Part shown: piece after piece, positions 1-45,566 of the stretch
How positions within the stretch are numbered: the first letter of the stretch is position 1
Layout: each line of letters opens with the position of its first letter
DNA from: Bdellovibrionales bacterium GWB1_55_8
GTDB lineage: Bacteria; Bdellovibrionota; UBA1018
NCBI GenBank assembly: GCA_001769835.1
Contig: MEPR01000058.1
Span: 59,806 to 105,371, forward strand
Length of the DNA stretch: 45,566 nucleotides
Reading direction: 5' to 3'
The notes under the pieces: generated by a model
Databases searched by the model: none
What the model was told of the DNA's origin: nothing
The model's input: only the letters and a program-made list of their open reading frames with translations
Translations under genes and position numbers: made by a program

Positions 1-629
1 GTCATGACGATCGTATCGAAGGTTTCCGCCAAATTTCCGCCGGTCTCCTTTAAAATATTGACGGAGGTCACGAACATCTCGACGTCGTCCGCTTTCATGC
101 GTTTGGAAAGATTGAGCAGCGCCTCTTCCAGGGGAACGCCAAGCTTGTTTTCATTCAGGATAAGGGTGAATTCCTGCTGGATCGGATTTGCCATTTCCTG
201 GGTCACAAGACCGAGTGACTGCACCACCGAAAGACCGGACTTCATGCCATTCGACATCAAACTCAAACCGTCGACCATCTGCAGAACGAACTTCTTCACA
301 CGTCTGCGGTAAATGAATTCAACGATCGGCTTCGGAGCCTTCCATCCGATCATCGTCACGACGGTCCCGAAGATCAAACCGGGAATGAACTGCGGCAGCA
401 TGAGAACCAGAACGACGGCGCCGAGACCGAAGCTGATCACGAACTGGCCGAGGAGGATCTGATGCGGCGGAATATCGATGAACATGAGGCTGAGCTTTTC
501 CGCGACGAAGTCGCGGGTACCGAGCGACTGGAACCTGAGCCAATCGAGGAACCTCTTGTTGTACTGGTACGCGATGACGAAAACCGCCGCCGAGATACCG
601 AGCATACCTAGCAATTTCAGCGCAACCAT
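1..629 (-). CDS. tadB: Tad pilus inner-membrane platform protein TadB (3' end cut by window edge)
   Basis: TadB is one of the two GspF-like polytopic proteins that form the inner-membrane platform of the Flp/Tad pilus and couple the CpaF/TadA ATPase to pilin polymerisation. About 209 codons are visible, starting at ATG 629 and still open at base 1, so the C-terminal part lies outside the window. The N-terminus is hydrophobic (LLGMLGISAAVFVIAY), a second hydrophobic stretch lies near residues 60-90, and the T2SSF-type cytoplasmic domain follows (GLSLMSNGMKSGLSVVQSL, then LEEALLNLSKRM). The gene begins 10 bases after the stop of the CpaE-CpaF fusion, the usual place for tadB in tad operons. TadC would be expected next, outside the window. 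Assignment rests on family-typical sequence plus position. Confidence 0.88.
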   Translation of the reverse strand, partial: MVALKLLGMLGISAAVFVIAYQYNKRFLDWLRFQSLGTRDFVAEKLSLMFIDIPPHQILLGQFVISFGLGAVVLVLMLPQFIPGLIFGTVVTMIGWKAPKPIVEFIYRRRVKKFVLQMVDGLSLMSNGMKSGLSVVQSLGLVTQEMANPIQQEFTLILNENKLGVPLEEALLNLSKRMKADDVEMFVTSVNILKETGGNLAETFDTIVM

Positions 630-638
630 GCCGCCAGC

Positions 639-2783
639 TTATCCTTTCGCCGCAAAAAGAGTTCTCGAAATGCGCATCCCCTTCGCTTCCATGTCTTCGA
701 CGAACTTCGGAATGAACCCCGTCGGCACGAAACGCCCGATGATCTTGCGCTTCTTGTCGAGGCCTTCCTGTTTGTAAATGAAAATGTCCTGCAGACTGAC
801 CACTTCGCCCTGCATGCCCGTCACCTCACTGATGTGTGTGACTTTACGCGTACCATCGCTCAAGCGACTCTGCTGAATGATCAGGCCGACTGCTGATGCG
901 ATATTCTCCCGGATCGCCTTGGCCGGAATACCGAGCCCGGCCATCATCACAAGGGTCTCCAGGCGAGCGATCGCCTCCCTGGGATTATTCGCATGCAAGG
1001 TCGTGAGAGAACCGGAATGGCCCGTATTCATCGCCTGCAGCATGTCCAAAGCCTCACCGCTTCGACACTCACCGACCACGATACGGTCGGGACGCATACG
1101 CAAGCAGGATTTGATCAGGTCGCGGATACTGACCTCGCCCTCGCCCTCGATATTCTTCGGGCGAGCCTCCAGCCTGACGACATGATCCTGCCCGAGCTGA
1201 AGCTCGGCGGAATCCTCCACCGTGATGATGCGTTCGGTGACCGGAATGAAATTCGACAGCACGTTGAGCAAAGTGGTCTTACCTGAACCGGTACCGCCCG
1301 AAACCACGATGTTCAACTTGGCCTCGACGCAGGAGCGTAGAAAATCGGCGATTTCTTCGGTCATGGAGCCGAAGCCCACGAGGTCCTTCACTTCAATTCG
1401 CTTCTTCGGAAACTTTCGAATCGTGATCGTCGGTCCGCGAAGGGCCAGGGGCGGAATGATCACGTGCACACGAGAACCATCACGCAGACGAGCATCAACA
1501 TAGGGTACTTTTTCATCCACGCGACGCCCAAGCGGCGTCACGATGCGCTCGACGACGTTCATGACCTGCTGTTCGCTGCTGAAGACCACCTTGGAAAGCT
1601 GAGGTTTGCCATTACGTTCGATGTAGATCTGGTCACGCGCATTGACCATGATTTCCGTGACCGAGTCATCCGCAAGCAGGTCCTCGAGCGGTCCGAGACC
1701 AAGAGCCTCGTCCAGCACCTCCTTGACGATCTGGGCCTTGAGTTCGCGCGTGGGCAGAAGACCGGCCGAGTCTTCCGTGACCAGAATATCCAGAATCGCT
1801 TTTTGCGTCTTCTCGCGAAGGATCGCCCTCTGCTTGGAATCACTGGTATCGGTCGAAGTCTTCTTCAGGTCCATCTGCTCGACCAGCGCCTTGTGGATCC
1901 GCAACTTCATGGCCGTCCAGGGATCCAGTGCCGCATTCGAACTGCGTTCCATCGGATTGGATTTCTGCGAATCGGAGGAGGCGCTCTGCTGAACCTTGGC
2001 CACGACGCCTGAAGGCTTTTTCAGCTTGGACAGGTTCTCAAGAAGATTTACCTGCTGCATCCTGCGAACAATATCGTGATAGGCACGCGCCACCTGGGTA
2101 TTCGGGGCCGCGATGCACAGAGGCGCACTCCTGGCCAGAGCGCCGTCGCAGGTGGCCGGATCATCGGGAACCGCTGCAAAGACCTGGCGACCCAGGGTCT
2201 TCTGGATAACCGGAAGTCCGATCAGGCTCGCCTGGGAATATCGATTCACCACGAGCTGAACCATCTCGGGCGGAAACAAAAGTTCCTGAATCTTGCCAAG
2301 AACCCGCTTCGTCTGATTCACGACGATCGCATCGGCCGCCATCACGACAAAAATCGCGGTGGCAAATTCGAAGGTCTTCAGCGCCCAGGGTTCCGTGCCG
2401 TTGCCGCAATCCACGACCGTCAGGCCGAAGACGTTGGTGATCGATTTCAAAAAACGTCCGTAACCATCCAGATCAAAATCAGAGACAGAGAAGCTGTCCC
2501 TCGGTGCCCCGATAAAGCTGTATCCAACCTGCGCATTCACCATGAATGGTGCCAGGGACTTCGGATCAATCGTCCCACCCTGGAGCTTCGAAACATCAAC
2601 GATGCTTCGCTGCGGATTCTGGCCCAGAATGATATTCATGTCCCCGAGCGCGTGAAGATCAAGGTCCACGATCAAAGGTCGCTGCCGGAGTTCCTGCAGA
2701 TACGCAATGGCGAGATTCGCGGCAAATACGCTTTTGCCCACGCCCCCTTTGCCTCCGACTACGGCGATGATGTGTCCGGCCAT
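639..2783 (-). CDS. cpaF: Fused CpaE/TadZ-like (MinD-type) ATPase and CpaF/TadA pilus motor ATPase
   Basis: One 714-residue reading frame holds two ATPases that are normally separate Tad proteins. Residues 1 to about 260 are a MinD/ParA-type domain: deviant Walker A GGKGGVGKS at 10-18 and the switch segment VDLDLHALGD near 39-48, as in TadZ/CpaE localisation factors but without their N-terminal receiver-like domain. A polar linker of about 30 residues follows. From about residue 289 comes a complete CpaF/TadA motor of the secretion ATPase superfamily: Walker A GGTGSGKT at 496-503 (K502), the Walker B/His-box region RPDRIVVGECR and LTTLHANNP. The frame is continuous, and an ATG at residue 292 has no convincing ribosome site. 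The gene sits between cpaC (13 bases away) and tadB. The fusion would tie polar localisation to the motor; that consequence is inference. Confidence 0.93.
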   Translation of the reverse strand: MAGHIIAVVGGKGGVGKSVFAANLAIAYLQELRQRPLIVDLDLHALGDMNIILGQNPQRSIVDVSKLQGGTIDPKSLAPFMVNAQVGYSFIGAPRDSFSVSDFDLDGYGRFLKSITNVFGLTVVDCGNGTEPWALKTFEFATAIFVVMAADAIVVNQTKRVLGKIQELLFPPEMVQLVVNRYSQASLIGLPVIQKTLGRQVFAAVPDDPATCDGALARSAPLCIAAPNTQVARAYHDIVRRMQQVNLLENLSKLKKPSGVVAKVQQSASSDSQKSNPMERSSNAALDPWTAMKLRIHKALVEQMDLKKTSTDTSDSKQRAILREKTQKAILDILVTEDSAGLLPTRELKAQIVKEVLDEALGLGPLEDLLADDSVTEIMVNARDQIYIERNGKPQLSKVVFSSEQQVMNVVERIVTPLGRRVDEKVPYVDARLRDGSRVHVIIPPLALRGPTITIRKFPKKRIEVKDLVGFGSMTEEIADFLRSCVEAKLNIVVSGGTGSGKTTLLNVLSNFIPVTERIITVEDSAELQLGQDHVVRLEARPKNIEGEGEVSIRDLIKSCLRMRPDRIVVGECRSGEALDMLQAMNTGHSGSLTTLHANNPREAIARLETLVMMAGLGIPAKAIRENIASAVGLIIQQSRLSDGTRKVTHISEVTGMQGEVVSLQDIFIYKQEGLDKKRKIIGRFVPTGFIPKFVEDMEAKGMRISRTLFAAKG

Positions 2784-2796
2784 TCCTTTTGCCTTT

Positions 2797-4377
2797 CTAA
2801 TTCACTTTTACGCGGAAATTCTTCTTCATGTCCTCGGTGCCCTGAGAGGCGTTCTCGATGATCTGCGGCGTGACGAAAATCACGAACTGGGACTTCTTCT
2901 TCCGGTAAGCCTTCGAGCGCAGCAGATTGAAAAGAGGCTCGGTTTTGCCCTCGAACGCACCTGAACTCGGGTCGTCCTTGTTGAAATCCGTCCCCACATC
3001 CGAGGAAGTGACGCCAGCCACGGCGGCGCTTTCGTTGGACTTGACGTAGATCTTGGTCTCGACGTTATGAACCGCGGTAATAGGCGCACCACCGGCTGCC
3101 GGGGCACGACCCACGAGGTTCGATTGTGTCATGATCAGATCCATCTGGATATCTTCACTTTGCCCCAGGATCTGCGGAGTAACCGCGACTGACAGTCCGA
3201 CCGGCTGCTTGCCAGCCGCGACCTGGCCGCCCTGTCCGGCATAGGAGAATGGGAACTCCGTCTGCTCAACGAGTTTCGCCGGCTGTCCGCTGCGAACGAT
3301 CGTCGTGGCACTTTTCAGGATCCGCGCGTAACCGGCGCTTTGGGCACTCTGCAGTTTCGGGATCAAGCTTGAGATCGTGCCACTGAATGAAGCACCGCTG
3401 GTCCCCGCTCCGCCGGCTGTGGTGGTGCCGATGCTGATTTGCGGGTCTGCGGTAAAGCCCGGCTGCCATTTGAAGCCGAACACCTTGTTATAATCTTTCG
3501 ACAACTCGACAAAATGTACCGTCACGCGGACCAATTTATCCTGCTTCTTCGGCGCTGGTGGATTCACGACGATGAAGTTCTGGATCAAGCTCCGTTGAGC
3601 AGCCAATGATTGCGCTCCCTGGTCGCGTGCCAGAAGAGGATCGCCGGGTCTCGGATCAGGAAGATAGAGCAGCGCGATCTGCGCCGCGCGTTTGGCCTGG
3701 TCGCCGTTGTCGACCGTCCCTTCAAGGAAAATCACCCCGTTCACGACACGGGTTTTGACGTTCTGGGCAAACGCGTTCACGTCCTCCTGTATGCGCTTGG
3801 CGATCACCTGGAGCGCGAGCTGCGAGAGAATCGTCAGATTCATCACGTGCGCCTTGTAGTTGTCGTCCTGAATCACGGTGAGAAGCCTTCCATAATCAGC
3901 CGGCACCAGGACTTCACCCTCGATCACGATTCTGGAACCGACGATCCGAATGTCGATGCCTTCAATATCCCGAAGAAGATCGCGAAGCTCAGTTGCGACA
4001 CGAAGCAGGTTGGTTCCTGAAACCCGGACCTGGAAAATCAGGCGCAAAGTTCCTTCATCGTCGCGAACGCTAACGGTGGTCTCACCGGCCTTGAGCGGCT
4101 TGAAAATGATCTGTCTTTTGTCGCCAGTCTTCACCAGGGTCGTCGCGACGACCTGGGGATTTCCGATACTGATCCCCTGCGCCTCGGTATGAGCCTGGAA
4201 ATCGAGATCAATGGCCCGGTCCTCGCCCGTGGTTAAGACTATGGTACGGCGATCAGCGGCTTCTTCCGAACGATCACTCGTGAGCCTGGACCCGCGACTC
4301 TCTTCCCCGTACCCCTGCGACTGCGGTAGCGCGATCGCGAGCACCAGAAGCAATGCGAACCACCATCGTGAGCTCAC
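2797..4377 (-). CDS. cpaC: Tad pilus outer-membrane secretin CpaC/RcpA
   Basis: This is the secretin ring through which the Flp pilus crosses the outer membrane. The protein has a signal peptide (WWFALLLVLAIALPQSQG), then the RcpA/CpaC-type N-terminal domain (RAIDLDFQAHTEAQGISI, near residues 50-70), BON/N1-like domains in the middle, and a C-terminal secretin domain (VRVTVHFVELSKDYNKVFGF, and the conserved VGLSVAVTPQI strand). The frame is open upstream to 4428, but GTG at 4377 is preferred: it lies one base after the cpaB stop, has GGGGAGG about 8 bases upstream, and places the signal peptide at the N-terminus, giving 526 residues. Translation is probably coupled to cpaB. No Tad pilotin was identified in the window. 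Confidence 0.92.
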   Translation of the reverse strand: MSSRWWFALLLVLAIALPQSQGYGEESRGSRLTSDRSEEAADRRTIVLTTGEDRAIDLDFQAHTEAQGISIGNPQVVATTLVKTGDKRQIIFKPLKAGETTVSVRDDEGTLRLIFQVRVSGTNLLRVATELRDLLRDIEGIDIRIVGSRIVIEGEVLVPADYGRLLTVIQDDNYKAHVMNLTILSQLALQVIAKRIQEDVNAFAQNVKTRVVNGVIFLEGTVDNGDQAKRAAQIALLYLPDPRPGDPLLARDQGAQSLAAQRSLIQNFIVVNPPAPKKQDKLVRVTVHFVELSKDYNKVFGFKWQPGFTADPQISIGTTTAGGAGTSGASFSGTISSLIPKLQSAQSAGYARILKSATTIVRSGQPAKLVEQTEFPFSYAGQGGQVAAGKQPVGLSVAVTPQILGQSEDIQMDLIMTQSNLVGRAPAAGGAPITAVHNVETKIYVKSNESAAVAGVTSSDVGTDFNKDDPSSGAFEGKTEPLFNLLRSKAYRKKKSQFVIFVTPQIIENASQGTEDMKKNFRVKVN

Positions 4378-4378
4378 G

Positions 4379-5215
4379 TCATCGCCTCCCCGCCGGCACG
4401 CGCTGCAACCGGTTCGCCGCCGTGCCAAGTACGTCGACCAGCATCACCGGTTCAGTATTCACGCGTTCCGTATCATCGTTATTCCGTAAAGAAAGCGTGA
4501 GCGCGCTTTCCCCGTTCGCAAGCACCAGCGCCAGCGCCTGAGCCTGCGCGGGCTCGACCTCGAGCGTCACGGAGGTGAAGCTGAAATCCTGGGCCAGCGA
4601 CCTGACTCTTTCCTTGCCGCCAAAGGCATCCGCCTCAATCACGCGCGGAACGTTATTGGTGACCGACCGGCCCGCAGCGAGAACGACGACATCCTGCAGA
4701 ACGGTCTTCGCGATCTTGTTCTCCTTGCCCCCGCCGGCATCGAGTACCGCGATCAGGTCCACGCGATCTCCCGGCTTCACGAGCTTGCTGACCCCGCGAA
4801 CGTCATCGATCGGAATCGAGATGGCGCGGCGTCCGATAGCGACCTGGGGCGACAGGCCCGTACGGATATTCGGCTCCGATAATTTATTGAAGGTGATCTG
4901 CTCGCCTTTTTTGATCGGAACAACGGCAACCAGCCCATCCAGCTCTTTCATGCCGCGTTTCTTGTCGTCATCGGAAACACTGGGCTCGAAGTAGATGGCA
5001 GCGGGCTCGAGGAATCGCTTGGGTACAGTCTCGAGCCCTACGTGCGTCTCATTGACCGTCTCCATCTCCTTGATGTCTTTTTTCGCCTTCACGACGACGA
5101 TGGACGTTCCGAAATTCTTACGTGTCTTCTCCTCGATGCTTTCGACGTAGCTCTGCACGAAAAAGAACGCGAGAGCCGCCATCATGAGAGACATCGTTAG
5201 AGCCTTGTTATTCAT
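4379..5215 (-). CDS. cpaB: Flp pilus assembly protein CpaB/RcpC
   Basis: CpaB/RcpC is a periplasmic, membrane-anchored SAF-domain protein that works with the secretin in Tad pilus assembly. The 278-residue protein starts with an N-terminal signal anchor (ALTMSLMMAALAFFFVQSYV), followed by the SAF-type segment (KKDIKEMETVNETHVGLETV at about 44-65) and the CpaB domain core (AISIPIDDVRGVSKLVKPGD, then RVDLIAVLDAGG). Length and layout are normal for the family. Its start overlaps the upstream pseudopilin stop by four bases (ATGA), and its stop is one base from the secretin start, so all three are probably translationally coupled. Confidence 0.92.
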   Translation of the reverse strand: MNNKALTMSLMMAALAFFFVQSYVESIEEKTRKNFGTSIVVVKAKKDIKEMETVNETHVGLETVPKRFLEPAAIYFEPSVSDDDKKRGMKELDGLVAVVPIKKGEQITFNKLSEPNIRTGLSPQVAIGRRAISIPIDDVRGVSKLVKPGDRVDLIAVLDAGGGKENKIAKTVLQDVVVLAAGRSVTNNVPRVIEADAFGGKERVRSLAQDFSFTSVTLEVEPAQAQALALVLANGESALTLSLRNNDDTERVNTEPVMLVDVLGTAANRLQRVPAGRR

Positions 5216-5751
5216 AAAGGACTCCTGCAGGGTTGAAAGGTCGATCCCTCATTCAGGGCATACGTGCTCACGGCTTCGAAATCGCCGCCACCGAGCCTCA
5301 AAATCGCTTTGCCATCCGCCAGAACATTCTGCTGCGTGCACAGCACCACGTTCGTCCTCACGCGTACGGCGGCTCGCAGCTCAGGTTCTTCGGCGCTGTT
5401 TTCATTCCCTTGCACGCCTTTGCGCGCCACCTGTTGAACCGTTGCAACGGGCGTCGACGCGTCTTCGACTTTGTCAGCGGAAACACCGATCACCATCTGG
5501 TTGTACCCTCTGCCGGTGAGCGACTCCTGGCGCAGGCGGTTTTGCGGGAAGACAGGACTGTTGTAGGTGAGGAAGAGAGCCTGAGCCCGGGCATACTGCT
5601 GGTTCACGATTGAAACCTGGATCGCGGTGTTCGCTTTCACCATCATCGACACCAGTCCGAGCAGCACCGGCAGCAAAAGCAGAAACTCGAGAAGGCTTTG
5701 CCCCTTCTCGCCCGCCTGTTCCTGCTGATGCTTCACGCTCTTAACAACCAT
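5212..5751 (-). CDS. TadE/TadG-type minor pseudopilin
   Basis: A 179-residue Tad pseudopilin. Its N-terminus has a class III prepilin motif, KGQSLLEFLLLLPVLLG at about residues 17-33, where the prepilin peptidase is expected to cut after the Gly and where the Glu at +5 is present. A single hydrophobic helix follows, then a 140-residue periplasmic domain containing QQYARAQALFL and a conserved-looking Cys pair region near the end (VLCTQQN and FQPCRSPL). TadE-family proteins are minor pilins needed for Flp fibre assembly. The start at 5751 overlaps the previous gene by 11 bases. TadE, TadF or TadG cannot be decided from sequence alone. Confidence 0.8.
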   Translation of the reverse strand: MVVKSVKHQQEQAGEKGQSLLEFLLLLPVLLGLVSMMVKANTAIQVSIVNQQYARAQALFLTYNSPVFPQNRLRQESLTGRGYNQMVIGVSADKVEDASTPVATVQQVARKGVQGNENSAEEPELRAAVRVRTNVVLCTQQNVLADGKAILRLGGGDFEAVSTYALNEGSTFQPCRSPL

Positions 5752-6289
5752 TGTCCCAGTCCGCCCTCATCTTGCTCATTTCGCCCTGGCACTCGGAATA
5801 GCTGGGTTCACGACCCAACCAACTTTCCGATGTCAGTTCGATTTCATTGAGATTTCCTACGGAACCAGCTCCTCCGAACGGAATCAGGAAAAGTCGGCTC
5901 CTAAATGTATATCGGACTCCCCTCATCCAACTTAAGGCCGGATTTCCAGGCTCATAACGCTCGTGGTCAAAAGCAAGCCCAGGAACGTTCCCGCCGCCAT
6001 GCCCCTTCGCGATCATGGGGAACTTATCCACTCCCGGTGTATTGACGCTCTTTTTGAGCATCGCAAGGATGACCTGCTCAGCCCGCTTCTCCTGGGTGCC
6101 GTCGGCGCCCGCCGCAAGATACGCCCTGGCCGCCATAAAAGTGGCGTAATGGACATAATTGCCAAAACCAAACATCAAGGACAGCCTGAGGAAAAACATG
6201 GTGAAGCTCATCAAAAGGATGAGAGTCAGCGCGAACTCGATCGTGGACTGTCCTGCCTCCCGGCTGTCTGGTTTCCTCATAGTCATCAT
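5741..6289 (-). CDS. TadE-like minor pseudopilin
   Basis: A 182-residue pseudopilin with the N-terminal motif AGQSTIEFALTLILLMSF (Gly at the cleavage position, Glu at +5, then a hydrophobic helix) starting near residue 13. The periplasmic part includes the TadE-like stretch NYVHYATFMAARAYLAAG, and two Cys lie close to the C-terminus (YSECQGE, DNGC). The start is ambiguous among ATG 6289, 6286 and 6280; 6289 gives an ATGA overlap with the preceding gene and is kept. It is the second of two consecutive TadE-type proteins in this operon, and both probably form minor components of the pilus tip or base. Confidence 0.82.
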   Translation of the reverse strand: MMTMRKPDSREAGQSTIEFALTLILLMSFTMFFLRLSLMFGFGNYVHYATFMAARAYLAAGADGTQEKRAEQVILAMLKKSVNTPGVDKFPMIAKGHGGGNVPGLAFDHERYEPGNPALSWMRGVRYTFRSRLFLIPFGGAGSVGNLNEIELTSESWLGREPSYSECQGEMSKMRADWDNGC

Positions 6290-6567
6290 TGTGGGTTAAT
6301 GAAGATCCGGAAATTGTTTTCACCGCCCGTGACGCGCGGATGCCGCGAAGGGGAACCTTCGTCAAATCCGGTGGTCTTCGGATGCCCGTATTTGTAAGCC
6401 CGCGCGAAATCCTCGCGAATTGGTTTTAAAAGCGCCTCCCCCACTTTAAAGCGTTCCATCCCGCCGGCCACGATCGTGAACGCCATCACCACGAGAGCCA
6501 CGAGCAGGATGTATTCCACAACAGCCTGCCCTCGTTCATCCCGATGGTTCACGTTTCTCAGTTCCAT
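6286..6567 (-). CDS. Flp-like prepilin with extended C-terminal tail
   Basis: A 93-residue protein with a Flp/TadE-type leader, DERGQAVVEYILLVALVVMA (residues 10-29), containing the G-x4-E-Y class III prepilin signature. Unlike the 61-residue Flp next door it carries a longer hydrophilic tail of about 50 residues (KPIREDFARAYKYGHPKTTG). ATG 6567 is chosen because the family motif then lies 10 residues from the start and the start overlaps tadV by only 10 bases. The frame is open further upstream, but that extension is antisense-like sequence within tadV. It may be a minor pilin rather than the major fibre subunit. Confidence 0.75.
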   Translation of the reverse strand: MELRNVNHRDERGQAVVEYILLVALVVMAFTIVAGGMERFKVGEALLKPIREDFARAYKYGHPKTTGFDEGSPSRHPRVTGGENNFRIFINPQ

Positions 6568-7112
6568 AGAAACCAGCCTTTCAGGGGAGCTGCGAAGAGG
6601 CCCCATACGGCGGCAATCGCTATCGGTACGCCAAAGGGCATCGTGAAGCCGCGATCGACCTTTGGCATTTCGAGGACCAGGTCCTTGATGAAAAGAGTGA
6701 GAAGAAAGCGGTACATTCGCACGGAAAAACCCCGAATCCGCCCCGTGAAAATCATGACGACAAGTCCGATCGCGCCCCCGAGAAGTACCGCGAGAATAGC
6801 GACTTCCGTGACGTAACGGGGCCCGCCCCAGGCGCCCAGAGCCATGAGAAATTTCACATCGCCACCGCCCATGGCGCCAAGCCAGAACATCCACCCGTAA
6901 AGAAGCAGACCGAGACCGATGCCGAGCGCCGATTGTCCAACCGCGGTCCAGCCGCCCCAGTAAATAGCGGCGACCACCCCAAGGAGAAGCGTGGGAAGCG
7001 TCAACCAGTTGAAAATCCTCCCACGCACGAGATCAGTGACGATCGCCACCACCGCGACAGCAGGAATAACGAACTTCGCAACCTGCGGAAGAAGCTCACT
7101 TCCAGAGGCCAC
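6558..7112 (-). CDS. cpaA: Prepilin peptidase TadV/CpaA (A24 family)
   Basis: TadV/CpaA is the inner-membrane aspartic peptidase that removes the leader from Flp and the TadE/F pseudopilins. The 184-residue protein is almost entirely hydrophobic, with about five or six membrane spans. The two catalytic Asp of A24 peptidases are visible: one in IVTDLVRGRIFNWLT (about residue 27) and one in the signature GGGDVKFLMALGA (about residue 85). There is no N-terminal methyltransferase domain, as is usual for the short Tad form. Start is GTG 7112 with an AGGAAGGA ribosome site 7 bases upstream. It overlaps its neighbours on both sides. Confidence 0.92.
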   Translation of the reverse strand: MASGSELLPQVAKFVIPAVAVVAIVTDLVRGRIFNWLTLPTLLLGVVAAIYWGGWTAVGQSALGIGLGLLLYGWMFWLGAMGGGDVKFLMALGAWGGPRYVTEVAILAVLLGGAIGLVVMIFTGRIRGFSVRMYRFLLTLFIKDLVLEMPKVDRGFTMPFGVPIAIAAVWGLFAAPLKGWFLWN

Positions 7113-7338
7113 TGTTCATCCTTCCTGTTTTGAGATCTTTTTCGAGCTGACCCCCGAAGCGCAGAATGCCTCGATCAACGACTCCGAGGAGACCGCGTGC
7201 CATTGCACCCGCTGCGACGACCGCAACGGAGAGGATCAGGATGTACTCGACCGTGGCTTGCCCCCGATCGTCTTGAAGAAGACGATCAAGCGCCCCGTTA
7301 CGGCGAGTGACGGATGCGACTGGCTGCTCCAGCACCAT
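7096..7338 (-). CDS. Second Flp-type pilin
   Basis: An 80-residue Flp-family prepilin. The leader ends in DDRGQATVEYILILSVAVVA (residues 23-42) with the G-x4-E-Y processing motif, followed by a hydrophobic helix and a short tail (RFGGQLEKDLKTG). The 5' leader peptide is long at about 25 residues. ATG 7338 is preceded by GGAGG four bases upstream. It follows flp after a 41-base gap and overlaps tadV by 17 bases, so it is in the same transcript. Having a second Flp copy is known in other tad loci; which copy is the major subunit is unknown. Confidence 0.85.
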   Translation of the reverse strand: MVLEQPVASVTRRNGALDRLLQDDRGQATVEYILILSVAVVAAGAMARGLLGVVDRGILRFGGQLEKDLKTGRMNSGLWK

Positions 7339-7379
7339 GCATCCTCCAGTCTAGCTGAAACTTGAAAAATCAGCGCTAA

Positions 7380-7565
7380 TTACATGCTGGTGGCGCTTTC
7401 AATATCGCCACCGAGCTTGTCGACGACTTTCATCAGCTTGTCACGGAACACGTCCTTGAACTTGACCGCAACCATCACGACAACGGCCAAAATCAGAATG
7501 TATTCAGTGGTCGACTGTCCCCGTTCGTCGTGCCACAAATTTTTCAGGAAACTTTGTCCTGTCAT
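7380..7565 (-). CDS. flp: Flp major pilin candidate
   Basis: A 61-residue Flp/Fap pilin: short leader HDERGQSTTEYILILAVVVM with the G-x4-E-Y class III prepilin motif, hydrophobic helix, then FKDVFRDKLMKVVDKLGGDI. It is the first gene of the tad operon, the usual place for the abundant fibre subunit. The start ATG 7565 is chosen over GTG 7571 because the ribosome site AAAGGAG overlaps the GTG but lies 5-6 bases from the ATG. A sigma70-like promoter lies about 100 bases upstream. Confidence 0.9.
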   Translation of the reverse strand: MTGQSFLKNLWHDERGQSTTEYILILAVVVMVAVKFKDVFRDKLMKVVDKLGGDIESATSM

Positions 7566-7665
7566 ACCCACTCCTTTATTCCCCTTTCCCCCACCTATCG
7601 GTATGAAAAGGGAAAAACCTGACTCCCTGCCCCCGCAAAAGGAGCCTTCGAAACAACTTTCTTAA

Positions 7666-7694
7666 ATTATCCCGTCCTGGACCTTTTTGGTCAA
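7666..7694 (-). promoter_or_regulatory. Sigma70-like promoter of the flp/tad operon
   Basis: Reading the minus strand, TTGACC (7694-7689) is followed after exactly 17 bases by GATAAT (7671-7666). This is a near-consensus -35/-10 pair with ideal spacing. It gives a leader of roughly 90 bases before the flp ATG at 7565 and lies in the only gap between the tad operon and the FHA/PP2C cluster. The -35 box lies in a small inverted repeat, GGACC-TTTTT-GGTC (7680-7692 on the plus strand), which could be an operator; that is inference. Confidence 0.7.
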
Positions 7695-7719
7695 GAACTC
7701 ATTATTCAACCCTTGCACT

Positions 7720-8487
7720 TTAGAAAACTATCAGAGAACTCGCCATGTTGGCGGTTCCATCCTCAGCTTGTAACTGGTCCTGCAGCCATGCTGGAAACTC
7801 CGAACGTATCTTGGCGGAATCTTTCAACTCTTTCTTCCTTGCCAGTAACTCACCTTGCGCAAACGCCCCCATACTCCCCGTTGAAAGAATCAGCCAGTCA
7901 CCAGGCCTGATTCGAAATTCCCAGACCTCCGGCTCCAGATCCTCACTGATTCCAAGAGCCATGAGCGGAAATCGAGGCGTGGTGAGTTTTTCGGTCCCGA
8001 AGGGATCCGCCAGACGGCTATAGGCACGCGGAGTCACGAGTTGCACAGCGCGTTCTTCACGCAACAGCCAGGCCTCACACCCGCCCACGCTCGCCAAGGC
8101 CAGCAGGTCTCCGTCCAGGAAGCCCGCAATGACGGATGCACCGCCTTTTTCGTGAATGCCTTTGTCCCGATTGAGAGACAGCACTTTCCTGTTCGCGTGA
8201 ACAAGAGCATTGAACAAGACATTGCCGGCCAGTGAAAAATACGTTCTGAGAACAAAAGGAAGAGTGGCTTCAAGATCTCCCGCCTCTTTGATGAGAAACT
8301 CACGAACTCCTTCAGCGGCCGTTTTCGACGCATTGCTGCCCGCCTCAGGGCCGCCAAACCCGTCGGCTACCGCAAATACGCCGCGTGCGGCGTCGCCCAT
8401 GACGAAGTCCTCCTGAGCAGGCCTGCTTCCCTGATGCAGGAAAGTTGAGATCGCGCGAATGGGTAACTTGCTGTTCCTCACCGTCAC
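7720..8487 (-). CDS. PP2C-fold protein with lost metal ligands (probable pseudophosphatase)
   Basis: A 255-residue protein of the PPM/PP2C fold, a family of Mn/Mg-dependent Ser/Thr phosphatases. The N-terminal motifs are intact: QED at 25-27 and VADGFGG at 40-46. Three later motifs are altered. The usual VGDSR is SVGGCEAW; the Asp-Gly motif that normally follows a run like LILST is Gly-Ser (G204-S205); and the terminal Asp-Asn is Ala-Asn (A246-N247). The last two Asp normally bind the second metal, so activity is doubtful, though a one-metal or regulatory role is possible. The start overlaps the stop of the FHA-TPR gene by four bases (ATGA). PP2C and FHA genes usually go with Ser/Thr kinases, but none is in the window. 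Confidence 0.85.
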   Translation of the reverse strand: MTVRNSKLPIRAISTFLHQGSRPAQEDFVMGDAARGVFAVADGFGGPEAGSNASKTAAEGVREFLIKEAGDLEATLPFVLRTYFSLAGNVLFNALVHANRKVLSLNRDKGIHEKGGASVIAGFLDGDLLALASVGGCEAWLLREERAVQLVTPRAYSRLADPFGTEKLTTPRFPLMALGISEDLEPEVWEFRIRPGDWLILSTGSMGAFAQGELLARKKELKDSAKIRSEFPAWLQDQLQAEDGTANMASSLIVF

Positions 8488-10757
8488 TGAATGCTCCCAT
8501 CCAGCCGGGTGTAATTAGCCAGTTTCCGCTGCGCACGCTGATAATACACATCGTCTTTAGGGGCGATTTCGAGGCACTCCTTGAACTTCTGGCGAGCGGT
8601 CGCGAAATCGCTGTAGCTCTCGGCGAGAATCGCCTCTGTATAAACTCCTTTGGCCTTGTCGTGCAGTATCCCTTTTTGGCGTGCCATTCCGTCATGAGCT
8701 TCACGGTGAGCAGGATCCACTTGAGAAGCGGAATAGTAGAGCTGGTAGGCTCGCGCGTATTCTCCGCCATCCTCCATCTGTTTTGCCTCGGCCATCAACG
8801 GGTCGCGACTGGAAGCGACGGCCTCATGCGAATCCGCGATACCTTTCTTGGCAACCGCGTTCACCTTCTTGTCCGTGGCACCGATTTCGAGAACTTGCCC
8901 GAACCCCCGTATCGCGACGTGATGCTTTCCGGCCTTCTGTTCCTCAAGCGCCTCCCGATAAACGGCCCAGGCCTGCTTGTTGATCTCGGCTCTCACCTGC
9001 GCTTCCTGCTCCTTGGCCCGGCGCTGCTCTTCCATTTCGTCGAGCTGCCGCCGCCAATCAGCGATTTGCGTATTGTCGGGATCAAGAGCAAGCACTTCGG
9101 CGAAGGATTCGCGAGCACGTTCATACTGCCGCTTTTTCATCAATCCGCCGGCTTCGGCGACGAGCGTATCGATACGCTGTCTGAGTCGTTCCTTTTCCTC
9201 TGCAGCGCGTCTCCGTTCCTCGGCGCGCTGCACTTCCTCTTTTCTAAGAACAGCGATACTTTCGATCTCCATCGCGCGCTCATAATTCGGAATCAGCGCG
9301 AGAACCTGCCGGATGGCCGAAAGCGTACTGTCGTAATCCTTTTTCTGTGCATAAGTAAGCGCTTCCTGAATCTTGGATTCCACGAAAGCCTTTTCCTTTT
9401 CAGTCAGGGTCTCATACGTCTTCACGGCTGATTGAGTCTTTGTGGTCTGAGCGACTTTGTCTTTTTGCTCACCGCCGGGCTTCGGATCCTCCAGGAAGAA
9501 AAGCGCACCCAATCCAACGACCGCGATGATCAGTATCCGTTGCCTCTTCGGAAGGGCCCGGAATTTTCCGAGCAGACTTCCATCTGATTGCGGACCCCCG
9601 ACGCCGGCGATGTTACCCAACCCTGTAACACCTGCGCCGCCCGGAGCAGCCGCGCCGGGAAAATTCCCTATCTGAGACTGGACCTGCTCCGGCCAGGCGA
9701 TTCCCACATTCGAAGAGCCCGGCTGCGGAGAAATATCGGGCTGTTGCGCCGGAAAATCACCTCCAGGCATGGAGATATCCGGCAAAGCCATGGAGGGTTC
9801 CGACGCCTCCATCATCTCCAATGGAAGAATCTGATCTTTCTGCGCATCGTAATCCAGACTGGCTGCAACGAAGCGGAACTCGGTATCGCCGATGCGAATC
9901 AAATCGTCACCGGAGAGCTCAGCCTCAGTCACACGGGCCCCGTTCACAAGGGTGCCGTTCGACGAACCGAGATCCTTCAAAACGAAACTGATACCGGCCT
10001 TCCGGATGATCGTGTTCTTCCGCGAGGCCTTTTTGTCATTCAGTACGATGTCGCAGCTTTGGCCACGTCCAATCGAAATTTCAGAACCTGTCAGCTCGAA
10101 TTCCTCTACGTTCGCCTGGCCGGCTTGAAAGACGAGTTTTACCGAAATTTTCGCCGCTGGCGAAAGCTTTGTATGTGCATCATCTTCCCCGACCTCGAAG
10201 GCCTCGGACACGGCAGGTTCCTGAACCCCGACATCCAGCGACACGGCAAGCGAATCCGAAGCCGCATCAACCCCCGCAACCCCAGCAACCTCCGACGCCT
10301 CAAACGTTTGAGCAGGAATCGCCACGTCGGCAGACTCAGGCGTTTCAACAGGCAAATCGGCTGCCACATTGTCGAGGTTCACGGAATCAACGGCTCCGTC
10401 CGCGCTCGGCTGCGGTTGCGAAGGCTGCGGCTGCGCCGCTACCGATGTCGTGGCGGAAGGTGTCGCCAGCGTCAGCAGGTAAGGTCCGAGCGAAATGATA
10501 TCGCCTTCCTTGAGAATGGCCCTCGAACAGTCCTTGCCATTCACGAGCAATGGAGCGAATTCGCTCTTTTTCTCCACCTGAACGCCGCCCGGCGTAAGCT
10601 TGAAAGAGACATGCTGACGTGAGATTGCGCGATCTTCCAGGCGGATCAGACAATTCTCGGATCGTCCAAGCACAGCTTCGCCTTCGATCGGGAGCTTGCG
10701 GATCGTTTCGCCGTTCTTGAGGATGGTTAGAATTGGCGCAGCACCCATGTCAGCCAC
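8484..10757 (-). CDS. Double FHA domain, single-span membrane protein with TPR repeats
   Basis: A 757-residue protein with two FHA phosphothreonine-binding domains. FHA1 (residues 8-95) has VLGRSENC and SRQH but lacks the GSxNG loop. FHA2 (about 205-300) has IGRGQSCDI, SRKN in place of the usual SRxH, and GSSNGTLVNG. A Pro/Gly-rich linker leads to one membrane span at about 405-423 (RILIIAVVGLGALFF), preceded by basic residues. The C-terminal 330 residues form TPR-like helical repeats and a charged coiled-coil stretch (EVQRAEERRRAAEEKERLRQ). By the positive-inside rule the FHA part is cytoplasmic and the TPR part periplasmic. It overlaps both neighbours (8 and 4 bases), so the cluster is one operon. 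The ligand is unknown. Confidence 0.85.
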   Translation of the reverse strand: MADMGAAPILTILKNGETIRKLPIEGEAVLGRSENCLIRLEDRAISRQHVSFKLTPGGVQVEKKSEFAPLLVNGKDCSRAILKEGDIISLGPYLLTLATPSATTSVAAQPQPSQPQPSADGAVDSVNLDNVAADLPVETPESADVAIPAQTFEASEVAGVAGVDAASDSLAVSLDVGVQEPAVSEAFEVGEDDAHTKLSPAAKISVKLVFQAGQANVEEFELTGSEISIGRGQSCDIVLNDKKASRKNTIIRKAGISFVLKDLGSSNGTLVNGARVTEAELSGDDLIRIGDTEFRFVAASLDYDAQKDQILPLEMMEASEPSMALPDISMPGGDFPAQQPDISPQPGSSNVGIAWPEQVQSQIGNFPGAAAPGGAGVTGLGNIAGVGGPQSDGSLLGKFRALPKRQRILIIAVVGLGALFFLEDPKPGGEQKDKVAQTTKTQSAVKTYETLTEKEKAFVESKIQEALTYAQKKDYDSTLSAIRQVLALIPNYERAMEIESIAVLRKEEVQRAEERRRAAEEKERLRQRIDTLVAEAGGLMKKRQYERARESFAEVLALDPDNTQIADWRRQLDEMEEQRRAKEQEAQVRAEINKQAWAVYREALEEQKAGKHHVAIRGFGQVLEIGATDKKVNAVAKKGIADSHEAVASSRDPLMAEAKQMEDGGEYARAYQLYYSASQVDPAHREAHDGMARQKGILHDKAKGVYTEAILAESYSDFATARQKFKECLEIAPKDDVYYQRAQRKLANYTRLDGSIQ

Positions 10758-11715
10758 TGCCTCCCTGCTGCTTCATGATTTTTTCGCGCTGCTCCTTGGC
10801 TTCAACGAAGGCGGGGTCCGACTGGTTTCGATGCATCAGCCGAAGCACTGATTCAAAATGACCGCGTGCTTGCTTCAGCTTCCCGGCATCCAAGGTCTTT
10901 TTACCCTGTACAAGATGCATCTTCACTTCCTCTTCGATGCGCTTGTCGCACGTTTTGAGATAACTTGACGCGAGGTAATGCTCCGGAACGACCTGAAGAA
11001 CGGTCTCGAATTGGCGCCGAGCCCGAAGATAATTTCCCTGGCGATACTCCCGGAATCCGATCTCAAAAAAGGCATCAGCGGCCTTGTTTTGCGGGATCTC
11101 ACCACGCAGTGACGCGATATCGCGGATGCTTTGGGCGACATCGACCGAATCTTTTTTCACCGGTTTCTTTGGATCGTCATCAGATAGAAAAAGAAACGCA
11201 AGCACCACGAGTCCGCCGACAAGGAGGAGCTTCCCCCCGCCTCCGCCTGACCGGGACGCACCGGCGAAGGGCGCTTGACCGATGGCCTCATATCGCGCGG
11301 CAAGCGCGGAGTGATCCATACTGACCTGGGAGAAACTCTTCGCAGGAGCCGAGAGCATGGCTGTTCCCGCTTCGGCAGCCATGAATTCCAACGTTGTTTC
11401 GCCGATCGTGATCGTGTCGCCTGACCGCAACATCGCTTCTCGTGTCTGCTGCCCATTATGCAGAATCCCGTTGGCGCTTCCCTGATCTAGAACAGTCCAA
11501 TTGCCAGCGGGCCCCTGACTTAAGGTGGCATGCACCCGTGATGCCTTCAGATCGGAAATGACAATGTCATTGCCTTCACCACGGCCCATCACCGCCTTGG
11601 ACGACGTGACCACAAACACCCATCCATAATCAGGCCCGCGAACGACTTTAAGCCGGGCCTGTTCACCCGGCTGCCGCTCCACTTTGGCCTGCTTGAATTT
11701 CAGGGTGGGCGCCAT
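10750..11715 (-). CDS. FHA domain, single-span membrane protein with TPR-like repeats
   Basis: A 321-residue smaller relative of the next gene with the same layout. One FHA domain (residues about 20-110) has intact signatures VMGRGEGNDI, SRVH and GSANGILHNG. A Gly/Ser-rich linker follows, then a membrane span at about 160-178 (KLLLVGGLVVLAFLFLS), and a C-terminal TPR-like region (FEIGFREYRQGNYLRARRQF, then LDAGKLKQARGHFESVLRL). The ATG at 11715 shares its A with the stop of the preceding gene (TGATG) and has AGGAGGG just upstream. TTG 11718 would be too close to that site. It probably relays or scaffolds a phosphothreonine signal across the inner membrane; that role is inference. Confidence 0.85.
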   Translation of the reverse strand: MAPTLKFKQAKVERQPGEQARLKVVRGPDYGWVFVVTSSKAVMGRGEGNDIVISDLKASRVHATLSQGPAGNWTVLDQGSANGILHNGQQTREAMLRSGDTITIGETTLEFMAAEAGTAMLSAPAKSFSQVSMDHSALAARYEAIGQAPFAGASRSGGGGGKLLLVGGLVVLAFLFLSDDDPKKPVKKDSVDVAQSIRDIASLRGEIPQNKAADAFFEIGFREYRQGNYLRARRQFETVLQVVPEHYLASSYLKTCDKRIEEEVKMHLVQGKKTLDAGKLKQARGHFESVLRLMHRNQSDPAFVEAKEQREKIMKQQGGSG

Positions 11716-13349
11716 CAACCCTCCTGCCTTTCCGCCGCGACCACATAGCCGCGAGCCCCGCCCGCGCCGCTCCCGAAGCTGGCCGCGTGCAGTTTGTAGG
11801 CGACGCCGGAAAACTCGTAATCGTCAACCGCGGTACCAACGCTGGACGCGCGGTCCAGGAGATCATCCACCAAAGCTATGAATGACTGCTCCCGTCCCTG
11901 CGAAGACAGGGTCTGACCTATGGCCGAATCAGAGCGGATTCCGGAAACGTCTTCAAAAGACTGATTCAGGTAAACGACAATGCGATTTGAATCGCAGACC
12001 ACGATCGGTTGTTTCTGGAGATTCCCGATCATCTGAACCGGCATCGAAATCTCGTCAATGGAAGGTCCCGAATCGGCTGAAAGCTGGCCGGTGGCGCTTC
12101 CCTTTGGAACGCGCTGTAAAGTCGAGTCGATCAGGTCCCAAAGGGAATTCAGCTCGGAAAACTTGTGTTCCCGAGTGATCCGGACGAGGTCCCCCTTGAG
12201 GACTTTGTCCATATCATCCGTCAGGACCTGAAACGGTCTGAGCGTCGTGCGGTACAACGCGAAGATGATCAAGGCTCCGAGCAGTCCCGTCAGAATGAGG
12301 GTCTTGGAATACACCACACCCATTTCGCCGATATCAGGAGTGGCAAGAGAAGTGTCGACCGTGACTATCGCCATGGCGACCGTTACGTTCCGTCCGGCAG
12401 TTGAATCATACAACAGCACGGGCTCGATCGCCGTGACGCTCTCCGAATCGAGGGCCTTGACCACCGCGGATCCATTGCGCTCAAATCGATCTCTGGCCTG
12501 TACCGCCAGAACAGCCTCTGGTCCTGACGTAAGAAAATTGTTCGCGCGACGCGGGGCCAGGACCTTGCTGTCCATATCGACCAGAACCGCCAGCTGAACG
12601 CCGTCGCTCTTCTCGATCACGGGATCAATGTCGAGCTTCGATTCAGCGCGTGACGCGAGAAAAGGCGAGTTCCTTTCCGCGATCAGCTTGGCGATGAACC
12701 GAGCTCGGGTGGCCGCTTCTTTAACGACCGCTTCCCGACCCGATTCAATCAATGGATGAACCGAGACCAGGAGATTCGCCACGATGAACGCCATGAAGAA
12801 TCCGACAACCAGAAAGCTCCACTCGTATTTCAGGTTCAATCCGTAGAAAAACGGCATGAGTCTCTGCTCAAGGAACCATGCAAGTTTACCTTTCAGATCC
12901 GTCGGGACAATCGGTGCCGCCGGAGCGGACTGATGACCGCCCATTCCCGCCATCCCGCCTACCGGTGGGAAATGATTTCGATGCGCGGCTGGCGCGGAAC
13001 CCGGAATGGCGACACCGCGTCCGAACCCCTGGGCAGGAGGCGGTGCTTTTGGCTTTTTCGCGGCCGGTACATCTATCTCCAGAATGTATTCCCCGACACT
13101 GACGCGATCACCGGGTCGGATGGTCTTTTTCTTGGTAAGGGCTCCGTTCACGAACGTGCCGTTTGAGCTTCCCTCATCCTGAACGGTCACTTCGTTCCCG
13201 CTTACGAGCAAAACACAGTGCCGCTTCGACACACGCGCGGACTGCAGGACAATGGCATTGCCTGTCTGGCGTCCGATGGAATTCTCGCCTTCGCGAATCA
13301 TGAAACTGCTGCCGCGATTCGGTCCGGCGACAATCGTTACGCGATACAT
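11715..13349 (-). CDS. FHA-transmembrane sensor-PAS protein without an output kinase
   Basis: A 544-residue membrane sensor. Residues 1-90 are an FHA domain (SIGRQTGNAIVL, SKRH, GSSNGTFVNG). A first membrane span lies at about 178-199 (FLVVGFFMAFIVANLLVS), then an extracytoplasmic domain of about 145 residues that looks like a single Cache/PAS-type sensor (QLAVLVDMDSKVLAPRRA), a second span at about 345-365, a HAMP-like stretch (TLRPFQVLTDDMDKVLKGDL), and a PAS domain from about 438 (KQPIVVCDSNRIVVYLNQSF). No kinase, cyclase or GGDEF domain follows. ATG 13349 has GGAG 7 bases upstream and starts right at the FHA domain, so it is preferred to the longer frame to 13448, which runs into the DUF192 gene. 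It overlaps DUF192 by 13 bases. Confidence 0.84.
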   Translation of the reverse strand: MYRVTIVAGPNRGSSFMIREGENSIGRQTGNAIVLQSARVSKRHCVLLVSGNEVTVQDEGSSNGTFVNGALTKKKTIRPGDRVSVGEYILEIDVPAAKKPKAPPPAQGFGRGVAIPGSAPAAHRNHFPPVGGMAGMGGHQSAPAAPIVPTDLKGKLAWFLEQRLMPFFYGLNLKYEWSFLVVGFFMAFIVANLLVSVHPLIESGREAVVKEAATRARFIAKLIAERNSPFLASRAESKLDIDPVIEKSDGVQLAVLVDMDSKVLAPRRANNFLTSGPEAVLAVQARDRFERNGSAVVKALDSESVTAIEPVLLYDSTAGRNVTVAMAIVTVDTSLATPDIGEMGVVYSKTLILTGLLGALIIFALYRTTLRPFQVLTDDMDKVLKGDLVRITREHKFSELNSLWDLIDSTLQRVPKGSATGQLSADSGPSIDEISMPVQMIGNLQKQPIVVCDSNRIVVYLNQSFEDVSGIRSDSAIGQTLSSQGREQSFIALVDDLLDRASSVGTAVDDYEFSGVAYKLHAASFGSGAGGARGYVVAAERQEG

Positions 13350-13765
13350 AGTTCGTCTCCGGGGTGTATCGATTGAGCCCGCACGGTTCCTGCCGGCAAT
13401 TCGAGAGTGTGCTCTGCGCGTCCGTCTCGTAGAGGCAAAAGGCGCCACGGCATCGCCTGCTCGCGAACGGAACAGACTTTGAACTTTCGAGATCCTTCGA
13501 TGCCTGGCAATTCAGTCAGAAAAACAATGTCGATCGGGATCCGCATGAACCACATATGGACATCGTTGCAGCGAGGAAAAAGCATTCCCTCCCCGCTCGC
13601 AAGCAAGGTCCGTCCGATCAATCCTCTGAGGCGATCTAAAAAGCGCTCTGCCACAATGCACTTATCGGCAATAACCGCCTGATTTTTTAGGGACTTAAGT
13701 TTGAGAACTTTTCGCCCTCCGGAATCCGTGTCGAAAGGAGTCCAAGGCGATTGAAAAAAGGCCAT
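13337..13765 (-). CDS. DUF192 family protein
   Basis: A 142-residue DUF192 (UPF0127) protein, a small beta-rich fold of uncertain biochemical role. The domain spans about residues 20-140, with family-typical stretches AERFLDRLRGLIGRTLL, GMLFPRCNDVHMWFMRIPID and the terminal VRAQSIHPGDELCIA. Here it is the first gene of the FHA cluster and overlaps the FHA-PAS sensor gene by 13 bases. Members are often found next to secretion and pilus genes, which suits the nearby tad locus. No clear ribosome site precedes ATG 13765; a TACAAT box 7 bases before it raises the possibility of a leaderless start, weakly supported. Confidence 0.82.
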   Translation of the reverse strand: MAFFQSPWTPFDTDSGGRKVLKLKSLKNQAVIADKCIVAERFLDRLRGLIGRTLLASGEGMLFPRCNDVHMWFMRIPIDIVFLTELPGIEGSRKFKVCSVREQAMPWRLLPLRDGRAEHTLELPAGTVRAQSIHPGDELCIA

Positions 13766-13806
13766 AAAATCATTGTACCCCAGGCATCGAATTCGGCCCT
13801 TGCGGA

Positions 13807-14118
13807 TTAACTGGCCTTGGAAAACCCTTCACTATCGCGCTCTTGAGCCATTTGGCGGAGCTCGCGCGTGATTTTCCCGATTTTTTCGGAAGCATTACGA
13901 ATCTGCATAAGAGATTCGGCCGCTCGCTTCGGGTCCAAGGTGCCGCCGAGGGCCGCGTCTTCCAGCAACTCCGCTCGCGCGGAAATCACGGTCAGATGAT
14001 TATTGATGTCATGAAGAAGGCGACGGGCCGAAGGAGAGAGCCGGACCGGCGATTCAGGCGTGCCACCAGCCTGCTCCGTCGAAAACAGCCGCTTCAGGAT
14101 CATTTCGAAACGAGTCAC
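13807..14118 (-). CDS. Stand-alone histidine-kinase dimerisation (DHp/HisKA-like) protein
   Basis: A 103-residue protein made almost entirely of a DHp-like helical hairpin. The H-box is LLHDINNHLTVISARAELLE (residues 34-53, His36 the likely phospho-acceptor), and the second helix is IRNASEKIGKITRELRQMA. There is no HATPase domain in frame or directly downstream, so it cannot phosphorylate itself; it could be a phosphotransfer protein in the manner of ChpT, or an orphan partner. Start is GTG 14118 or ATG 14103: AGAAGGA abuts the GTG, so neither is well placed. It lies 41 bases upstream of DUF192 on the same strand and may lead the FHA operon. Confidence 0.7.
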   Translation of the reverse strand: MTRFEMILKRLFSTEQAGGTPESPVRLSPSARRLLHDINNHLTVISARAELLEDAALGGTLDPKRAAESLMQIRNASEKIGKITRELRQMAQERDSEGFSKAS

Positions 14119-14162
14119 TCCTTCTGATCGGATTCAGCGGATGAATTCTTTATATATGGAAT

Positions 14163-15134
14163 TTACTTGCCCCGAAGCGCCACAAGGGCTCCGCCAATCA
14201 AGCCGGCATTGTTCTCCAGCCTGGAAAGCGCGAGCTTCGGCAAAAGGTCAACCCCCTGCCTGCGCCTGGCCAGGAGCTGTAACAGTTGTTTCCGGGTTTT
14301 TTCGAGGAAGAGATCGGCAGTGTTCGCGAAGCTACCTGTGAATATGACTATTTCCGGAGCATAGAGCACGACGTAATTATGAATGGCGACAGCCATCACG
14401 CGTGAATATTCATCGAACAGTTCAAGAAATTTAGGATCGCCAGCACGGGCAAGGTCAGCAATCGCTTTCGCATCCAGGTCCTCTCGTCCCAAACGAACTC
14501 TGGCGCGCCGGGTGAAACTGCGTCCCGAAAGATACGCTTCCGCACAGCCGATATTTCCGCAGCCACATGGGGCGGAAGAGTCGTTGAAATCAAGAATGAC
14601 GTGGCCGCCCTCAGGGTGCTGCCCTCTTCCGGCGCGAACAAGCTCATTTTCGCAGATCATCCCCGTCCCGAGGCCAGTCCCCAGCGTCAAAATAATGGCA
14701 TTCCGATAACCCTTCGCCGCACCAATCCAATGCTCCGCAAGAACTGCCGCCGCGGCGTCGTTTTCAAGGAAAACTTTTCGTTTCAGACGTGTCGAAAGCA
14801 GTTTCGCGAGCGGGACCGTTCCCCATTTTTTTCCTTCTCGGCTCGAGAAGTTCGTAGGATCCAGCAGAATTCCCTTCGCGGGATCCAGTGGCCCCGCCGA
14901 CGCGACCCCGACGTATTTGATTCTGGGATAACGATCGAGAAAGCCCTGTCCCAATTCGGAAAGCTGTCGAATGACGGCGTCCTTACCCTCCTGAAAAACG
15001 GTCGGAACCCTGATTTCGTCAAGAATACGACCGCGGGAATTCACAACACCCACGGCAACCTTGGTTCCGCCTAAATCGAAGGCCAAAACGGGAGCTAACT
15101 CGCGCCGATTCTTTGTAGGGGCTTTCTGTGCCAT
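14163..15134 (-). CDS. ROK family sugar kinase (glucokinase-like)
   Basis: ROK kinases phosphorylate glucose, N-acetylglucosamine or related sugars with ATP in the cytoplasm. The 323-residue protein has the ATP-binding DLGGTK at 20-25, the conserved LGTGLGTGMI and EGGHVILD, and the zinc-binding ROK motif CGCGNIGCAEAYLSG. The C-terminus (LENNAGLIGGALVAL) is family-typical. ATG 15134 is chosen because the frame further upstream would run into the divergent ftsK gene. There is no strong ribosome site. The gap to ftsK is only 23 bases. Substrate cannot be decided from sequence; glucokinase or GlcNAc/ManNAc kinase are the main options. Confidence 0.88.
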   Translation of the reverse strand: MAQKAPTKNRRELAPVLAFDLGGTKVAVGVVNSRGRILDEIRVPTVFQEGKDAVIRQLSELGQGFLDRYPRIKYVGVASAGPLDPAKGILLDPTNFSSREGKKWGTVPLAKLLSTRLKRKVFLENDAAAAVLAEHWIGAAKGYRNAIILTLGTGLGTGMICENELVRAGRGQHPEGGHVILDFNDSSAPCGCGNIGCAEAYLSGRSFTRRARVRLGREDLDAKAIADLARAGDPKFLELFDEYSRVMAVAIHNYVVLYAPEIVIFTGSFANTADLFLEKTRKQLLQLLARRRQGVDLLPKLALSRLENNAGLIGGALVALRGK

Positions 15135-15157
15135 CAATGTACATGTAACATAAGAGC

Positions 15158-17782
15158 ATGGAAAACGGACATGGAAGTCTCCGTGTGCTGCCTCGCAGCG
15201 ACAGGAGCAAGAGCCGCACAAGGCCTCAATCACAGCTCATTTTGTCAAACACCAAGGATCCGATTGCTGAAGTGGCGAGCATTCTGGTGTTTGCGCTCAG
15301 CGTCTTCGCGCTTTTCGCGCTGATGACGTATCAACCCGGAGACCCGTCCCTGTTCAGCAACATGCGCGGCCCCGCGGCAAACGCGTGCGGCAGGGTCGGC
15401 GCGTACCTCGCTTCCGGCGTTCTTCAGTGGTTTGGAATGGGATCGTTCCTTCTTCCCGCAGCCCTCTTCTTCATCGCTGCCGCGGTTTACCGACGTGAGG
15501 GATCGCTGCGTCTCCTCGGAACGCTGGGCGGAATGACCGTGGCGGTCATGGCGTTCACCATATTTTTAACACTTCAATGGAAGTACTGGCCCTTTGCGGG
15601 AGCCCTGCTGCTCACCGGTGGCGCGCTTGGAGCCTGGGCGAGCGATCTTCTCGTGCAGCAGTTCAATCCCCTTGGGTCATCGATTGTCGCCTTGGTGATA
15701 TTTGCCATCGCACTGGCCCTCTCAACGCCCATGAGCGTGGCGCGACTGGGCGCAATCGTGCTGAAAACGACCGGAATTGTTACGTGGCGTCTGAGCAAAA
15801 TGGCCTCCACTTATCTCGCGTATCTTCTTGGTCTCGTTGTGATGCGCTCGGCTCATTCCGCTGGCGACCTGCTGGAGCGAATGATCGCGGCGTCCATTAA
15901 AAGAGCGAAAGAGCGTTCCCGCGCCGCCAAAGCGCTTCCCACGCAGAAGAAGCCGGAACTGGAAATCGGGATCGAGTCATCAAGTGAAGACGACATGCCC
16001 TCTGAGCTGGCGGCCTCCGCGCCAGAAATTGAAGACGCGAGACTCGAAGCCAATTCGCCCGATTCTCCCGGCACGCCGTTCGAAGCGCCCAATGCACTTC
16101 CTGAACTGGAAACCGCGCCGGCATCCCTGCCGGTGAAGCTGGATAAAGAGCCTACGATCGTACCCCGGGAGGAATTCGGCGAGAATGAAGTCGAGAAGGA
16201 AAAAAACCGCGCGGCGGAGATTGCGGCCCGCGCAGCAAGCAAGCTGGCTCGAGTGGCAAAGACCAGACGTGGCCACTGGAAGGTTCCACCTGTCGAATTC
16301 CTGAAAAAGGTGCCGAAGGTCGAATCATCGATCGACCGGGAAAAGCTGATCGCCAATTCCCTCATCCTGAAACAGAAGTTCGCCGACTTCGGAATTGACG
16401 GCGAAGTGACCGCAGTCCGCCCGGGTCCGGTCATCACCCTTTACGAGTTCAAGCCCGGTCCGGGCGTGAAAGTTTCGCGTATCGCCGCGCTCGCCGACGA
16501 CCTCTCGATGGCCCTCTCCGCGCAAAGCGTCCGCATTCTCGCACCGCTGCCCGGAAAATCCGTCGTGGGTATCGAAATCCCGAGCGACCAGAGAGAAACG
16601 GTCTATTTCAGGGAATTTCTCCAGAATTCTGATTTCAATGGCGCTCGCCATTCGATCCCGGTCGCGATGGGCAAGGACATCGGGGGGCAAACCTATATTT
16701 CAGATCTCGCCCGCATGCCCCACTTGCTTTGCGCAGGTCAAACCGGTTCCGGAAAATCCGTTTTCATGAACGGTCTCATCTGCTCCCTTCTGTACCGTTT
16801 CACCCCTGATGAACTACGAATGATTCTTGTCGATCCCAAATTCATTGAATTCCGTTCTTACCAGGACATCCCTCACCTGCTTCTTCCGGTGGTTGATGAT
16901 CCGAAACATGCCAGCCTCGCTTTGAAATGGGCCGTGCGTGAAATGGAAAGGCGCTATCGGATTCTTGCGAAACTGGGAACCCGCAACCTCGCCACGTTCA
17001 ATCAGAAGATTGATGATCTGGGCGCGGACGTGGTCCATGACCTGCTTTTCTCCGAAGAAAATCAGGGGGAAATGGCGCTTCAAGTCGCGGGTAGCGACTG
17101 GATGGAGGCATTTGAGCCGGGCGAGGACGGAGCGCCACGAGTCAGCAAGCTCCCATACATTGTCGTGATCATTGACGAGCTCGCCGATCTGATGATGACC
17201 GCACGAAAAGAGGTCGAGATCTCGATCGCGCGTCTTGCTCAGAAAGCGCGTGCCGCGGGGATTCACCTGATCGCCGCAACTCAGCGTCCCTCAACGGACG
17301 TCATCACGGGCCTGATCAAGGCTAACCTTCCTTCGCGTGTATCCTTCCAGCTCGCCAGCTATGCCGACTCGCGCACGATCCTGGACCGATCGGGAGCGGA
17401 AAGACTGCTCGGGCAAGGGGATATGCTCTTCATTCCTCCGGGAATGTCGCAGCCGGTTCGACTGCACGGCGCCTATGTCGACGATGATGAGATCGAAAAA
17501 ATCACCTCGTTCCTCAGATCACAGGGCAAGCCGAATTACCGGGAAGACATCCTACTCAACGAAGAGGAAGACGAGGATGCGGATGGAATGGATGACAAGG
17601 ACGAGATGTTCGACGAAGCCGTCGAGCTCGTTCGCCGCGCCGGGCACGCGTCTGCAAGTTTTCTGCAGCGGCATCTCAAGATCGGATACAACCGCGCCGC
17701 ACGGATGATTGAAACCATGGAAAACAGGGGCATCGTCGGACCTGCCGATGGTGCGAGACCCAGGGACGTATTGATGAGGTGA
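15158..17782 (+). CDS. ftsK: DNA translocase FtsK
   Basis: FtsK couples septation to chromosome segregation by pumping DNA at the division septum. The 874-residue protein has an N-terminal membrane domain with about four or five spans (residues about 35-210), an acidic/Pro-rich linker (about 245-350), and the alpha/beta motor with Walker A GQTGSGKS at 527-534 and Walker [13 protein letters not shown] (D673). The C-terminal gamma domain (about 815-874, [18 protein letters not shown]) is the DNA-reading winged helix that recognises KOPS. A stretch of about 40 residues before the Walker B ([20 protein letters not shown]) looks longer than in common FtsK and may be a lineage insert. The first 30 residues are basic and weakly conserved, so the true start could be slightly downstream. 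Confidence 0.93.
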
Positions 17783-17785
17783 TGA

Positions 17786-18064
17786 ATGATTGGCAAGAAG
17801 TGGTTCGCAATTACTGGAACGATTCTTCTGATCACGGCAATCGCATGGGGAGTTCAACGCGCTGAAGCGGAAGAGAGCCTTGACAGGGAAGTTCAGCCGG
17901 ATCCGAAGCCATCTCCCGTGCCGGACCCCAAGCAAGTGAAAGGGAAGCGTGGAATCGAAAAGGAAACCGAAGGAACCAACGCCCCCAACCGCTTCGAAGC
18001 GGACACCGTCATCAAGAGTCGCTATCAGCTCGACGGAGAACCCCTTGAAGTGGATCCGGATTGA
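17786..18064 (+). CDS. Small exported protein, function unknown
   Basis: A 92-residue protein beginning four bases after ftsK stops. It has a clear signal peptide (WFAITGTILLITAIAWGVQRAEA, residues 6-28, cleavage likely after AEA), followed by a short charged, Pro-rich segment with no recognised domain (PDPKPSPVPDPKQVKGK). The end overlaps the TTG start of the nucleotidyltransferase gene by 20 bases. The position resembles that of lolA in many genomes, but the protein is far too short and shows no LolA sequence. It could be a remnant or a small lineage-specific periplasmic protein. Confidence 0.6.
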   Translation: MIGKKWFAITGTILLITAIAWGVQRAEAEESLDREVQPDPKPSPVPDPKQVKGKRGIEKETEGTNAPNRFEADTVIKSRYQLDGEPLEVDPD

Positions 18065-19409
18065 TCGGGCTTTTCCACTTCCTGATCACGTCAAGAAGGC
18101 CCTGCAACGTCTGGACGAGGCCGGTCATGTGGCCTACATCGTCGGCGGAAGCGTCCGCGACCTGCTTCTTGGGCGCACGGCGAAAGACCATGACATTGCC
18201 ACCAGCGCCAGCCCGGACGAACTGACGGATCTGTTTCCTGAAGCGATCACCGTCGGCAAGGCTTTCGGCGTGTTGAAGATTCCGATTCGCGACACGTCAT
18301 CGGAGGCGCAGGAATTTCTTGAAATCGCCACGTTCCGCGAAGATCTTGAATATGAAGACCACCGGCACCCCACGAACGTGAAATTCTCCGGCCCTGCGGA
18401 AGACGCCAAACGCCGCGACTTCACAATCAACGCTCTCTTTTACGATCCAAAGACGGCGCGCATTCTCGATACCGTGAACGGCCTCGAAGATCTGAACGCG
18501 AAGCTGATCCGCGCGATCGGAAACCCACGCCAGCGATTTCGGGAAGACGCGCTAAGACTGCTTCGAGCCGTGCGCTTCAGCGGTGCCCTGGATTTCGCCA
18601 TTGAAAAGGGAACAGCGGAGGCACTTCGGGAGAAGGCCCGCCTCGTTTCACATGTGAGCGGTGAACGCATTCGAGATGAACTCAATTTGATGCTCACGGG
18701 GCCGAAACCCAAGCTCTCGATTGAGAACCTGTCCTCGCTCGGCCTTCTGAAGGTGATATTGCCCGAACTCGAAGCGTTGAAAGGGGTGGCGCAATCCCCG
18801 CTTTATCATCCCGAGGGCGATGTCTGGGCGCACACGCTGAAGACCCTTGAACGACTCACCCAACAACATCCGAAGCGATCGATGGTTCTCGCCTGGGGCG
18901 CGCTCCTTCACGATGTCGGAAAAGCGCAGGCAAGCGCGCGAAACGCCCGCCGAAACTTCAATGGTCACGAGGTAGACGGCGCGCGTATCACAAAAATCAT
19001 CTGTGAACGCCTTCGAATGTCTGGAGCCGAAACCGAAGCGATCTCCGGATTGGTGGCAGACCATCTGAAGTTCAAGGATGTGTTTCAAATGCGTGAATCC
19101 ACTCTGCAGCGCTTCATTCGCCAGCCGCATTTTGAAGATCTCCTGGAACTCCATCATGCTGATGCGACGGCATCGGACGGGAACCTGGCTTATTACGAAT
19201 TTTGCGCATCCAGATTTCAGGAATTCAAAAATCAGCCCACGCCTTCGGCTCCGCGACTCATTGATGGAAACGATCTGATTCAACTGGGCATCAAGCCCGG
19301 GCCGGAATTCTCTCAAATAATCAGAACCATTGAGGATTTAGCGCTAGAGGGCGCACTCCACAGCAAAGAAGATGCACTGGAATACGTGATCAAACATTTT
19401 GTGAAATAA
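18045..19409 (+). CDS. cca: CCA-adding enzyme / poly(A) polymerase family nucleotidyltransferase with HD domain
   Basis: A class II tRNA nucleotidyltransferase-type protein of about 454 residues. The head has the signature VGGSVRDLLLGRTAKDHDIA (two metal-binding Asp in DHD), then the ERxA-type segments RRDFTINALFYDP and FREDALRLLRAVRF. The C-terminal half carries an HD phosphohydrolase domain (WGALLHDVGKA), as in CCA enzymes that also trim 2',3'-phosphates. TTG 18045 is chosen because GGAG lies six bases upstream and the family sequence begins soon after. The frame is open to 17949, but that part lies inside the small exported gene. A poly(A) polymerase (PcnB) role is the alternative; residues alone do not decide. 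Confidence 0.85.
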   Translation: MKWIRIDRAFPLPDHVKKALQRLDEAGHVAYIVGGSVRDLLLGRTAKDHDIATSASPDELTDLFPEAITVGKAFGVLKIPIRDTSSEAQEFLEIATFREDLEYEDHRHPTNVKFSGPAEDAKRRDFTINALFYDPKTARILDTVNGLEDLNAKLIRAIGNPRQRFREDALRLLRAVRFSGALDFAIEKGTAEALREKARLVSHVSGERIRDELNLMLTGPKPKLSIENLSSLGLLKVILPELEALKGVAQSPLYHPEGDVWAHTLKTLERLTQQHPKRSMVLAWGALLHDVGKAQASARNARRNFNGHEVDGARITKIICERLRMSGAETEAISGLVADHLKFKDVFQMRESTLQRFIRQPHFEDLLELHHADATASDGNLAYYEFCASRFQEFKNQPTPSAPRLIDGNDLIQLGIKPGPEFSQIIRTIEDLALEGALHSKEDALEYVIKHFVK

Positions 19410-19431
19410 TTGACACGTAGCATCATTCATG

Positions 19432-19459
19432 GGAAAACCCGCTCACGCGGGAATTTTCC
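19432..19459 (+). terminator. Stem-loop between cca and the protease gene
   Basis: GGAAAA-CCCGC (19432-19442), loop TCAC, GCGGG (19447-19451), AA bulge, TTTTCC (19454-19459) form a hairpin 22 bases after the cca stop. There is only a short T-run, so it is at best a weak intrinsic terminator. It covers the region just after ATG 19429, which favours GTG 19483 as the protease start. Confidence 0.4.
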
Positions 19460-19482
19460 AGCGACTGCCACGCGAGGACAAC

Positions 19483-20259
19483 GTGATCAAGAACACCGTT
19501 TTGCCTTCTTTACTAGCGGGACTCATCACCCTTGCTCCTTCACTGTCCCACTCCTCTCCGACCATCGCAGGCGGCACGGAAGTGCCCCCCGGACACATCA
19601 TCGCCCGGACTACCGTGGCGCTGCTGATGGACGTGGCGGACGGACAGGCTCTTTGCACCGGTTCCATCATCGAGGATGACATCATTCTTACCGCCGCCCA
19701 CTGTATTGACGGGGCCATCAAGACGACGATCGTCTTCGGGACGGAGCTACGCAAAGCTAGACACGTGACGCTCGCCACCGCCACTTTCGTTGCACCGGGT
19801 TACCGCACAAACGCCAAAACTCCAGACATCGCGTTGGTGCGTTTTGAGGGAGGCCTGCCCGCAGGTTACGAAACAGCTGAAATCATGCCGTCCACGCGAT
19901 CACCCAAAAAACGAGAACGCGTCATTCTCGCCGGCTACGGCATCACCAGCATGAAGGAACAAAAAGGATCGGGCGTACTTCGCCAGGTGGAACAAACCAT
20001 CACCTCGTCGTCCGGACCTCAGGCCTACGAAGTCACTGTGACCCAAAGAGGAAAAACGGGCGCCTGCCCGGGCGATTCGGGTGGTCCGGCCTACACCGAA
20101 AACGGTCATCAGCTCTTTGGCATCGCAAGCAGAATTTTCCTGCCCTTCATATCTCCCTGCGGCGTCAGGGCGGTTTATACGAATGCCAATCACCCGGAGA
20201 TGAGGCAACTCATCCAAACCGAAATCGAGAATCTTCGCAAGCTACCGTCCGGACGATAA
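19483..20259 (+). CDS. Exported S1 (chymotrypsin-fold) serine protease
   Basis: A 258-residue secreted serine protease. Signal peptide VLPSLLAGLITLAPSLSHS is followed almost at once by PTIAGGTEVPPG, which resembles the mature N-terminus (IVGG-type) with a very short or absent propeptide. The triad is complete: His73 in TAAHC, Asp115 in TPDIALVRF and Ser199 in GDSGGP. Cys pairs around the His (ALCTGS/AAHC) and around the Ser (GACPGDS/SPCGVR) match conserved S1 disulphides. The residue equivalent to trypsin Asp189 is Gly193, so trypsin-like Lys/Arg specificity is not expected. GTG 19483 is chosen (GAGG five bases upstream, signal peptide at the start) over ATG 19429. The 3' end overlaps the convergent DUF167 gene by 18 bases. 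Confidence 0.88.
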   Translation: MIKNTVLPSLLAGLITLAPSLSHSSPTIAGGTEVPPGHIIARTTVALLMDVADGQALCTGSIIEDDIILTAAHCIDGAIKTTIVFGTELRKARHVTLATATFVAPGYRTNAKTPDIALVRFEGGLPAGYETAEIMPSTRSPKKRERVILAGYGITSMKEQKGSGVLRQVEQTITSSSGPQAYEVTVTQRGKTGACPGDSGGPAYTENGHQLFGIASRIFLPFISPCGVRAVYTNANHPEMRQLIQTEIENLRKLPSGR

Positions 20260-20559
20260 CGCCTGCAAGACCTGGTTCAAGCTTGCGCCCGAACACAGGA
20301 CATCTTTCATTTTGGAACTATCGCCCCTGACGATCACGAGCTGCGAAATCGGGAGTTTGAGCTGCTTCTTCAAGAAGCGCAGCAACTCCTCGTTGGCAGC
20401 GCCGTCCACGGGTGGTGCTGCCACACGTATTTTCAAGCGCGCCGGCTCACCATGCGGGCCCATGACCTCGGTTCGCGAGGCTTTCGGCTGAACCAGAATA
20501 CGGACGATCACACCGCCGGAAACTTCGGAAATCCATGCGGAGGTTGCGTCAGCGCTCAT
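20242..20559 (-). CDS. DUF167 / YggU family protein
   Basis: A 105-residue DUF167 protein, a small conserved alpha/beta fold of unknown biochemical function. Typical segments are VRILVQPKASRTEVMG, LKIRVAAPPVDGAANEELL and LVIVRGDSSKMKDV. It overlaps the upstream NFACT gene by 11 bases, so the two are translated from one transcript. DUF167 genes often neighbour the YggS/YggT group or RNA-related genes; the pairing with an RqcH-like gene suggests, without proof, a translation-related role. Confidence 0.88.
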   Translation of the reverse strand: MSADATSAWISEVSGGVIVRILVQPKASRTEVMGPHGEPARLKIRVAAPPVDGAANEELLRFLKKQLKLPISQLVIVRGDSSKMKDVLCSGASLNQVLQALSSGR

Positions 20560-22030
20560 TGGTTCCCATCAGCGTCTTGATCCTGCTGGAGTCGGGCTCC
20601 ACGATCAGCGTCTTGTTGTGGGTATAGGAAGCTTCCGTCGAATCCTTGATTCTCTTAACGTGCTTTTTAAACGTGTAGTCCACTTCGGTTTTCCCCCATT
20701 CCTCGCCGCCACTGAAATAGACTGCCAGGACCGCTCCATCCAGGAGCGTCTCCAATGGAGCGGACTTGCCCTGCGGCAACGGAATGACGACATGTGCACC
20801 GGGCCGCCCGCGGACGTGCATCCAGATATCGTTTCCGCGCGCGATCTTGAATGTGAGTTCCAGATTTTCAGCACTGCTCTTGCCGACATAGATCGGCAGA
20901 CCGTCCCGGGACCTGAAACTCCTGCCAAGCCACCCCGCGCGTTTGGGTTCTTTTTTTCCGGGAACATTCTCCACCGCAACATGTCGGATCCCCGCCGCGT
21001 TTTCCAGACGCTCGAGAGATTTCCAATCAGGATGAAACGGGACATCAGCGAGGTGATGCTTCAAACGAGAAATGGTCGCCGAAAACTGATCTCGCCGCGA
21101 CTCCCCTTCCGCAATCCTCCGGGCCTTCCTCTTCGCCAGCGAGTAGAATTTCTCAACCTGCTCTGATGCGGACAGCCTGGAATCACAAGGAATCAGCCGA
21201 ATCGCGCCATCGTGGCGAAAATCCGGCAGCCGTCTCGCATCATCGACACAAGCAGGCGGATCGTGAAGAACTGCCTTGAGAAGATCACCGTAAGTTCGCC
21301 AGTCCGGCTCGGCCCCGCCCCTCGCGACCGACTCCTCACTCTGCCTCAGCCGGTCCTCCGCCTTACCCAGGACGGCTTTGAGTTCACGCTGAGCCGTTCG
21401 CACGCGCGTTTCGAAAGCCTCCTGATCAAGGTCCTTTTCGATGGCACGCCAGAGCGCTTCACCAGATTCGGTAATTTCCGCACGAATCGGAGGCTCCAGA
21501 GGAGCTTGGGATATTTCGGGCGGGCTGAAGTAGGTTTCCTCCTCCAGCGAAGTCGAGCGAGACCGGGCGATCACCTTCCATCGCCTGATGGAGGGGTCAC
21601 CCTCCACGAGCAGTGCTTCGGGCGTCGCCGGTATCAGGGAAATGAGAAGTCCCAACTTCGCTGCTTCCCCTGTTTCAAACCAGAGAATGATCATGCGTTC
21701 CCGTTTTAGAGCTTCAAGAGAATGGATTCGTCGCCCCTTGATCTGCTTGGAAACGGCCAGATCGAACGGCGAGCGGGTTCCCGTCTGTGCTGCACGAGGC
21801 CCCTTTCCATCGCGATAGGCAAAATAGGGATGTCGCGGCCTGACGCTGAACAGGAAAACGCCGTCCTTGCGTCGTCCGCTGGTTCGAATGAGCCATTCCC
21901 CCTTCAGAAAACCCTGAGGAAAACGGCCACGCTCCGGAACAACCCACTGCTCAACATGCTGGCCCGCGAGTTCCGAGTGAGCAAGTGCCGCCATTTTCTC
22001 GATTTCACGCCAGTTCAGCACTAAAGCCAT
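20549..22030 (-). CDS. NFACT / RqcH-like ribosome quality control protein
   Basis: RqcH/NEMF-family proteins bind stalled 50S subunits and direct C-terminal alanine tailing; members were earlier called fibronectin-binding proteins. The 493-residue protein has an NFACT-N-like part (residues 1 to about 200), a central helical/coiled-coil part (about 215-360) and an intact NFACT-R domain near the C-terminus: RDGLPIYVGKSSAENLELTF, NDIWMHVRGRPGAHVVIP and the basic FKKHVKRIK. It is shorter than the usual 560-580 residues. By eye, the N-domain Asp-Arg motif needed for tailing reads RERMI here, Glu-Arg in place of Asp-Arg. ATG 22030 is divergent from the RlmI-like gene, with a 35-base gap. Confidence 0.82.
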   Translation of the reverse strand: MALVLNWREIEKMAALAHSELAGQHVEQWVVPERGRFPQGFLKGEWLIRTSGRRKDGVFLFSVRPRHPYFAYRDGKGPRAAQTGTRSPFDLAVSKQIKGRRIHSLEALKRERMIILWFETGEAAKLGLLISLIPATPEALLVEGDPSIRRWKVIARSRSTSLEEETYFSPPEISQAPLEPPIRAEITESGEALWRAIEKDLDQEAFETRVRTAQRELKAVLGKAEDRLRQSEESVARGGAEPDWRTYGDLLKAVLHDPPACVDDARRLPDFRHDGAIRLIPCDSRLSASEQVEKFYSLAKRKARRIAEGESRRDQFSATISRLKHHLADVPFHPDWKSLERLENAAGIRHVAVENVPGKKEPKRAGWLGRSFRSRDGLPIYVGKSSAENLELTFKIARGNDIWMHVRGRPGAHVVIPLPQGKSAPLETLLDGAVLAVYFSGGEEWGKTEVDYTFKKHVKRIKDSTEASYTHNKTLIVEPDSSRIKTLMGTNER

Positions 22031-22065
22031 GTCCGCGATTCTAGTTCATCCGGGAGGTGCCCGCC

Positions 22066-23469
22066 ATGCGGAACTATGTTACGGTGGGCGGCATGTCCGA
22101 ATCCATTCAGAGCAGTAAACCCACCCTCTGGCGCCTCCGCGCAGGAGCTGATCGACGTTTCCGCATGGGCCACCCCTGGGTCTACTCCAATGAATTGACT
22201 GACAGTCCGAAGGGCATCGAACCAGGCGCTCCGGTGGAGCTCCGTGATGCTGCCGGCAACTTCCTGGCACGCGGCTACGGAAACCCGCATTCGCTGATTT
22301 CATTTCGCGCGCTGACGCGGAATTCAGAGATCCAGGATCCAGGCTCGGTGGAAGCTCTGAAAACAACTCTCGTACGAGCCAAGGTGGTACGCCGAATGGT
22401 CGGGCTGGGCGATGTAAGCCATCGCTGGATTTTCGGGGAAGCGGACGGTTTGCCGGGATTAATCCTGGATCGATTCCGCGTCGGGGCATCGCGCCAGGTT
22501 GTTTCTATTCAAGCCCATACTGCTGGAGCAGACCGGCTTATTCCACGAATTATGGACGCGTTGCAGCTGATCGCGCAGGAATCCGATGACATCTCCTGGG
22601 ACAACACCAGCGTCATTTTGAGAAACGATCTTGGGGTGCGCAAACTCGAGGGCGTTCCCGAAACCGCGCCGCAGTTGCTGAAAAGCATACCTGGAATGGA
22701 CTACTCGAATCTGGATATCAAAGTCGCCTCTGCTGCTCCGGCTCAAGGCTCGGGAAAACTGCATCTGGAGCTAAGAGCGGATCTGCTGAAAGGTCAGAAA
22801 ACAGGTTTTTTTCTCGACCAGTTTGCCAACATTCAACTCGCCGCCTTGCGCTCTCAAAACATGAAAGCAGTCGGCTCCAAGATCAGGATTCTTGACCTCT
22901 GTTGTTACGTCGGGCAATGGTCGGCGCAGCTCGCGCGCCTTTTCCTTGAGGCAGGCCATCCGGTCGAAATCGTGGCCGTGGATGCGTCAGCGCGCGCTCT
23001 CGAGCTGGCCAAGGTCAACATCGAACGCCAGCGTTCAAGTACGAACCTGCCGCCACTCAAATGTGAATTTCTCCGCCTCGATGTACTCAAGGAACTCGGC
23101 AGCATTGGAAACAGCGGTGACACCCCGGCTGATTTCGACCTCGTCATTTCCGACCCTCCCGCTCTCATTCAAGGACGCAAAGACATCCCGGCGGGAACAC
23201 ATGCCTATTTGCAGCTAAACACGCAGGTATTCCGCCTCGTCCGTGAGGGTGGTCTCGTTGTATCTTGCTCCTGCTCGGGCCTGCTTGAAGAAGAGGATTT
23301 CGTCCGAACTATTGGAAAAGCGGCCTATCGCAATCGAAGGCAGGTCCGTTGGGTGGCGCGAGGTTCACAGTCACCAGACCACCCCATGCTCGCGGAATTT
23401 CCTGAAGGACGTTATCTGAAGTGCTGGATCGGAGTTCCATTTGCGTCAGTCTCATCCCGCCCATCCTAG
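22066..23469 (+). CDS. Class I SAM-dependent rRNA methyltransferase, RlmI family (PUA plus m5C MTase)
   Basis: RlmI-type enzymes make 5-methylcytosine in 23S rRNA. The 467-residue protein begins with a PUA domain (AGADRRFRMGHPWVYSNEL, then GNFLARGYGNPHSLISFRAL). A linker domain follows (FGEADGLPGLILDRF) and then the Rossmann MTase with KTGFFLDQ, motif I ILDLCCYVGQWS, motif IV DFDLVISDPPALI and the catalytic-Cys motif VSCSCSG. It is longer than E. coli RlmI (396 residues) because of extra residues in the central part. ATG 22066 has GGGAGG eight bases upstream; a further in-frame ATG at 22093 is possible. The exact C target cannot be read from the sequence. Confidence 0.88.
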   Translation: MRNYVTVGGMSESIQSSKPTLWRLRAGADRRFRMGHPWVYSNELTDSPKGIEPGAPVELRDAAGNFLARGYGNPHSLISFRALTRNSEIQDPGSVEALKTTLVRAKVVRRMVGLGDVSHRWIFGEADGLPGLILDRFRVGASRQVVSIQAHTAGADRLIPRIMDALQLIAQESDDISWDNTSVILRNDLGVRKLEGVPETAPQLLKSIPGMDYSNLDIKVASAAPAQGSGKLHLELRADLLKGQKTGFFLDQFANIQLAALRSQNMKAVGSKIRILDLCCYVGQWSAQLARLFLEAGHPVEIVAVDASARALELAKVNIERQRSSTNLPPLKCEFLRLDVLKELGSIGNSGDTPADFDLVISDPPALIQGRKDIPAGTHAYLQLNTQVFRLVREGGLVVSCSCSGLLEEEDFVRTIGKAAYRNRRQVRWVARGSQSPDHPMLAEFPEGRYLKCWIGVPFASVSSRPS

Positions 23470-23672
23470 GATTGTAACTGAACTGATCGCGCAAACTGCA
23501 AGCTGACCCATTGCAATACACTGGATATTCGCCGTTTTTTCGTTCGACACCGAACCTCTACCTTGTCTGAAAGCTTCTGAGGATTCCGTCTTTAGCAGGC
23601 ACGCCGATTGCTAACTCAGTCCACGGTTTTTTCATTCCTTAGAAAATCTTTTACAACTTCCTAGAGGTGACC
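23470..23672. other. Intergenic region upstream of the exported unknown gene
   Basis: About 200 bases without a coding frame. It ends with the ribosome site AGAGG five bases before ATG 23673. T-rich runs are present (23536-23541 and 23630-23635), but no -35/-10 pair with good spacing and no convincing terminator hairpin could be seen. Confidence 0.5.
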
Positions 23673-24461
23673 ATGTTCAAACGTTCTCTGGCTCTGGCTC
23701 TGGCATTGGCTGCTGCTACGCTTATCGTGTCCGGAACATCAGCGTCTTACGCGTATGAAGCTCAGCTCCAGACCGTTCTTGGCAAGGCAAACTTCGAAAG
23801 GCGCAGTACCGTCGTGCCAATGGCAGTTTGCGAAGCCGAACCGTGCGCAAAACCGACCATTTACTGGAGCCTCGTCCTGATCGACGGCGGTGTACGCTAC
23901 GAGGTGAATCAGATTTTCGCGTTGGGGAGCAGAACACAACCCTCCTCCATTGAGATCGCCGGGGTGCGCGTAAACCTCGGTGCTCAGGTCGAAATCGAAG
24001 GCCGGGTTCAAGCGCTCGGTTCAGACTATGCACTCGTCAGCGACGTCAACAAGGCCACGATTCTGCCCGATGATGTAGAATCAAACGAAACACCGCAGGT
24101 TCAGCAACTGTTTTTACCCATGGCGTACGGCTGGACCTGCCTGTCCCAGGAAGAGCGTGTTCCTCTTCAGGTACACATCCTGTACAGCGGTAATCAGGCA
24201 GGTGCTGACCGTTTTGAGATCCACGTCGGCCAGATTCGCAGCACCTCGATCAAGCCCGTGGCAACCGCTCTCGATGCCATCCAGAACGTCGACGAAGAAC
24301 GAATCATATTCCGCGGGAAGGGCGACTCCGGAGTGCTCCAAGTCTTGATTGACCGCACCCAGGAGCGCTTCAACGATCTGCCCGCTTTTCTGACGATGTC
24401 AAAGGGCGATCCAGGCGCCTTCATCGTGCACGACCTGCGCTGCGATAGAACCCGGTTCTGA
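23673..24461 (+). CDS. Exported protein, function unknown
   Basis: A 262-residue protein with a signal peptide (RSLALALALAAATLIVSG, cleavage probably at SYA-YEA). The mature part is mostly beta by appearance and contains the paired segments SSIEIAGVRVNLGAQVEIEG and DYALVSDVNKATILPDD. Four Cys (CEAEPC near residue 50, then TCLSQ and LRCDR near the end) could make two disulphides. No known domain was recognised. ATG 23673 has AGAGG just upstream; GTG 23667 is too close to that site. It stands alone between two RNA methyltransferase genes. Confidence 0.7.
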   Translation: MFKRSLALALALAAATLIVSGTSASYAYEAQLQTVLGKANFERRSTVVPMAVCEAEPCAKPTIYWSLVLIDGGVRYEVNQIFALGSRTQPSSIEIAGVRVNLGAQVEIEGRVQALGSDYALVSDVNKATILPDDVESNETPQVQQLFLPMAYGWTCLSQEERVPLQVHILYSGNQAGADRFEIHVGQIRSTSIKPVATALDAIQNVDEERIIFRGKGDSGVLQVLIDRTQERFNDLPAFLTMSKGDPGAFIVHDLRCDRTRF

Positions 24462-24499
24462 CGCTCGACTAGGCGCGAAAAAGCTGATACCTCGTCTGC

Positions 24500-25630
24500 A
24501 TGAAATTTTTCGCGACTACGCCAAAAGGGATGGAAGAGATCCTGGCCAAGGAACTCACCACCCTGGGCGCATCCGATGTAAAACCCATCCGTGCGGGAAC
24601 CGCCTTTGAAGGCCCGCTGGAGACCGCATACCGCGCGTGTCTCTGGTCCCGCACGGCAAGTCGCATACTCCTTCCGCTGAAGACTTTTCCGGCGCCTACG
24701 CCGGAAAAGCTTTATGGAGGAGTGAAATCGATTCGATGGTCGGATCACCTGCTGCCGAAAAACACGTTAGCGATCGATTTCTCGTCTTCACGTTCGGCGA
24801 TCACGCACACCCATTTTGGCGCTCTGAAGTGCAAAGATGCCATCGTCGACCAGCTGCGGAGCATTCATGGCAGCCGTCCATCGGTCGATCCGATATCCCC
24901 GGATCTTCGGGTCAATGTCTACCTTCATGAGGACCAGGCCACAGTGAGCATCGACCTGTCCGGAGATAGCCTGCATCGTCGCGGATATCGCGAGAAAGGT
25001 GCCATGGCCCCCCTGAAGGAGAACCTCGCCGCCGCGATCCTTCTTTACTGCGACTGGCCTGCTGACTTGCCCGCCCTTGTCGATCCGATGTGCGGCTCGG
25101 GGACACTGCCTATCGAAGCAGCCTTCATTGCCGCGAAGAAAGCGCCAGGGATCAAAAGAAGTCGCTTCGGCTTCACTGGCTGGCAACAACACGATCGCAC
25201 GCTTTGGGAACGCCTGCTGGAAGAGGGTCGGGATCTCGAGATTCGCGATAAAAAGAAACTTCCGGCGATTGTTGGATATGACAAAGACCCTCGTGCTGTT
25301 CGGGTCGCGCTCGAGAATGTGGAACGCGCCGGGTTTCGCGGCTCCATCCACATTGAAAAGCGCGAGTTCTCACAATGCGAGTCGATAGCGGAACGAGGGT
25401 TGATCGTCGTGAACCCCCCGTATGGCGAGCGCCTGGGCGAAGTGGAAGAGCTGAAGCCGCTGTACAAACAATTGGGCGACACCTTCAAACAGAAGTTCCG
25501 AGGTTGGAACGGCGCCGTGCTGACAGGCAGCCCGGATCTCATGAAGTCCATCGGCTTGCGTGCGTCTCGCAGAATCGTGCTTTTCAATGGCGCAATCGAA
25601 TGCCGCTTACTGAAATACGAACTCTACTGA
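24500..25630 (+). CDS. rlmL: THUMP-domain rRNA methyltransferase, RlmL/YcbY family
   Basis: RlmL makes N2-methylguanosine in 23S rRNA (G2445 in E. coli). The 376-residue protein has an N-terminal ferredoxin-like plus THUMP region (residues 1 to about 160, starting FFATTPKGMEEILAKEL), then a class I MTase with motif I DPMCGSGTLPIEAAFIA, motif II GYDKDPRAVRVALENVERAG and the catalytic NPPYGERLG. Only the RlmL-like half is present; the RlmK half of the enterobacterial fusion is absent, as in many bacteria. The 3' end overlaps the convergent elbB gene by seven bases. Confidence 0.88.
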   Translation: MKFFATTPKGMEEILAKELTTLGASDVKPIRAGTAFEGPLETAYRACLWSRTASRILLPLKTFPAPTPEKLYGGVKSIRWSDHLLPKNTLAIDFSSSRSAITHTHFGALKCKDAIVDQLRSIHGSRPSVDPISPDLRVNVYLHEDQATVSIDLSGDSLHRRGYREKGAMAPLKENLAAAILLYCDWPADLPALVDPMCGSGTLPIEAAFIAAKKAPGIKRSRFGFTGWQQHDRTLWERLLEEGRDLEIRDKKKLPAIVGYDKDPRAVRVALENVERAGFRGSIHIEKREFSQCESIAERGLIVVNPPYGERLGEVEELKPLYKQLGDTFKQKFRGWNGAVLTGSPDLMKSIGLRASRRIVLFNGAIECRLLKYELY

Positions 25631-26283
25631 ACCACCCGATCCACAAGCTTTCGGATACCCTCAAAGATGTGGTGAAGCGGCGCTTGCTCACACATGTACG
25701 CCGGCGTTGAGGCGATCTGATTTTGTTCGTCGAAGTGGCAAGAATCAGCGGCACAAACAACATGTCGATGCCCGAGCTTTTCGATCTCGACAGATGCCTC
25801 ACTTTTTTCGCCGACAGTCAGCTCCAGACCTTGTCCCCTGAACACAAGAGCCACAAGCGCGGGCGCGATGCAGACCGCACCGATTCTCTTTCGCTCTCTA
25901 TGCATCGCGAGAAGGACCTTCTCAATGTCCGCATGCACGGTTCCAGCTGCTCCGAGACTCGCAAAGCTGCAAAGATTCTTCGCGACGCCGTAGCCACCGG
26001 GAATGATCACCCCGTCGAAATCAGAGGAGTTTACAGCCAGGGAACTCAAAGGGAGTGCTTGACCGCGCGCGATTCTCGCGGACTCGACCAGCATGTTTCG
26101 CGATTCGCCGGAAACGCAATTGCCTGTCATAGAATTGACCACATCGAGCTGCGCCGCATCCGGCGCGTAGCATTGTACTTTGGCGCCAGCACGACTCAAG
26201 GCCCAGAGCACTGCGACAGATTCCCGAATTTCACTTCCATCCAAATATCCACTGCCGGAAAGGAGAACAGCGATTCGCTTCAT
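25624..26283 (-). CDS. elbB: ElbB-like glyoxalase (DJ-1/PfpI superfamily)
   Basis: ElbB belongs to the DJ-1/PfpI class I amidotransferase-like superfamily and has glyoxalase activity in E. coli. The 219-residue protein shows the family pattern: SGSGYLDGSEIRESVAVLWA at the N-terminus, NSMTG, ESARIARGQALPL, the IIPGGYGVAKNLCSFA loop and the nucleophile-elbow Cys in GAVCIAPALVAL. ATG 26283 gives the usual MKRIAVLLSG start; an ATG-like start 12 bases upstream is possible. It is convergent with rlmL and divergent from the next gene, with a 57-base gap. Confidence 0.9.
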   Translation of the reverse strand: MKRIAVLLSGSGYLDGSEIRESVAVLWALSRAGAKVQCYAPDAAQLDVVNSMTGNCVSGESRNMLVESARIARGQALPLSSLAVNSSDFDGVIIPGGYGVAKNLCSFASLGAAGTVHADIEKVLLAMHRERKRIGAVCIAPALVALVFRGQGLELTVGEKSEASVEIEKLGHRHVVCAADSCHFDEQNQIASTPAYMCEQAPLHHIFEGIRKLVDRVVQ

Positions 26284-26340
26284 GGGGCAAATCATATATC
26301 GACCTATCCCATGCTGGCAAATTCTGATAAATTTTGGGCC

Positions 26341-26919
26341 ATGAAAAGCGAGCGTGAAAACTCCCGAAGCGGCAAGGCAGACTCAGCAATCGACACGGAA
26401 TCGGAACGATTTCTTTCGCAGATCTCCGCGCTCGAGTTCGCACGAAGCAATCACATTCCCGGCGTCAGGACAGTACTGGTCGTGCTTTCGTCCGCTGGAA
26501 TGGTCTACGACCTTGAATCCATGCGACAGAAAGTTCTTTGGTCCTACCCTGATGCAACGGTTTTTTTCCAGACCACCGACGGGAAATCAGTGGGCGCGGC
26601 TTCGCCGCAACACGTGGATCTGCTCATAGACTTCACGGGCCGGGGGCAGCGCCAGCCCTTGCTGCACGCGAAGCGTTTGCGCCGGACCACTCGCGTGGCG
26701 GTCGGACGAAAAACAGGGTTTTTCCGGAAAAGACTGTATGATCGCCTGCTCGAGGAAAAACCGGCTGTCGGTACAGGAGATGCGATGGAGCACGAGCGTT
26801 CGGCGCAAAAGCAGGTGCTGGCACTCGCCGGAGTAGTTGTCAGCCAAAGCGGTGAAAGCGGCCCGGACCGCGGGCGCACGATACCTCGTGAACTTCCGCC
26901 AATGCAGCAGCTGGCTTAA
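26341..26919 (+). CDS. Conserved-looking protein, function unknown
   Basis: A 192-residue soluble protein with no signal peptide. The central part alternates hydrophobic strands and helices (VRTVLVVLSSAGMVYDLESM, then VDLLIDFTGRGQ), followed by a basic patch HAKRLRRTTRVAVGRKTGFF. The pattern loosely recalls the N-terminal fold of nucleotide-sugar transferases such as the heptosyltransferase family, but no diagnostic motif supports that. The C-terminal 50 residues are polar. ATG 26341 is chosen; ATG 26311 is possible. A TGATAAAT box lies 8-15 bases before ATG 26341 and could mean a leaderless transcript. It overlaps the convergent HPt-like gene by four bases. Confidence 0.6.
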   Translation: MKSERENSRSGKADSAIDTESERFLSQISALEFARSNHIPGVRTVLVVLSSAGMVYDLESMRQKVLWSYPDATVFFQTTDGKSVGAASPQHVDLLIDFTGRGQRQPLLHAKRLRRTTRVAVGRKTGFFRKRLYDRLLEEKPAVGTGDAMEHERSAQKQVLALAGVVVSQSGESGPDRGRTIPRELPPMQQLA

Positions 26920-27353
26920 TTTCGCCTGCCGAGAAGTTCGGAGAGTTCTTCCATGCTGATCACCGGACGCGCGCCCCCCATGGCTTCCAAAGTCGCCTCA
27001 AGGCGGCGTATCAGGATTTCGCGCTCTTCCGATGTCTGTTCCTCATGATTCTGCAGAAGGTATTTCACCGTCGTCAGCGCGTCCCAGAGCGCGCCCACGC
27101 ACTTGCGGAGCTGCGCGCGAGTTTCAGCCGTCTCGGCTTTAACGGCGATCTCTTCACCCAAGCCGGCGATTTTCGCGATCTCCGGCAATTCCAGTTGCAG
27201 CGCCGTCCCTCTGATCGCCAGCATGCGCTCAGAAAAGACCTTGAACAGGGCTCTCTCGCCCAGCAGATCTGACTCTATTTTCGCAAGCGTCTTTTCGGCT
27301 GTTTCAGCAAAACCGGAAAGCTCCTCGACGAACTCTTTGATCGTTTCGGCCAT
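26916..27353 (-). CDS. HPt-like helical protein lacking the phospho-His
   Basis: A 145-residue all-helical protein that begins two bases after the receiver gene ends. The segment SERMLAIRGTALQLELPEIA (41-60) resembles the phospho-acceptor helix of histidine phosphotransfer domains (consensus AHxLKGxA); the His position is Leu45 and the Lys is Arg48. If the likeness is real, it is a histidine-less HPt that could bind the neighbouring receiver without taking its phosphate. It could instead be an unrelated helical bundle. A putative C-terminal binding segment reads ISMEELSELLGRRN. ATG 27353 is chosen over TTG 27359. Confidence 0.6.
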   Translation of the reverse strand: MAETIKEFVEELSGFAETAEKTLAKIESDLLGERALFKVFSERMLAIRGTALQLELPEIAKIAGLGEEIAVKAETAETRAQLRKCVGALWDALTTVKYLLQNHEEQTSEEREILIRRLEATLEAMGGARPVISMEELSELLGRRN

Positions 27354-27355
27354 GA

Positions 27356-27751
27356 TCAAAGCACCTTCTTTCTCAGCAATACACCATAGACCTTGTCTTG
27401 GATCTGCGCGGTTGTCAGCGGTTTGAGAAGATAATCATCGACGCCCGCTTTGACTGCTTCAATGACCATTTCGCGTGTTCCCTCGGCCGTTACCATGATG
27501 AAGCCTATCGGTTTCAGCTTGTCCACCGAACGCACATGATGAAGCAGATCCATTCCGTTATTCACACCTTCCAGGTGCCAGTCACACAAGATCAGGTTGA
27601 ATTCCGCCTCATCAAGCGCCACTGCCGCCTTTCGAAAAGAATCGCACAAAGTCACCTTCGGAAGACCGAACGTCCTGAGCAGGGATTTGATCTGCACGCG
27701 CATCGCCTCTACGTCCTCGACGACGAGCACTTTCACCTCTCCAAGAATCAT
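27356..27751 (-). CDS. Single-domain CheY-like response regulator
   Basis: A 131-residue stand-alone receiver. All active-site residues are visible: acidic pair E12-D13, phospho-acceptor D57 in LILCDWHLEG, T88 in IMVTAEG and K110 in YLLKPLT. There is no output domain. It is followed by the HPt-like gene with a two-base gap and preceded by the PilO-like gene after 41 bases. No histidine kinase lies next to it. CheY-like output through protein binding is likely. Confidence 0.92.
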   Translation of the reverse strand: MILGEVKVLVVEDVEAMRVQIKSLLRTFGLPKVTLCDSFRKAAVALDEAEFNLILCDWHLEGVNNGMDLLHHVRSVDKLKPIGFIMVTAEGTREMVIEAVKAGVDDYLLKPLTTAQIQDKVYGVLLRKKVL

Positions 27752-27792
27752 AGAATTACATTATTACTCAGGAAGGGGGCGCGGGCAAATTT

Positions 27793-28536
27793 TCAATTCA
27801 CCGTCTTCGAAGCATAAAAACTGAGCCGAGCTGAATTCAGAAGTATCCGGGCGCGAATAGCGTAAAGGGGGGCGGCCCGCAGGCGAAGCTCGTCCGCCCG
27901 CCGGATCCATTCAGCCACCACCGGATCGCTCCTGGGAGGGGAATTCTCGAGAGCTCGGGGATCCGGGGGTATGATCTTGGGGAACTGGACCTGCCGGAAT
28001 CGAAACGTCCGGGCGCGAATACTCCAGGTATCCGCGCGGAGCATCTTCAATGAGGAGTCTTTAGTATCCACGAGCCTGAGCAGATCATCCGGAAGAGCCT
28101 CCAGCCATTTTTTGACGCCTTCCTCTTTACCGGATACTTTCATTTCGAACTCGAGGGTTTCTACCAGCTGCTCCTCACTGAATCGGAAGCGCGGCTTGTC
28201 CGAGCGTACAGAGCGCGGTACGGGCGCGCCCGAAGGCGATCGCTTGATAAGATCGAGCTTCAGAAATTGTATCCCCGCGGCCTTTGAGGAGTTCGCCAAT
28301 TGTCGCCTCAGGCCCGGCAGATCCGTTTTGAGCGGGATCCTGTCATACACTCGAAGGAACGCCATTTCCCGTTCCTGGCGACGCACGTCGGAACGTTCTG
28401 AGCGTTCATTTTTGATCAACATTTCAAATTCATCTGAAAGGTTTTGAAGCCGGAAGACGTATCTCCCGGATGGAGGAACCGGCTTCGGCACTGGAGCAGC
28501 TGCTGCAACGGATACGATCAGAAGCAAGGCAATCAT
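27793..28536 (-). CDS. Exported protein with PilO-like fold (tentative)
   Basis: A 247-residue protein with an N-terminal signal peptide or anchor (MIALLLIVSVAAAAPVP). A charged coiled-coil segment (about 30-70, ERSERSDVRRQEREMAFL) is followed by RIPLKTDLPGLRRQLANSSK and by LEFEMKVSGKEEGVKKWLEA, an order that recalls the PilO/GspM ferredoxin-like periplasmic domain. The match is by general pattern only. If true, this would be a pilus or secretion alignment protein away from any visible T4aP locus. ATG 28536 has GGAG six bases upstream. Confidence 0.55.
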   Translation of the reverse strand: MIALLLIVSVAAAAPVPKPVPPSGRYVFRLQNLSDEFEMLIKNERSERSDVRRQEREMAFLRVYDRIPLKTDLPGLRRQLANSSKAAGIQFLKLDLIKRSPSGAPVPRSVRSDKPRFRFSEEQLVETLEFEMKVSGKEEGVKKWLEALPDDLLRLVDTKDSSLKMLRADTWSIRARTFRFRQVQFPKIIPPDPRALENSPPRSDPVVAEWIRRADELRLRAAPLYAIRARILLNSARLSFYASKTVN

Positions 28537-28573
28537 GGTTATCTCCAACCCGACGCTCTCTCGGTGCGAGACC

Positions 28574-29821
28574 TTACCTGATTCCTTTTAATCTTTCCAC
28601 ACGGGTGGCGCGAGCATCACCGCGAAGATCCGCACCCACGAGAATGTCACCCCGCTCCAAGCTTGCGGCTGGATCCTCTTCGCCCTTTGCCCGGTATCTG
28701 GCGCGCCGTTTCCCTTCCTGGCCGCAAACGAAAAATTCCTGCTCCCGACCCTCAGGATGTGCCGGGCTCACCAGCCTATAACGCTGCCCGGCCAGACTCC
28801 CGCGAAGCTCCGGGAAAAGCTCCTCGGTTGTCTTTTTTGTCTTCGACACGACAAGGTAGCTGAACGGCAGGCTCTTGCGGTCCAGTTCGGACATTTTATC
28901 AATCACGCGGAAATAAGGGGGCCGCCACCAGCTCACATCTTCATGACACCAGTCTTGTTCCGAAGAAAGGGCGCCACATGCCTGATGGCCAAGGCAAGGC
29001 AGCAGGATCCGATACTGGTCCGATTTCCTTTTTTCGAAAACCGCTAGCAGCTCTTTCCGCAGTTCGAGCAACTTCCTCGATTGAGCGCGAAGAGCAGGCT
29101 CGACGAGGATCACCAGGCCGCCCTCCTCCAGATGACGGTCCCAGCCGTCCACGAGAGCGCGCGCGATATCGGACGGCGGGTCCAGGCATTCGTTCAGAAA
29201 ATAACTCATGACCCATAAGCTGAAACTCGGGGCAGTCCTTGGCAGGAAGCCGCGGCCTATCTCGACGGTGCGATGAAAATCGCGTACTCCCCAATTTCGC
29301 CCCTGGGACTCGAAATAGCTGCCGGCCCATTTTGCCCCGAGTTGCAGCATCGGACGGTCCTGCTCGATCAGCGCCCAATTGCCCTCAGCAGGCAGACCCA
29401 CCGGAGCGTGAGCTTCACCTGCGGCAATTCCGGACGCACCCGCCGCAGGGCCGGCTCCGAACTCGATTGCCCGAAAAGGCAGTTTAGCCGGCCAGCGATA
29501 ACCCAGACGGGACAACTCCGCCCAGACTGAAGCCACCCTGAACAGGTTGGAAGGCATGAAATACAGGAAATAAGCGAGCCTCAAGTGGGCTGGGTTGGAA
29601 CTCTCCTTCCAATACCGCTCAAGCCCGCTGCCTTGCTCCTGCTCCTCACGATTGAAGATACTCGATAATTTGGTGACGTGCGGGACGACAGACCGGGCAA
29701 GAAATCGCTCGGAAGTGATGGCAGCCGAGTCAGGAAGCAGGCCTTGAGCGATCAGGAAGTCGCTGATTTGGGTCTGAAATTCACCCTGAAAGGCATTCGA
29801 AAGAGTAAGAGGTACGCGCAC
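28574..29821 (-). CDS. Rsm22-family ribosome-associated methyltransferase-like protein
   Basis: Rsm22/METTL17 proteins act in small-subunit ribosome assembly in mitochondria and have bacterial relatives. The 415-residue protein has the N-terminal helical region (AYFLYFMPSNLFRVASVW), a Rossmann MTase-like core with AIEFGAGPAAGASGIAAG, and the C-terminal cysteine cluster CLGHQACG then DWCHED near residues 271-290, matching the Cys pattern of the family's Fe-S site. Further conserved parts are WWRPPYFRV and PFSYLVVSK. Start is GTG 29821 preceded by GGTGGG. It is divergent from the biotin-carboxylase-like gene. Confidence 0.85.
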   Translation of the reverse strand: MRVPLTLSNAFQGEFQTQISDFLIAQGLLPDSAAITSERFLARSVVPHVTKLSSIFNREEQEQGSGLERYWKESSNPAHLRLAYFLYFMPSNLFRVASVWAELSRLGYRWPAKLPFRAIEFGAGPAAGASGIAAGEAHAPVGLPAEGNWALIEQDRPMLQLGAKWAGSYFESQGRNWGVRDFHRTVEIGRGFLPRTAPSFSLWVMSYFLNECLDPPSDIARALVDGWDRHLEEGGLVILVEPALRAQSRKLLELRKELLAVFEKRKSDQYRILLPCLGHQACGALSSEQDWCHEDVSWWRPPYFRVIDKMSELDRKSLPFSYLVVSKTKKTTEELFPELRGSLAGQRYRLVSPAHPEGREQEFFVCGQEGKRRARYRAKGEEDPAASLERGDILVGADLRGDARATRVERLKGIR

Positions 29822-29878
29822 GCACCCACCAGATCAAACAGCGTGGCCTTTGTCCAGAGGCTGCGTTAACCTTTTTAT

Positions 29879-31792
29879 ATGGGCTCCAAGAGCGGCCATC
29901 TCGGCCGAAAGCGCGTTCTCGTATTCGGCACGGGCGCGACCGCAAAAACGGTCGGCGAACGTCTGCGAGCTGCCGGCTTTCATGTCGGCTTTGCGCCCGC
30001 CGCTAAACTCGGTGACCCAGGGTCACCTTCCGGTCTTCCGATGCTTCGAGCCTTGCTGAAGGAATTCTCGAAGGAAGAACCTGACGCTCATTGCTTCGTT
30101 CATCCGGCCACTCATCCCTGGAGCCTTCGACCCGAACTTCCTCTTCTTGGCACCGAAATCGGAATTGTGACTTTGGTGCCACCGGCTCCCGCAGTAGCCC
30201 TGTTCGCGAATCGCCTGAATCTTCTGGGGATGGCCGAAAAACTTGGAATCCCGAATCTCGTCTTGAGCTTTGATCCCTTTTACAGTCCGCGCGAACTTGA
30301 ACGTTTCATGATCGAGCGGAAACTCGGCTTTCCATTGGTCCTGAAATCCGTGCGCCCCGCAGGGCCTTTCGGCGTGCGTATATTGCAGGCCTCGGGCAAT
30401 GAACTCGAATCCGCTCTGGCGCTCTGGATGGAGCAGCTCCGCCGGCGATCCGGTGAACTCATGATTTATCCGGAACGCTATTTGGACGATGCCCGTCAGG
30501 TCACGATCCCATTCGCCCGCTTCTCAGACGGAACACTTCATATATTTCCGTTCGTCGATACGTCGCTTCAATCCCGAAATCACGAAATCGCCCAGTTCTG
30601 CCCTGCTCAAGGAATAGACCTGCACGTGGAAACATTATTGCGGGATTGGGTGAGCCGCCTCGCTCAGGAATCCAAATATGTGGGTGTCGGCTCATTCCAT
30701 TTCATGCTTCAGGGCCGGGGGGCCTTCCTGATTGACGGCAGGGCCCGCCTGGAAAGCGGGTTTCAGCTCTGGGAAAAGATCGATGGTTCCGATGCGATCG
30801 CCTGGCAGCTGGCCGCTGCCCGGTTTTCCACGCAGTTACCTTCCAGGAACCCTCATCCCGACTGGAAATGCGGAACGCTTCTGAGAATCCTCGCGGAAGA
30901 TCCGGTGCTGCAGCTCCCTCAACCCGGAGTCGTTCATGAATTGTCGGAAAAAAGAAACTGGAGTTTTCCCGGAGCCCAGGCCGAGCTTCACATGAATTAC
31001 TCGCCAGGCGAGCGTGTTTCCACAAGCGGGCCGGTGGTCGCGCAGCTTCTCGCAAGCGGGCAGAACATGAAACAGGCTGCCGCGATCGCGCTCGGGGTTC
31101 TGAACGAAATCTGGATTTCAGGCTCGTTGCAGACCAACGAGCGTTTTCTTTCAGAGCTTTTGTCCCATCCGTGGGTGCGCGAAGGCATATTCCACCGCGG
31201 CTTCGTTGATGAGGAATTTATTCCCGGAGTACGACCTGATCCGGAACTACTCGCTGTAATGGGATCGGCTCCGATGGTCCATCCGGAAGTATCAGCAGCC
31301 GAAAACGGTGCGACCGCAGGTCGGTGGGCGGCCGGGGATCAGTGGATACGCCCCAATCCGGGTGACATTCAATGGCTCCGGGGTCCCGAATCATTTGCAG
31401 CCTCCGGACTCCCGGGCGTATCGGGCGAGGTAAAAACGACAGGGGGCCAGCAGTACCGCCTCACTGCCTACCCTATCCTGCCTCTTCCCGCGGGGAAGTG
31501 GCAGGTGCGGCTCGGCTCCTGGTTCATGAGCGTTCGAAAGATAATCCGATCCACTCAACACCCGCAGGTGTTGGCGCTCGTTTCAGGACGGGTACATGCA
31601 ATACTTTTCCGCGAGGGCAGCGTCGTCCCCGCTCACGAGCCTTTTCTCATCGTGGAATCCCTGGGGTATCTTGTGCCGCATGCATCTCCACGCGACTTGA
31701 AGATTCATAAATGGAAAGCGGGGCCCGAGCAAGAAGTCTCCTCGGGCGAGCCGCTGGCGGAAGTAAGCTTCTCGACCGATACCGCGCGATGA
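29879..31792 (+). CDS. Degenerate biotin carboxylase-BCCP fusion (predicted pseudoenzyme)
   Basis: A 637-residue protein whose first 350 residues follow the biotin carboxylase (BC) fold: pre-ATP-grasp KRVLVFGTGATAKTVGERL, ATP-grasp FPLVLKS, and two segments that align without gaps to BC. Where E. coli BC has SMQRRHQK this protein has SLQSRNHE, so the bicarbonate-binding Lys is Glu. Where BC has EMNTRIQVEHP it has DGRARLESGFQ, so the catalytic Glu296 is Gly while Arg292 stays. The last 60 residues align to a biotinyl carrier domain, but EAMKM is ESLGY, so no lysine is available for biotin. Carboxylation therefore looks impossible; the fold may have a regulatory or new ligase role. No carboxyltransferase gene is near. 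The start has no ribosome site. Confidence 0.8.
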   Translation: MGSKSGHLGRKRVLVFGTGATAKTVGERLRAAGFHVGFAPAAKLGDPGSPSGLPMLRALLKEFSKEEPDAHCFVHPATHPWSLRPELPLLGTEIGIVTLVPPAPAVALFANRLNLLGMAEKLGIPNLVLSFDPFYSPRELERFMIERKLGFPLVLKSVRPAGPFGVRILQASGNELESALALWMEQLRRRSGELMIYPERYLDDARQVTIPFARFSDGTLHIFPFVDTSLQSRNHEIAQFCPAQGIDLHVETLLRDWVSRLAQESKYVGVGSFHFMLQGRGAFLIDGRARLESGFQLWEKIDGSDAIAWQLAAARFSTQLPSRNPHPDWKCGTLLRILAEDPVLQLPQPGVVHELSEKRNWSFPGAQAELHMNYSPGERVSTSGPVVAQLLASGQNMKQAAAIALGVLNEIWISGSLQTNERFLSELLSHPWVREGIFHRGFVDEEFIPGVRPDPELLAVMGSAPMVHPEVSAAENGATAGRWAAGDQWIRPNPGDIQWLRGPESFAASGLPGVSGEVKTTGGQQYRLTAYPILPLPAGKWQVRLGSWFMSVRKIIRSTQHPQVLALVSGRVHAILFREGSVVPAHEPFLIVESLGYLVPHASPRDLKIHKWKAGPEQEVSSGEPLAEVSFSTDTAR

Positions 31793-31833
31793 AGGCGCTG
31801 GGAGAATCCATTCTCTTAGGCTAATCTGTTTCT

Positions 31834-32142
31834 ATGCCAGCCTATTCGCGTCGGGTGGAGGTCCCTGGAAAATCCTCCGAAGAACTGTACCAGGTCGTCT
31901 CGAGCGATATCGATCGCATGTTGGCGAAAAGCTCCATCGGAAACTTCAAGATTGATCGCGATCCGGTTCGCAAGGAAGTACGAGTGAGCTCGTCCATGTT
32001 CAGCGCAACATTGCTTTGCCAGAACGGTGTTCTGTCGCTGGATGGAAAACTCAGCCTTTTGGCCGCGCCGTTCCGATCCAAGATCGACGAGGGGATTGAC
32101 CGCTGGCTCCAGCGGCATTTCCAAGGCATCAAAAAAGCCTGA
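31834..32142 (+). CDS. Polyhydroxyalkanoic acid system-type small protein
   Basis: A 102-residue cytoplasmic protein resembling the family named PHA granule-region or polyhydroxyalkanoic acid system protein. It starts with a VEVPGKSSEELYQVVSSDI pattern, followed by a beta-rich middle (KEVRVSSSMFSATLLCQ, then LSLDGKLSLL) and the amphipathic end KIDEGIDRWLQRHFQG. The fold is probably SRPBCC-like. It lies six bases before murJ and 41 bases after the biotin-carboxylase-like gene, so the three may be one transcript. No phaC or phasin gene is visible, and its link to PHA here is unproven. Confidence 0.7.
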   Translation: MPAYSRRVEVPGKSSEELYQVVSSDIDRMLAKSSIGNFKIDRDPVRKEVRVSSSMFSATLLCQNGVLSLDGKLSLLAAPFRSKIDEGIDRWLQRHFQGIKKA

Positions 32143-32147
32143 ACTTG

Positions 32148-33845
32148 ATGACCACTGCAGAGGCCCAGAAATTATCATCCTCCGGCTCCTCCGGCGTCCT
32201 CAAAGCTGCTACCGTCATGGGTGCGGCCACATTCATCAGCCGCATACTCGGGCTTGTCCGCGAACAGGTCTTTGCCGTGCTGTTCGGGGCAGGCAACGCG
32301 ACTGACGCATTCAATGTCGCATTCCGCATTCCGAATCTTCTGAGAGACCTTTTCGCCGAAGGCGCCATGAGCGCCTCGCTCGTTCCTACTTTTACGCGAA
32401 CCCTTGCCGAAGACGGCGAACGCCGGGCCTGGCGTGTCGCTGGCCTGGTATTCCGGGTGCTTTTTGTTTCCGTCTCCATATTGGCTCTTATAGGCATTTT
32501 CTTTGCCCCGCAGCTGGTCGGGATCTATGCGAGCGCCTTCAAGGATGTCCCGGGCAAATTCGAACTCACCGTTCGGATGACCCAAATCATGTTTCCATTT
32601 TTTCCGCTCGTCGCCCTTGCTGCGGCAGTCATGGGCATATTGAACGCACGCGGGCGCTTCTTCATTCCTGCGCTTTCCTCGGCTCTTTTCAACGTGGGAT
32701 CGATCGTGGTGGGCACCGCCTCCGCACTGCTGCTCTTCAAATACGGCGCGCGCTTCGGCATTCAGCCGATCGAGGGGATGGCGTTGGGAGTCCTGGTGGG
32801 AGGCCTGGTCCAGGTGCTCTCTCAATTTCCATCACTTTATCGCTCGGGCTATCGCTGGCCGGTCAAAGAGCCGAGCGATCCGGCCTGGCATCGGGATCCC
32901 AGACTGCGGGCCATGCTTTGGATGATGGTTCCGGGAACAATCGGACTGGCGGCAACCCAGATTAACATCCTCGTGAACACGGTGCTCGCCACCTCACAGG
33001 GTCCCGGCGCGGTCTCCTGGCTCAATTACGCCTTTCGGTTGATGCAATTTCCCATTGGAGTCTTCGGCGTCTCGCTGGCGGCCGCAACCCTTCCACGGGT
33101 GTCGCATCTCTTTGTTTCGGGCGATATCGCCGGGGTTCGCAACACCTTGAACAGCAGCCTTCGGCAGGTGATTGCAGTGAACATTCCGGCCTCAGCGGGG
33201 CTGGCTTTTCTTGGGTTTCCAATCATTGAACTTTTATTTCAGTACGGCCGTTTTTACCCTCAGGACACCCAGGCAACGGCTATTGCCCTCGCCATGTACG
33301 CCGTTGGCCTGACCGCCTACTCCGCGGTCAAAGTGCTCGTTCCGGCCTGCTACGCGCTGGGGAATACCCGGATTCCGGTGATCTCGAGCATTGTGGCGGT
33401 GTTTGCCACGATCGGACTCAATTTGCTCATGATCAGGCCCTTCGGATACTGGGGTCTCGCCCTGGGGACGTCGCTGGCAGCGATCCTCAATTCAGCGTTT
33501 CTGCTTCGTGCCATCCGCATGATCCTGAGGCAGCATGGATCAGACCTGGAGTATGCTCCCCTGCTTCGGACCTTGAGTGGCCAGGTGCTGGTCGCTCTGG
33601 TGATGGGCTCGGCTTGCTGGGTAACCCATCTGGGGTTCCGACACTATGTCCCCGATGTTCTATTTGTTGAAATATTCGGTGTTTCGGCCCTGCCGATCAT
33701 CAGATCGATCAAAGTGTTCGCTCTGGTGATCGAAGGGATATTCCTCACATTGGTGCTGGCGCGCATTTTCCGGTTGCGTGACACGACCGATGCCTATGAT
33801 TTTTTTGCAATAAAAATCAAAAAGAAGCTGCAGAGCCGCTCCTAG
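32148..33845 (+). CDS. murJ: Lipid II flippase MurJ
   Basis: MurJ flips the peptidoglycan precursor lipid II across the inner membrane. The 565-residue protein shows about 14 hydrophobic segments and the family signature near the N-terminus: AATFISRILGLVREQVFAVL, DAFNVAFRIPNLLRDLFAEG and AMSASLVPTF. Arg residues lining the MurJ cavity are in these segments. The segment TQIMFPFFPLVALAAAVMGI is also typical. ATG 32148 is chosen over TTG 32145. It follows the small PHA-type gene by five bases. Confidence 0.93.
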   Translation: MTTAEAQKLSSSGSSGVLKAATVMGAATFISRILGLVREQVFAVLFGAGNATDAFNVAFRIPNLLRDLFAEGAMSASLVPTFTRTLAEDGERRAWRVAGLVFRVLFVSVSILALIGIFFAPQLVGIYASAFKDVPGKFELTVRMTQIMFPFFPLVALAAAVMGILNARGRFFIPALSSALFNVGSIVVGTASALLLFKYGARFGIQPIEGMALGVLVGGLVQVLSQFPSLYRSGYRWPVKEPSDPAWHRDPRLRAMLWMMVPGTIGLAATQINILVNTVLATSQGPGAVSWLNYAFRLMQFPIGVFGVSLAAATLPRVSHLFVSGDIAGVRNTLNSSLRQVIAVNIPASAGLAFLGFPIIELLFQYGRFYPQDTQATAIALAMYAVGLTAYSAVKVLVPACYALGNTRIPVISSIVAVFATIGLNLLMIRPFGYWGLALGTSLAAILNSAFLLRAIRMILRQHGSDLEYAPLLRTLSGQVLVALVMGSACWVTHLGFRHYVPDVLFVEIFGVSALPIIRSIKVFALVIEGIFLTLVLARIFRLRDTTDAYDFFAIKIKKKLQSRS

Positions 33846-33881
33846 ATGAGCTAAGCTTACAGCTTGGGAGGGTGCAATAAC

Positions 33882-34328
33882 ATGGCGACCCGCAGAGAGA
33901 CCGTTCACTTGCTTTGCAAAAGCATTATCACCCGGCTGGAAAATCAGAAATCCATCAGCTTTCCCCCCCGCCTGCGACAGATTGTTCATGACGAGGTATT
34001 CGGCCTGATTGGCCCTTACATCCTCACGGACCAGGACCTTCGGGAACGTGCCCTGGCGAAAGTAGGCGCACGGGCTGAAATGCTCGAAGACACGCAATTC
34101 ACCGACAGCGAGCAATACAAAGCGGCCAAAGCAGTCGTTAGAAGCACTTTCGGCGACGATGAGCTGAATGGTTTTTATTTCCAGAGAAACATCAAAGCGA
34201 TCGCGGTTATCATTCGCGAATATCTGATGCGCTCATCTCACATCGATGATGTTTACGAGACAGACGAAGACCTCGAAAAGCAGATCGTCGAAGTCATTCA
34301 GAAGTTCGACGCAGCCAACCTTCATTAA
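33882..34328 (+). CDS. DUF507-like protein
   Basis: A 148-residue soluble helical protein resembling DUF507, a family common in delta-proteobacterial lineages, usually about 90 or 180 residues. The sequence looks like a duplicated unit: LRQIVHDEVFGLIGPYILTD followed by DQDLRERALAKV, and later IAVIIREYLMRSSHIDDV followed by DEDLEKQIVEVIQKF. Function is unknown. ATG 33882 is preferred with GGGAGG about 10 bases upstream; TTG 33864 is in frame but overlaps that site. It ends just before a strong terminator. Confidence 0.6.
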   Translation: MATRRETVHLLCKSIITRLENQKSISFPPRLRQIVHDEVFGLIGPYILTDQDLRERALAKVGARAEMLEDTQFTDSEQYKAAKAVVRSTFGDDELNGFYFQRNIKAIAVIIREYLMRSSHIDDVYETDEDLEKQIVEVIQKFDAANLH

Positions 34329-34344
34329 TTTTGCCGCATAAAAT

Positions 34345-34381
34345 AAAAAAGGCCGGATCCCATCAGGGACCCGGCCTTTTT
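34345..34381. terminator. Bidirectional intrinsic terminator between DUF507-like and M4 protease genes
   Basis: GGCCGGATCCC (34351-34361), loop ATCA, GGGACCCGGCC (34366-34376): an 11-bp stem with one A-C mismatch, flanked by AAAAAA on the left and TTTTT on the right, so it works on both strands. It serves the convergent genes ending at 34328 and 34399. Confidence 0.92.
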
Positions 34382-34398
34382 GTTTTCGATGCTATCGA

Positions 34399-35988
34399 TC
34401 AAAGCCCGACTTGAGCGAACGCCCCCCGAACCTTGGCGCAGGTAGCAGCATCATAGATCTGGCTGCATGCACTCATGGTGGCCCGAGCCGCCGCCACGAA
34501 GTTCGACTGTTCATTCAGGTACTGAGTCAGCGTCAGGTAATAAAGACGCTCGGCTTTGGATTTACCAATTGCCTGCACAACGAGATACGAGGCATGTCCC
34601 GGAATCGTCGCGTTCACGTGAACCCAGCAATAATCGTTCGAATCGTCGCAAGTGGACGGGCTCGGGAACCGCTCGCTGACTTTCGAAGGATACGGGCGTG
34701 ATACGATTCTGCCGTTCTCGTCCCGCATCCTGACCTGGAGAACACCCGGGTTCGCCAGGTTACGGAAGCCGTTCTGATTGGGCTTGATGAAGAGCTTGCG
34801 GCCCAACGCCCAGTCATTGTCGTTAGCGATCATTTTCCCGAAAAAGTCGGCGTACGCCTCATTGAGAGCGCCTGATTCATCCATGTAGATGAGGTTGGCG
34901 GTCTCGCTGATCACGCCGTGAGTCATTTCATGACCTGCAACGTCCAGAGCATGGGTGAAATCACGAGTTTCGACGCCGTCGCCGTCTCCATAAGCCATGA
35001 TCTTGAGATCAGAGGTCCAAAAGGCATTATCGAACTTCTTACCGATGTGAACCACGCTGACAACCGGGGCGCCCTTGCCATTGTAGCTGTCGCGGCGGTG
35101 GTTCTGGTAAAAGTAATTGACCACAGACTTGGAGTTACGAGACGCCCGGAGTGCTGATGCATCGGCTGTGGGAACTGCGCGGCCGTGCTTCACAACCTGC
35201 GTACAACCTTTCACATTCACCATCAAAGGCATTCCGCTTGGATCCACGACTTGGCATTTGGCCATCAGTTCGCGTTCCTGATCCTCGGTCAGTTCGCTGC
35301 CCGGGGGCATTCCTGGAGGCGGATAGATTCCGATATTCGAGCTTCCGGAATAGACATGTACCGGAGCGATCGAAATGTGATGCGAAATACTCGCAATCAC
35401 GTCACCCGTATGAGCATCCAGGAGAACGTCACGGCCTGCTTCAGCCCCTTCCGGCCGAAGATCAACCCAGTAAATCAGGCGAGCACTGCCGGTTTCTCCG
35501 TTTGGCAAAATCTTGAGGGCGGGCGGAGTATTCAGCACCCGATCGCCTACAAAACCACGCGCAATAGAGGCGGCCTGTTCGAGATCCACAGAGGGCCTGG
35601 TATCGAGGTCGAAACGAGAAAGCACGTTTCTGACCTGAACTCCAGCGCGACCCATGTGATGAAAAGCTTTCGATCCAATTACTTCCAATCCATCGAAATA
35701 ATGCTGGAATTTGGTCGTTTCCACTCCATCACTTGCCACGAGCTGATCTATCGAGAGCGCATTCCGCTCGTCAATGATCCCTTTCACCGTCAAATCCGTC
35801 TGAACGGACTGAACTGCCAATTGCAGCCGCTGCAAAGAATTTTCTGATGAAAAGCTTTTTGCGAACGGGACAGCAAAGACGCTGCTGTCGATTTCTTGCG
35901 ACCACGCATGCTGTGAAACAGCGGCAGCTGCCACAAGAATTAAGATGTTGATTTTGTTGCTACTTCTTCCTGATTTATTCAATTTCAC
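34399..35988 (-). CDS. Secreted M4 (thermolysin-like) metalloprotease with FTP/PepSY propeptide
   Basis: A 529-residue secreted zinc protease. It has a signal peptide (INILILVAAAAVSQHAWSQ), an FTP-type propeptide (VASDGVETTKFQHYFDGLEV) and a PepSY-like segment up to about residue 210, then the M4 domain. HEMTH at 353-357 binds zinc, E377 in GALNEAYADFFG is the third ligand 19 residues on, and H457 in VHVN is the catalytic His. The C-terminal helical domain ends in a Cys pair (MSACSQ, ATCAKV). Start is GTG 35988 with AGGGGG upstream. Such proteases degrade extracellular or prey protein. The propeptide should keep it inactive until processed. Confidence 0.92.
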   Translation of the reverse strand: MKLNKSGRSSNKINILILVAAAAVSQHAWSQEIDSSVFAVPFAKSFSSENSLQRLQLAVQSVQTDLTVKGIIDERNALSIDQLVASDGVETTKFQHYFDGLEVIGSKAFHHMGRAGVQVRNVLSRFDLDTRPSVDLEQAASIARGFVGDRVLNTPPALKILPNGETGSARLIYWVDLRPEGAEAGRDVLLDAHTGDVIASISHHISIAPVHVYSGSSNIGIYPPPGMPPGSELTEDQERELMAKCQVVDPSGMPLMVNVKGCTQVVKHGRAVPTADASALRASRNSKSVVNYFYQNHRRDSYNGKGAPVVSVVHIGKKFDNAFWTSDLKIMAYGDGDGVETRDFTHALDVAGHEMTHGVISETANLIYMDESGALNEAYADFFGKMIANDNDWALGRKLFIKPNQNGFRNLANPGVLQVRMRDENGRIVSRPYPSKVSERFPSPSTCDDSNDYCWVHVNATIPGHASYLVVQAIGKSKAERLYYLTLTQYLNEQSNFVAAARATMSACSQIYDAATCAKVRGAFAQVGL

Positions 35989-36256
35989 TTCCCCCTACTC
36001 CCCAGCTGATAAAAGCGTCAGCTGCCCGGCGGGAAAGCAAAAAACAAGCCACCATTTTTTCATTCATGATTCCAACAACTTTTCTGGTTTGACTCCGGAT
36101 TCCAGACCAGTGAGCCAACAGAAGGGATCAAAGGCAGTAATTTTTACTCGAATTGCCGCGCTGCACTATGAAATTACGACCATACACCGCCAACTACCGT
36201 GAAAGTTGAAGAGCTAAACTGCCGATATAAATCAAAGGGCAAGTCCTGGAGAGTTA
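35989..36256. other. Divergent intergenic region between M4 protease and ABC1-kinase genes
   Basis: A 268-base AT-richer gap with no coding frame. It must hold promoters for both genes. A perfect inverted repeat lies at 36003-36024. On the plus strand a TATAAA box at 36236-36241 precedes the GGAGAG ribosome site of the ABC1 gene (36248-36253) but has no well-spaced -35. TTGACT at 36089-36094 has no -10 partner. Confidence 0.5.
36003..36024. repeat. Inverted repeat just upstream of the M4 protease ribosome site
   Basis: CAGCTGA (36003-36009) and TCAGCTG (36018-36024) form perfect 7-base arms around TAAAAGCG. In the protease mRNA leader this would be a hairpin directly before the ribosome site; on DNA it could be an operator. 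Which applies cannot be told from sequence. Confidence 0.5.
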
Positions 36257-38350
36257 ATGACTTTGAAAATCGGCAGAACCGAAAATCCACACCTTAAGTT
36301 TAAGCGTCTTTGCCTCGTCCTGATCTTTGCCTGCTCGGGGTTCGCTCACGGAACCGAGAATCTGTCAGCGGTCGTTCAAGCGCATGATTTCTCCGCTGGC
36401 CAGCAGGTCCGTGCCTTCCTGAAGGACATGATTAACGCTGGCTCCAGCAGTAAAGAGGCCCGCGCGCAGAGCGTACGCAAGGCTTTTGCGGACCACCCGG
36501 AAGTTTTCCAGATGCTTGCAGAAACGAACGATCCAAAAACCCTGCTCAAGGAAGCGGGACTACAGGACGTGCAGATCCCGCTTTCGGGAAACAAAGAGGT
36601 TTTCGAAGAACTCCAGACCCTCACGGAAAACGAGATCCGCGACTGGATCATTGATACCGGCTTACAGAAGGAACTCGGACCCATTTCCGAACATCTGAGA
36701 ATCGAGAGCGCGATGAGTACCGTGGTCGCGGACCTGGGGCAAAAGAGAGGCAAGCACTTTTCAAAAGCGTTTGCGAATCTTTCGCCGCAGGCTCGAATCG
36801 CCGCACTGAAAACCATTCACGACGGCCGCTTCGATGAAATCGCCGAAAAAGTGAATCACCTGCTCCTGCAGGCAAAGTTTTCCGATTCCGATGCGATTCG
36901 TCAGCTGACAGGTTCCGGCGCGATTAAGTACGACAAGATTCCCGTACCCGCTGAGGAAATCAGCGGGTTCATAGCGAGGTATTTCGATGATCTTGATCTC
37001 GCCACAAGGCAGAGGGTTCTGATCGGCCTGCTCGAACTTCCGCCTGGCGCTTCAGCTGAACGGCAACTTTCCGTATTCATTCAACGCGCCGGCCCGGCAT
37101 TGCAGAAATTTTTCCAACTCGCCGGCAGAGGAGCCGAGTCAGTGGTTTTAAAGAAAGTTCTGGAGGAACTCCAGGCCAACGTCGAGCCTTTTCCAGTCGA
37201 ACATGCCCGCGCGACAATCGAAAAATCGCTGGGCGGTCCTGTCGAAAAACTGTTCCGCTCCTTCGACGACACACCCCTTGCGGCCGGAACCATCGGCCAG
37301 GTCCATCGCGCGGTTTTACACAATGGCAAAGAAGTGATCATCAAAGTGCGCCGTCCCGGGATCGTGGAACAAGTCGCGAGCGAAATGGAGATTCTACGGA
37401 GAATAGCCGCTGACACACGCATGTCCGGCATGGTGGAACAACTCTGGCAGTCGCTGCTTCGAGAGCTCGATTTCCGCATAGAGGCAAAAAACCTCGATAA
37501 GGGTGTGAAAGTCTACTCGAACCCGAAAAAGGGAATCGAGATTCCGGCACGCATCAAGAAATTTCCGATTGTGGATGATGTTCTCGTGGTCGAGATGGCA
37601 AAAGGCAGGCAACCCCGGAAAATGAAGACCTTGTTGATCAGACGTGGCGAAGCCTTGTCAGGCCTGCTCGAACAATGGATTGATGTTGCAATTTTTCAGG
37701 ACGGCTTTTTCAACAGCGATCTCCATCCGGGGAACATTTTCCTGGAAAGGGTGAGAAAATCCGATCTGGACCTCCTGATTCACCCCATCGATTTCGGCAA
37801 CAGCGGCCGTTTGACCATTTCCGAAAGACGCGCGTTCATGCGCCTTTCATTGGGTGCGATGGCGCACTCCCCGGATCGGATGATGGAGGCGGTGACGCCA
37901 CTGGTGTCCTCCTTGACCGATGCGCAACGAAAGGCCGCGCTGAAGGCGCTTGAAGGCGTGGACTTCTCGAAACTGAAGACCAGCGAAGCGGTAGAACGCT
38001 TTCTCGGCGCGGTCGTGGCCCAGGGAGTGGAAGTTCCCGCGGACCTCCTGAATTTCCAGCGCGGCAAGGTCATGCTCGAGGGACAGATTGCGGACATCAA
38101 CAAGAAACTGAGTCGGCTGAACGCAGGGACCAAACCTTTCGATCCCGAAAAATTGTACAAACGACTCGCATTTCGTCGCCTGGCGGTTGCACTGCCGAAG
38201 CAGGCCGTCAGCGGCAAAGCGCGCAGAAAAGCCGTGGTTTCGGCGTCAGACCTGACACGCGCCCTGCTGGATAGAAGCGGTCTTGTCGATGCACACTTCA
38301 ATGTGGCGAATTCCTGCTTGATTCGCGGCCTTATTCAATGGATCCGGTAG
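36257..38350 (+). CDS. ABC1/UbiB/AarF-family kinase-like protein with export signal
   Basis: A 697-residue protein. Residues 1-32 look like a signal peptide (basic KFKR, then LCLVLIFACSGFAHG); the Cys in IFAC could even be a lipobox. Residues 33 to about 270 are helical with no known domain. From about 275 comes a complete ABC1 kinase-like domain: KFFQ in place of the usual KxGQ, A-rich loop LAAGTIGQVHR (341-351), K363 in VIIKVRRPG, catalytic-loop NSDLHPGN (D488, N493) and DFG (D512). ABC1 proteins are ATP-binding and normally cytoplasmic or organellar, so export would be unusual. GGAGAG lies five bases before the ATG. The 3' end overlaps the convergent gene by 20 bases. Confidence 0.82.
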   Translation: MTLKIGRTENPHLKFKRLCLVLIFACSGFAHGTENLSAVVQAHDFSAGQQVRAFLKDMINAGSSSKEARAQSVRKAFADHPEVFQMLAETNDPKTLLKEAGLQDVQIPLSGNKEVFEELQTLTENEIRDWIIDTGLQKELGPISEHLRIESAMSTVVADLGQKRGKHFSKAFANLSPQARIAALKTIHDGRFDEIAEKVNHLLLQAKFSDSDAIRQLTGSGAIKYDKIPVPAEEISGFIARYFDDLDLATRQRVLIGLLELPPGASAERQLSVFIQRAGPALQKFFQLAGRGAESVVLKKVLEELQANVEPFPVEHARATIEKSLGGPVEKLFRSFDDTPLAAGTIGQVHRAVLHNGKEVIIKVRRPGIVEQVASEMEILRRIAADTRMSGMVEQLWQSLLRELDFRIEAKNLDKGVKVYSNPKKGIEIPARIKKFPIVDDVLVVEMAKGRQPRKMKTLLIRRGEALSGLLEQWIDVAIFQDGFFNSDLHPGNIFLERVRKSDLDLLIHPIDFGNSGRLTISERRAFMRLSLGAMAHSPDRMMEAVTPLVSSLTDAQRKAALKALEGVDFSKLKTSEAVERFLGAVVAQGVEVPADLLNFQRGKVMLEGQIADINKKLSRLNAGTKPFDPEKLYKRLAFRRLAVALPKQAVSGKARRKAVVSASDLTRALLDRSGLVDAHFNVANSCLIRGLIQWIR

Positions 38351-38987
38351 GCTCGATCGGTTCGATGAGCAGTTCCGTCGTATCGATTTTCTGGCCCGGG
38401 CGGGGTGGCATCTGCGTCGGCATCCTGCGGATGAGCTCGGACAAAATCTTTTTTTCAGGTTCCAAGTAGTGCCCAGGCACGCTCAGCGCGATGCGCCGGT
38501 CCTGGCGCGCAAGCGATTCCATTGTTGAGGAAAGCTGTTGGCGCCCTCGTTCCTGGACAAGAAGCGCCACTGCTGCCGGAATCTGAAAACTCGCGCGGAG
38601 TTCGAAGTCCTCGTTCAACGAAGCGAGGTCAGTTGTCTTGCCATCAACTTCTGAAAACCCGGAAATCTGGACATGATCCGGACTCGCTATATCGATGGAG
38701 AAACCGAAGCGTTTTGAAATATCCCTCGAAACCCCCGAGTCGAGCTTCGCAAGAATTCGGGTGAAGTTGCCATTGACGGCCCGATAGCGGTGTTCAGCCA
38801 AAACCAGCTGTTTCAATGAATCGATGAGTTCCTGGCGATCCAAAGAAAGGCTTTTGAATTCGGATCTGCCATTGACGAGAGGGTCTGCCGTGAAACCTGC
38901 GTTGGAGTAAGTTGCGGGATTCGACCACCACGCCAATGCGGAGATAAGTGAGGCGAGCAGAATGACGCTGGAATACCTCTGAAACAT
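38331..38987 (-). CDS. Membrane-anchored or exported protein, function unknown
   Basis: A 218-residue protein with an N-terminal hydrophobic segment (SSVILLASLISALAWWS, residues 6-22) that could be a signal peptide or an anchor. The rest is soluble, with a helix SLDRQELIDSLKQLVLAEHR that resembles the N-terminal helix after prepilin-type or sensor anchors, a beta-rich middle (FSIDIASPDHVQISGFSEV) and a Pro-rich end. No known domain was recognised. ATG 38987 has no clear ribosome site. The 3' end overlaps the ABC1-kinase gene by 20 bases. Confidence 0.6.
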   Translation of the reverse strand: MFQRYSSVILLASLISALAWWSNPATYSNAGFTADPLVNGRSEFKSLSLDRQELIDSLKQLVLAEHRYRAVNGNFTRILAKLDSGVSRDISKRFGFSIDIASPDHVQISGFSEVDGKTTDLASLNEDFELRASFQIPAAVALLVQERGRQQLSSTMESLARQDRRIALSVPGHYLEPEKKILSELIRRMPTQMPPRPGQKIDTTELLIEPIEPTGSIE

Positions 38988-39142
38988 CAATAAAAAGAGT
39001 CTGCAAATCAGAACCCGAACTTGTTAAGAAAATTAACTTTTTTTACTCTTGAAATTCAATAACTTACCTAGGGGTTCAAATTGGGCTCACGAGAAAATTC
39101 ATCAACGCTTTGACACTGTCGAGGACTTAGACAGCGAGGCCT
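38988..39142. other. AT-rich divergent intergenic region before the B12 riboswitch
   Basis: About 155 bases with no coding frame between the unknown minus-strand gene and the riboswitch. It is AT-rich at 39025-39065 and contains the palindrome TTGAAATTCAA at about 39050-39060. TTGACA at 39110-39115 has no -10 box at 15-18 bases. Confidence 0.45.
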
Positions 39143-39169
39143 TTGACTTCCAATTCCGGACTCTATAAG
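39143..39169 (+). promoter_or_regulatory. Possible promoter of the riboswitch-btuB transcript
   Basis: TTGACT (39143-39148) and TATAAG (39164-39169) are good -35/-10 boxes, but the spacing is 15 rather than 17 bases. It would start RNA at about 39176, very close to the first conserved riboswitch element, so part of the element could be cut off. It is therefore only a candidate. Confidence 0.35.
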
Positions 39170-39300
39170 GTCGGCCCAAACTTAAAGAACTCGCGGAGAG
39201 CTGAAGCCGGTGAGAATCCGGCACTGTCCCGCAACGGTGATGAGGCCCCTCCCCCTGGGAGGGGAACAACCTTAAGTCCGAGCGCACCCGAGTTCCAAAA
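39165..39300 (+). promoter_or_regulatory. Cobalamin (adenosylcobalamin-class) riboswitch
   Basis: The hallmark B12 box is clear: AGCCGGTGAGAATCCGGC (39205-39222) followed by ACTGTCCCGCAACGG (39223-39237). A hairpin CCCCTCCC-CCT-GGGAGGGG lies at 39246-39264, and AGTCCGAGCGCACCCG (39275-39290) resembles the 3' closing elements. It lies about 35-40 bases upstream of the BtuB-like gene, the classic target. Between the aptamer and the start, CTCC (39315-39318) can pair with GGAG (39323-39326) of the ribosome site, so B12 binding may work by closing off translation. The aptamer call is from the conserved sequence; the switch mechanism is inference. Confidence 0.92.
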
Positions 39301-39334
39301 AGCCCTAACCAATACTCCCGAAGGAGGGGTATGT

Positions 39335-41200
39335 ATGGCGATCTCGATTTCATTTCTTCTTTTCCTGCTTTCTTTTCATCATCGCGCTCTCGCCTCTACA
39401 GAAGGGGCGGACTCCATTCAGAAAATCGTGGTCACCGCCACTCGGCTCAAAGCCACCGCTGAGCAGGTCGCCAGCAGCGTCACAGTCATTTCATCCGAGG
39501 AGCTGGAACAGAAAAAGACAGAGTCGATTGCCGGAATTCTGGAGTCCGTGCCCGGCCTGAGAATCGTACGCAGCGGGGGTCCTGGAAGTCCCGTCTCAGC
39601 AATTCTTCGCGGCGCAAACGCAGAACATACCCTGGTTCTGATTGATGGCGTTCGGATGAATGATCCGCTTAGTCCATCCCGCAGTTTCGATTTCGGAACG
39701 CTCACCCTGGAAGGCCTCGAACGAATTGAGGTCATTCGGGGGCCCGAAAGCGTTCTTTACGGCTCCGATGCCGTGGGCGGGGTGATTCACCTGATCACAA
39801 AAAAGGGTTCCGGCACACCCACTGGATCGTTCGGCCTGGGGTATGGAAGTTATCGCACGACACAAACCTGGACCACGCTGGCTGGCTCCGCGGGTTCCGC
39901 ACGGTATTCCGTTGGAGGCCGCTTCGAAAATACCTCGGGGTACTCGGCAGCTGACAAAAAATTCGGAAACACAGAGGCGGACGGACGTAGTGCAGCATCC
40001 GCGAACGCCAGACTCGGATTCGAGCCACTCAAAAACCTTCCGGCTGATCTCACGTTGCAGTTCTCTGATTCGCGCTTCGACAATGACAGCTCCGGCGGTC
40101 CCGGCGGAGACGACCCCGATTATCAGGGCACTGAAAGAAAACTCACGGGTGCAATGCGCATCCAGGCGACCCATTTCGATGAATGGGAACCCATCGCGAA
40201 CTTTTCTTACGTGACTTCAATCCGCACAGCTCGGAAAACGCCAAACACCAATCACCCTTTCCCTATGGATACCGAATACGAAAGCAAAAGGGGGGCTGCC
40301 GAACTTCAGAACAACTTGTTCCTGAGTGATCAGAACACCTTGGTACTAGGGATTACCTGGGACAGGGAATCCGGCCGCGCCCGTGAGAACATGAATTCGA
40401 TGGACGTGGGCGCGAACTCGATCGGAACCTTCACCCAGCACCAGTTCACGTCCGACAATTTCTTTGCGACCCTGGGCGCGCGCTGGGATCACCACGAGCG
40501 TTTTGGCGGCCATGCGACCTACCGTCTGGCGCCGGGCTATTCCATCCCGGCAACGGGAACGAGACTACGCGCAAGTTTTGGAACCGGATTCAGAGCTCCC
40601 AGCCTCTACCAGCTCTTCTCCTCGTACGGCGACCCCCAACTTCAACCTGAAAAGAGTTCCGGGTTCGACTTTTCCATCGACCAGTCGCTTGCGGGCGGGA
40701 AATTGCGTGCGACATGGACGCTCTTTGATCTGAGACTATGGAACCTTACGCAATTTGAGCCTGCCCTGAATCGCTTTCAAAACCTCGGGTCCGCTTCCAC
40801 GAAGGGATTGGAGACGTCCGTCGAGGCAGACCTGACGCAAAAGCTGAAGTCCGTGCTGACGTACACCTTCACCCACGCCAAGGACGGAAACGGACTTCCG
40901 CTTTACCGCCGAACACGTCATCAAGGATCCCTCGAAGTCACGTTTGAACATCTGGATTTCAACTCCGCATTCATTTCTCGCGTTGTAGGACCCCGCGATG
41001 ACCTCGACGCCCTCGTCTTTACGAGAAAGCGGCTGCCTGGCTACTGGACTCTGGATTTCCGGGCGTCCCAAAAAATTCGCAAAACAGCTTCTAAACTTCT
41101 GATGCGAATAGAAAACGCGCTCGATCGCGACTACCAGGAGGTCGACGGCTACGGAACAGCGGGAAGAACTCTTACGATCGCTTTTCAGCAAGGCTTTTGA
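39335..41200 (+). CDS. btuB: BtuB-like TonB-dependent outer-membrane receptor (cobalamin uptake)
   Basis: An outer-membrane beta-barrel receptor for corrinoids, so named from its riboswitch. The 621-residue protein has a signal peptide (SISFLLFLLSFHHRALA), a TonB box (KIVVTATRL), a plug domain (residues about 45-150: IAGILESVPGLRIVRSGGPG, AILRGANAEHTLVLIDGVRM, EVIRGPESVLYGSDAVGGVI) and a barrel to the C-terminus with a terminal aromatic (LTIAFQQGF). ATG 39335 has AAGGAGG seven bases upstream. The frame is open upstream through the riboswitch, but that is not coding. No btuF, btuC or btuD transporter genes are in view. Confidence 0.9.
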   Translation: MAISISFLLFLLSFHHRALASTEGADSIQKIVVTATRLKATAEQVASSVTVISSEELEQKKTESIAGILESVPGLRIVRSGGPGSPVSAILRGANAEHTLVLIDGVRMNDPLSPSRSFDFGTLTLEGLERIEVIRGPESVLYGSDAVGGVIHLITKKGSGTPTGSFGLGYGSYRTTQTWTTLAGSAGSARYSVGGRFENTSGYSAADKKFGNTEADGRSAASANARLGFEPLKNLPADLTLQFSDSRFDNDSSGGPGGDDPDYQGTERKLTGAMRIQATHFDEWEPIANFSYVTSIRTARKTPNTNHPFPMDTEYESKRGAAELQNNLFLSDQNTLVLGITWDRESGRARENMNSMDVGANSIGTFTQHQFTSDNFFATLGARWDHHERFGGHATYRLAPGYSIPATGTRLRASFGTGFRAPSLYQLFSSYGDPQLQPEKSSGFDFSIDQSLAGGKLRATWTLFDLRLWNLTQFEPALNRFQNLGSASTKGLETSVEADLTQKLKSVLTYTFTHAKDGNGLPLYRRTRHQGSLEVTFEHLDFNSAFISRVVGPRDDLDALVFTRKRLPGYWTLDFRASQKIRKTASKLLMRIENALDRDYQEVDGYGTAGRTLTIAFQQGF

Positions 41201-41205
41201 GCGAC

Positions 41206-41772
41206 ATGCGATACCGAGGCTCATTATTAGCTCTGGTTGCGTCCCTGGCGATTCATAGCTCGGTTTTGGGGGCGCTATACATGACGTTCCGCGACCCTGT
41301 CGCCCAGCGCGTCCCACGAGTCCTCCAGCCACGGCCGGGCTTGGAAGTTCACCTGACCGAGGCCGGTACAAATGCAAGTTCGGAGCGAGTCACCTCAGGG
41401 GTAAGGTCGACAGAACATCGAAAGGTTTTATCCAAAGCTTCAGCGTCCTCAGCGCTTTCGGCAGCCAGCATATCCGTGCCCGCCTCCTCCGGTTCATTTT
41501 GGATAATCGGACGTCAACAGCCCGACTATCCCACGATTTCCCGTCACCGGGGCGAAGAGGGAGAACTCGTTGTCTCAGTACGGATTCACCCGGCCGGCAC
41601 CGTACTCGAGACGGTGCTCACCTATTCGAGCGGATTCCCCCGACTGGATCGCGCTGGCCTGGATTACCTCAAATCCATTCGGTTCGGTTTTTCAGAAGTT
41701 TTTAGCGAGCCGGTTACAAAACGTGTTTCGCTGAAATTCAGTCTGAGCGGGGAAACCGTTGTGGTGCGGTAA
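41206..41772 (+). CDS. TonB-like energy-transducing protein
   Basis: A 188-residue TonB-family protein that follows the receiver gene btuB by five bases. It has an N-terminal anchor (LLALVASLAIHSSVLGALY), a Ser/Ala-rich periplasmic linker (about 60-105) in place of the usual Pro-rich region, and a TonB C-terminal domain (QQPDYPTISRHRGEEGELVV, HPAGTVLETVLTYSSGFPRL). It would link the proton-motive force to the BtuB-like receptor. ExbB and ExbD are not in the window. TTG 41197 in frame overlaps the btuB stop and is the alternative start. Confidence 0.85.
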   Translation: MRYRGSLLALVASLAIHSSVLGALYMTFRDPVAQRVPRVLQPRPGLEVHLTEAGTNASSERVTSGVRSTEHRKVLSKASASSALSAASISVPASSGSFWIIGRQQPDYPTISRHRGEEGELVVSVRIHPAGTVLETVLTYSSGFPRLDRAGLDYLKSIRFGFSEVFSEPVTKRVSLKFSLSGETVVVR

Positions 41773-41777
41773 CCACA

Positions 41778-42497
41778 TCAGATTGAAAAACCAAGACTTC
41801 GAAGGTTGAGGTCAAACCGGCTGGAATAGAGATACTCAAAGAGCTCATTCGAATTCGTAGTGCCGGACCAATGAATTCGAGTGCTGTCTGGCGCAAAGCT
41901 ATAGTACTTCGTCGTCTGGTCACCGAAGCAATTGCTCAAAACGTACATTTTCAACTTCGAAGTGGCTCCCTTTGAAAATGAATCATTGTCGATCGGATTT
42001 TCTCGCGCATCGTAAACGCGTCCATCTTTCGAACCATGGCTCGACCAGATGATCACGGCAGTATTCGCTGACTGCACCACTTCGTCGAGTTCCTGATCAA
42101 GCGCCGCGGGATCCATGACGGCTCTGAAACCAGAAGAAGTGGCCCATTTGATCATCCCGTGAAATTTGCTCATCTCGTGCCGAGTCGGGTCTGCTTCGAG
42201 ATGCCCGATGAGGAAAACGATATCTCCGTTTGGCGAATCACTGGAGCCCCACTCCTGACGATCCCATTCGCCCAGAAAACGCACGCCGTCTGTCGCCACT
42301 TCCGTGGCATCTGGAGCGAAAACGAGCGTTTCATGATGCCGCGTCGTATCCTGCCGAATCTGGAGGACCCGCTGATAAAACTGCTCGAAAGCCGCGTCGT
42401 CCTGCTGTGCCACAGGAGGCGCTGCCTGCCCGGAAACTGAAACAAGGAATAATCCCAGAACTGAGCCTAGCTTTGTTGCGCGAGAGAATGCATTCAT
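41778..42497 (-). CDS. Secreted caspase-fold (clan CD-like) cysteine peptidase candidate
   Basis: A 239-residue protein with a signal peptide (ATKLGSVLGLFLVSVSGQA). The mature part has the order of motifs expected for clan CD peptidases (caspase, gingipain, C11, CHAT): a strand then His in AVIIWSSHGSKDGRVYD, and a second strand then Cys in KLKMYVLSNCFGDQTTK, followed by a THW-like strand (STRIHWSGTTNSNE). An earlier strand is GDIVFLIGHLEAD. These strand-His and strand-Cys pairs are suggestive, not proof, and no family was assigned. ATG 42497 puts the signal peptide at the start. It converges on the tonB-like gene with a five-base gap. Confidence 0.6.
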   Translation of the reverse strand: MNAFSRATKLGSVLGLFLVSVSGQAAPPVAQQDDAAFEQFYQRVLQIRQDTTRHHETLVFAPDATEVATDGVRFLGEWDRQEWGSSDSPNGDIVFLIGHLEADPTRHEMSKFHGMIKWATSSGFRAVMDPAALDQELDEVVQSANTAVIIWSSHGSKDGRVYDARENPIDNDSFSKGATSKLKMYVLSNCFGDQTTKYYSFAPDSTRIHWSGTTNSNELFEYLYSSRFDLNLRSLGFSI

Positions 42498-42561
42498 GCC
42501 GACGGTCACTAACATGATGCGTCATAACAGGCAATTCTTTTCACGGCTTTCCAAAGTAACC

Positions 42562-42595
42562 AAAAAAAAGGGGGCCCGCTATTCGCGGACCCCCC
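42562..42595 (-). terminator. Intrinsic terminator downstream of the large lipoprotein gene
   Basis: On the minus strand, a GC-rich stem (plus-strand arms GGGGGCCCGC at 42570-42579 and GCGGACCCCC at 42585-42594, loop TATTC, one C-A mismatch) is followed by eight T. It lies 25 bases after the lipoprotein stop at 42620 and before the caspase-fold gene starts. Confidence 0.92.
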
Positions 42596-42619
42596 TGATT
42601 TGATTAACGATAGTCGCTC

Positions 42620-45073
42620 TTACTTGTTCTTCTTCTTGACCTTCACATCAGGAGCGAAGGTGTTGAGCGCTTTGCGGAAGGCTTTACGGCTGAACATGCC
42701 CACTTCGAGAGTGTTCAGGTTCTTACCGAGCTCGTTGTAGTAGTTCTGAGCTTCCGCATTCAACTTGCCTGCGGCTTTCGAACTCAAGAACATCTTTCCA
42801 AGCTGGCCAACCACCGTGTGATCAAGACTGCCCGGCTTGTCCCAGTCAACATCGTTACGGATGTCTTCCTGGGTCATCTGCTGGATGATAGCCATGACTT
42901 CCTGGAGCCGTCCCATGCGATCATCGCTGCCCGTCGCGACAGCGCCATCGGGCCCGATCGCAAGAGCATTGAAGTATTTCGCAATCGCGATGTACTGCGC
43001 CGGAACACCTGCCGAAAACGACCTTTCATGAAGCACGCGACCGCCCATGACTGACTGAACGGTTCCGGAGACCCCTCCCAGCCTGATCACATCAAGCGGA
43101 TCGAGCTGCGCGAACTGCACGCTCACCATCCGGGTTTCCTTGCCGGCCATCTTAAGCGTCTCCTGCTCGAAACGTCCCAGGTTGTTGCCGAGGATCACAC
43201 GAAGAGTGATCATCGCGGGAGATTCAAGTTTGGACGGGTTCACGAGCTTGATCTGAACACCGCCGCTTCCGGTCAGTTCATTCACCGAGGCATTTGCGGC
43301 GTCGATTTCAGCCACCTCGTTGATCGTCAGATTCTTGCCCTTTTTCGTGTTCAGGCTTGTATCGAACTCAACAGGCCCCCTAGCCTTGATGCCGATGGAG
43401 GCCGTCTGGCGAGGGCCGATGTTTTTATCGATCTGACCGAGGAATGGAGTTTCCACGCCAAAACGGTTCGAGATCGGCACGTTTCTGGCCGGCCACGTGA
43501 ATGTCTGAGCCGCGCCGGAAAGCGCTCCATACATCTGGAACGCGATGTCTTCAGACTTACGACCCAGGTTCGTCAGCGCGAGCGTGGCTTTCACTCTCTC
43601 ACCGGCCTGGAAGATATCGTCGTCCAGGTCACCGAAAAGCGAGAGGTCGTCGATTTCAACGACTGCGTGCTCGGCGAAGACTTTCCAGATCCTTGACCAC
43701 TGAGCATCGTAGTTCGTTTTCCACTCGATGTTGTACGCACCCACCGAATCCTGGCGGTACTTGTTATCGTACGCAAGGAAGTCAGCATAATCAGCCGCGA
43801 CAATTTTTCCGATCATCTGGCCGACGAGCTCACCCATTGCCTGACTCTGGCGATGCGCCGAAACAAAACCCAGACCGAAGTACTGAGTGATGTAGAAATC
43901 GCGGTAAGCTTCCGTGAACGTCTCGTGGAAGATTCCCTGATAATAGGCCTTGCTGCGGTCGGGATCCGGAACCATGCGGGTACGTGTCTCAACCACGGCC
44001 GGAATGTCACGATACTGACCGTAAACGATATTGCCCTGCTCATCGCGTTTCAGGCGTGTCTTGCCATCAGGAAGCGTTTCAATCACCTCCGTGCCTGGAA
44101 TGCCTTCACGGCGAGCCGGCTGAATTTCCACCTGATATTTCTGCTCCATCATGCGCCCTTGAATGGCGTTGTAGAACAGGACCTCCGTGGTTCCGGAAAG
44201 TTTCGTCCGGAAGTAATTCAACGAACGGGTTTCGTCGCGCCAACCGTACTTCTCGAAATTATATTTTCCGCGCGCGGCGAAATAATCCCACAACGTGAGG
44301 TTTTCCGTGAACAGCGCTTCCACCGGCTGGCAAAGCTTGTTCGGTGCGTAGGTTTCCTTGTGAAGGCGGTGCACAGCCCGAGCCTCAATGGCGCGGAAAT
44401 CGCGAACACCTTTATCCACCCAGCCCAGTTTGTAAACCTCGTCAAAACTGCCACCCTGGCGATCGTGAATGTAACCATCGTCAAAACCGCCGAAACTGTG
44501 CGCCGGATAATCATAGTTGCCATCCGGTTCCTGATTGTTTCCAACCACCGCGCGGAAGCGCGAAATAATCACGTCGTCGGCGATGCGCTGGCCGTCTTTG
44601 CGAGCCTGCGCCGTAGCACGCGTGATCGCGGATTCCATTTTCGTGGAGACGTAGCGCTTCCGAGCTTCTTCGAGTTGCGAAGCGTTCGGATCTTTCGTCA
44701 TGAAGTAGCCCGAGCCGAGGCCTTGCTGAAGACCATCGACACAACCCAGGTATTTACCTTCATTCTGCGAGTAGCGCTCCGCCATGTATCGGGCAGCGCC
44801 AACGCCCATCTGACATGCTTCAAGCATGTTCACATCATCAGCTTGGGTCTTCGGATCTTTTTTATAGCGCTGACAGATGATCGGCGCCACGTTCGACGGA
44901 GGCTGATACACAGTCCCCAGATCGATTCCATCGATCGATGAACGGTAACCATCCGGCGAAGCAGGTTCACGATCCCCGCTCTGCCTCGTACCATAGTGGG
45001 AACATCCGGCCACGACAACAGACGTGACCGCAAACATCAAAACAGAACTTACAAAAGCTCGATTATTTTTCAT
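42620..45073 (-). CDS. Large lipoprotein, function unknown
   Basis: An 817-residue lipoprotein. The signal peptide ends in a lipobox (VTSVVVAGC, Cys about residue 24), so it should be lipid-anchored in the inner or outer membrane. The first 260 residues are rich in Cys (CQRY, EACQMG, GCVDG, NKLCQPV) and Gly/Tyr; the middle is helical with aromatic repeats (YYQGIFHETFTEAYRDFYIT); residues about 490-650 look like beta-sandwich modules (AGERVKATLALTNLGRKSED), and the end is helical and Lys-rich. No known domain was recognised. ATG 45073 has GAGGAGAGG seven bases upstream. It is a single-gene unit with its own terminator. Confidence 0.75.
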   Translation of the reverse strand: MKNNRAFVSSVLMFAVTSVVVAGCSHYGTRQSGDREPASPDGYRSSIDGIDLGTVYQPPSNVAPIICQRYKKDPKTQADDVNMLEACQMGVGAARYMAERYSQNEGKYLGCVDGLQQGLGSGYFMTKDPNASQLEEARKRYVSTKMESAITRATAQARKDGQRIADDVIISRFRAVVGNNQEPDGNYDYPAHSFGGFDDGYIHDRQGGSFDEVYKLGWVDKGVRDFRAIEARAVHRLHKETYAPNKLCQPVEALFTENLTLWDYFAARGKYNFEKYGWRDETRSLNYFRTKLSGTTEVLFYNAIQGRMMEQKYQVEIQPARREGIPGTEVIETLPDGKTRLKRDEQGNIVYGQYRDIPAVVETRTRMVPDPDRSKAYYQGIFHETFTEAYRDFYITQYFGLGFVSAHRQSQAMGELVGQMIGKIVAADYADFLAYDNKYRQDSVGAYNIEWKTNYDAQWSRIWKVFAEHAVVEIDDLSLFGDLDDDIFQAGERVKATLALTNLGRKSEDIAFQMYGALSGAAQTFTWPARNVPISNRFGVETPFLGQIDKNIGPRQTASIGIKARGPVEFDTSLNTKKGKNLTINEVAEIDAANASVNELTGSGGVQIKLVNPSKLESPAMITLRVILGNNLGRFEQETLKMAGKETRMVSVQFAQLDPLDVIRLGGVSGTVQSVMGGRVLHERSFSAGVPAQYIAIAKYFNALAIGPDGAVATGSDDRMGRLQEVMAIIQQMTQEDIRNDVDWDKPGSLDHTVVGQLGKMFLSSKAAGKLNAEAQNYYNELGKNLNTLEVGMFSRKAFRKALNTFAPDVKVKKKNK

Positions 45074-45196
45074 TATTGCGCCTCTCCTCGGCATGAATTC
45101 GCTTCAACCAGTGTAGAGGCACGCTATAGCTCAATCCAATGAAAATATTGTGATTCGCACCGACTCAGTGCGCGAGAAAGACATCACTCACGAACG
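45074..45196. other. Intergenic region upstream of the lipoprotein gene
   Basis: A gap of 123 bases. A TATAGC box on the minus strand (45122-45127) lies about 50 bases before the lipoprotein start, but no -35 box at proper spacing could be found. The GAGGAGAGG ribosome site is at 45081-45089. Confidence 0.4.
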
Positions 45197-45566
45197 TCAG
45201 AATTTTTTCGTCTGAATTTTGACGATCTCCGCCTGCAGCTCACCGTCCGCGGAAATGACCTCATTCTTGATCAGGAATTGCCAGACATTGGACGCATGCT
45301 TTTGAATTTGCTGATCTTCAGACCGCAGACCGATTCGCGTCCGATTGACCCAGTCCTTCACATGGATCTGCTCCGGGAACGCCAAATTGGAATTTTCGAC
45401 TTCGCAGACCTTCTCCGTGTCCGGCGAATCCGCAAGATTGTCAGGAGTCTGAAGCGCCTCAGGGGGATAAATCATTTGGATTAAATGTTTGATCAACGGA
45501 AGCCTGTTCCATGGACTGGTGATCGTATTGTGAAAAGCCCAGTTCACGAAGTCAGCGCACGTGCCC
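45197..45566 (-). CDS. C-terminal part of a possible NlpC/P60- or CHAP-like protein (5' end cut by window edge)
   Basis: The frame is open to the right edge, so only the last 122 or so residues are seen. The first visible residues read GTCADFVNWAFHN, a Cys followed by a hydrophobic helix as at the catalytic Cys of papain-like cell-wall peptidases and amidases (NlpC/P60, CHAP, YiiX). This is suggestive only, because the catalytic His cannot be recognised with confidence. The C-terminal part is polar (EDQQIQKHASNVWQFLIKNE, then KIQTKKF). A GTG at 45547 could start a 116-residue version, but it has no ribosome site and would cut off the Cys. Confidence 0.5.
   Translation of the reverse strand, partial: GTCADFVNWAFHNTITSPWNRLPLIKHLIQMIYPPEALQTPDNLADSPDTEKVCEVENSNLAFPEQIHVKDWVNRTRIGLRSEDQQIQKHASNVWQFLIKNEVISADGELQAEIVKIQTKKF

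Follow-up and report, generated by a model that had tools for sequence, protein, structure and literature searches.

A five-gene FHA, TPR and PP2C-like block as a probable accessory module of the Tad pilus machine in Bdellovibrionota

The stretch of Bdellovibrionales DNA analysed here (45,566 nucleotides; the window) carries a five-gene block beside a tad operon. In our view the block probably serves the Tad pilus machine (type IVb and Kil-like) as an accessory module throughout Bdellovibrionota, working through a phosphothreonine switch. Its role in Tad is well supported, and we infer the signalling mechanism; on the Tad machine the block is likely to act as a checkpoint or scaffold that spans the membrane and reads phosphothreonine. 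Judged from sequence, the five genes are the counterparts (orthologs) of Bd0471-Bd0475 of Bdellovibrio bacteriovorus, and the analysis bears on how a predatory bacterium turns prey contact into the use of its Tad pilus.

The block and the adjoining tad operon

The block runs from 13765 to 7720 on the minus strand, and its genes overlap by a few bases at all four junctions (Table 1), with GTGA shared by the long FHA-TPR and PP2C genes and TGATG by the FHA-PAS and short FHA-TPR genes. The probable start of the FHA-PAS gene is the ATG at 13349, which overlaps the DUF192 gene. An earlier note on this DNA had described five overlapping genes with this domain make-up; the open reading frames lie where it had put them, and Pfam and the structural model agree with its description.

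Table 1. Features of the five-gene block and of the tad operon in the window
Feature	Position	Strand	Evidence
DUF192 protein, first gene of block, Bd0471 counterpart	13337..13765	-	PF02643 E 3.4e-16
FHA-span-extracytoplasmic sensor-span-PAS protein, Bd0472 counterpart	11715..13448	-	PF00498 60.0 bits
Short FHA-span-TPR protein, Bd0473 counterpart	10750..11718	-	PF00498 54.6 bits, TPR_2 25 bits
Long FHA-FHA-linker-span-TPR protein, Bd0474 counterpart	8484..10757	-	Pfam FHA 94.6 bits and TPR_2
PP2C-fold protein with incomplete metal site, Bd0475 counterpart	7720..8487	-	AlphaFold2 model, Foldseek
Flp pilin, first gene after block	7380..7571	-	63 aa ORF from GTG (ATG at 7565), GQSTTEY class III pilin motif
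Second Flp-like pilin	7096..7338	-	Class III signal motif E 5.7e-4, under cut-off
Prepilin peptidase TadV/CpaA	6558..7112	-	PF01478 6.4e-16
ORF with third Flp-like pilin at C-terminal end	6286..6894	-	Class III signal motif, residues 121-143, E 0.023
TadE-like protein	5741..6289	-	PF07811 9.7e-5, at cut-off
Conserved operon protein, no family	5212..5751	-	No Pfam match; same place in most long own-order loci
CpaB/RcpC	4379..5215	-	TIGR03177 142 bits, cut-off 71
Secretin CpaC/RcpA	2797..4428	-	PF00263 1e-16, PF13629
TadZ/CpaE-like domain fused to TadA ATPase	639..2783	-	MinD-type residues 5-264, T2SSE 361-638
TadB, cut by window edge	1..633	-	Frame open at edge, continues in L033

The TadA ATPase, TadB, secretin, CpaB, prepilin peptidase and Flp pilin of a Tad (type IVb) pilus set lie together. 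PF13629, matched by the secretin, is presumably its N0 domain. The class III pilin motif is described in PMC5430801. It had been claimed that the block runs into the flp/tad promoter. The next gene is indeed flp, and a sigma-70-like box lies between it and the PP2C gene (7694-7666), yet such boxes are no commoner than chance (3 in 7000-14300 vs. a shuffle mean of 2.7), and the box was rejected as a promoter. A FliA-type promoter was likewise rejected, with 9 matches (at most three mismatches) vs. 7.9 expected and none at the flp promoter. On the 5' side of the window's block, a HisKA-only ORF and a ROK gene stand in place of tadC, and the genome's own tadC lies on another contig (G000:C21:43888-44787).

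Gene order across the phylum and in Bdellovibrio

The long FHA-TPR protein is found in 53 of the 55 genomes of the window's order and in 344/368 of Bdellovibrionota, and cpaB in 352/368 genomes of the phylum. Because both are near-universal, their co-occurrence is uninformative, and only gene order was taken as evidence. The neighbourhood table covers 51 of 52 own-order loci (L087, with no scored long protein, is out), and the loci from other families were taken one per genome, from 20 genomes chosen out of the 36 with a match.

The typical arrangement in the window's order is tadC-[five genes]-flp-tad, with the block inside the tad operon, which bears out the link with Tad that the earlier note had proposed. 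In this order, the long protein is followed by the PP2C-like protein at 47/51 loci (the other four are at a contig end), tadC precedes the DUF192 gene at 34/51 (5 not adjacent, 3 with no room, 9 without the anchor), DUF192 adjoins the FHA-PAS gene at 42/51 (2 with no room, 7 without the anchor), and the PP2C gene precedes flp at 38/51. Among the 20 loci from 14 other families, the long protein is followed by the PP2C-like protein at 19, and DUF192 adjoins the FHA-PAS gene at all 20. Since block order and strand are kept across genomes, chance is excluded. According to the earlier note, finding the block mostly away from tad loci would speak against the link, and outside the window's order this is seen in a qualified way: flp adjoins the block at 3/20 loci (at 16 it is not adjacent, and one lacks the PP2C anchor), yet tadC precedes DUF192 at 20/20. 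In all 12 single-contig Bdellovibrionaceae, the PP2C and long-protein genes lie at least 145 kb from cpaB.

Order and strand (DUF192, FHA-PAS, short FHA-TPR, long FHA-TPR, PP2C-like) are the same as in Bd0471-Bd0475, and in the Bd0474 counterpart of genome G187 all 12 published interface residues (Table 4, PMC12034629) match at their numbers. The earlier note knew of no named system with this combination, a view that is not supported, given this counterpart and the FHA-rich Tad-like (Kil) systems described in PMC8460266. In PMC6561027 and PMC12034629, Bd0471-Bd0475 figure as predation genes that share an operon with tadC, Bd0470 (tadC) being upstream of Bd0474 there (PMC6561027). Bd0470-Bd0475 (L183) share with the window's order the series tadC, DUF192, FHA with two spans, short FHA-TPR, long FHA-FHA-TPR and PP2C-like. 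However, the HD100 operon lies about 341 kb from the cpaB of its main tad operon, whereas the window's block is contiguous with tad; tadC is directly upstream there and has moved to another contig in the window genome; and the HD100 protein lacks the PAS match that Pfam gives for its window counterpart.

As reported in PMC6561027, a Bd0474::tn mutant attaches but neither kills nor rounds prey, and is complemented; a need for prey killing after attachment is published there for Bd0474 only. An flp mutant likewise attaches without killing (PMC6561027, PMC5430801), unlike a tadC mutant, which reportedly failed to attach. Bd0474 interacts by two-hybrid with Bd0075, a TPR protein, and a Bd0473-Bd0475 complex is predicted with an ipTM of 0.604 (PMC12034629). 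The window's order shows both halves of the Bdellovibrio Tad set as one operon, and so groups Bd0474, the killing gene, and the genes next to it with the machinery of the pilus.

FHA, TPR and PP2C-like proteins of the block

The window's block encodes three FHA proteins with four FHA domains by Pfam. The earlier note had given the two FHA-span-TPR proteins one architecture; both do have FHA, one span and TPR, but Pfam finds two FHA stretches in the long protein, which therefore has two FHA domains, not one. Hydropathy places a single span at residues 157-183 of the short and 404-426 of the long protein, and two spans in the FHA-PAS protein (206-236 and 376-403), whose PAS matches (0.0006/0.0003) are slightly below the curated cut-offs. 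Among proteins with a clear span, the N-side flank is the more positive in 58/66 long and 40/62 short ones, which supports a predicted N-in/C-out topology for both FHA-TPR proteins and agrees with the earlier claim that the TPR parts are extracytoplasmic. The C-terminal 373 residues of the long protein (model pLDDT 88.8, pTM 0.59) form an extended rod in the model, its TPR hairpins separated by helices of up to 49 residues, and match TPR proteins only piecewise (TM 0.11-0.19). Shared ancestry of the short and long proteins' TPR parts was rejected on a non-significant pairwise match (E 0.067), and only the FHA-span-TPR plan is common to both.

The arginine and serine that we take to be the phosphothreonine contacts are near-invariant among aligned copies: R 68/68 and S 65/68 in the first FHA domain of the long protein, R 68/68 and S 68/68 in its second, and R (R46 in the window) 63/64 and S 63/64 in the short protein. 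In the FHA-PAS protein, R60, S74 and N96 are identical in 63 of 64 aligned sequences, the remaining one being a gap. By alignment, the block thus includes FHA proteins with intact phosphothreonine-site residues. Besides the window sequence, alignment A1 covers 42 of the 45 long proteins (all but L082, L084 and L085), and alignments A2 and A3 each cover 32 of 33 (all but L122).

The PP2C-like protein of the window has a PP2C_2 Pfam match of only 0.004, below the cut-off. Its AlphaFold2 model (mean pLDDT 91.7) and Foldseek search show the PP2C fold (best match tPphA, E 6.9e-17; T6SS PppA, 5.4e-15). D27 and D42 are kept, and the SDG and DN motifs have G204 and A246 in place of their aspartates, so that two of the four metal ligands are gone. 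The earlier reading as a pseudo-PP2C holds for the window copy, the residues falling short of those of an active phosphatase. All four ligands are present in 19/47 own-order and 3/19 other copies, and the complete-site copies have PppA as best PDB match (E 1.3e-10); Bdellovibrionaceae copies have none or one left. On a tree of 68 long proteins made by a quick method, 63 of them with a PP2C state, 20 of the 63 placed copies have complete sites, and loss was repeated (parsimony gives at least 10 changes, of which well-supported branches force 2). Because the ligand count is alignment-dependent, above all at the DN position near the C-terminus, decayed copies may be overcounted. The best-conserved stretch of the family, residues 65-100 (EAGDLEATLPF..SLAGN), is distant from the metal motifs. 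The metal site is complete in some lineages and lost in others, while the putative phosphothreonine-binding FHA residues are near-invariant.

Bd0475, hypothetical in print, is a diverged PP2C relative, and we did not find it described as PP2C-like in the open-access literature. It has no Pfam match, and its family found none in the PDB up to E 1; the kinship rests on intermediate sequences, the Bd0475 family matching the window PP2C family profile to profile (hhalign probability 98.1, E 1.1e-13). Unlike the window protein, which keeps two metal ligands, Bd0475 has at most one left. This assignment, new here, gives a hypothetical protein a fold.

A phosphothreonine checkpoint and its alternatives

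A search of the window and of the scanned neighbourhoods of the block (1.13 Mb in all) turned up no Pkinase-like frame. The earlier claim that no Ser/Thr kinase is present is thus true of the locus, but the window genome has two such kinases, both away from the block. Its suggestion to look for a kinase of matching distribution led nowhere: PF00069 is in 365/368 genomes of the phylum, and so distribution can neither single out a partner nor link any kinase to the block. The three genomes without a Pkinase match are incomplete assemblies, G351 and G356 with a long-protein match and G352 with a weak one. We count the missing local kinase, these genomes with no Pkinase match, the SctD-type likeness of the FHA domains, tadC as sole tad neighbour where the block is split, and the window's tadC lying elsewhere against the explanation that we prefer.

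Under this explanation, a Hanks kinase encoded elsewhere would phosphorylate a partner protein on threonine, and the cytoplasmic FHA domains of the FHA-PAS and two TPR proteins would dock that partner at the inner-membrane platform of TadC, TadB and the TadA motor. Binding would be relayed through the membrane to the extracytoplasmic TPR rods, which may contact further components of the envelope (Bd0474 of Bdellovibrio binds Bd0075) and license pilus action after prey contact. The PP2C-like protein would originally have been a PppA-type phosphatase resetting the switch, and in many lineages, the window's included, may survive only as a pseudophosphatase that binds a partner, probably the short FHA-TPR protein. 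Only tentatively do we extend this to a Bdellovibrionota-wide checkpoint gating Tad after prey contact, in which the phosphatase repeatedly became a pseudophosphatase that no longer resets the FHA switch but guards it, the periplasmic TPR rods being the output.

SctD-type FHA domains have a structural role without phosphothreonine. The block could, with a chance that we put at roughly one in four, be a structural scaffold, its FHA-span-TPR proteins forming a ring or struts round the Tad platform in the manner of SctD in type III secretion systems and its PP2C-like protein a building block, with no phosphorylation read. PF16697, which models the cytoplasmic domain of SctD, is matched by each of the three FHA proteins. 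SctD/GltG-type bitopic proteins likewise have a cytoplasmic FHA, one span and extracytoplasmic repeats, and there are weak matches to the SctD and GltG models. The absence of a kinase near the block, a dispensable PP2C catalysis, and the extended rod with its piecewise TPR likeness fit a scaffold as well. However, these weak matches are far below curated cut-offs (31.4 bits vs. 86 for SctD model TIGR02500), and the contact residues are near-invariant in all four FHA domains, which a structural FHA need not keep. The sensor-PAS protein among the products and the complete PP2C sites in some copies also speak for the phosphothreonine reading.

Separation from flp in 17/20 other-family loci, and from cpaB in Bdellovibrionaceae, would suit an independent signalling operon for another envelope machine (e.g., gliding or type IVa pili) with tad a mere neighbour. 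We hold this to be very unlikely, since tadC stays with the block at every one of those other-family loci, the block sits inside the tad operon in the window's order, and Bd0474 and flp mutants are alike in attaching without killing, the tadC mutant differing (PMC6561027, PMC5430801). That the window's PP2C-like protein is a working phosphatase with another metal arrangement, the reset arm of the switch, is a slim prospect too. The intact fold, the retained first-motif aspartates and the four-ligand copies in the window's order favour it, but the SDG and DN aspartates are gone, Bdellovibrionaceae copies are poorer still, and conservation peaks away from the metal motifs.

The threonine phosphorylation pathway of the T6SS consists of PpkA, PppA and Fha. 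Like it, the block has FHA proteins and a PppA-type PP2C next to an envelope machine that comes into use on contact; unlike it, the window locus is without a PpkA-like kinase, the FHA proteins cross the membrane and have TPR parts, and the metal site of the PP2C has often been lost. The pathway is mentioned in PMC8460266 and PMC5995506. By the description in the former, the Kil system of Myxococcus xanthus also has several FHA proteins alongside a Tad platform, ATPase, secretin and CpaB. In contrast to the window's proteins, KilF has an N-terminal FHA (the N-terminus of the window ATPase is MinD/TadZ/CpaE-like, with no FHA match) and KilC is without N0 (the window secretin has PF13629 at residues 61-137). 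For such FHA-rich Tad-like systems, the same text offers, as a guess, a sensory cascade among FHA proteins, and the FHA arginines and PP2C aspartates named here are residues at which it could be tested.

A conserved five-gene block ahead of the Tad operon

The five genes that the earlier note had read at this locus are real, and neighbouring genes overlap by a few bases at each junction. Pfam and span prediction identify their products as DUF192; an FHA protein that has two spans and ends in a PAS-like domain at its C-terminus; two FHA-span-TPR proteins, one short and one long (the long one with two FHA domains); and a protein of PP2C fold. Block alignments show near-invariant phosphothreonine-contact residues across all four FHA domains. 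For the extracytoplasmic part of the long protein, the model gives an extended rod of TPR hairpins and connecting helices of 30 to 49 residues, a new feature of the module, and PDB structure comparison of this model found no entry alike over its whole length.

Positions of the block and nearby features in the window
Feature	Positions	Strand	Remark
HisKA-only ORF	13807-14118		103 residues; immediately upstream of block
Five-gene block	13765 to 7720	minus	ORF reading
flp pilin	7380-7571		directly after block; below usual ORF length limit
TadZ/CpaE-like MinD domain and TadA ATPase	639-2783		single frame

The block is placed immediately before the pilin genes of a Tad operon, recognized by its pilin, TadV, TadE-like, CpaB, secretin, TadZ-TadA and TadB genes. 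Beyond flp, which is short enough that annotation is likely to miss it, come a second flp-like gene, TadV, a third pilin-like ORF, a TadE-like gene, an orphan, CpaB, the secretin, the TadZ-TadA fusion and TadB. Frames of like length to the fusion (717-739 aa) are usual across the window's own order. Past the left edge of the window, a YD-type repeat protein (named by eye; L033:12994-14709) follows tadB on the same strand.

The long protein occurs in 53 of the 55 genomes of the own order and in 344/368 of the phylum sample, to which a deeper search adds one weak match (genome G311). We examined the surroundings of its gene in 52 genomes of the own order and in 20 genomes from 14 other families, with own-order counts taken on 51 loci. 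The own-order layout is tadC, DUF192, FHA-PAS, short FHA-TPR, long FHA-TPR, PP2C, flp, tadV, further pilin and tadE-like genes, cpaB, cpaC, tadZA and tadB.

State of each junction at 51 own-order loci, and number held at 20 loci of other families
Junction	Adjacent	Not adjacent	At end	Without anchor	Other families
tadC-DUF192	34	5	3	9	20
DUF192-PAS	42		2	7	20
PAS-short	41	2	5	3	20
Short-long	48	1	2		20
Long-PP2C	47		4		19
PP2C-flp	38	5	4	4	3

Since the internal junctions are kept in other families and flp is rarely next, the block and tadC form one unit, which the remaining tad genes join in some lineages only. The tracking of tad genes that the earlier note asked about is seen for tadC in both samples and for flp within the own order, but for flp in only 3 of the 20 loci elsewhere. 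The distance from the long gene to cpaB is 3.8 kb in G016, a genome of the own order, ~2 kb in G342, and at least 145 kb in all 12 single-contig Bdellovibrionaceae.

In the window's genome tadC lies away from the block, and its slot is taken by the ORF that consists only of a HisKA phospho-acceptor domain, perhaps a remnant, perhaps a protein for phosphotransfer; in two relatives (loci L036 and L042) tadC is likewise missing there and full-length histidine kinases fill the slot. The displaced tadC (L205:7386-8333, contig C21) is solitary among genes of the opposite strand, and is 67% identical to that of locus L038.

The Bdellovibrio counterpart and its PP2C-like partner

The long protein of G187, a Bdellovibrio genome, carries 12/12 of the Bd0474 residues in Table 4 of PMC12034629, at matching numbers, which makes Bd0474 the counterpart of the window's long gene; the genes around it in G187 follow the order Bd0470 to Bd0475. 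Bd0474 combines two FHA domains with an extracytoplasmic TPR domain (PMC6561027, PMC12034629), and lies downstream of tadC (Bd0470) within its operon (PMC6561027). The Bd0474::tn mutant attaches to prey without killing or rounding it, and was complemented (PMC6561027). A two-hybrid assay showed binding of Bd0474 to the TPR protein Bd0075, and Bd0473 is predicted to pair with Bd0475 (ipTM 0.604; PMC12034629). The main tad operon of Bdellovibrio is bd0109-bd0119, and flp mutants keep adhesion and lose predation (PMC5430801). PMC8460266 describes Kil, a Tad-like system with an excess of FHA proteins whose bearers include Bdellovibrionales, and proposes a signalling cascade for these proteins. The combination, for which the earlier note knew no named system, has a published match, and the phosphothreonine relay suggested for it is close to an idea in print. 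The five-gene module is real, conserved and functional, and of a kind already published; what is new in its arrangement is that the contiguous order in the window's own order ties Bd0470-0475 to bd0109-0119.

Sequence gives the PP2C assignment of the window protein weak backing (Pfam 0.004; E 1.4e-5 to tPphA in a PDB sequence search), but the predicted fold backs it strongly (mean pLDDT 91.7; Foldseek top match tPphA, 6.9e-17, with T6SS PppA in the top ten). Bd0475 had no Pfam match, and its family no match in a PDB sequence search. In family-family profile matches, the Bd0475 family aligns with the window PP2C family (98.1%, E 1.1e-13) and with f9 (96.5%), a PP2C family whose copies keep the metal aspartates in full, four of four, and have PppA as their best PDB match (1.3e-10). 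Through these matches Bd0475 is a diverged PP2C relative, which is new here.

The window copy retains two metal aspartates, 19/47 aligned own-order copies retain all four, and the Bdellovibrionaceae copies examined have none or one left. On a tree of the long protein, made by a quick method and with many open forks, parsimony requires at least 10 changes of metal-site state, 2 of them forced by well-supported branches. Within the own order, the conserved core of this family falls at residues 65-100 rather than at the metal motifs. Near-invariant FHA phosphothreonine contacts stand against a changing PP2C metal site in the alignments, a contrast also new here. Of interest are the identification as PP2C, the repeated decay of this protein beside FHA sites that stay invariant, and an operon uniting both halves of the Tad gene set.

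Signalling and the kinase question

What the locus encodes is an FHA/TPR module that is linked to Tad, co-translated and membrane-spanning, and that includes a sensor protein and a partner of PP2C type. Going by what is established for FHA domains and by the published mutant, these domains would read phosphorylated threonine at the TadC/TadB/TadA platform; the rods of TPR repeats would then relay this state to envelope partners, such that the pilus acts after contact. Three points count against signalling, namely that no local kinase was found in 1.13 Mb of block neighbourhoods scanned, that three incomplete genomes without a detected kinase have a long-protein match, weak in one, and that the FHA proteins resemble SctD, in which the FHA domain is structural.

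The earlier note's statement that no Ser/Thr kinase is present holds for the locus but not for the whole genome, which has two, neither near tad, each with a C-terminal part past a likely span and one with a PEGA match. Kinases were detected in 365/368 genomes of the phylum sample, an occurrence that weighs neither for nor against a partner. Elsewhere in the window's genome, a Hanks kinase beside a likely FHA, GAF, sigma-54 activator regulator (named by eye; L035:4791-8111) is a possible further FHA-kinase pair.

Follow-up and report, generated by a model that had tools for sequence, protein, structure and literature searches.

What does a protein built like a carboxylase subunit do if its catalytic residues and its biotin attachment site are both changed? 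This question is raised by an open reading frame in the DNA analysed here (the window), a stretch of 45,566 nucleotides from Bdellovibrionales bacterium GWB1_55_8. A first-pass annotation had described it as a biotin carboxylase (BC) fused to a carrier domain (BCCP), both without the residues needed for function. The features of the locus, with the frame designated pseudo-BC, are as follows.

28574-29821, minus strand: Rsm22-like protein, the divergent neighbour conserved across the order (PF09243, 5.6e-12)
29879-31792, plus strand: pseudo-BC, a putative pseudo-alpha subunit of 637 aa with an ATG start, comprising a BC body, a BT domain and a lysine-less carrier domain
29879-31213, plus strand: BC-like body, about residues 1-445
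31240-31545, plus strand: BT-like domain, about residues 455-555, with a helix, a hook with Trp483 and an antiparallel beta barrel
31562-31774, plus strand: carrier-like (biotinyl) domain, about residues 562-632, with ESLGY at residues 593-597 and a nearly invariant His601
31834-32142, plus strand: small PHA_gran_rgn-like protein (PHA-type), 102 aa, the conserved next gene (PF09650, 6.2e-4, below its cut-off)
32145-33845, plus strand: MurJ lipid II flippase with a TTG start and an ATG at 32148 (PF03023, 2.3e-111)
33864-34328, plus strand: conserved protein of 154 aa matching no family, encoded downstream of murJ, with relatives in 25 loci

A homologue of acyl-CoA carboxylase alpha subunits

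The comparison of the window protein with Pfam yielded CPSase_L_D2 (2.7e-10) and Biotin_carb_C (8.2e-9), both above the cut-offs, and the search against the PDB detected MCC alpha (3u9s, 7.9e-29) and E. coli AccC (about 1e-22). The NCBIfam carboxylase models reached 1e-21, yet only about one-tenth of their curated cut-offs, and no model was a specific fit to any of 26 family members. Automatic annotation is likely to mislabel such proteins as biotin carboxylases. The AlphaFold2 model, obtained with the family alignment as input, had a pLDDT of 91.5 and a pTM of 0.91, and Foldseek matched it best to PCC and MCC alpha subunits along their full length, in alignments of about 700 columns (E = 5.6e-38). 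The highest TM-score (0.70) was found for a human PCC structure deposited as the BCCP-BC conformation. The BC fold was thus recovered by sequence as well as by predicted structure.

Because the match extended along full-length PCC/MCC alpha subunits, the protein consists of three domains (BC, BT and carrier) and not of BC and BCCP alone. A BT domain was located between the two, with beta-barrel strands at residues 482-555 and the hook Trp aligned. The first-pass annotation had recognized the BC and BCCP parts and had missed the BT domain of what is a full alpha subunit. The window protein is truly homologous to the alpha subunits of acyl-CoA carboxylases. With the MCC, PCC and GCC alpha subunits it shares the domain order (BC-BT-BCCP), the fold and the BT hook Trp, and its carrier domain aligns to theirs without gaps; Glu296, Asn290, the biotinyl Lys and most ligands of Mg and ATP are lost, however, identity is only about 20% and no carboxyltransferase gene adjoins it.

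Residues lost and kept in the family

Active-site positions were numbered after E. coli AccC, with which the protein was aligned using MAFFT L-INS-i. Glu296 is the bicarbonate-activating base of E. coli biotin carboxylase, and the Mg ligands, ATP ligands and dimer-interface residues of AccC were assigned from the established knowledge of this enzyme. The changes K238E, H236N, N290R and E296G and the retention of R292, all previously read by eye, were confirmed in the alignment; E276H, E288D, K116R, H209Q and E211T were found in addition, and K159, E201, Q233 and R338 were also kept. The catalytic set Lys238, Glu276, Glu288, Asn290 and Glu296 reads E, H, D, R and G in the window protein.

The comparison of 37 pseudo-BC sequences with 13 true BCs (E. 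coli AccC and 12 from the same or related genomes) revealed that Glu296 was retained in no family member and Asn290 in a single one (L068), with many different residues taking position 290. Lys238 was lost in the window protein, though 19 of the 37 members keep it, so its loss is no family marker; the markers are the loss of Glu296, Asn290 and the biotinyl Lys. Of the changes listed in the first pass, those at Glu296 and the biotinyl Lys were conserved in orthologues. Glu276 was present in 21/37, Glu288 in 14/37, Gln233 in 23/37 and Arg292 in 31/37 sequences, Glu201 was invariant (36/36 members with a letter there) and position 159 was Lys in 30 members and Arg in five. The Gly-rich loop was degenerate and the Mg ligands E276 and E288 were missing in many lineages; several members retained K116, H209 and E276 together with an acid at 288, and L064, L062 and L068 were among those keeping most ATP-site residues. 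All 13 true BCs, including three from the window's own genome, were intact at every BC position compared.

Taken as a set, 22 active-site positions had a mean entropy of 1.85 bits in the family, against 1.95 bits for all columns, and 68% of random position sets were at least as variable; the same positions were nearly invariant among the true BCs. New invariant or nearly invariant residues peculiar to the family were W81, W183, P211-F212, W298, W412 and H601.

The carrier domain aligned without gaps to the biotinyl domains of true alpha subunits, ESLGY standing opposite EAMKM or ESMKM as the first pass had proposed, and the family motif around this site was E(S/A/T)-(L/H)-(G/Q) in place of EAMK/ESMK. 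The biotinyl Lys was found in none of 36 members. Together with the absence of Glu296, this agrees with the suggestion that both halves have lost carboxylase function, and catalytic activity and bound biotin are both predicted to be absent. Trp483 aligned with the BT hook Trp of true alpha subunits, and the position was aromatic in most members. Three loci (L129, L130 and L131) of family f2, which belongs to the same order and yielded no pseudo-BC, encode fused alpha subunits whose biotinylation motif, ESMKM, is unusual and the closest to the ESLG of pseudo-BC.

Distribution, selection and genomic context

An alignment-based scan of genome contigs identified orthologues in 43 of the 291 Bdellovibrionota genomes sampled, all 43 belonging to the window's own order, and partial copies in G008 and G016. 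Among the 291 genomes none was found outside this order, the remaining families of the class and the remainder of the phylum included, nor in family f2 within it, and a scan of viral contigs detected no relatives. The genomes compared were MAGs of uneven completeness, and the named relatives were labelled mostly Bdellovibrionales or Oligoflexia. Pseudo-BC is a new, order-wide orthologous family and not a one-off; no described inactive biotin carboxylase family was found in the openly accessible literature, which is weak evidence of absence, as most subscription papers lay outside the search.

In a tree built by a quick method and containing long branches, the family and the true BCs were placed on opposite sides of one branch (SH-aLRT 100), so a single origin is the simplest reading. 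The frame was open in about 40 genomes and dN/dS of close pairs was 0.03-0.22, comparable to the values that these pairs gave for MurJ, Rsm22 and the PHA-type gene. The family is under strong purifying selection, as had been supposed from the open frame. Pseudo-BC was cleanly lost in G013 and three members of genus g20, which have only 50-65 bases left between Rsm22 and the PHA-type gene; it is accordingly dispensable in these two lineages. In G016 the protein at the same site has shrunken to 503 aa (L163, 2286-3797, plus strand), an apparent intermediate towards loss. In G010 it is split over two overlapping frames of 494 and 182 aa (L127, 4182-6100, minus strand), a frameshift of either the genome or the assembly.

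The conserved gene order is Rsm22 (divergent), pseudo-BC, PHA_gran_rgn-like gene, murJ and the gene for the 154-aa protein. In the window, 41 bases separate pseudo-BC from the PHA-type gene and 2-5 bases separate the latter from murJ, in accordance with the operon-like arrangement noted at first reading. Of 33 loci, 30 contained an orthologue of the PHA-type gene, and murJ was present in 27 loci. Both genes lie on the same strand with tight spacing, and 21 loci have a lytic transglycosylase-like gene farther downstream. In genomes without pseudo-BC, murJ likewise adjoins the PHA-type gene, and some loci keep pseudo-BC without murJ. A fold search with the PHA-type protein gave only weak TBP-like or START-like matches. 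In three loci (L040, L042 and L059) the gene for a multi-helix membrane protein of 630-670 aa, repeat-like in its C-terminal part, separates pseudo-BC from the operon genes that follow.

No carboxyltransferase gene was found among the conserved neighbours, and on contig C58, which carries the window's pseudo-BC, none lay nearer than about 32 kb. The genome search for an intact accB/accC pair, proposed earlier as a check, located AccC and AccB on contig C82, with AccA/AccD-type proteins on C73 and C79, and two further sets of BC, BCCP and carboxyltransferase on C21 and C58. The lysine-less carrier paralogue thus coexists with intact carboxylases. AccA/AccD-type matches were also present in genomes without other carboxyltransferases; in G005 and G006 nothing beyond such matches was found, an absence that is likely and not proven at 86-89% completeness, and both nevertheless keep pseudo-BC and its hook Trp.

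Possible roles of pseudo-BC

The best explanation, to which we assign a probability of about 0.85, is that pseudo-BC is a dead, non-catalytic pseudo-alpha subunit, derived from the alpha subunit of an acyl-CoA carboxylase and maintained by selection. One ancestor of this Bdellovibrionota order would have lost Glu296, Asn290 and the biotin-accepting Lys, and the three-domain fold would have stayed under purifying selection afterwards. Such a protein could neither make nor carry carboxybiotin and hence would act by binding a partner; it probably performs a new, non-enzymatic job. The invariant E201, the K/R at position 159 throughout and the R292 of most members count against this explanation, as do the members that keep most ATP-site residues, and since E201, K159 and R292 are largely kept, nucleotide or anion binding may survive. 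The loss of pseudo-BC in G013 and g20, which still have carboxyltransferases, was also counted against the explanation.

As for the partner, the leading guess, offered tentatively, is the heteromeric acetyl-CoA carboxylase (ACC), which pseudo-BC might regulate or help to assemble by means of its lysine-less carrier domain. As no carboxylase gene adjoins pseudo-BC, the ACC link rests on analogy with the plant BADC, a BCCP paralogue without a biotinylation motif that assembles or inhibits heteromeric ACC (PMC11926652). In both cases a carrier domain was retained though its biotinylation motif was lost, and an intact carboxylase coexists. BADC, however, lacks BC and BT parts, and its binding to ACC has been shown, whereas that of pseudo-BC is a guess; descent from BADC is unlikely because the window protein goes back to an alpha subunit that was already fused. 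AccC has a homologous BC body, but all its catalytic residues are intact, no carrier is fused to it and its dimers form through residues that pseudo-BC has lost (R16, R19, E23 and R366), a loss that set back a simple heterodimer with AccC. Coexpression with murJ might perhaps tie malonyl-CoA supply to envelope growth. That a whole alpha subunit became a dedicated, order-specific regulator linking malonyl-CoA or fatty-acid supply to lipid II export by MurJ and cell-wall growth is a speculative extension and, as a whole, quite unlikely.

Other functions were weighed against the same data. Pseudo-BC could be a scaffold or regulator of the adjoining envelope genes, binding the PHA-type protein and modulating MurJ or another envelope step independently of any carboxylase. 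The tight, co-directional spacing of the PHA-type gene and murJ in most loci and the downstream lytic transglycosylase-like gene point this way, but those two genes adjoin each other where pseudo-BC is absent and so do not depend on it, and it persists in some loci without murJ; we regard such a role as possible and somewhat doubtful. A little less probable is a nucleotide or metabolite sensor, whose ATP-grasp cleft would bind ATP/ADP or an anion without turnover while the carrier domain reports its state to a partner. The conservation of E201, K159, Q233 and R292 and the members with K116, H209, E276 and an acid at 288 are consistent with it; however, these residues could be structural, the Gly-rich loop is degenerate and the Mg ligands are missing in many lineages, with E276H in the window protein itself.

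The hook Trp would suit a dummy alpha subunit that docks on the beta subunit of an acyl-CoA carboxyltransferase, since in GCC/MCC the beta subunit buries this residue (PMC4673880). Such a partner is improbable as a general role because G005 and G006 keep both protein and Trp with only AccA/AccD-like matches, and genomes without pseudo-BC still have beta subunits. A different ATP-grasp ligation, suggested in the first pass, would account for the kept fold and some ATP-site residues, but it was weakened by former active-site positions that are as a set no more conserved than average columns, without a conserved replacement set, with variable Mg ligands and with many residues at position 290; it is very improbable. 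The clean losses in G013 and g20 and the damaged copies in G016 and G010 are what a decaying pseudogene without function would leave, whereas the open frames in other genomes and the new invariant residues are not, and decay, the least credible reading, was rejected by the dN/dS values.

Plant BADC, a carrier alone, was the sole carrier-type precedent found for the continued use of a dead carboxylase part; here, a complete three-domain alpha subunit would have turned into a pseudoenzyme that is conserved at a locus shared with a cell-wall flippase. Its function is open to direct testing, since the genome also contains intact paralogues and some lineages have lost pseudo-BC naturally.

Two other features of the window were noted. 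A MinD/ParA-type ATPase domain (residues 6-211) is fused before a CpaF/T2SSE ATPase (residues 361-638) in the protein encoded at 639-2783 (minus strand), within a Tad-like pilus cluster with a secretin (2797-4428) and RcpC/CpaB (4379-5215). At 36257-38350 (plus strand), an ABC1/UbiB-type atypical kinase has an N-terminus resembling a signal sequence, and the same signal-like N-terminus was found in its relative in L041 (16369-18567). If the signal sequence is true, this UbiB-like kinase would lie outside the cytoplasm.
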